Of a DNA stretch of 28,241 nucleotides, positions 1-28,241 are shown piece after piece. Each line of letters begins with the position of its first letter. Position 1 is the first letter of the stretch. Below the pieces are notes generated by a model. That model had not been told where the DNA came from. It did no database searches and saw nothing but the letters and a program-made list of their open reading frames with translations. Location: positions 1 through 28,241 of the IMG/VR virus record IMGVR_UViG_3300025891_000176; one strand, 5' to 3'. The stretch is from a virus. The position numbers and the translations under genes were made by a program.

Positions 1-222
1 ATGGAAATGTATAAAACATCTGAAGAAATGAGCTTTACCGCTTATTATAATTGGCTGCAGAACCAGCCAAATGAGTTGAGACGCGAGATTATCAGTCAGC
101 TTGAGATCAGCGAAAAAACTTTTTACAACCGGCTTCAGGACAATAAATTCACATATCCGCAAAAGCTGGTTATCTCACAGATACTTGAAAAACCTATTGA
201 TTTTCTATTCCCAGAAGCATGA
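1..222 (+). CDS. Small helix-turn-helix-like early regulator
   Basis: A 73-residue protein. Its central part, with ISEKTFYNRL followed by a short basic segment and a C-terminal ILEKPIDFLF, has the look of the small Cro/XRE-like DNA-binding proteins common at the start of Bacteroidetes phage early operons. An ATG lies at base 1, so the true start may be further upstream and outside the window. Its stop overlaps the ATG of the LuxR-type gene by 4 bases (ATGA), so the two are probably translated together. The gene at 21059-21307 holds the same position in the second element and shares the general layout of a helical N-terminus and an FY.K/R core. DNA binding is inferred, not proven. Confidence 0.6.
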   Translation: MEMYKTSEEMSFTAYYNWLQNQPNELRREIISQLEISEKTFYNRLQDNKFTYPQKLVISQILEKPIDFLFPEA

Positions 223-755
223 AAGAAATTTATTTCAACGCAGGTAAGGACATGCTCCTGATTGAAGATCTCACTACAGGAGAAGTAATACGGATGGACC
301 AGATGACAAGGTCATTCATAGTCAATAATGACCGGAAGATCCTGGACATGTATCCTGATCAGCACGCCGAACTAGCTAAACTGATTGGAAACGATTGTTG
401 CGAATACGGAAGGGTGTACCAATTCTTTTCCTGTAATTTTTCGTCGCAGGATGGCCAGCCCGATATTGACGATGATGGCAACTTTATTTTCGAACGTGTA
501 TCATGCCCCATTCGCCATAACTGTAAACGCACAACATGTTCTCCCAGAGTTTCGGGAAAACTATCGGCACGCGAACTTCAGGTTGTTGCACTCTTCGTGA
601 AAGGATTCTCAGAAGAAGAGATAGGTGAACGACTATTTATATCGAAAGCAACCGCACACAACCATGTAACTCATATCTATCAGAAATTAAACCTGACAGG
701 CGGAAACCCTGACAGGCAATTAATAACCTATGCTTTTAAAAATAAGCTCTGCTAA
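219..755 (+). CDS. LuxR/GerE-type HTH transcriptional regulator with Cys-rich middle
   Basis: A 178-residue protein with a C-terminal LuxR-type helix-turn-helix at about residues 114-170. Its core is SARELQVVALFVKGFSEEEI, then ISKATAHNHVTHIYQKL, which fits the family pattern closely. The N-terminal 110 residues are not a recognised response-regulator receiver. They hold six cysteines (60, 61, 72, 96, 102, 107), the last three in a C-x5-C-x4-C cluster that could bind metal. It starts inside the stop of the preceding gene. Likely role: transcriptional control of element genes; the GGTTACAA array at 10971-11249 is a possible but unproven target. HTH assignment is firm, while the sensory role of the N-terminus is unknown. 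Confidence 0.8.
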   Translation: MKEIYFNAGKDMLLIEDLTTGEVIRMDQMTRSFIVNNDRKILDMYPDQHAELAKLIGNDCCEYGRVYQFFSCNFSSQDGQPDIDDDGNFIFERVSCPIRHNCKRTTCSPRVSGKLSARELQVVALFVKGFSEEEIGERLFISKATAHNHVTHIYQKLNLTGGNPDRQLITYAFKNKLC

Positions 756-792
756 GTAAAAAATATTGCGTCCCCCAAAGACACCCAAAATA

Positions 793-897
793 TTACCCAC
801 GGCGGGCAGCCGGCGTTCTTTCAATTTTAGTTCCCCTGTTGTGGTGGGAAAAACAACTGCCAAAAAAGGGTGAGATCCGGCAAGATCTCGCCCTCGG
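793..897 (+). ncRNA. Candidate structured RNA or leader element, copy A
   Basis: The 280-base stretch 756-1035 has no convincing gene. It contains a GC-rich block aligning with 22094-22200 in the same relative position of the second element. Shared parts are an outer CCCAC (796-800) to GTGGG (844-848) pairing, a small CGGC/GCCG hairpin (800-803 with 809-812), a GTTCTT plus T-rich linker, and a final hairpin of 10 pairs (868-877 with 884-893, loop CGGCAA). The final hairpin differs from copy B by pair-preserving changes, including one two-sided change. Either a leader of the 1036 gene or a free small RNA would fit. The outer stem and small hairpin share base 800, so exact pairing there is uncertain. 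Sequences 898-1035 are A/T-rich with nothing else recognised. Confidence 0.45.
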
Positions 898-1035
898 GCA
901 ATCAAATTTTTAGTTCCAGTTCAAGAAACATCAAATATCAAAATAGCCGTTGGCCATTCACGTTTCAAATATACGAATAGAGTGGCTAAAAGGTTTCGTC
1001 GTAAACAACTATTAACATTTTAATCATCTATCGTT

Positions 1036-1380
1036 ATGAGCATTAAAAAAACTATTAGAGAATTCTTTGATCCGCGCTTCAGCACCGAAGAGGTTGAAAA
1101 CTCAAAACTGAAATGCAACCTCCCGTTCGAATCATCCGACATGTTTTATGATGACCTAAAAAGAGGCTACCCAACGACCATTTTAGGGGCGATCAAAACA
1201 CCTGCAGGCATCCTCATGCAAGTTTCCTGGAATCAGCATGGCGAATGTACAAATCAAGGTGTAAGGCTGGAATCGTTCGACCTGGTACGGCCAACCCAAA
1301 AAGAAATCGATTCAGCCAGACCCTTCCTGGTATTAACGGTGTTGATCTTTTTTGCAGGTGTCATCTACACAATATTTTAA
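1036..1380 (+). CDS. Small protein with C-terminal membrane segment
   Basis: A 114-residue protein of unknown function. The N-terminal ~90 residues are soluble and carry the patterns NPRFS-like DPRFSTEEVENS, SWNQHGEC and SFDLVRPTQKEI. Residues ~95-114 (FLVLTVLIFFAGVIYTIF) form a single hydrophobic segment. This predicts a tail-anchored inner-membrane protein with the bulk in the cytoplasm. A clear paralog is encoded at 22407-22739 in the second element, with the same motifs (WNQNGEC, SFDLVRPTLKEI) and the same tail. Both copies lie directly after the structured non-coding block, so leader and gene seem to travel together. I do not recognise the family. Confidence 0.75.
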   Translation: MSIKKTIREFFDPRFSTEEVENSKLKCNLPFESSDMFYDDLKRGYPTTILGAIKTPAGILMQVSWNQHGECTNQGVRLESFDLVRPTQKEIDSARPFLVLTVLIFFAGVIYTIF

Positions 1381-1391
1381 TTTTTAAACAG

Positions 1392-1766
1392 ATGGAATTG
1401 AAAATGTACATATCCGGCAAAATTACCGGACTGGATCCGGAAGCCTGTAAGCTAAAGTTTGCAGCCGTCGAAGCTAAGCTTAAAAAGATGGGAGTCTCAA
1501 CCGTAATAAATCCACTGAACATCGGGATCCCCGAAACATGGAACTGGGATGAAGCAATGGAGCTCTGCATGAAAGTGCTGAAAGAAAAGGCAACATGCAT
1601 TATTCAACTCAGGGATTGGGTAGAAAGCGAAGGAGCAATGCGGGAGTATTATTATGCAAGGAACCATGGCTACCGCATTTTTGATGAAGATAACACCGAA
1701 GAGATCCAGCAGCTCGTAGCCCACTCCGGACAATGGCCCGACACATCCAGATACGAATTCCCATGA
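1392..1766 (+). CDS. DUF4406-like (nucleoside deoxyribosyltransferase-fold) protein
   Basis: A 124-residue protein. It begins with MYISGKITG after a few residues and later has LRDWVESEGAMREYYYARNHG, cut here as W-x3-EGA-x2-E-x3-A-x2-G. This is the DUF4406 signature, a family related to nucleoside 2-deoxyribosyltransferases and common in phages. The start at 1392 keeps only a short lead before the core; ATG at 1404 is a possible alternative. A longer upstream frame exists but would overlap the preceding gene heavily. Its stop overlaps the next start by 4 bases. Role in nucleotide or small-molecule metabolism is a family-level inference; no reaction is established for this group. Confidence 0.7.
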   Translation: MELKMYISGKITGLDPEACKLKFAAVEAKLKKMGVSTVINPLNIGIPETWNWDEAMELCMKVLKEKATCIIQLRDWVESEGAMREYYYARNHGYRIFDEDNTEEIQQLVAHSGQWPDTSRYEFP

Positions 1767-2647
1767 ACAACAAGTGGAAACCACAGGAAGAAAAATTCCT
1801 GATAGATAATTATCCTCAAAATGGAGGTGACTTTTGTGCCAACTCTCTGAAAAAGGCACCCTCAGAAATAAAAACAAAGGTTAAGCGGATGAAATTGAGT
1901 CGGACCGGCTTCAAGATCACCGATCAACAGAAAGATTTCGTTTTAAATAATTTCAAATCTCTCGGCATTAATGCAACATGCAATCAATCTCAACTTAAGC
2001 GTCACCAGGTATATCAACTATTGGTGCGCAATGGAATAAAATTGGCGCAATGGACTCAATTCACTTCTGAAGAGGAAAAAATTATCCGGGACAATTTCAC
2101 AGAATTGTCGAATGCTGAAATTGGCGTTTTGCTTAATCGCACATCTGACTCGATACATGCCAAATTGCAATTGCTGAAATTGAAGCGCACTTCTAAGCAG
2201 GTTGTAAAAATAAGGAGGAGGACATGCAGCAACTCGTATTTTCCCAAAGGACACGTTCCTCACAATACCAAGTCAGACGGCGCGATCAGCATTCGGATTT
2301 ACGAAAATGCCAAAAGTCAAAAGTATATCAGGGTATCACTTGCCAACTGGATGCCTCTGCAGATTTTCAATTGGGAGCAGGTAAATGGTCCTATTCCTGC
2401 CGGCATGGTATTAAGATGCTTATCCGACAATCTGCTGAATTGTAAACCAAATAACTGGGAATTGATCAACCGGACTGAACACCTGGAGAAAAACGCCGGA
2501 CGCGACACGCTTGACGATAAGTATATAACAAATCTTTTAGCCCATAAAAACAGGGAGTTGAGACCAGCGATCGCAGAAATGCCGGAATTAATTGAATTAA
2601 AAAGAAATCAAATTAAAATTAGGAGAACAATCAATGAGCTTACTTAA
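1763..2647 (+). CDS. Protein with SANT/Myb-like repeats and a degenerate HNH-like domain
   Basis: A 294-residue protein, starting in the ATGA overlap with the DUF4406-like gene. The first ~140 residues hold three similar helical units (about 4-46, 50-94 and 99-141), each opening with a W/F-x-EE or D-QQ motif and ending in a K/R-x-KLKR-like helix, as in SANT/Myb or homeodomain-like DNA-binding repeats. Residues ~187-245 follow the outline of phage HNH endonucleases: NGPIPAGMVL, a D-N-x3-N stretch, NNWELINR and a final KN. The histidines expected in that outline appear to be missing, with NWMPLQIF and VLRCLSDN at those points. It may bind DNA without cutting. The overlap with the next gene is 14 bases. 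Confidence 0.65.
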   Translation: MNNKWKPQEEKFLIDNYPQNGGDFCANSLKKAPSEIKTKVKRMKLSRTGFKITDQQKDFVLNNFKSLGINATCNQSQLKRHQVYQLLVRNGIKLAQWTQFTSEEEKIIRDNFTELSNAEIGVLLNRTSDSIHAKLQLLKLKRTSKQVVKIRRRTCSNSYFPKGHVPHNTKSDGAISIRIYENAKSQKYIRVSLANWMPLQIFNWEQVNGPIPAGMVLRCLSDNLLNCKPNNWELINRTEHLEKNAGRDTLDDKYITNLLAHKNRELRPAIAEMPELIELKRNQIKIRRTINELT

Positions 2648-3101
2648 ACTTCAGAAACTAATCGATAGCAGCGAACAGCTTGTCTACCGCGATCAGATTG
2701 CCGTTATCCGATCGTTCGAAAATAAACGTGGTGCGTATGAAATCGTTGTCGAATTAGACAATACGCCAACCATCTTTCGTAAGCAAAGCGAAGAGATGAT
2801 CAGTCTTTGGCTTGAGAATTTCAAGCCTGCAATTATTGATACAGAAGAATACTATGAATTAAAAGTAAACCAACAGGTTAATGAAGTAATACTCCCGGCA
2901 AAGTTTTCGCCCAGGGCAGAACCGGCCATCTATACCGAAAACAAACAAGCGCTCATTAACTTATCGAAAGCATTACTCGAAGACATTGATAAAGTACGAA
3001 AGGATCCGACCTATGTTGCCCAGGCAAAGCAGATTTGTAACTCTGTGAATACAATCGTCAGTATTACCAAACTTCAGCTGCAGCTGCTAACAAAAGAATA
3101 A
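2634..3101 (+). CDS. Hypothetical early protein, 155 aa
   Basis: No family is recognised. The N-terminal half is mixed strand-like sequence rich in charged residues (VYRDQIAVIRSFENKRGAYE). The C-terminal half (~100-155) is predicted helical by its leucine and lysine spacing (ALINLSKALLEDIDKV and ITKLQLQLLTKE). There is no signal peptide and no membrane segment. It overlaps the HNH-like gene by 14 bases and is followed after 2 bases by the methyltransferase gene, so it belongs to the same early operon. No counterpart is seen in the early module of the second element. Coding status rests on the operon fit and length. Confidence 0.65.
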   Translation: MSLLKLQKLIDSSEQLVYRDQIAVIRSFENKRGAYEIVVELDNTPTIFRKQSEEMISLWLENFKPAIIDTEEYYELKVNQQVNEVILPAKFSPRAEPAIYTENKQALINLSKALLEDIDKVRKDPTYVAQAKQICNSVNTIVSITKLQLQLLTKE

Positions 3102-3103
3102 CC

Positions 3104-3622
3104 ATGACTTTAACAAAATTTGAAAAAGGGGCAGAATTTCAAACGCCTACACCGGTTGTAGAATTCATGTGTAGTTTGATTCCGGAAGGTGTTGTTTCAG
3201 TTTTGGAACCAACACCAGGAGAAGGGAATATTTTAAGCGCTCTATGTGATTACTCTGTAACTGCTCCAGATAATTTCTTTGCACTGGATCCATCTCGCTT
3301 TGATTGTATTATTATGAATCCACCTTTTTCGTTAAAATATGCTTTTGGTGTACCTGAAGAATTGAATCTTAAAGGTTTAAGACTTGGCTATTTTATCCTT
3401 CTCGAATGTATGAAGATGTCGGACAAGATTATTGCCCTAATGCCCTTATTTACAATTTCAGATTCTGATGTTAGGATGAGATACCTTAAAAACTTTGGAT
3501 TAAAATCAATTACAATTCTGCCACGAAAAACATTTAAGTATGTAAGAATTCAAACATGTGTCTTCGAACTCGAAAGAGGGTGGAGCGAAAAAACTATTTT
3601 CAATGTATTTGAATTAATGTAA
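3104..3622 (+). CDS. Compact N6-adenine DNA methyltransferase-like protein
   Basis: A 172-residue protein with the two core motifs of an amino-methyltransferase. SAM-binding motif I is VLEPTPGEGNIL at residues 33-44, and catalytic motif IV is NPPF at 72-75, preceded by FDCII. The order motif I then NPPF, only about 30 residues apart, leaves little room for a target recognition domain there. The C-terminal ~90 residues resemble the tail of the Rossmann fold (IALMPLFTISDSDVRMRYL). It most likely modifies adenine in phage DNA to avoid host restriction, but could be a reduced or specificity-poor enzyme. No cognate restriction gene is nearby, which supports an orphan phage methylase. Confidence 0.75.
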   Translation: MTLTKFEKGAEFQTPTPVVEFMCSLIPEGVVSVLEPTPGEGNILSALCDYSVTAPDNFFALDPSRFDCIIMNPPFSLKYAFGVPEELNLKGLRLGYFILLECMKMSDKIIALMPLFTISDSDVRMRYLKNFGLKSITILPRKTFKYVRIQTCVFELERGWSEKTIFNVFELM

Positions 3623-3635
3623 AACTTTAACAACC

Positions 3636-4232
3636 ATGCCATCACTTAATTTCAATAAAGAGTTTGCACCGGGTATCCTGGCCATGCTCGACAAAAATTA
3701 CGCAAAGCGGACGGGTGTAAAACCAAAGTGTACCACCATCAGGGCAAAGCGGAAACGCCCCATCCGGAAAGGGGATCAGCTTTACTTGTATTCCGGCCTA
3801 AAGACCAAATACTGTCAGAAGCTGGGAGAAGTCGCCTGCAGGAAGACAGAAACTATTTCTATCCGGGAATCGGCTGCAGCTTTTTATGAAGTCGTTGTGA
3901 ATGATGTGCAATTATCGAATGATGAGATTCAAAAGCTGGCACAAGCTGACGGGTTCGCTTCGGGTCTCGAAATGGTGAATTGGTTTGCCAAAGCATACGG
4001 CCTTCCTTTCGAAGACGGACAGCGCATCCACATGGCCAATACTTACGACCGGAAGTATTTCTGCAACAAAAAAGTGAAAGATCATGGATTCACACTGCAG
4101 CTGGAGACAACGCAGAAAACTATCAATGTGCACCAGGAAGATGTGGAAGCAGCCAAAGCGGACCGATATATTGCAGAACTGGCCACAAAACACAATTACG
4201 GAGTTCAGATCATTAACCCACTATTCAGATAG
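3636..4232 (+). CDS. ASCH-domain-like protein, copy 1
   Basis: A 198-residue protein. The N-terminal ~75 residues have GILAMLDKNYAKRTG, TTIRAKRKRPIRKGD and LYLYSG followed by LGEV, which fits the ASCH/PUA-like fold of small RNA- or nucleotide-binding proteins. The highly basic TTIR...KGD loop is the usual ligand-binding face of that fold. The C-terminal half is less familiar and ends IINPLF. A paralog of nearly the same length lies at 23326-23919, with matching ends and about half of the residues identical by eye. Conservation in both early modules suggests a core function, possibly RNA binding or hydrolysis of a modified nucleotide; this is inference. Confidence 0.72.
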   Translation: MPSLNFNKEFAPGILAMLDKNYAKRTGVKPKCTTIRAKRKRPIRKGDQLYLYSGLKTKYCQKLGEVACRKTETISIRESAAAFYEVVVNDVQLSNDEIQKLAQADGFASGLEMVNWFAKAYGLPFEDGQRIHMANTYDRKYFCNKKVKDHGFTLQLETTQKTINVHQEDVEAAKADRYIAELATKHNYGVQIINPLFR

Positions 4233-4238
4233 CTCATT

Positions 4239-4658
4239 ATGAAATACAAAATTATCAATCCCGAAGAGGATCTGTCAACAACAATAGAATTTCTCGAATC
4301 GAAACATCTTTCATCAGGAAGAAAATCCAAATTAAATATTGCTGATTGCAAAATTTATATGAGAGGTCAGGTTTGGGTAGTTGAACATGAAAAGGATGTT
4401 CTGTATTACGAAACGCATTCTGAAAATTATCCATTTTTCGAAATCGCATGTCACTATATGATTACAGAAAAGAGGGCAGCATGGAAAACTGTGGACGAAC
4501 TTACCACTTTCAGACAGGCAATCAGGGAAGCAACTGTACAAGGAACCGACTATTGCGAAACGATATTAGAGGAGCCATTAACAACCAGAATTTATCAGAA
4601 GTTCATGCGCATGGCAAGAGCTCACGATTTATGTCATCATGGAGGCCATACCTTTTGA
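4239..4658 (+). CDS. Hypothetical early protein, 139 aa
   Basis: Unrecognised soluble protein, starting 6 bases after the ASCH-like gene on the same strand. The middle carries a strand-rich segment (IYMRGQVWVVEHEKDVLYYE). The C-terminus is rich in His and Cys, with DLCHHGGHTF as the last ten residues, a possible metal-binding tail. No signal peptide or membrane segment. The 44 bases after it hold no gene. No homolog is apparent in the second early module. Coding is supported by its place in the gene chain and by a uniform reading frame. Confidence 0.6.
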   Translation: MKYKIINPEEDLSTTIEFLESKHLSSGRKSKLNIADCKIYMRGQVWVVEHEKDVLYYETHSENYPFFEIACHYMITEKRAAWKTVDELTTFRQAIREATVQGTDYCETILEEPLTTRIYQKFMRMARAHDLCHHGGHTF

Positions 4659-4702
4659 TGTGATTTTACCAGAATCTTAAACTATTTTAATAAAAACTTC
4701 CT

Positions 4703-5017
4703 ATGAAAAACCTTATACACCACGGCATCCCGAAACAGGATTATTTTGCGATCGCTGTTCCTCCTACCTGGTTGTTTAAATCACTCGACGCTGAAGGCGA
4801 AGTGATCACACTGCAGGACCCGAAAACACATGATAAAACACAGGTTCAAATAATGGATACCTGGGAATTCGAAATGAATGATTTCGCAAGAATGAACGGA
4901 TTCAGCCTGTTGACTTATGGTCTGTCTGCCGCAAAGCTGTCGCACGTTCTGAAAGCCAAATATCCTGAGATTGAACAAACTAATCAAGTACGTTTCGTTT
5001 TACTGAAAAAACTATGA
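4703..5017 (+). CDS. Hypothetical protein upstream of primase, copy 1
   Basis: A 104-residue protein of unknown function whose stop overlaps the primase-helicase start by 4 bases. It appears related to the 101-residue product of 24137-24442, which sits just before the primase of the second element. Both have a strand-rich N-terminus, an aromatic/acidic middle (DTWEFEMNDFAR here, FWTFDWDEAPR there), a YG.....L motif and a C-terminus ending in VLLKKL or LILIKEK. The fixed position next to both primases suggests a replication-linked role. The fold and function are not recognised. Confidence 0.65.
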   Translation: MKNLIHHGIPKQDYFAIAVPPTWLFKSLDAEGEVITLQDPKTHDKTQVQIMDTWEFEMNDFARMNGFSLLTYGLSAAKLSHVLKAKYPEIEQTNQVRFVLLKKL

Positions 5018-8010
5018 TCTATATTGACGCAGATAAAATCCTTGATGCAACGGAGCATGGTCTGACCATCTTTCAGCATTATTTCCCTGGTGTTGATTTT
5101 CGAGACACAAAGCATTTTGTAAAGTGCAGATCCGAGGAAAAAACAGCATCGGCCAAAGTATCGCTTTACAAAGGAACCTGGCGAATTACCGACTTTGGCA
5201 ATCAGTCTGAAATGTCGGGAATGAGCGCTATTGGCTATGTTGGTTGGGCCGAGAACCTGATCTACATCGATTCGCTGCGCTTTATCCAGGAAGTGATCAT
5301 TCGGCGCGAAGTTGGGGGCAGCGATTTCAAACGACCATCCTATAAAGCCGAATACGCATGGAGAGAAGTCGGACCCGAGGACAAAAAAGGCGAATACAAA
5401 TTTGAATACAAGCCCAAACCCTCCGAAATTGATCTTAAAAGCATTGGCCGTTATGTGGAAATAGGTCATCTCGACCGTTTTAATATGAAATCGCTGGTTA
5501 AATACGAAATGATCAGTTACAGTGAACGATACAAAAAGGATATTGTCAACATCTACAAGTCAACCGATGACTTCCCCATCTTCCTGCTCGACGAAGGAGG
5601 CTTCAAAAAGATCTACAAACCTCACGAACTGGAGAAAAAGTACCGGTTCGGGTATGTTGGCACCAAACCCCTCAATTACATTTTCGGCCTTAAACAGCTT
5701 CAGTCGATGGATAATGAGTTTGTAAATCCTGACACCGGCGAGTATGAATACAAAGGTCCGGAGTGGAAGAAACCAAAGGTAAAGGACCTGATCCGCTGCA
5801 GTGGAGAATCGGATGCGCTGAACATGGCCAGCCTTGGATTTAATGTGTACTGGTTAAACAGCGAGTCTGCAGAAGTTCCCCGGGATGTTTGGGAAACACT
5901 TGACGGATTATGCGAAAGACATTACCAGCTGATGGATCTCGATGCAACCGGTAAGGAGATGGCCATGAAGTTTGCCCACCGTCATATCGACCTGGTAACA
6001 ATTCAGCTCCCGGAATGGCTAAAGTTTAAAAAAGACTGGAGAGGAAATCCCTGCAAAGACATTAAGGATTTTATCAATATTTCAGGAACCGATCTGGAGG
6101 ACACCATCAATAATTTTATCACGATTAAAGCCAGCAGTTTTCCGATGAAGTTCTGGAAGCGATCGGTTGACGAAGTGAAAGGAAAGAAGGTTGTCAATTA
6201 CAATATTGGGCTCGAAAACTATTACTATTTCCTTCAATCTCACGGCTTTTATGTGACTGATAGTCCGTATCACCGGAAAGCCGGGTACTGCTATGCCCAT
6301 ATCAACGGAAAGGTTGTCGATCTGATCAATCCTGACAACATCAAAAAGATCATCAAACGATTTACAAAAGACTGGATCCGGAGCAAAAACCTGATCGATG
6401 GTGTGGCCATCCTCGATAAAATCAATTCGAGTAACCAGATATCAGAAAATAACCTGCAGGAGTTAAAAGAATTAACATCGCTCAATTTCATCAATCACGA
6501 TAAACGAACTGATTACCTACATTTTACGAATGGCAGTCTAAAGATTCAAAAGGATTCAATTGAGAAAGTCAAACACCAGGATGTACCCAATTTTATCCTG
6601 GGCAAACTGGAACTGGGAACCGACATCATCAGCCATGTGATTGAGAAGAATATCACGCTGATCAAACAGCCGGCCATTGAAGTAAAACCAATGCCGGCCT
6701 ATGCCTTGCTTCTCGAGAAGCTGAAGGGCGCCAAAACATCTGAAGAGCGCGAAAACTGCAATATTGAACTGGCCAACTTCCCGGAGCTCGACCGCTACGA
6801 AGTCACCATCAATGATGATAGTTTCATCTTCACAAAGTTCCTGACCGACCTTGCACACATCCACTGGCGCAAAGAGATTGAAGATCATTCGAAGCTTACC
6901 GATGCCGAAAAGAAAGAACAAAACCTGTCGCTGGCCAACCTGATGTTTGTATTGGGATATATGACGTCTCAATACAAAGATCCGGGTAAACCATGGCTTG
7001 TTTTTCTCCAGGATATGAAGATCTCACAGATTGGCCAGTCATCCGGACGCTCCGGTAAATCGTTGCTTTGTGCCGCACTTTCGCATACCAGGCCACGCTT
7101 CTACATCGGTGCCAGGCGCAAGGACATCACCGACAAAACGGAATTCCTTTACGACGGTTTCACGAAGTTTCACAACATCATCGAAGTGGATGACTTATAT
7201 GAGTTTGCAGACTTCAATTTCTTTTATACACAGGTCACCGGCAACCGCGAAGTGAACAGCAAACACATCTCGAAACAGATCCTTGCTTACGATACTTCGG
7301 GGAAGATGGTTGTAAGCTCGAATTTTGAATTGCAAAATGTCGACAGTTCAACGATCGCGCGTATCCTGAACGGCGCAGCATCGGACTACTACCACGAAAA
7401 GACTAAGTTCAACGACTACAAGGAATCGCGTTCGCCACTCCTTAAGTTTGGCAAGTTACTGTTTGATGATTTTACAGAAGAGGAATGGATCAAGTTCTAC
7501 AACTTCATGGCTTATTGCGTGCAGCTGCAGATGCGATTTTTTAAGATTCAGCCACCAATGGACAATCTATTGAAACGTCAGTTACGCAGGCTGATGACGC
7601 GTGGAGTATCGAAGGATGAAGAGTTCTTTATCTGGGCCAATCATTATTTTGTGATCCCTCCGGATCCGCGCCCTGCAGTCTGTCCGGACAACGCAGGTTA
7701 TTTCAATGTGTTTTTCAAACGTGAAGCTGCATTCGAAAATTTCAAAACAACACTGAGCACGTCACAGTCGAGCAAATACAAATCGAACCAATTTAAATCA
7801 TCCCTGGGAGCGTGGTGCGAGTACCATGGTTACACGCTGAACCCGATCCACGTCTGCACAGGTACCAATGCCAACGAAGACCGGCGCATCATCAAGAAGA
7901 TCGATGATAAGGCAGTCGAATGTTTCTTTATATCAACCCTAAGCGCCCAGGCAATGGAGGATGATGATACGATCCCAACAGGAGAGGAATTAAACGGATT
8001 ACCATTTTAA
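5014..8010 (+). CDS. Toprim primase with P-loop helicase domain
   Basis: A 998-residue replication protein. The N-terminal ~60 residues resemble a primase zinc-ribbon region that has lost most cysteines. A Toprim domain follows: Glu265 in SGESD and the acidic pair Asp308/Asp310 in MDLDATG. A helicase-like P-loop domain has Walker A GQSSGRSGKS at 674-683 with Lys682, acidic Asp726/Asp727 after NIIEV, and a downstream VVSSN sensor-like motif typical of SF3/D5-type helicases. It would prime and unwind phage DNA. The last residues are NGLPF, like the tail of bacterial SSB. The stop is followed by a 36-base sequence repeated at 8365-8400. Confident as a primase-helicase; exact subfamily is not settled. 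Confidence 0.85.
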   Translation: MIYIDADKILDATEHGLTIFQHYFPGVDFRDTKHFVKCRSEEKTASAKVSLYKGTWRITDFGNQSEMSGMSAIGYVGWAENLIYIDSLRFIQEVIIRREVGGSDFKRPSYKAEYAWREVGPEDKKGEYKFEYKPKPSEIDLKSIGRYVEIGHLDRFNMKSLVKYEMISYSERYKKDIVNIYKSTDDFPIFLLDEGGFKKIYKPHELEKKYRFGYVGTKPLNYIFGLKQLQSMDNEFVNPDTGEYEYKGPEWKKPKVKDLIRCSGESDALNMASLGFNVYWLNSESAEVPRDVWETLDGLCERHYQLMDLDATGKEMAMKFAHRHIDLVTIQLPEWLKFKKDWRGNPCKDIKDFINISGTDLEDTINNFITIKASSFPMKFWKRSVDEVKGKKVVNYNIGLENYYYFLQSHGFYVTDSPYHRKAGYCYAHINGKVVDLINPDNIKKIIKRFTKDWIRSKNLIDGVAILDKINSSNQISENNLQELKELTSLNFINHDKRTDYLHFTNGSLKIQKDSIEKVKHQDVPNFILGKLELGTDIISHVIEKNITLIKQPAIEVKPMPAYALLLEKLKGAKTSEERENCNIELANFPELDRYEVTINDDSFIFTKFLTDLAHIHWRKEIEDHSKLTDAEKKEQNLSLANLMFVLGYMTSQYKDPGKPWLVFLQDMKISQIGQSSGRSGKSLLCAALSHTRPRFYIGARRKDITDKTEFLYDGFTKFHNIIEVDDLYEFADFNFFYTQVTGNREVNSKHISKQILAYDTSGKMVVSSNFELQNVDSSTIARILNGAASDYYHEKTKFNDYKESRSPLLKFGKLLFDDFTEEEWIKFYNFMAYCVQLQMRFFKIQPPMDNLLKRQLRRLMTRGVSKDEEFFIWANHYFVIPPDPRPAVCPDNAGYFNVFFKREAAFENFKTTLSTSQSSKYKSNQFKSSLGAWCEYHGYTLNPIHVCTGTNANEDRRIIKKIDDKAVECFFISTLSAQAMEDDDTIPTGEELNGLPF

Positions 8011-8025
8011 ACCAATAATTAATAA
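7990..8025 (+). repeat. Imperfect 36-base direct repeat, copy 1
   Basis: This copy covers the last codons and stop of the primase-helicase plus 15 bases beyond it. It matches 8365-8400 apart from two or three substitutions and two single-base gaps. The match continues past both stop codons, so protein-level selection alone does not explain it. The two copies bracket two very small genes. Confidence 0.7.
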
Positions 8026-8036
8026 ATCAAAGAGTT

Positions 8037-8198
8037 ATGAAAACAGAAACAACTTATTCAGATTTTGACCTTGAAAAAGGTAAATGCACTTGCTGTGGCG
8101 ACCTATCTATGGAGATTCTTATTGACGATGGTCGTTGCGTTGATTGTATTGAGGAGGAAAAATTCATAGATCTAACAATGAAGCAACATGAGGGATAA
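8037..8198 (+). CDS. Small zinc-ribbon-like protein, 53 aa
   Basis: A 53-residue frame starting ATG at 8037 and ending TAA at 8196-8198. It carries C-x-CC (residues 17, 19, 20) and C-x2-C (34, 37), the spacing of a small treble-clef or zinc-ribbon knuckle: KCTCCGDL then GRCVDCIEEE. It starts 26 bases after the primase-helicase stop and overlaps the next small gene by 11 bases. Proteins of this kind in phage operons often act as DNA- or protein-binding adaptors. Function unknown; coding status is supported by the paired cysteine motifs and the tight gene spacing. Confidence 0.6.
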   Translation: MKTETTYSDFDLEKGKCTCCGDLSMEILIDDGRCVDCIEEEKFIDLTMKQHEG

Positions 8199-8385
8199 TA
8201 CATGGTACTTCACTGATTCTACTTGGATAGAACGATTATTTAAAAGTAAGTCAGGATATTACGCGAGAAACAAAGGATGGGAAGATGGAGACAAACAGAT
8301 CACCTCTCCACCTTGTAAACAAGGCTACTATTACGATGAGTATATGAAAAGTAATAGAGATTCGTTAAACGGACTCCCATTTTAA
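8188..8385 (+). CDS. Small protein with SSB-like C-terminal LPF tail
   Basis: A 65-residue protein rich in aromatic and charged residues (MRDNTWYFTDSTWIERLF, GYYYDEY). It ends DSLNGLPF, the same five final residues as the 998-aa primase-helicase upstream. The tail resembles the conserved C-terminus of bacterial SSB (DDIPF/DDLPF), which recruits replication and repair proteins. It overlaps the zinc-ribbon gene by 11 bases and is followed by the second copy of the 36-base repeat. The body of the protein is not recognised. It may be a real replication accessory peptide, or a fragment whose end was copied from the primase gene. Confidence 0.5.
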   Translation: MRDNTWYFTDSTWIERLFKSKSGYYARNKGWEDGDKQITSPPCKQGYYYDEYMKSNRDSLNGLPF

Positions 8386-8400
8386 TCAATAATTTAATAA
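8365..8400 (+). repeat. Imperfect 36-base direct repeat, copy 2
   Basis: Second copy of the sequence at 7990-8025. It encodes the LNGLPF end and stop of the 65-aa protein and the A/T-rich bases leading to the first DGR target gene. Together the copies define a 375-base unit that could have arisen by tandem duplication or by insertion. Confidence 0.7.
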
Positions 8401-8410
8401 TTTAAAAATC

Positions 8411-8869
8411 ATGTCATTAACAATTGAAAAACAAGAAGCAAAAAGGATTTATGTTGAATCACCAGATTGGTTCAAACTGAAATTAGTAGAAGCGTTTGGC
8501 GAAGAATGCTTCAAGGAAAAAGGTTTTGAAAGCATTAAAACCTTTGAAGATGCATGTGCTGTGTTGGGGATCAATCCTGGATTAGTTTTTAATCGTGCTG
8601 ATACACCCGATGAATTCGCATACAAGAAATTGAAAGTGATTATTAAGGCCATTAACGAGGGATGGATCCCGGACTGGAGTAACAGGGACCAATACAAATA
8701 CTACCCATGGTTTGAGGTCTTGTCTTCCGGGTTCGGTTTTTCGTTTTCGGATTACCACTATACGTACGCGTTTGCGACTGTCGGCTCCCGCCTTTGCTTT
8801 GAATCACGGGAGAAATCAGATTATGCTGCCAAACAATTTATTGATATATATAAATCATTTTTACTCTAA
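8411..8869 (+). CDS. DGR variable target protein 1
   Basis: A 152-residue soluble protein whose variable segment is residues 103-129, encoded by VR1. The constant N-terminal part has KTFEDACAVLGI, IIKAINEGWIPDW and QYKYYPWFE. The variable segment begins VLSSGFGFS and ends VGSRLC, and between these nearly every codon derives from an adenine-bearing template codon. A further 23 residues (AAKQFIDIYKSFLL at the end) follow, so the VR is internal rather than at the very C-terminus as in many DGR targets. No signal peptide or membrane segment. About half identical by eye to target 2. It probably serves as a ligand-binding display protein; the ligand is unknown and so is the fold. Confidence 0.85.
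   Translation: MSLTIEKQEAKRIYVESPDWFKLKLVEAFGEECFKEKGFESIKTFEDACAVLGINPGLVFNRADTPDEFAYKKLKVIIKAINEGWIPDWSNRDQYKYYPWFEVLSSGFGFSFSDYHYTYAFATVGSRLCFESREKSDYAAKQFIDIYKSFLL
8716..8797 (+). repeat. DGR variable repeat VR1
   Basis: 82 bases aligning without gaps to the template at 9329-9410. I count 15 differences, and every one falls on an adenine of the template; all non-adenine template positions are unchanged. Ends: GGTCTTGTCTTCC at the 5' side and CCT.TGC at the 3' side. This adenine-only pattern is the hallmark of mutagenic retrohoming. Confidence 0.95.
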
Positions 8870-8882
8870 TACTTTAATTATC

Positions 8883-9296
8883 ATGACTACAAAAACGAAA
8901 AAACCAGCAACAAGTAAGGTAAAGTTTAATTACAAGACTATCAAAACCTTTAATGATGCCTGTGCAAAATTATCTCTGGATCCTGCTCAGCTCCCGGACA
9001 CATCGATGATCCCTGAAGAGTTCAGCAAGCCAATCATTGCTGGTTACAAACTGATGATCATTTTTAAGGCAATTAACGATGGATGGACTCCGGACTGGAG
9101 TAACAACCAGTATAAGTATTATCCATGGTATTGGGTCTTGTCTTCCGGGTTCGGTTTTTCGTATTCGGATTTCAACTATTCGATCACGTATACGACTGTC
9201 GGCTCCCGCCTTTGCACAGATTCATCTGACAAGGCACAATTCATAGCTGACCAATTCATAGCTGAATACCAAGAGTATTTACTTTACTCCGAATAA
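8883..9296 (+). CDS. DGR variable target protein 2
   Basis: A 137-residue paralog of target 1, with VR2 encoding residues 85-111. ATG at 8883 is chosen because the frame upstream of it runs through VR1 of the previous gene in another phase. The N-terminus is lysine- and threonine-rich (MTTKTKKPATSKVKF), then come KTFNDACAKLSLDP, IFKAINDGWTPDW and QYKYYPWYWVLSSGFGFS. The segment after the VR is helical and acidic (FIADQFIAEYQEYLL). The gene starts 13 bases after the stop of target 1, so both are likely in one operon. Two open target frames diverging only at template adenines within the VR suggest both have been diversified. Confidence 0.85.
   Translation: MTTKTKKPATSKVKFNYKTIKTFNDACAKLSLDPAQLPDTSMIPEEFSKPIIAGYKLMIIFKAINDGWTPDWSNNQYKYYPWYWVLSSGFGFSYSDFNYSITYTTVGSRLCTDSSDKAQFIADQFIAEYQEYLLYSE
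9134..9215 (+). repeat. DGR variable repeat VR2
   Basis: 82 bases aligning without gaps to the template 9329-9410 with 12 differences, all at template adenines. It differs from VR1 at many of the central adenine-derived positions (for example TCGATCACGTATACG against ACGTACGCGTTTGCG) but agrees with VR1 at the outer ones. Confidence 0.95.
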
Positions 9297-9328
9297 ATAA
9301 ACAAAAGGTTGTACGCTGTTGTGCTGCC

Positions 9329-9410
9329 GGTCTTGTCTTCCAGGTTCAGTTTTTCGAATTCGAATTACAACTATACGAACACGAATACGAATGTCAGCTC
9401 CCACCTATGC
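9329..9410 (+). repeat. DGR template repeat TR
   Basis: The non-coding donor of the DGR, between target 2 and the reverse transcriptase, in the same orientation. It holds 22 adenines in 82 bases, concentrated in an AAY-rich core that would read N-S-N-Y-N-Y-T-N-T-N-T-N in the target frame. AAY codons are typical of DGR templates because adenine mutagenesis of them reaches many amino acids but no stop codons. The TR is about 100 bases upstream of the RT start, the usual TR-RT arrangement. The 99 bases between them hold no gene and are probably part of the template RNA. Promoter of the template RNA not identified. Confidence 0.93.
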
Positions 9411-9509
9411 GATATTTGCAGCGTAGACCCTGCCTACATGGCAAAAAACAACAATTTAAAATGAGCGTTGGTAACCGAAAAAGTGAAAACGATCTTTAAA
9501 AGCAAAGGC

Positions 9510-10463
9510 ATGAAAAGGATTAACAACTTGTATGAAAGGATCTGCAGTGTTGAAAATCTGCAGTTAGCTGATTTAACAGCAAGAAAAGGAAAAGCCAAAC
9601 AACCAGGAGTGATCCTGCATGATACAAACAAGGTTGAAAATATACTGAAGCTTCATGAATTGATGAAGAATAAAACGTATAAAACATCTCAGTACACCAC
9701 TTTCAAGATTTACGAACCCAAAGAGCGATTAATCTTCCGGCTGCCATACTACCCTGATCGTATCACCCATCACGCGATAATGGCAGTCATGGAGCCTATT
9801 TTTGTATCAGCATTTACTACTGATACTTACAGTTGCATTAAAGGCAAGGGTATTCATGCAGCAGCCAACGCTGTCAAACAAGCGCTTAAAAATATGGCCG
9901 GCACTCAGTATTGTCTTAAACTTGATATCCGAAAGTTCTACCCCAATGTCGATCATGAGATACTAAAAGCCATGTTGCGCCGAAAGATCAAGGATAACGA
10001 CCTGTTATGGCTTCTTGACGAAATTATTGACAGTACTGAAGGACTTCCGATCGGAAACTATTTAAGCCAGTATTTCGCTAATTTTTACCTGGCGTATTTC
10101 GATCATTGGATCAAGGAAACCAAAAGGGTTAAATACTATTTCAGGTACGCTGACGACATGGTAATTCTTTCTGATAGCAAACTCTATTTACATGAATTAC
10201 TGTCTGAAATCAGATTTTATATGACTGATAACCTAAAGCTGACGATCAAAGATAATTACCAGATATTTCCAGTTGATACCAGGGGGATTGATTTTGTGGG
10301 ATATATATTCAGGCACACCCATACACTACTTAGAAAAAGCATCAAGCAGAGTTTTGCCAGGATGCTATCTAAAAATAAAAATGATCAATCCATTGCATCT
10401 TATAAGGGATGGGCATCACACTGTAACAGCATCAATCTATTAAAAAAATTATTGCATGAATAA
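9510..10463 (+). CDS. DGR reverse transcriptase
   Basis: A 317-residue reverse transcriptase. ATG at 9510 gives the usual N-terminus (MKRINNLYERICSVENL, then ARKGK); an in-frame TTG at 9468 would add 14 residues. Motifs in order: KERLIFRLPYYPDRITHHAI (71-90), catalytic LDIRKFYPNVDH (138-149, Asp139), LPIGNYLSQ (179-187), YADD (213-216) and GIDFVGYIF (259-267). The GN-x2-SQ form of motif 4 is typical of DGR enzymes and unlike group II intron RTs. It copies the TR RNA into cDNA with errors at adenine, and the cDNA replaces VR sequence in the targets. No maturase or endonuclease domain. The catalytic residues look intact. Confidence 0.93.
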   Translation: MKRINNLYERICSVENLQLADLTARKGKAKQPGVILHDTNKVENILKLHELMKNKTYKTSQYTTFKIYEPKERLIFRLPYYPDRITHHAIMAVMEPIFVSAFTTDTYSCIKGKGIHAAANAVKQALKNMAGTQYCLKLDIRKFYPNVDHEILKAMLRRKIKDNDLLWLLDEIIDSTEGLPIGNYLSQYFANFYLAYFDHWIKETKRVKYYFRYADDMVILSDSKLYLHELLSEIRFYMTDNLKLTIKDNYQIFPVDTRGIDFVGYIFRHTHTLLRKSIKQSFARMLSKNKNDQSIASYKGWASHCNSINLLKKLLHE

Positions 10464-10761
10464 CTTTAGTCAATTCAACATCCAGTCGGCCACCAAAGCA
10501 TTTGATGGTGACAAAATAAAAATGTCTAAAATACTGAACTGTGAAATTGTGGTGCATCATTTCAAAATCGAGGACTCAAAGGTATTTAAAGAGCGAGGAT
10601 CGGGTAAATGCCTGCATCTGCAGATATCATTCAACAACGAAAAGCACATCATTTTTACGTCATCATCTGGACTGATAGAAGTCATTCAAAAGATCCCTGA
10701 GAATGGATTTCCATTCACTACCACGATAGTCCAAGATAACGAAAGATTCAAGTTTACCTGA
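10456..10761 (+). CDS. Small protein coupled to the DGR reverse transcriptase
   Basis: A 101-residue protein starting 8 bases inside the end of the RT gene, so translation is probably coupled. It is mostly strand-like: KILNCEIVVHHFKIEDSKV, KCLHLQISFNNEKHIIFTS, and a final FPFTTTIVQDNERFKF. This could be a small barrel fold. It does not look like the four-helix Avd accessory protein of the Bordetella-type DGR, and no Avd-like gene is visible elsewhere in the cassette. Position makes it a candidate DGR accessory factor. It is the last gene before a strong terminator. The family is not recognised. Confidence 0.7.
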   Translation: MNNFSQFNIQSATKAFDGDKIKMSKILNCEIVVHHFKIEDSKVFKERGSGKCLHLQISFNNEKHIIFTSSSGLIEVIQKIPENGFPFTTTIVQDNERFKFT

Positions 10762-10792
10762 ACACAGCAGTATTCAATTCGATCATGTAGCC

Positions 10793-10822
10793 AGCCTGAT
10801 CCCGCAAGGGTCAGGCTGTTTT
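10793..10822 (+). terminator. Rho-independent terminator after the DGR operon
   Basis: AGCCTGA-T-CCC pairs with GGGTCAGGCT around a GCAA tetraloop (10 pairs with a one-base bulge), followed by GTTTT. It lies 32 bases past the stop of the RT-coupled gene and ends the early-DGR transcription unit. Confidence 0.85.
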
Positions 10823-10885
10823 AATACGTGCCGGCCATAGCCGGTACACCGCGTGAATGATCACTGCGTGCGCAAGCACGTATTA
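10822..10885. repeat. Long inverted repeat with internal hairpins
   Basis: TAATACGTGC at 10822-10831 is the exact reverse complement of GCACGTATTA at 10876-10885. Inside lie a CCGGC-CATA-GCCGG hairpin (10831-10844), a small GTGA/TCAC pairing (10853-10864) and a competing CGTGC-GCAA-GCACG hairpin (10867-10880... within the right arm). A branched cruciform or RNA structure is possible. Its position directly after the terminator and before the GGTTACAA array is unexplained. No coding sequence is present. Confidence 0.5.
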
Positions 10886-10970
10886 TGTAGCGTAGCAAAC
10901 TTGGACTATAAAAGTAGTTGGTTTGGGTGGGTCGCCCTTCCCCCTTAAACCCCAAATATTCAATATATAT

Positions 10971-11249
10971 TTGTAACCTGTAACTTTATTTATAATATAC
11001 GAAGAATCAAATAATTACAGGGTTACAACTTGGTTACAACTTCAAAAAAAAACTGTAACTTTTTGAATTTGTAACCGGAGAGCACCTCCGGTTTTTCCCT
11101 ATTTCCGCTCCGGTTACAAATTTCGTTGTTTTTACACCCCTTTGAATCAACTGTTTTTCAATAGGTTACAAAACACCCCTAAAACAAGTTGTAACTTTGT
11201 AACCGCTGTATATCAAAATGTTGCAAGGGTAAAAGATAGCCGGTTACAA
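10971..11249. repeat. GGTTACAA/TTGTAACC octamer array
   Basis: Eight exact copies of one octamer lie in 279 bases: plus orientation at 11021, 11032, 11112, 11164 and 11242; minus orientation (TTGTAACC) at 10971, 11069 and 11197. Near copies sit at 10978 (CTGTAACT), 11053 (CTGTAACT) and 11189 (TTGTAACT). Less than 0.01 copy is expected by chance. The rest of the 640-base non-coding region (10762-11403) is A/T-rich. The array precedes the promoter of the virion module, so a late-gene regulator is one reading; replication iterons or partition sites are others. A lone copy is also at 20663-20670. Confidence 0.85.
11066..11123 (+). terminator. Terminator-like hairpin inside a larger inverted repeat
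   Basis: AACCGGAG (11073-11080), loop AGCAC and CTCCGGTT (11086-11093) form an 8-pair hairpin running into TTTTT, a typical intrinsic terminator. The same left arm is also part of a 15-base perfect inverted repeat, 11066-11080 with 11109-11123, which includes two octamers of the array. The left arm can therefore pair with either partner. Confidence 0.55.
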
Positions 11250-11340
11250 ATTTTTGCCATTTTTTGATAAAAAAGATAGGGGTATGTTTTTTCAGTATCA
11301 ATTTTTCATAATATCAAAACACCCTACAAATATTATTTTA

Positions 11341-11370
11341 TTGTTATTTAAGCAAAATTTCATATCTTCG
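11341..11370 (+). promoter_or_regulatory. Probable Bacteroidetes-type promoter of the virion module
   Basis: TTG at 11341-11343, then 19 bases, then TATCTTCG at 11363-11370, which is one mismatch from the TAnnTTTG element recognised by the Bacteroidetes primary sigma factor. Transcription would begin near 11377, giving a leader of about 27 bases before ATG 11404. The octamer array ends 92 bases upstream, as expected for an activator- or repressor-controlled promoter. Confidence 0.5.
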
Positions 11371-11403
11371 CATGTTCCCACCACAACGGGGTTTTCACGA
11401 ACC

Positions 11404-11937
11404 ATGAAACCCTATACTCCTATGAATACACGTCCGTCAATTACTATCTCGCTTTCTCCGCTGCTGCAATCCTATTGCCGGTTTGTTTTTAATTCGGATC
11501 CCAATGAGAAAGAGATCCGCCTTCGCCGAAACCACGACATCGCAAAATTGATACACTCAAATGTGATCGCCTTTGACAGATCCATGGTCCGGCCTTTCGA
11601 GTCCGATTCAATTACCTTTATTTTGGCACTAGATAATATTAATGAAACTGCGTTGCGGTATCATTTTTTACATGTTTCCAAATGGGGAGAACAGAAGATC
11701 ACGGAAGGCATTGAATACGAATTTAGACACTGGATTAAAAACTGCTTTGACAGAGGATACGAAAAAGGGTACCAGCAGAAGGTAATCATCGAAGCGATTC
11801 TCCGGGGCCTGAATGACCGGAACAATTCCGCAAATTTCGACATGATTAAGAAAATCGACTACCGATATCGGCGTAAAGTGGAAGAAACACGGTTCAATGA
11901 TCTCCTTAAAGAGTGTCAAATATTTGAATACCAATAA
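11404..11937 (+). CDS. Hypothetical protein, first gene of the virion module
   Basis: A 177-residue protein. ATG 11404 is preferred because it follows the predicted promoter; the frame stays open further upstream only through the non-coding array end. ATG 11422 is an alternative. The sequence is soluble, basic and helical in its second half (AEFRHWIKNCFDR-type pattern, then ILRGLNDRNNSANFDMI and KVEETRFNDLLKECQ). An N-terminal stretch RPSITISLSPLLQSYCRFVF may be a short strand-helix unit. No family is recognised. As the leading gene of the late unit it could be regulatory or a head protein. Confidence 0.6.
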   Translation: MKPYTPMNTRPSITISLSPLLQSYCRFVFNSDPNEKEIRLRRNHDIAKLIHSNVIAFDRSMVRPFESDSITFILALDNINETALRYHFLHVSKWGEQKITEGIEYEFRHWIKNCFDRGYEKGYQQKVIIEAILRGLNDRNNSANFDMIKKIDYRYRRKVEETRFNDLLKECQIFEYQ

Positions 11938-12013
11938 TATATTATAAACAAAATAAATGTTCCGATACTTTTTGTAAGATTGTTAACAATAATCATCGAA
12001 AATCCGATAGAAA

Positions 12014-12391
12014 ATGAACAGCGCAGTAATCATAAAAATAGAATTCCGTTTTCCAAATATTGAACTATTCACACCGATTGACTATACCGGATTTTCGGCA
12101 AGTCTGACAGAGCAAACAAGTAAATCCTTTGCCGGAGTACTTCATACTGCTGCACTTCAGTTCCGGATTCCTAAATGTGATGCTGAAAAAGACCGGCTGA
12201 TGTTATCACTCTCACAGCGACGTGCCATATACCAGGCAACCGATGCAAACGGATCTGTTTACAAAATTGGATCCTCAAAACGGGGAGCACTGTTATTGTA
12301 TAACCGGACCGTCGATGGAAAAGCAGGTGGCTTTAACGGTTACGAAGCGGTAATTACATTGAAATTTAAAGGGAATCCGTTAATATCCTGA
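12014..12391 (+). CDS. Hypothetical virion-module protein, 125 aa
   Basis: A strand-rich soluble protein with no recognised family. The N-terminus alternates hydrophobic residues (AVIIKIEFRFPNIELFTPI), and the C-terminus has YKIGSSKRGALLLYNRT then YEAVITLKFKGNPL. Such a beta-rich layout is common in small phage neck or tail-completion proteins, but this is only a guess from position. The 76 bases before it contain a perfect 12-base palindrome, ATTGTTAACAAT at 11979-11990, and no clear promoter. Confidence 0.6.
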   Translation: MNSAVIIKIEFRFPNIELFTPIDYTGFSASLTEQTSKSFAGVLHTAALQFRIPKCDAEKDRLMLSLSQRRAIYQATDANGSVYKIGSSKRGALLLYNRTVDGKAGGFNGYEAVITLKFKGNPLIS

Positions 12392-12451
12392 AATTAAAAG
12401 TCCTTTAAATTGGTAATTCACCAGAGTAACATTGTAAAAAATGATACTCAG

Positions 12452-13636
12452 ATGTTGAATTATCAGCTCATAAAATCTATTCTTTCCGAGCCCTGGGCAA
12501 TCGACAGCCTGGCCATCGACACGATGAGCCCGCTTATTGCCGGCCTGTTCACTCCGAACATGGCATTTGAAGCATCTGAACCAATGCAGCCCTCGGCATC
12601 AGCTTACGCCGATCCGAAATCGGGTACCACCAAAACTGTTCGTATTATTCCCATTCAGGGAAGCCTCACCAAATATGATCAGAGTTGCGGACCAGTTGGA
12701 ATGGCAACTGTAGGTAGATGGATCCAGAGCGCCGATTCAAACCCTGATATTGATGCAATAGTTTTGTGCCTCGATTCTCCAGGTGGAACAGTATCCGGAA
12801 CAGAGGAACTGGCCAACATCATCAAAGGAACCTCAAAACCAATTATTGCATATGTTGAAGACATGGCCTGCTCAGCTGCTTACTGGCTGGCAAGTTGCTG
12901 TAATGAGGTGGTAGCAAATAATTCAACTGCACAGGTTGGCAGTATTGGTGTATTAATGTCGTTTGCCGATGCCCAGCCAATGTGGGAAGCAAAGGGTGTG
13001 AAATTCCATACCGTCACAGCTCCCCAGTCAACCGACAAAACAAAAACCTTTGAAGATCTTCGTGCCGGTAATTACGAGGAGTACAAAAACACCGTACTTG
13101 GTCCGCTGGCACAAAAATTTATTGCAACTGTCCAGGGCAACCGTCCGGGAATAACCGATGCTCATTGCACCGGCAAGGTTTATTTTGCCCAGGATGCAAT
13201 CGGATCGTTTGTCGATTCAATCGGAAACCTCGATTTTGCCGTTCAGCGTGCAGCTTCACTGGCTTCATCTCCTTCCGCTTCAGTAAATACCCCCAAAATT
13301 TTAAATATGAATCATAAAAGACTTGCTACAGTAGCCGGTGTCGAAGCGTTTGAGAGCGCAGATGGCACCATCGCGCTCACTGAACAGATGGCACTGGCTG
13401 TTGAGACTGCACTTGAGAGTGCAGAGGCAGAGCGAAACCATCTTGCTGAGCGCACGACCGAACTTGGAACGGCAACTGGCCGTGTTCAGGAACTCGAAGC
13501 CCGCGTGGCTGAACTCGAAGGCGCTGCCGGTGCCGGATCTGCAATCGTTATTGTAGACACCGATAAAGGCGCATCCGGTGAAACTTCATTCTGGGAACGC
13601 TTAGGCACTTGCCAGGAACATTTAAAGAAATCTTAA
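12452..13636 (+). CDS. S49-family prohead protease with C-terminal scaffold-like coiled coil
   Basis: A 394-residue protein from ATG 12452 (MLNYQLIKSILSEPW); a TTG at 12410 is in frame but less likely. The protease core of the SppA/SohB clan has IPIQGSL, AIVLCLDSPGG (103-112), the serine nucleophile Ser141 in MACSAAYWLAS and GSIGV at 163-167. The likely Lys base is around 196-198. Residues ~290-370 are alanine- and glutamate-rich (AVETALESAEAERNHLAE, VQELEARVAELEG) and form a coiled coil, as in protease-scaffold fusions of phages. It would help assemble and process the procapsid made by the next gene, 13 bases downstream. Confidence 0.85.
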   Translation: MLNYQLIKSILSEPWAIDSLAIDTMSPLIAGLFTPNMAFEASEPMQPSASAYADPKSGTTKTVRIIPIQGSLTKYDQSCGPVGMATVGRWIQSADSNPDIDAIVLCLDSPGGTVSGTEELANIIKGTSKPIIAYVEDMACSAAYWLASCCNEVVANNSTAQVGSIGVLMSFADAQPMWEAKGVKFHTVTAPQSTDKTKTFEDLRAGNYEEYKNTVLGPLAQKFIATVQGNRPGITDAHCTGKVYFAQDAIGSFVDSIGNLDFAVQRAASLASSPSASVNTPKILNMNHKRLATVAGVEAFESADGTIALTEQMALAVETALESAEAERNHLAERTTELGTATGRVQELEARVAELEGAAGAGSAIVIVDTDKGASGETSFWERLGTCQEHLKKS

Positions 13637-13649
13637 TTTTTTTTGAGCA

Positions 13650-14597
13650 ATGATAAATATCAATCAAGCATTAATCGACGCCGGCAAACAGTTTAGGAAG
13701 GAGCTTCTTACCATGCCGGTAGCTGTATTAAGCGACATGCTTCAATACATGACGCTAAGAACAGGTATTCAGGGCACAGTTGTCGGTGGTACATTAGACA
13801 CCGATGCTCAGCTCAGGCCTTACCGCACCGCCAAAGATGCGACGGACAACACAACTATTGTTCCTTATGAATGGTCAACATTCCTGGGTGACGTGGTTAA
13901 AGAGTTCGACCCGAACGCAATCCTTGGGACGCTCTACACCGAAAAGACCAACAAGCGACCTACTGAGCGCGAAATCGCAAGGCTTGTAGCCCTTGAAATG
14001 GCAAAGAAAGTTGGAGAAGCACTTTACGACGCTTCTTTCACTGCAGTACGTAATGCTGTTGGCACCACCTCTGCTGATCTGTTCAACGGTTGGGCCACTC
14101 AGTTGGCTGCCAAAATCACAGCTGGAGAACTTGCTACCGGAAAAGGTAACTATATCGACGTATCGCTTACTGCCATTACTTCCACCAATGTTGGTGATGT
14201 ATTGAAGGACGCATGGCGCGGATTAAATCCTTTGCTGAAAAAGCAACGCCCAAATCTTTATCTTCCATATTCAGTACTTGAAATGTATGAAGATTGGTTC
14301 CAGGTTGAGTTTGGTCATGCTCCATGGAATGCTGACTTTACTCAAAAAACGCTGATTGGCTCTGACAAGAGATGCAACTTTGTTCCTCTTGACAATATGG
14401 AGGGTACTGATAAGTTAATCTTTACACTTCCAGGCAATATGCTTGTTGGTTGCGATCAGGACAGCGACAAAGAGGATGTTAAAATCCGCGAATGCGACAA
14501 CCCAAAAATGGTTCAGTTCTTTATGATGGCCTATTATGGTGTTGGTTTCGATACTCTTGACAAGAGGTTTATGAAAGTAATGAAATACTCAGTTTAA
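13650..14597 (+). CDS. Major capsid protein, HK97-like
   Basis: A 315-residue protein, the size of compact HK97-fold major capsid proteins. The sequence has the expected layout. There is a helical N-arm (INQALIDAGKQFRKELL) and a central helix rich in R/E (RPTEREIARLVALEMAKKVG). Then comes LPYSVLEMYEDWFQVEFGHA, a segment seen in Bacteroidetes phage capsid proteins. A C-terminal strand-rich domain ends DKRFMKVMKYSV. It directly follows the protease-scaffold gene and precedes another structural gene, the conserved head-gene order. No membrane segment. The assignment depends on context and fold outline; motif-level proof is limited for this protein class. Confidence 0.75.
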   Translation: MININQALIDAGKQFRKELLTMPVAVLSDMLQYMTLRTGIQGTVVGGTLDTDAQLRPYRTAKDATDNTTIVPYEWSTFLGDVVKEFDPNAILGTLYTEKTNKRPTEREIARLVALEMAKKVGEALYDASFTAVRNAVGTTSADLFNGWATQLAAKITAGELATGKGNYIDVSLTAITSTNVGDVLKDAWRGLNPLLKKQRPNLYLPYSVLEMYEDWFQVEFGHAPWNADFTQKTLIGSDKRCNFVPLDNMEGTDKLIFTLPGNMLVGCDQDSDKEDVKIRECDNPKMVQFFMMAYYGVGFDTLDKRFMKVMKYSV

Positions 14598-14607
14598 TCT
14601 CTGAAAT

Positions 14608-15186
14608 ATGATCTTCGAAAATCTATTATGGCCAGCCGGGAAAATAAACCCGTCTGGCATCAAGACTGAAGTTTACTTTATTGACAAGAGCTTCATTACT
14701 ACCTGGCCTAAAATTATTGGCGCTCCGCTAACTGCTACTGATAACGTTACCTTAGCAGGTGACTTTGGACTTGTAGTAGGTAAAAAGTGGAATAGACTCT
14801 ACACAACCCAGGGAAAAGGGAAAGTAGATTTTGAACCAATTGGCGAAAAGGATTGTAAAATGTTCAACAATAAAGGAACATTCAAATTTCCTGATATCAG
14901 CAACGAGGCCAAAAGCCTGGCGAAATCTGCTATCAACTCAAATGTCATTTTTATTGTGCCCCTTCCTCACGAAAGTGAAAAACGGTACATCGTACTTGGA
15001 GACGAAAACTATGACCTTGAAGTAACTGTAAAAGGCGATTCAGGCGATGCACCCGGATCAGCAAAGGGTATTACCATCGAGGTAACAGCCCCTGCCACTA
15101 CCCCGCTCCCGAATTATATCGGTGCATTGGTAACAGCAGAAGGCTCACTTGATATTGAAACCGGCGTATTTACCCCCACTGTATAG
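14608..15186 (+). CDS. Putative virion structural protein (decoration or tail-tube candidate)
   Basis: A 192-residue, strand-rich protein directly after the major capsid gene. The N-terminus MIFENLLWPAGKINPSGIKT leads into alternating strands (VTLAGDFGLVV, GKVDFEPIGEKD). Residues ~135-192 form a threonine/valine/glycine-rich domain with the look of a small beta-sandwich (GITIEVTAPATTPLPNYIG). Position suggests a capsid decoration or stabilising protein; a major tail protein is another possibility. A terminator follows 17 bases after its stop, so it ends the protease-capsid transcription unit or allows strong expression of these genes. Confidence 0.6.
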   Translation: MIFENLLWPAGKINPSGIKTEVYFIDKSFITTWPKIIGAPLTATDNVTLAGDFGLVVGKKWNRLYTTQGKGKVDFEPIGEKDCKMFNNKGTFKFPDISNEAKSLAKSAINSNVIFIVPLPHESEKRYIVLGDENYDLEVTVKGDSGDAPGSAKGITIEVTAPATTPLPNYIGALVTAEGSLDIETGVFTPTV

Positions 15187-15203
15187 ACACTAACAAATAA
15201 AAC

Positions 15204-15235
15204 AAAGCCGGGGCCAACGCTCCGGTTTTGTTTTT
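15204..15235 (+). terminator. Rho-independent terminator after the capsid genes
   Basis: AAAGCCGGGGC pairs with GCTCCGGTTTT (11 pairs including two G-U) around a CAAC loop and runs into GTTTTT. It separates the capsid genes from the packaging genes. Read-through or another promoter would be needed for the genes downstream; the next ATG is only 13 bases away. Confidence 0.8.
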
Positions 15236-15247
15236 AAAACTGTGATT

Positions 15248-16018
15248 ATGACACCACATGAAGAAATAAAAGATTGGCTGGATTCTGAAACGAAGGATTT
15301 TGAAGCCGGTTATGTATTGTTTGTCCGATTTTCGCACAACCGGGCGCTTGCGTTGTACCTGGCACGGAAACACGATTTATTGAAGCTAACGTATGAGCTT
15401 CAAAAGATCAGCGACCGTCCCACACTGAAGGATGCTCCGGTTATGCCGATTGGTCCGATATTGAAGATGGTTAAATCTTCAGAGGAGAAAGTAAACGGAA
15501 TTACCGATGCCGGCAATCTAATTGACAATACAGAGCAAAAGGTACGAATCATCAAGGATGGCAAAGTTCAGTATGATGATCTTCCGGAAGAACTTAAAAA
15601 GCTGTATGATGAAAATACGGCCAGTTATAAAAATATGCGCACGCTTCACGAACAGATGAAGCTCGCTAAAACCGATGAGGAACGCGCAGAAAAGAGGGCT
15701 ATCATCGATACACTTGATGATGGGATCTCCGGCAACTGGAAGATCATTGATGACTGGGCTGCAGGGAAAATAACGGAGGCTGATTTAGTCGCAGCAACCG
15801 GAGAGCAGGAAGAGTACAAACAGATCAACGCTGCCCGGACCTACCTTTCGCGCAATATCTCTAAGATGGAAGTACTGAAAGGTGAAAAGCACGAAAAGAT
15901 GAAGCTCGATCTTCGCACCAGGGTAACTTATCTAAGATCGAAGAAAGCGGATATCAGTCTTGAAACGCTGGTTAAACTGGCCAAACATGGCGTCATCGAC
16001 GAAACTGAATTGGGTTAA
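15248..16018 (+). CDS. Helical, charged protein of the head/packaging module
   Basis: A 256-residue protein from ATG 15248; an in-frame GTG at 15242 is possible. It is highly charged and mainly helical (EEIKDWLDSETKDFEAG at the start, LHEQMKLAKTDEERAEKRAI in the middle). The C-terminus carries RTRVTYLRSKKADISLE. No membrane or signal segment. Such helical proteins just upstream of terminase genes may be scaffolds, head completion factors or terminase partners, but none of these is shown by a motif. It overlaps the next gene by 32 bases. Confidence 0.6.
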   Translation: MTPHEEIKDWLDSETKDFEAGYVLFVRFSHNRALALYLARKHDLLKLTYELQKISDRPTLKDAPVMPIGPILKMVKSSEEKVNGITDAGNLIDNTEQKVRIIKDGKVQYDDLPEELKKLYDENTASYKNMRTLHEQMKLAKTDEERAEKRAIIDTLDDGISGNWKIIDDWAAGKITEADLVAATGEQEEYKQINAARTYLSRNISKMEVLKGEKHEKMKLDLRTRVTYLRSKKADISLETLVKLAKHGVIDETELG

Positions 16019-16454
16019 CGGCATTGCCCCGTTCTTATCAAATCAAATTCAATTTCAGGATGTATTTGATTTTATGTTGGATGACTGCGGAAGAGCTGAT
16101 AAAATGGTTATCAGCTCTTTTGCTATTTCAGAGGCTCTGGTTCGCAGGATCATCCGAAACCGGCACCGGATTGATCACCTGACATTATACCTGGACTTCA
16201 CCATTGCCAGCCGTAATCCGCGAATGACAATGTTTGCAGCTAAAAATGTTGATGAGCTTTACCTGACTAATAATCACAGTAAAACGATTTACACTTCAGG
16301 AAACGGAAAAGAGTACCTGGCAGTAATATCAAACAATGCAACCAATAATCACCGGTACGAATGTGGACTGGTGATCAGTTCCAGGGAAGTGATCAATTGC
16401 TTCAGAGAACAATATAATCAAATGAAAAACGACAGTGTAAAGTGGGATGGATAA
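15987..16454 (+). CDS. Possible phospholipase-D-fold protein with degenerate HKD motif
   Basis: A 155-residue protein. ATG 15987 is chosen to limit the overlap with the preceding gene to 32 bases. The sequence has MVISSFAISEALVRRII, LTLYLDFTIASRNP, then NNHSKTIYTSGNGKEYLAVI followed by SNNATNN and E. This follows the outline of the PLD superfamily half-site: H-x-K, a strand, then SxNxTxN-x3-E. The Asp normally found after H-x-K is replaced, so catalysis is doubtful. A role as nuclease-like or structural partner of packaging is speculative. The next gene starts 8 bases before its stop. Confidence 0.55.
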   Translation: MASSTKLNWVNGIAPFLSNQIQFQDVFDFMLDDCGRADKMVISSFAISEALVRRIIRNRHRIDHLTLYLDFTIASRNPRMTMFAAKNVDELYLTNNHSKTIYTSGNGKEYLAVISNNATNNHRYECGLVISSREVINCFREQYNQMKNDSVKWDG

Positions 16455-16716
16455 AGAATTATTGGAGAAGGTTGAAGAGTATGCGTCACTGTTTTTCACA
16501 GTGGACGAAATATCATTAATGCTCGAATTGAGCCCCTCAGATTTTCGGCGTGAAGTCAGATATGGTAAAAGCGATCTTGCCAAATCCTATCACCGGGGCA
16601 AACTGAAAACAATGGTCGAGATCAGACGGCTCACGGTTGAGTTTGCTAAAAAAGGGAGTCCGCAAGCTGAAGCATTTGTAAAGGATTACATCGAAAAACA
16701 GGAAGAAAATGAGTAG
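16447..16716 (+). CDS. Small HTH-like protein of the packaging module
   Basis: An 89-residue, mainly helical protein. Residues ~10-45 (YASLFFTVDEISLMLELS, then SDFRREV) suggest a helix-turn-helix of the kind found at the N-terminus of small terminase subunits, followed by a basic helix (YHRGKLKTMVEIRRL). It overlaps both neighbours by 8 bases. It may be a separate DNA-recognition protein working with the terminase, or a packaging regulator. No family is recognised with certainty. Confidence 0.6.
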   Translation: MDKELLEKVEEYASLFFTVDEISLMLELSPSDFRREVRYGKSDLAKSYHRGKLKTMVEIRRLTVEFAKKGSPQAEAFVKDYIEKQEENE

Positions 16717-17290
16717 GAAGGCGAATCTCGATAAGTTTCATGATGTGCTGTTCAAAGATTTTGATGAACAGCAGCATCTTACGCTGGTTGAACGCGAACA
16801 GCTGAAGCGTTATCGTGCTGCCTATGCTCAATCACTCGAAAACCCATCTATCACAGATACAAAGCTACGTGATTACCTAATGAATGAATACGGTATATCC
16901 CAAACTCAGGCCTATTACGACATCGCAAATATCAGGATCCTGCTCGGTAATGTGCGCAATGCCGGAAAAGAGTGGGTCAGGTACCTGGTGAATGAAACGC
17001 TCAAAGAAGCCATTGAAGCCTGCAGGACAAAAAAGAAATGGAAAGAGGTAATTCTAGCAACTAATGTTTTAGGCAAATACAATAAACTCGATAAAGATGA
17101 TGCAATAGAGTATCCCTGGGAGGATATTCTTCCGATCCCTATTGAGCCAACTAATGACGTGACTGTACTGAAAGTGAAACCGCTTGCCAATAAAGAAGAG
17201 GAAATCCGAAAGATGTACGAAAAGTACAAAGGCGAAATTGACATTGAAGATATTGGCTATGAGGAGTTAGAGAATGAGCGAAACGATTGA
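16709..17290 (+). CDS. Terminase small subunit candidate
   Basis: A 193-residue protein ending 17 bases inside the start of the terminase ATPase gene, the standard place of the small subunit. The middle holds a DNA-binding-like stretch (YLMNEYGISQTQAYYDIANI), with the pattern of a helix-turn-helix that reads a packaging site. A long helix follows (VNETLKEAIEACRTKKKW). The C-terminal ~50 residues are acidic and probably contact the large subunit (EEEIRKMYEKYKGEIDIED). The assignment rests on position, size and HTH outline. Confidence 0.65.
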   Translation: MSRKANLDKFHDVLFKDFDEQQHLTLVEREQLKRYRAAYAQSLENPSITDTKLRDYLMNEYGISQTQAYYDIANIRILLGNVRNAGKEWVRYLVNETLKEAIEACRTKKKWKEVILATNVLGKYNKLDKDDAIEYPWEDILPIPIEPTNDVTVLKVKPLANKEEEIRKMYEKYKGEIDIEDIGYEELENERND

Positions 17291-18338
17291 TAAAAAGAAG
17301 ATCTATTTTTCGGATCCGCAACTGGAGTTTCGTTATACAGCAGCTCACACCAGTGTTGTAGTAGCCGGTCGCCGGTTTGGGAAAACTCACGGCTTGGCAG
17401 CTCCCTGGCTATTAAGGAATGTGCAATATATGCCACGTGCTGCAGGAGCTATTGTCGGTTCCACTTTTCAGCAGATTCTTACCCGGACACTCCCGGGAAC
17501 ATTGACTGCTCTTGAAGATATGGGGTTTTACCGTAACGTCCATTATTTTGTCGGAAGAAAACCACCGGTCACCGCAGGATTTAAAAAGCCTGTCCGGGAA
17601 CCGGTTTCCTTTGATCATGTTATATCCTGGTATAACGGATCAGTTCAATACCTGATTTCTCAGGATATTCCAGGATCCTCAAACTCTCTCACGCTTCAAT
17701 ATGTGATGGGTGATGAAGCAAAGTTTTTGAACTTCGATAAATTGAAAGATGAAACATTCCCCGCGAATGGAGGATTTAAAGGTTCATGGGCAAATTGCCC
17801 CTGGCTAAACTCTATGCTGTTTATCTCAGATATGCCAACGACCAAGAAAGGTTCATGGTTTCTTAACTATGCAGACAAGATGGATCCGGAGTTAATCAAT
17901 ATGATTCAATCCCTGGTAAAAGAGATCTTCAGACTAAAATCACAAATCCAAAATACCTACACAGTTCGAATGATCCGGGAATATCAGCTGAAGCTCGCAC
18001 AGTTCCGGAGTATCGCTGTCTATTATCGCGAATGGTCATCCATTGAAAATATTGAACTGTTGGGTAAGAAGTATATCCAGCAGATGAAGCGGGATCTTCC
18101 ACCACTTGTTTTTCAAACATCGATTCTTTGCATTCGCCCAGGGAAGCTGAAGGACGGGTTTTATCCTGCATTATCAGAGACCAGGCATATGTATTCAGCT
18201 TACGATAACTCCTACCTGCTCAATCTTGATTATGACTTAGATAAGATGAAAGAACCCGACTGCCGGCAGGATGGAGACTTAGACCTGGATGATCCTTTCA
18301 GGACCAGAACAAAAATTACCATAAGATGCATTCTTTAA
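17274..18338 (+). CDS. terL: Terminase large subunit, truncated to the ATPase domain
   Basis: A 354-residue fragment. The ATPase domain is intact: Walker A GRRFGKT at 32-38, Walker B-like VMGDEAKF with Asp147/Glu148, and a coupling-like SDMPTT motif at 185-190. A complete phage TerL usually runs 450-600 residues, with a C-terminal RNase H-like nuclease that cuts concatemers. Here the frame changes character after DLDLDDPF (~18300) into RTRTKITIRCIL and stops, and the next gene is an integrase. No other frame continues the terminase. The fragment could still bind ATP but should not resolve packaged DNA. The likely cause is insertion of the second element. Confidence 0.8.
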   Translation: MSETIDKKKIYFSDPQLEFRYTAAHTSVVVAGRRFGKTHGLAAPWLLRNVQYMPRAAGAIVGSTFQQILTRTLPGTLTALEDMGFYRNVHYFVGRKPPVTAGFKKPVREPVSFDHVISWYNGSVQYLISQDIPGSSNSLTLQYVMGDEAKFLNFDKLKDETFPANGGFKGSWANCPWLNSMLFISDMPTTKKGSWFLNYADKMDPELINMIQSLVKEIFRLKSQIQNTYTVRMIREYQLKLAQFRSIAVYYREWSSIENIELLGKKYIQQMKRDLPPLVFQTSILCIRPGKLKDGFYPALSETRHMYSAYDNSYLLNLDYDLDKMKEPDCRQDGDLDLDDPFRTRTKITIRCIL

Positions 18339-18447
18339 TAAATCACACTGTTATACATGGTGTTACGAATTTAAATATAACCAAAATACATGTTATTGAT
18401 AATTATTCGTTCCCCGTAACGTTCCCTTTATTATCTTTGTAAAAAAA
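18296..18447. other. Presumed junction of element 2 with the terminase gene (att region)
   Basis: Terminase-like coding ends near 18300 and the integrase starts at 18448. The stretch between is A/T-rich with no gene. It has ATACATG twice (18354-18360 and 18384-18390 approximately) and a separated GTTACG/CGTAAC pair, features that could serve as integrase arm sites. The core sequence cannot be fixed, because the other end of the element is outside the window. Confidence 0.45.
18432..18439 (+). promoter_or_regulatory. TAnnTTTG promoter element of the integrase
   Basis: TATCTTTG matches the Bacteroidetes -7 element exactly and lies 8 bases before the integrase ATG. No clear TTTG -33 box is seen at the right distance. 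If used, transcription starts at or next to the start codon, so the mRNA would be nearly leaderless. Confidence 0.45.
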
Positions 18448-19719
18448 ATGTTTTTCCTTAAAGACAAGAACAAAGATAACACAACGATTGAAGCAATCGT
18501 TAGGTACAAGGGACAAAGGTTTAAATTTTCAACGGGAGAAAAGATATGTTCGACACATTGGAATCCTGTTAAGTCAAGATGTAAAGAGGTTCGTCAATAT
18601 CCTGAAGGTGCATCGATCAACCTACGGCTGGATATCTGGGAAAATCACACCAGGACAGTTCTGGGCAAATTCGCTTTTAAATTTAAGATTCCCACACAGG
18701 AAGAGTTTAAAGAAGCATTGAAGATGGCCGCTTTCGGGGCAACGGAAGATGAATCCGTCATCAGTTTTGTCGATTTCGCCAAAAAGCACAAGGAAACTTG
18801 TACTAAATCACCTGGTACTAAAATAGTGTACCAATCGGCAATAAAGTGGCTTGAATCATATGAAGAACAGAGTGGCAAAAAATTACTCTTCACTGATATG
18901 AACAATGAGTTTTACAACCAGTTCTATTTATTTGTTTTCGCTTCAGGAAAAGTGAATTCTCCCAATTTTTTCGGCACTTTGATTAAGAATATTAAAGTAT
19001 TTATGAACGTAGCCAGAGAAGAGGGACTTCATGATGTCAATAGTCACAATTCATCCTCTTTTAAAAAATTGGACATCGATGTAGACAATATTTACCTCAC
19101 AGTTGATGAACTCATTAAAATACACCGGCTCAATATTACCGAAGAGCTCGTGACAAGCAATTGCCCATTGATAAAAATGGAAAAGGTAAAGGCAGAGGTT
19201 AAATTGCTTGAGCTTACCCGTGGCCGTTTTTTGATTGGTGCATTTACTGCACTCAGGGTGTCAGATTTCACAAGGATCGAGGAATTGAACATCAAGGATA
19301 ATATCATCCGGATACGGACTGATAAAAATGATTATCCTGTTGTGATCCCTGTTCATTGGGTAGTAAGGGAAATTCTTGATCAGGGATTTAATCTGACTGA
19401 AAAAATAAGTGACCAGATAATTAACAAAAAGATTAAGGTGCTATGCCGTTGTGCCGAAATAGTCGAACCTGTTGTACTTGCCAAATTTGAAATTGGTAAA
19501 AGAACCGATATTGTAAAAGACAAATGTGATTGGGTCACCACTCATACTGCCAGACGATCAGGGGCAACTAACATGTATAAAGCTGGTATCCCTTCAATAT
19601 CAATAATGAAAATTACCGGACATCATACCGAAAAGTCATTCCTTAAATACATCAAAATTACTCAGGAGGAAAATGCCCAGATGTTGTCACTGCATTCATT
19701 TTTCAAGAAAGCCATTTAA
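18448..19719 (+). CDS. int: Tyrosine-family integrase of the second element
   Basis: A 423-residue site-specific recombinase. The N-terminal arm-binding domain has the Bacteroidetes outline (FFLKDK, RYKGQRFKFSTGEKI, then W). A core-binding helical domain spans about 105-205. The catalytic domain has Arg270 in TALRVSD, a likely Lys293, His366-x2-Arg369 in HTARR, His392 or His393 in GHHTEKS, and the nucleophile Tyr401. All catalytic positions are present, so the enzyme should be active in integrating and excising the element. It directly abuts the broken terminase gene and points into the element. It is followed by the convergent repressor gene. Confidence 0.92.
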   Translation: MFFLKDKNKDNTTIEAIVRYKGQRFKFSTGEKICSTHWNPVKSRCKEVRQYPEGASINLRLDIWENHTRTVLGKFAFKFKIPTQEEFKEALKMAAFGATEDESVISFVDFAKKHKETCTKSPGTKIVYQSAIKWLESYEEQSGKKLLFTDMNNEFYNQFYLFVFASGKVNSPNFFGTLIKNIKVFMNVAREEGLHDVNSHNSSSFKKLDIDVDNIYLTVDELIKIHRLNITEELVTSNCPLIKMEKVKAEVKLLELTRGRFLIGAFTALRVSDFTRIEELNIKDNIIRIRTDKNDYPVVIPVHWVVREILDQGFNLTEKISDQIINKKIKVLCRCAEIVEPVVLAKFEIGKRTDIVKDKCDWVTTHTARRSGATNMYKAGIPSISIMKITGHHTEKSFLKYIKITQEENAQMLSLHSFFKKAI

Positions 19720-19775
19720 AATAATTAGTCACCTAAAATTTTCTGAGTGGATGATTCTTTTATCAGAACGCCATC

Positions 19776-20447
19776 TTATTTGACTGACATGCAAAGTAAA
19801 ACCCTGTAAATGCCAAATATATCCTCCTTGCTAATGTCGAAGGGTACATAGTTCGGATCAGGGTTTATTGAAATGCAACGCAGGCAACCTTCAGTTTCGG
19901 AGGGCACAATTTTCTTAATTACAGTTCCATTGCAGGTATCCAGAACGAATACCTTGCCCCACTCTATGAATGCTTTCTCGTTTATCTTTTTAATTAATAC
20001 CTGAGAACCGTTAGGATATTCAGGTGCCATGCTGTCACCTGCCACGTTTATCCCAAATTCAGCTCCTTTAATCGGAGAAAGAATGTGCTCACAGTCATCT
20101 CTTTTAACTGATACAAAAAAATCGTTAAGACTTCCTCCCTGGGCAGAAATAGGAAGTAATGGAATTAAAACTATGTCTTTGGATGGTGTCTGCGATTCTT
20201 CTTTTATTCCATCCCTAAACATTGGAGTTTCACCTGTAAGAAGCCAGGAAGGATTAATCTGAGGGAATGATGACAATATTTTTTGAAGGGTTTCATAACT
20301 TGGAGCTTTTTCCTTGTCATTGATAATTCTCCCTATTGTTACATTATTGTTCGGGTAACCAAGTGCCTTACTAAACGAATTCGGATTCAGTCCAAGTTCT
20401 CTAATTAAAATCTCCAATCGTTCACTTATTGTTTGTTTTTCTGTCAT
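19776..20447 (-). CDS. CI-like phage repressor with HTH and S24 peptidase domain
   Basis: A 223-residue repressor. The N-terminal XRE helix-turn-helix (about 7-70) has LGLNPNSFSKALGYPNNNV. The C-terminal LexA/S24 domain has the serine nucleophile Ser139 in VAGDSMAPEYPNGS and the likely base Lys178 or Lys179. The self-cleavage site in this family is usually Ala-Gly, about 35 residues before the serine; here that place reads SAQGGS (101-106), so cleavage may differ. It maintains lysogeny by binding the operator region at 20716-20805. It is encoded on the minus strand, convergent with the integrase, and preceded in its operon by the gene at 20444-20689. Confidence 0.9.
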   Translation of the reverse strand: MTEKQTISERLEILIRELGLNPNSFSKALGYPNNNVTIGRIINDKEKAPSYETLQKILSSFPQINPSWLLTGETPMFRDGIKEESQTPSKDIVLIPLLPISAQGGSLNDFFVSVKRDDCEHILSPIKGAEFGINVAGDSMAPEYPNGSQVLIKKINEKAFIEWGKVFVLDTCNGTVIKKIVPSETEGCLRCISINPDPNYVPFDISKEDIFGIYRVLLCMSVK

Positions 20448-20689
20448 CTAATGTTTGTGTATTCGAATCTGTATGCTTTACCCTGAAATGGGTCAATTAT
20501 TATAAAAAGTAAATTCCGCTTTAATCCAAAGCGGATATATTTTCGATCTTCATTGAGTAAAGTAAGCCTCTCGCAACCTATCTTATAATGAAGAGTATCA
20601 AGGTGCCAAACGCCTATTAATCCTCCATAAAGTGGTAATTTCTTTATTGCAACTTCAAACCCGGTTACAACAAATTTTTTATCAGTCAC
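20444..20689 (-). CDS. Small protein encoded upstream of the repressor
   Basis: An 81-residue frame with a GTG start whose stop overlaps the repressor start by 4 bases, suggesting coupled translation. The sequence is strand-rich (KKFVVTGFEVAIKKLPLYGG, LLFIIIDPFQGKAYRFEY) and has no recognised domain. A GGTTACAA octamer, like those in the 10971-11249 array, lies within its first codons on the plus strand (20663-20670). It would be made in the lysogen with the repressor. The unusual start codon and lack of similarity keep confidence moderate. Confidence 0.5.
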   Translation of the reverse strand: MTDKKFVVTGFEVAIKKLPLYGGLIGVWHLDTLHYKIGCERLTLLNEDRKYIRFGLKRNLLFIIIDPFQGKAYRFEYTNIR

Positions 20690-20715
20690 ATACTACAGTC
20701 TATCACCTAATTGAA

Positions 20716-20805
20716 ATTTCTCACAAATGCATTGTGAGAAATAACTTCTATTTGTTTGTATATTCACAAATAGTTTGTTGATATTTGCGAACAAATACAA
20801 ACAAA
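20716..20805. promoter_or_regulatory. Operator region between repressor and early genes
   Basis: Four inverted repeats are packed in 90 bases. ATTTCTCACAA (20716-20726) is the exact reverse complement of 20732-20742, 5-base spacer. CTATTTGT (20748-20755) pairs with 20766-20773. TATTTG (20782-20787) pairs with 20792-20797. TTTGTTTGTAT (20751-20761) is the exact reverse complement of 20795-20805. They are likely binding sites for the repressor and perhaps an antirepressor, controlling divergent transcription. A further palindrome, GTAAACAAGTTTAC, is at 21025-21038. The stretch 20690-21058 holds no gene I can support. Confidence 0.7.
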
Positions 20806-21058
20806 AAAGTTTTGAACGCATCATGCACCATGTTGAATTTTCACAAACATTCATTCCCAAAATCTGCCAAAACTTCCACTACGGACACAGCTGAAAAAGA
20901 CTGCAATCCTGATAACTGGCCGAATCTGTTGGTTCACCAACGAAGAATCGGACAATTCTTTGAATATGACAGATTTCGATTAACGGATATAGTGAGTTTT
21001 CAACCTGTTACCGATGTTTCAAAAGTAAACAAGTTTACACCTATAAACAATACTATAA

Positions 21059-21307
21059 ATGGTACACAAAGAGAATTTCAGAAAAGCATTTGAAAACCTA
21101 CGAAAAAAAGATGCTTCAATTGTAAAAGAGACAATTACCCGCAGGTGTGGGTGGGGCTCCTTCCAACTGTTCTATATGAAAATGCGGGGAGACCGAACTT
21201 TGCAAGCAAGGAACCAAAAGAAAGTAGATGAAATTTCAGTAGTCGAAACTACATTCCGGGCATTCGGGATCGATGCATGGACCGGCAACGAATTAGTAAC
21301 TGTTTAA
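21059..21307 (+). CDS. Small DNA-binding-like early protein
   Basis: An 82-residue protein, the first likely rightward gene after the operator region. Sequence core: ASIVKETITRRCGWGSFQLF, then KMRGDRTL, then ETTFRAFGIDAW. This is the pattern of small helix-turn-helix proteins in Bacteroidetes phage early regions. It corresponds in position to the 1-222 gene of the first element, though the sequences differ. The LuxR-type gene starts 10 bases after its stop. A 14-base palindrome lies 20 bases upstream of the ATG and could be an operator. The role as early regulator is inferred. Confidence 0.65.
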   Translation: MVHKENFRKAFENLRKKDASIVKETITRRCGWGSFQLFYMKMRGDRTLQARNQKKVDEISVVETTFRAFGIDAWTGNELVTV

Positions 21308-21317
21308 CACCCCAGCC

Positions 21318-21596
21318 ATGCAGCCACAAATCCTTACCAAAACAGAAGATCAGGTAATTCGGCTTAAACTTCAAGGATTCAGCCGGAAGGAGATTGCCGC
21401 ACTCACGTTTCGTTCCACCGGTACGATACAAAGGCATTTTCAGAATGTATATGAGAAGCTTAATATTCAGAATGAGATTGAGCTTTACAACTGGTATGCG
21501 GAAAACATTCTTGATATCAACATCCGAAAGATGTTACAGATGGCAGTTTGCATGACTCAGGGAATAATCGCAGAAGTACCACTGAAGATTGAATAA
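21318..21596 (+). CDS. LuxR/GerE-type HTH regulator, short form
   Basis: A 92-residue protein made almost entirely of a LuxR-type helix-turn-helix: LTKTEDQVIRLKLQGFSRKE, then IAALTFRSTGTIQRHF, then VYEKLNI. No N-terminal sensing domain is present. The C-terminal ~30 residues form an amphipathic helix (NIRKMLQMAVCMTQGIIAEV) that may serve for dimer formation. It matches in position and domain the C-terminal part of the 219-755 protein, which carries an extra Cys-rich N-terminus. It likely controls genes of the second element. The next 89 bases have no gene. Confidence 0.8.
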   Translation: MQPQILTKTEDQVIRLKLQGFSRKEIAALTFRSTGTIQRHFQNVYEKLNIQNEIELYNWYAENILDINIRKMLQMAVCMTQGIIAEVPLKIE

Positions 21597-21685
21597 AGGA
21601 AAAATGAGTAATGGCCGTTAGTGAAAACCGGGGTAGTTTAATGACAGGTCAGGTTAAAATTTAAAAATGAATTTAAAAAATTAAA

Positions 21686-21988
21686 ATGATGGAACAGGAA
21701 GTGATTTATAAGGCATCAGCCAAAGAGATGCGGACACTGCTACTCGAACCAGTACGGAATGAGGCCAGAGCAGAGCTGAGAGCAAAATTTAATGACAAGC
21801 TGGTAGATGTGGAAACAGTGGCTAAGATTCATGGAGTGCACCCACATACTATACGAGCGTATGCCAAATCAGGCGATTTAATTCATCAGGATCGTAATGA
21901 AAAGGAAGAGTACAAATTCAAGCTTGGAGACGTCCTGGAATTTGACTTTAAGGAACTGAGACGGCAACTTAAAAACCACAAGCTTTGA
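21686..21988 (+). CDS. Excisionase/MerR-like HTH protein
   Basis: A 100-residue protein. Residues ~40-90 follow the winged-helix outline of excisionase-type and MerR-like DNA-binding domains: LVDVETVAKIHGVHPHTIRA, then YAKSGDLI, then YKFKLGDVLEF. The N-terminal 35 residues are a charged helix (LLLEPVRNEARAELRAKF). ATG 21689 is an equally good start. In an element with a tyrosine integrase such a protein is a good candidate for directing excision, but its distance from the integrase and the lack of the most typical motifs leave transcriptional roles open. No counterpart is seen at the start of the window. Confidence 0.65.
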   Translation: MMEQEVIYKASAKEMRTLLLEPVRNEARAELRAKFNDKLVDVETVAKIHGVHPHTIRAYAKSGDLIHQDRNEKEEYKFKLGDVLEFDFKELRRQLKNHKL

Positions 21989-22071
21989 ATGCACTTGATC
22001 CCTGGCCAGACTTAATCGTCACTGTTGTTGCATTTGCTCTTTTATTGCTGGTGTGCAAAGAGTTTCCCTAA
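21985..22071 (+). CDS. Candidate 28-aa membrane microprotein
   Basis: A TTG start overlapping the stop of the preceding gene (TTGA) opens a 28-residue frame with a single strongly hydrophobic segment, IVTVVAFALLLLV, flanked by an acidic N-terminus (DPWPD) and a charged end (CKEFP). The composition is typical of single-pass membrane peptides and unlikely for random A/T-rich DNA. The start codon is weak and the frame very short, so this is a suggestion only. Confidence 0.3.
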   Translation: MNALDPWPDLIVTVVAFALLLLVCKEFP

Positions 22072-22093
22072 AGAAATAAAAGCAAATAAAATA

Positions 22094-22200
22094 ATTACCC
22101 CACGGCGGGGCAAGGCCGTAGTTCTTATCTTTTTTAACCCCCTGGCGGTGGGCAAAAAGGCCATTAAGGGCGGGAGTGTGAAATCTCTCGCCCATGGCAA
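22094..22200 (+). ncRNA. Candidate structured RNA or leader element, copy B
   Basis: Second copy of the block at 793-897. An outer CCCAC (22099-22103) pairs with GTGGG (22148-22152). A hairpin ACGGC (22102-22106) with GCCGT (22115-22119) competes with it. The linker GTTCTT plus T-run is shared, and the final hairpin is GGGCGGGAG (22168-22176) with CTCTCGCCC (22185-22193). The rest of the 335-base gene-free stretch 22072-22406 is A/T-rich and holds a TGTTAC/GTAACA inverted repeat (22305-22326). The 22407 gene, paralog of the 1036 gene, follows. Confidence 0.45.
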
Positions 22201-22406
22201 AGTTGAAAAGCAGCGCTATAGTTTGCAGGAATTACCGGACGCTTTTACAAGCGAAAATAGAGAATCAAGTATTAAAAATCAAAAATGACCCGATTCTGGC
22301 ATTCTGTTACGGAAAAAACAGTAACAAATCGATGTTAGGCGATAACTACCTTCGATTTTGCCTGGATAAAAGTGATTTCTGGCCTTTAAAAACAATTTAT
22401 TTATAG

Positions 22407-22739
22407 ATGAAATTTAAGCAAATCATTAAGGAAATTATGAACCCACGCTTTTCGATTGAAGAGTTGGAGAATAGTCATACCAAATGTGGGTGCGAATTTA
22501 AAATCACATCACTGTTTTTTGATGACAACAAACGGAATTTCCCAACTAAAGTAGTAGGGTGGATCAATCCGCTGCAGGAACACAAAATCATCGCGACATG
22601 GAATCAAAATGGTGAATGTTTTGTGAACAGTCGTCGGATGAAATCATTTGACCTGGTAAGGCCGACACTAAAAGAGATTGAAGCCTTAAAACCCGTATTC
22701 ATGGGGATGATTTTCATCATCCTATTACTAATCCTTTAA
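22407..22739 (+). CDS. Small protein with C-terminal membrane segment, paralog of 1036-1380
   Basis: A 110-residue protein closely patterned on the 114-residue product at 1036-1380: NPRFSIEELENS, FFDDNKRNFPTKVVGW, ATWNQNGEC and SFDLVRPTLKEIEALKP. The last ~20 residues (FMGMIFIILLLIL) form one hydrophobic segment, so the protein is probably anchored in the inner membrane by its C-terminus. The conserved pair of this gene and the structured leader in both elements suggests joint function. No family name is recognised. Confidence 0.72.
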   Translation: MKFKQIIKEIMNPRFSIEELENSHTKCGCEFKITSLFFDDNKRNFPTKVVGWINPLQEHKIIATWNQNGECFVNSRRMKSFDLVRPTLKEIEALKPVFMGMIFIILLLIL

Positions 22740-22750
22740 ATTTTAATTCA

Positions 22751-23059
22751 ATGAAGATAGCTGTTGTTGGTGATTACGAATCGCCGACCTATAAAGATAT
22801 TGTGCAAAGAGTGAAAATCTTAAATCCGGAAGAAGAAGTTTGGGATTTATCGAGACACAAAACAGGCGGTTGGAAAAAGATGCTTGAGTCCCGTTTTACT
22901 GACATCGGAAACGCACACCGGATTGTAATCAGCCACGACTGGAACGACCACCTTGACGCCAAGCGGGATATTACTCACGCTCAAACGATGAACAAAGAGT
23001 GTTTCATTGAACGTGACGGACAATTCCGTCCGTTTCCTGAATATGCAGAAAGAAAATGA
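22751..23059 (+). CDS. DUF4406-position small protein, possible nucleotide-binding fold
   Basis: A 102-residue protein at the position held by the DUF4406-like gene in element 1. It begins KIAVVGDYESPTYKDIV and has NAHRIVISHDWNDHLDAKRD followed by A..MNKECFI, resembling the YspA/deoxyribosyltransferase-like fold: N-terminal strand-loop, a central acidic W.D motif and a short final part. Direct sequence identity to the 1392-1766 protein is low. Its stop overlaps the next start by 4 bases. Substrate unknown. Confidence 0.6.
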   Translation: MKIAVVGDYESPTYKDIVQRVKILNPEEEVWDLSRHKTGGWKKMLESRFTDIGNAHRIVISHDWNDHLDAKRDITHAQTMNKECFIERDGQFRPFPEYAERK

Positions 23060-23304
23060 AGAAACACCTGATCATATTCACAACGGGGTTTGCCCAGGTA
23101 TTTCTCGTATCTGCAAATACCTACTTTATCAGCCGCACTACATGGCTGGGAATCGCAGTTTGCGGGTTTGGGATTTCGTACCTGTGGACAATCAATGTAA
23201 GGCGTGTGACAATCGGAACTAAAACAGAACAGTTCATCTATTCGACCGGTGCCATGCTTGGAGGATTGACCGGGGTGATGATGGCAAAGCTGATAAAACA
23301 TTAA
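23056..23304 (+). CDS. Small multi-pass membrane protein
   Basis: An 82-residue protein with hydrophobic segments at about 5-22 (LIIFTTGFAQVFLVSA), 28-46 (TWLGIAVCGFGISYLW) and 62-79 (STGAMLGGLTGVMMAKLI), with basic residues between (NVRRVTIGTKTE). It would sit in the inner membrane with two or three passes. It begins inside the stop of the preceding gene. Phage early membrane proteins of this size are often linked to superinfection exclusion or holin-like roles, but nothing in the sequence selects one. There is no counterpart in the first early module. Confidence 0.65.
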   Translation: MKKHLIIFTTGFAQVFLVSANTYFISRTTWLGIAVCGFGISYLWTINVRRVTIGTKTEQFIYSTGAMLGGLTGVMMAKLIKH

Positions 23305-23325
23305 TTGTTCTATAAAACAGAATTT

Positions 23326-23919
23326 ATGCCATCCCTAAATTTCCAAAAACAGTTTATGCCAGGGATCCTGGCAATGCTCGATAAAGAGTACGCAAGGCGA
23401 ACGCGCATAAAACCAAAAACCACTACTATCCGTGCAATGCGGAAAAAGCCGTTTCAAAAGGGAGATTCACTATACTTATTTTCAGGACAGCGGACAAAGA
23501 ATTGCCGAAGATTGGGGAAAGTCACCTGCCGGAAAACTGAAGAGTTGGTCATTGAAGAAGAATCACCCGGTGTTTACAAGATCATTATTAATGGAGCAAA
23601 TTTATCAGATGAAGCTGCTAAAAATGTTGCCCTGGAAGATGGCTTTACCACTTTCAAAGAGATGATTCTTTGGTTCAGAAAAACGCATGGATTTCCGTTT
23701 GTAGGGCAAAGAATATATCTGGCAAACACTTACTACCGAAAGCATTATCTGCATAAGCGGACAAAAGACTTAGTGGTAAATATTGAGCTGTGCAGGTGCG
23801 AAAAGACAATTGAGATTTCACCTGAACAGGTCGAAAAAGTCCGAAATAGTAAACATATCACGGAGCTTGCAACGAAGCATAGCTATGGAATACAAATCAT
23901 TAATCCATTATTCAAATGA
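23326..23919 (+). CDS. ASCH-domain-like protein, copy 2
   Basis: A 197-residue paralog of the 3636-4232 protein; ATG 23326 (MPSLNF) matches that start exactly. The N-terminal ASCH-like part has GILAMLDKEYARRTR, TTIRAMRKKPFQKGD and LYLFSGQRTK. The second half shares ELATKHSYGIQIINPLFK with the end of copy 1. About half of the positions are identical by eye, and the middle has diverged most. A TTG at 23305 is in frame but extends past the shared start. Its stop overlaps the next gene by 4 bases. Likely function is RNA or modified-nucleotide binding, inferred from the fold. Confidence 0.72.
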   Translation: MPSLNFQKQFMPGILAMLDKEYARRTRIKPKTTTIRAMRKKPFQKGDSLYLFSGQRTKNCRRLGKVTCRKTEELVIEEESPGVYKIIINGANLSDEAAKNVALEDGFTTFKEMILWFRKTHGFPFVGQRIYLANTYYRKHYLHKRTKDLVVNIELCRCEKTIEISPEQVEKVRNSKHITELATKHSYGIQIINPLFK

Positions 23920-24140
23920 GTGATCCTGACAAAATACCTGTCGAACTGGACCCGGTCGATGCAATGCTGATTATGAGTTTTCTGAGGGTTGTTAGGAATT
24001 CATTATCCGACCTTAGAGGATTGACAAAAGCTATTGACAACTACGAGTATGAGGTTTGTAAAAACATCACACTGGAGCAGGTGCATGAAGCGAATGATGG
24101 GTTGGCAATCTACCGACTTTTAGCAGAGGCCGGGCTATGA
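23916..24140 (+). CDS. Hypothetical early protein, 74 aa
   Basis: A small, acidic, helical protein (VELDPVDAMLIMSFLRVVRN, then DLRGLTKAI). It overlaps both neighbours by 4 bases (ATGA at each end), which supports it as a translated gene. No membrane or signal segment; no family is recognised. Its place between the ASCH-like gene and the protein preceding the primase corresponds to the 139-aa gene of element 1, but the two sequences are unrelated. Confidence 0.6.
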   Translation: MSDPDKIPVELDPVDAMLIMSFLRVVRNSLSDLRGLTKAIDNYEYEVCKNITLEQVHEANDGLAIYRLLAEAGL

Positions 24141-24442
24141 AGAATATTCTCACTATAAAGCAGGGACGTTCGCGATCGGCATATTTCTATATTATTCAGC
24201 CGGTGCCGGGAATTGAATTTTCGGTAAACCAGGAGGTGCGATGTGTTAATCCAAATACAAACCAGGTTACGACCGGAACAGTTTCAGAATTCTTCTGGAC
24301 GTTTGATTGGGACGAAGCGCCTCGTGGGTTTTTATTTGGAATTTATGGAGTAGAACCAAAACTACTCAGGAAAGCCTTGCTCCTATCCGATCCTGAATTT
24401 AAGGATCCATGGGCAAGACTAATATTAATCAAGGAAAAATGA
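24137..24442 (+). CDS. Hypothetical protein upstream of primase, copy 2
   Basis: A 101-residue protein resembling the 4703-5017 product in its second half: a TFDWDEAPRGFLFGIYGV segment, a leucine-rich helix and a C-terminal strand ending LILIKEK. The first half is strand-rich and differs. It lies 79 bases before the large primase gene. Those 79 bases contain GGGCAG and CTGCCC far apart, which could pair in the mRNA. A role in replication or its control is suggested only by the shared position. Confidence 0.62.
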   Translation: MKNILTIKQGRSRSAYFYIIQPVPGIEFSVNQEVRCVNPNTNQVTTGTVSEFFWTFDWDEAPRGFLFGIYGVEPKLLRKALLLSDPEFKDPWARLILIKEK

Positions 24443-24521
24443 AAAGGGCAGTCAAAGTGGGCTGGCCGTAAAAAAGCAGGTAACCATATAAGGCTGCCCG
24501 TACAAAAATATAAAGCGAGTT

Positions 24522-27500
24522 ATGATAGCGAATGAAATTGTACAACGAATAAAGGATGCAGCTCAAATTGAAAAAATAATCGGGGATTATATCGGACTTA
24601 AGCGCTTTGGGGTAAACTATAAGGCTAATTGCCCGTTTCACGACGAGAATACGAGTAGTTTCGTTGTTTCGCCGGCAAAAGGTATTTACAAATGTTTTGG
24701 ATGTGGCAAGGGTGGCGATGCGGTCCATTTTGTGCAGGAATTTGAGAACATCTCATTTCTGCAGGCTCTTAAAATAGTGGCAAAGCGATACAATATTGAT
24801 GTCCCTGAAAAGGAACTTTCTCCTGAAGAGTTGTCAGCTTATAAACGGCGTGAAAATGCGATTCTTTCACTATCGAAACAAAACGCTTCGTTTCACGCTG
24901 CATTATTAAAGCAAGAAACTGCTTTGGCATATTTAACCGATAGAGGAATTACTCAAACAACTATTGAAAAATGGAATTTGGGTTGGTCTGTAAATGGGTT
25001 TTTCACCGGCAGAATTACTTTCCCTATTCAAAACGTATCCGGTGAAGTTTGCGGATTTACCGGAAGGACAATGGAGAAGGATCTGCAACCAAAATATAAG
25101 AATAGCCCGGAAGACGATTATTTTAAAAAATCAGAATTGTTGTTTGGCTTATACCATGCCAAAAATCAAATTACCAGGATGAACAGGTGTTACATCGTGG
25201 AAGGGCAAACCGATGTATTACAGATGGATCAGTTGGGTTATGGTAATACTTTAGCACCCAGTGGTACTGCACTAACCGTAAAGCAAATTCGGCTGATCAA
25301 GCGATTCACCAAAAATATTGTGCTATTACTGGATGCTGACGCTCCGGGGATCAAGGCGGCCATCAAAAACATTTCACCACTTCTGACCGAGCAGGTTAAT
25401 CTTCGAATCATTGTTTTACCTGAAGGGGAAGATCCTGACAGTTTCATCCGGAAATCGGAACCAGGGGAAGCCACCCAATACATCAACAATGAAGAAATTG
25501 ATTTTATTGAATTCAAAGCTCACCAATTTAAAAAAGAGATTGAAACTGATCCCACGAAAAAAGGTGAACTCATTACTGAAATCACCAATGATATTAGTAT
25601 CGTGCATGATAAGAATGTTCGGCTGGTGTATATACAAAGGTGTTCGGCGATATTCGGTATTAAGGAAAATGAACTGATTAAGGACATCCGCCAGTTGCGC
25701 GAGAAAATGAAGCTAAAAACGGAGGATGGCGTTTTCTTTGCGTTTGAGGAAGCTGCTCCCGATATTAAGGAGAAGAAACAGGTCAATATACTTTCGAATT
25801 TCGACGATGTAATTGATTACCACCTGAATGACAACAGAAATTACATTGGTATGAATTGCGCTCCGCTTCAAAAGAATGAAATATTGAAGTTAAAGAAACT
25901 GACCAAAACTGCAATCTTTGATGAACTTGTTAGTACCATTTTCGACAAAAAAAGCAAGGATGAATCGTCAACGGTAAAGAATCTGAAACGACTGATCAGT
26001 TTTGGCATTGATGTCAGGATGAAGGAAGATAATGAGGTTGATATTGACGAGGAGACCGGTGAAATCAGGGATGTTTCATACATCAATTTCACAGACTGGT
26101 ACCTGAGCAGTGTAACCAGGGAGTTGTCACCGGCGGATGATTTGTTCACCAGTTCAGCAATTGAGCATATTGCAGAATTGCTTTCATTTCTCCCTGAAAG
26201 TTCACGTATGATCAAGATTAATAATGCCCAGGCAGCTTTCAAAAATAAGGGTGTAAAATTGAATATTGGCGATTTCAAAAAGATACTTGGAACATTCCTG
26301 AAAAAGAATGCTAAAGCCTTTGAGGCAGATAATGAACCGGTTGAAATCACCGGCGACAATCCGATGAATCTAAACAAGGAACAGTTCAACGACCTTAACC
26401 GGTATCAGCATTATTTTGAAAAGAACTCGATCCATCATATTTCCAAAACAGGGCAAATTGCGAAAGTCTCTAATTTTGTGATTGTTCCTATCATTCACTC
26501 CAATACATCAACCGGTCATTTCAAATTGTTTGAGATGACGAATGAATTTGGTTTCAAGGTTAATCTGTCGCTGGATACCAAAGATTTGAATGATGTCAGA
26601 CGGTTTAAATGCGCGATTGAAGAAAAAGGAAACTTTGTATTTAAAGGTACCCAGGTTGAACTTGATAATATTAAGGAGCGGTTATACTCCAATACAACCT
26701 ATTCAAACGAAATTGAACAATTGGGATGGCAAAGTGAAGGATTCTGGGCGTGGGCAGACGGCCTGACTACGCTGGACGGGAAATTCACCAAAACAGATAG
26801 TAATGGACTAATAACATTTGCCGAAAAGAATTACCTGATTAAACCGTTCTCCAACCTTTATGCCGGTGATAAAACTGCCTATCTGAATGAAAAGAAATTT
26901 CTGCATAAAACCTGTGATGTTACTTTCGCGGATTGGAGCAGCCGTTATGTGAATGTGTTTGGAGACAATGCCATGCTAGGTATTTGCACCCTGGTCACCT
27001 GCTTTTATTCTGATGCCATATTTAAACTGGTACATGGTGAATTGCCATTGATAAATTTCTTTGGTCCCAAGGGGACTGGGAAAACCCAGCAAGCCGACAG
27101 TCTTTTAGCTTTCTTTGGAGAGAAACAGCCAATCAATAACTTATCGAAAGTAACGATCTATGGTCTTTCACAAACTTTGAAATCGTTTCACAACGCTTTT
27201 TGTCTGATTGATGAATACAAGAATTCAATTGATATGAAGTTCATTGAATTTCTGAAATCGATCTACAACAGGCAAGGGAAGATTCAAGGCAATTTTGCAC
27301 AACAGGGAACCAAGACAGAGCATATCCCCATTAACCAAATGGCTATAGTTTGCGGTCAGGACCTGCCAACACTTGATGTTGCATTGCTGGAGCGCTGCAT
27401 CTGCCTTACTGCCTACAAAAACGACTATACAAACGAGGAAGTTGACAGGTATAAGGAATTAAAGGATATGGAAGAGAATGGATTTGCTCACCTCACCGAT

Positions 27501-28241
27501 GATTTTTTGAAATACAGGGAACTGGTGATTGAGAAATTTGCCGAAAACAACAACCTGGTGCAAAAAATGGTGTCTGCAGAGTGTCATGATGTTTCGGTGA
27601 GACTTCAAAAGAATCTGACCACTATACTAACCAGCTTCTATATTCTGAAAGATAAGTTTCAATTCCCGTTCACTTTCGAGACTGTTTTGAAATTTGGCAT
27701 CAAGGTGATCACCGAGCAGCAGAAATTTATTGAGAGTAGCGATGACCTGAAAAACTTCTGGAGCATCTTCGCTACACTTCTGGAGCAGGACCGGATTAAG
27801 GAGGGAAGGAATTATATTCTGCATGACGTGAGTGAGATCCGCTACATTGGCCATGAAGATGTAACTCAATATGGAAAAGGTATGATGTGCCTGTTTCTGC
27901 GGTGGGATGGCCTATTTCCGATGTATGCCGAATACTCACGACGTAGCAATATGGTGGCTCTTGGTGAAAAAACCATTCAATTCTATCTCGAAAAAACAAA
28001 ATATTACCAGGGCAAGATTAAGGGGAAAAAATTCAGGGATAAGGTAACCGGTCAGGAATGGGTTAATCAGGCGTATTGCTTCGATTATGACAAAATGAAT
28101 ATCAACCTTATCAAGAGTAAAACCATCGAGTTCGACAATACGGATATGATACCCAATGTGCCCAACCAGAACATCGAAGAAATGAATGAATATACGGAAG
28201 CAGATCGTCTTAAAGCGGCTAAGGAGAATCTTCCATTTTAA
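24522..28241 (+). CDS. CHC2-Toprim primase fused to a P-loop helicase-like domain
   Basis: A 1239-residue replication protein that ends exactly at the window edge with its stop codon. CHC2 zinc finger: Cys37, His40, Cys58, Cys61 within CPFHDENTSSF and CFGCGKGGD. DnaG-like Toprim: Glu227 in VEGQTD and Asp271/Asp273 in LLDADAPG. A middle region of ~400 residues has no clear motif. The C-terminal AAA+-like domain has Walker A FGPKGTGKT (847-855, Lys854) and Walker B CLIDEY (894-899). The final residues are ENLPF, again like an SSB tail. Unlike the 998-aa enzyme at 5014, the zinc finger is complete. It should prime and probably unwind DNA for the second element. Confidence 0.88.
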   Translation: MIANEIVQRIKDAAQIEKIIGDYIGLKRFGVNYKANCPFHDENTSSFVVSPAKGIYKCFGCGKGGDAVHFVQEFENISFLQALKIVAKRYNIDVPEKELSPEELSAYKRRENAILSLSKQNASFHAALLKQETALAYLTDRGITQTTIEKWNLGWSVNGFFTGRITFPIQNVSGEVCGFTGRTMEKDLQPKYKNSPEDDYFKKSELLFGLYHAKNQITRMNRCYIVEGQTDVLQMDQLGYGNTLAPSGTALTVKQIRLIKRFTKNIVLLLDADAPGIKAAIKNISPLLTEQVNLRIIVLPEGEDPDSFIRKSEPGEATQYINNEEIDFIEFKAHQFKKEIETDPTKKGELITEITNDISIVHDKNVRLVYIQRCSAIFGIKENELIKDIRQLREKMKLKTEDGVFFAFEEAAPDIKEKKQVNILSNFDDVIDYHLNDNRNYIGMNCAPLQKNEILKLKKLTKTAIFDELVSTIFDKKSKDESSTVKNLKRLISFGIDVRMKEDNEVDIDEETGEIRDVSYINFTDWYLSSVTRELSPADDLFTSSAIEHIAELLSFLPESSRMIKINNAQAAFKNKGVKLNIGDFKKILGTFLKKNAKAFEADNEPVEITGDNPMNLNKEQFNDLNRYQHYFEKNSIHHISKTGQIAKVSNFVIVPIIHSNTSTGHFKLFEMTNEFGFKVNLSLDTKDLNDVRRFKCAIEEKGNFVFKGTQVELDNIKERLYSNTTYSNEIEQLGWQSEGFWAWADGLTTLDGKFTKTDSNGLITFAEKNYLIKPFSNLYAGDKTAYLNEKKFLHKTCDVTFADWSSRYVNVFGDNAMLGICTLVTCFYSDAIFKLVHGELPLINFFGPKGTGKTQQADSLLAFFGEKQPINNLSKVTIYGLSQTLKSFHNAFCLIDEYKNSIDMKFIEFLKSIYNRQGKIQGNFAQQGTKTEHIPINQMAIVCGQDLPTLDVALLERCICLTAYKNDYTNEEVDRYKELKDMEENGFAHLTDDFLKYRELVIEKFAENNNLVQKMVSAECHDVSVRLQKNLTTILTSFYILKDKFQFPFTFETVLKFGIKVITEQQKFIESSDDLKNFWSIFATLLEQDRIKEGRNYILHDVSEIRYIGHEDVTQYGKGMMCLFLRWDGLFPMYAEYSRRSNMVALGEKTIQFYLEKTKYYQGKIKGKKFRDKVTGQEWVNQAYCFDYDKMNINLIKSKTIEFDNTDMIPNVPNQNIEEMNEYTEADRLKAAKENLPF

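Follow-up and report, generated by a model that had tools for sequence, protein, structure and literature searches.

The locus described here raises the question of whether a reverse transcriptase (RT) gene and three similar repeats among the early genes of a viral genome form a diversity-generating retroelement (DGR) and, if so, which proteins it diversifies and which bases it rewrites. The window, i.e. the whole stretch of DNA that was analysed, comprises nucleotides 1 to 28,241 of IMG/VR record IMGVR_UViG_3300025891_000176. With a probability of about 0.78, we read it as carrying a complete DGR of a Bacteroidota prophage, which would act on two small, probably intracellular early targets, employ an OB-like protein in place of Avd and randomize a core bounded by fixed marks. 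The features concerned are collected in Table 1.

Table 1. Features of the DGR cassette, in window coordinates.
Feature	Position	Strand	Remarks
Target gene 1, VP1, 152 aa	8411..8869	+	phrog_11581, E 3e-31; helical conserved N-terminal part, variable C-terminal part
VR1	8716-8797	+	randomized core 8736-8778; fixed marks 8729, 8735, 8783, 8790, 8794
Target gene 2, VP2, 137 aa	8883..9296	+	phrog_11581, E 1e-28; diverged VP1 paralogue, 47% identity
VR2	9134-9215	+	randomized core 9154-9196; fixed marks 9147, 9153, 9201, 9208, 9212
Template repeat (TR)	9329-9410	+	mutable core 9349-9391; fixed TR-only adenines 9342, 9348 (5'), 9396, 9403, 9407 (3')
Structured spacer RNA between TR and RT	9426..9506	+	Rfam RT-17 (RF03020) similarity, covariation
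DGR-type reverse transcriptase	9510..10463	+	ATG 9510; open frame from TTG 9468; RVT_1, phrog_1423, 8ub7
Candidate DGR accessory gene, 101 aa, pI 8.6	10456..10761	+	overlaps RT stop codon; OB-fold-like model

The ungapped alignment of VR1 with the TR contains 15 mismatches and that of VR2 contains 12, every one of them opposite a TR adenine. The TR has 22 adenines in its 82 positions, and neither VR differs from it at any of the remaining 60. Were the mismatches placed at random on the 82 positions, their confinement to adenines would have a hypergeometric probability of 1.7e-11 for VR1 and 7.8e-9 for VR2. Every coordinate and count given for these repeats in the initial annotation was reproduced, and its description of a complete two-target DGR is correct. 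Each VR occupies a C-terminal position in its target gene, in the final third to half of VP1 or VP2, and a search of both strands of the window revealed no third VR. The RT contains the motifs LPIGNYLSQ and YADD, by which it had already been assigned to the DGR type, and matches RVT_1 (Pfam) and phrog_1423 (PHROGs). Among solved structures, the best profile match was 8ub7, 'Reverse transcriptase' (E 2e-55), which we take to be the RT of the BPP-1 DGR. The membership of this element among genuine DGRs is secure.

The targets, the TR and the RT had been correctly described as parts of the cassette, whereas the spacer RNA and a conserved accessory gene had been overlooked. Likewise, the contents assigned to 8411-10463 stand but the end does not, as the cassette runs on through the accessory gene to 10761. 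The window spacer matches RT-17 over its full length with 36.9 bits (E 9e-5), slightly below the gathering score of 40.4; the spacer of a relative, L070, scores 44.0, above it. In an alignment of 26 spacer sequences, three helices have 95.8% of their cells paired, and 62 cells show two-sided changes, compared with 15.3 after shuffling and no more than 15 in slid versions. Single-sequence folding of the spacer was no better than that of shuffles (z +1.0), and the structure is revealed only through comparison of sequences. Since the spacer is structured, the RT is likely to start at the ATG at 9510 and not at the upstream TTG. In BPP-1, whose DGR has been rebuilt in E. coli, a structured spacer recruits the RT complex (PMC12875486).

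The DGR of BPP-1 (mtd-avd-TR-brt) resembles that of the window in its adenine-directed TR/VR pairs, its homologous RT and the structured RNA between TR and RT. In contrast to BPP-1, whose target is a tail fibre, the window has two small early targets, and a small OB-like gene after the RT instead of a detectable Avd. A GC-rich hairpin or cruciform of the BPP-1 kind was not found after the VRs; a 6-bp inverted repeat follows VR1, and none that is GC-rich follows VR2. Of the features of BPP-1-type elements, neither Avd nor the GC-rich hairpin was thus found in the window.

A search with the RT protein retrieved 283 relatives from IMG/VR, 80 of which were kept, and 80 loci from GTDB genomes, nearly all of them in Bacteroidota and the closest in Prolixibacteraceae (80%). 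Of the 80 viral loci, 76 yielded TR/VR pairs in a scan for adenine-only repeats, mostly with two VRs upstream of one TR, and the small VP family was present upstream of the RT in 141 of the 168 RT loci examined. The window DGR belongs to a large family from Bacteroidota phages, whose cultured carriers include Pedobacter, Flavobacterium and Dyadobacter (L106, L126 and L124). Among known phages, those with similar RTs are mostly crAss-like (50-60% protein identity); those examined have a single VR in the gene preceding the TR, which is annotated as a tail protein in several. Three VRs per TR were seen in L008, L054, L111, L119, L122, L125, L131 and L166, with one VR of L008 some 4 kb upstream of the TR.

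The initial annotation had placed the cassette beside replication genes and not tail genes, and this early-gene position recurs in relatives with unrelated neighbours. In the window, a 998-aa primase/helicase-like gene with a weak match to phrog_28855 lies upstream of the cassette, and the head genes begin after it, at 12.4 kb. The gene in the corresponding place in L015 matches phrog_28855 and, N-terminally, DNA primase. In L022 the cassette is near a primase; in L070 and L063 it is flanked by an exonuclease (RecE-type or YqaJ) and a replication initiator, and in L106 it comes after Mu-type transposition genes. Because the cassette is found among replication and recombination genes in phages with otherwise unrelated neighbours, its targets are probably early, non-virion proteins.

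Neither VP1 nor VP2 matches a Pfam family over the cut-offs, and hydropathy analysis indicated no transmembrane stretch in either. Comparison of the VP profile with solved structures gave no convincing match. An AlphaFold model of VP1 (pLDDT 86) is confidently helical in its N-terminal part; the VR part was modelled with too low a confidence to give a fold, C-type lectin or other, and was without a match among the chains compared in a check for C-type lectin and Ig-like folds. Structure searches with VP1 gave no useful match in the PDB, and the matches in BFVD are uncharacterized phage proteins. In two whole records of 40-50 kb, no VR of the TR was found beyond the two. Based on the early position, the lack of a transmembrane stretch and the presence of only two VRs in whole records, VP1 and VP2 are probably best read as early, soluble, non-virion proteins. 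A tail protein is the target in most phage DGRs with assignable targets (PMC8144416), and the sequence at the 3' end of the small VRs, GSRLCF, is similar to that which closes the VRs of tail-type targets in related DGRs. Hence, VP1 and VP2 might be virion or tail proteins encoded away from the tail module, with a role in adsorption as in BPP-1. However, this is unlikely for proteins of 14-16 kDa with no tail domain, whose TR has no additional VR in the two whole records, and whose cassette adjoins primase, RecE-type exonuclease, DnaD-like initiator or Mu-type transposition genes in unrelated phage backgrounds.

DGRs with two VRs and one TR are already known (PMC6642488, PMC10743442). The two targets described in PMC10743442 differ from each other in function and carry C-type lectin domains, whereas those of the window are small early-region paralogues. 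For a non-structural target of a phage DGR there is a single precedent, in a Quimbyviridae phage (PMC8008677), which is also a Bacteroidetes phage. Unlike that of the window, the Quimbyviridae DGR has one structural target and a second encoded on the opposite strand, in the midst of defence genes, and its RT is split over three frames. By analogy with that target, it may be guessed that the ligands of VP1 and VP2 are host defence factors or rival phages (PMC8008677). The layout of the cassette is known in outline; what is notable is the strict partner gene of the RT, the short core with marks on either side, and the paired early targets.

When 24 genes of the window were tested against the viral loci, only VP1, VP2, the RT and the gene at 10456-10761 proved general, the remaining neighbours being present in no more than 6 of the 80. 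This last gene directly follows the RT in all 78 IMG/VR loci with sequence there, and usually overlaps the RT stop codon in the relatives. Its pairing with the RT was examined in an even draw of 400 genomes from the family of Pedobacter arcticus, a strong DGR RT being defined by an E value below 1e-120. These genomes contain 15 strong DGR RTs and 15 copies of the accessory gene, adjacent and one to one; weaker, other RTs are without a copy, and the search of the 400 genomes detected the gene nowhere but next to a DGR RT. Homologues also directly follow the RT in two archaeal viruses, ANMV-1 (E 5e-19) and Caudoviricetes sp. vir525 (E 2e-21), both of which differ from the window in having a single target, namely AdtA, encoded close to tail fibre genes, in ANMV-1 and the product of a gene labelled 'tail protein' in vir525. 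Among the tail-target DGRs of Bacteroidales and others, the homologue is located one gene further downstream. An extra gene of ~130-180 aa was observed between the RT and the OB-like accessory in the tail-target DGRs L151, L152, L153 and L165. In addition, the Prolixibacteraceae contig of L172 carries, ~40 kb off, a second, divergent DGR-type RT (L177) with an accessory homologue one gene downstream. A detectable accessory gene is lacking in 11 RT loci with enough downstream sequence, several crAss-like phages among them. Since these crAss-like DGRs have related RTs, the accessory cannot be indispensable throughout DGRs of this kind.

No Pfam family matched the accessory protein over the cut-offs, nor did any PDB sequence, and its profile gave unconvincing results against solved structures. 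The AlphaFold model of the protein (pLDDT 86) has an OB-like order of elements. The leading rows of a structural alignment include OB-type domains of RuvBL2, POT1, PRD1 P12 and Thermus SSB (Z 4-6.5), with Foldseek E values for the OB matches above 0.1; these modest matches are suggestive of an OB-fold-like protein. PF05635, the Pfam family closest to Avd (PMC10053308), had no match in the window and none over the cut-off in 16 related records. From its conserved place after the RT, the 101-aa protein is probably a DGR accessory factor replacing Avd, and so strict a partner of the RT offers a specific candidate for the accessory factor still missing in Avd-less DGRs. The gene shares one operon with the targets, downstream of them, and OB-like proteins often serve replication, as would be expected of a chaperone or co-factor of the VPs or of a general phage ssDNA-binding protein with no accessory role in the DGR. 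Either function is improbable, however, as the gene follows the RT also where the targets are different and tail-associated (ANMV-1, vir525), occurs one gene further along in tail-target DGRs, and had no copy apart from a DGR RT in the 400 genomes. The identities of RT, accessory protein and VP2 correlate only moderately across loci (Spearman ~0.4 each), too little for a claim of tight co-evolution. An earlier genome survey, reported to have added further DGR accessory genes (Wu 2018), names, according to PMC10053308, a DGR-associated protein without a Pfam entry, which might be equal to the accessory family reported here. A limited literature search for OB folds in connection with DGRs returned a matching paper that concerns another system.

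The initial annotation further suggested that the cassette has recently been active on two targets. Adenine-site activity is indeed seen in relatives, on one target. L070 and L073 differ at 11 positions over 10,921 bp (locus 2043-12963), all of them in VR1 opposite template adenines, and their TR, RT and VR2 are identical. A single mutagenic retrohoming event that hit one of two targets would be expected to leave such a pattern, and pairs such as those among L051, L052 and L060 show the same at greater distance. Recent activity of the window copy can at most be presumed: the only other record of it, L002/L214 (IMGVR_UViG_3300006950_000015), equals window 8121-18393 exactly over 10,273 bases, both VRs included, and is therefore uninformative on this point. 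Thus, a fixed TR beside a varying VR is seen between L070 and L073, whereas the two records of the window copy show no variation. The identity of both VRs in these records, together with a prophage apparently disrupted by an integrase in the terminase gene, could point to a decaying, inactive relic. Yet the RT, both VPs, the TR, the RNA and the accessory gene are intact, and there is no non-adenine drift between TR and VRs; decay of the window copy therefore has little probability.

The differences between VRs and TR had all been taken as adenine hypermutation, but five in each VR are of another nature. In 130 TR/VR pairs from 71 loci, template adenines sorted by column fall into two classes, those of core columns -44 to -2 (the mutable core of Table 1) and those of six flanking columns. 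Core adenines (n=2038) are changed in 60% of cases, the VR reading A in 40%, G in 28%, T in 20% and C in 12%. In the six flanking columns, 536 of 541 adenines are changed, nearly always into one same base. At column -52, a synonymous Ser site, the VR reads G in 73 of 74 pairs (TCA to TCG in 71 of 74), and at column +14, a synonymous Leu site, it reads T in 96 of 97 (CTA to CTT in 92). Where the TR has G at +14 (CTG), the VR is still CTT in 24 of 24 pairs. The log10 probability that the core spectrum would give 74 G or 97 T running is near -41 and -68, respectively, figures which kinship among the pairs limits to the order of the contrast. In the window, such marks account for 5 of the 15 VR1 differences and 5 of the 12 VR2 differences and are common to nearly all relatives, so that the true hypermutation differences number 10 in VR1 and 7 in VR2. 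About 43 bases are actually randomized, bounded by fixed differences on both sides. That the flanking A-to-G/T differences reflect ordinary hypermutation plus protein selection, with no limit to the transferred tract, is the least likely of the alternatives; several marks do alter a residue to a conserved Gly or Arg (SSGFG, GSR), but protein selection cannot account for the near-invariant synonymous sites -52 and +14, T is read at +14 even opposite a TR G, and the CTA-to-CTT mark recurs in tail-type targets of related RTs, which are of another kind.

We know of no earlier description of TR/VR marks on the 5' side. The 3' marks match the IMH/IMH* difference of BPP-1 in position (PMC3240598, PMC12875486), and the fixed marks on the 5' side are an additional feature of the window DGR. 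Pairing of the 5' with the 3' marks of the TR (AGGU with ACCU) was dropped on inspection by eye, several TRs being without it. The two-sided marks show which bases such a DGR rewrites, which matters for counts of diversity and for use as a laboratory tool.

The sequences show that one TR serves two VRs, that adenines are randomized only in the ~43-base core, and that fixed differences flank this core on both sides. The RT would bind the structured RNA between TR and RT and copy the TR into adenine-mutated cDNA, with the 101-aa protein, bound to the RNA template or to the cDNA, standing in for Avd. The cDNA would then replace the core of one VR at a time, and the flanking marks would keep the VR distinct from the TR, such that the TR is not overwritten. 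The resulting VP variants may explore a range of ligand specificities within the infected or lysogenic cell, the likeliest opponents being host defence factors or competing phages. If so, this is an intracellular recognition system and not a receptor-binding one. A large conserved family with two small early targets suggests that phages also put hypermutation to use within the cell, the place where they encounter host defences and rival phages. We propose only tentatively, with the odds slightly against so broad a claim, that these elements form a widespread branch of phage DGRs with an undescribed OB-fold accessory protein for Avd, a core bounded by marks on two sides and paired cytoplasmic early targets.

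The remainder of the window also has an unusual arrangement. The terminase gene (17274-18448, 354 aa) seems cut short just before an integrase gene; its homologue in Microcystis phage Mea-Yong924-1 has 530 aa. The integrase gene (18448-19719) is followed by a divergent repressor (19776-20447) and a second early region, three genes of which are related to genes of the first (1036/22407, 219/21318 and 3636/23305). One prophage may have integrated in the terminase gene of another. The L214 record stops 55 bases short of the integrase start, as if the assembly broke at the junction.
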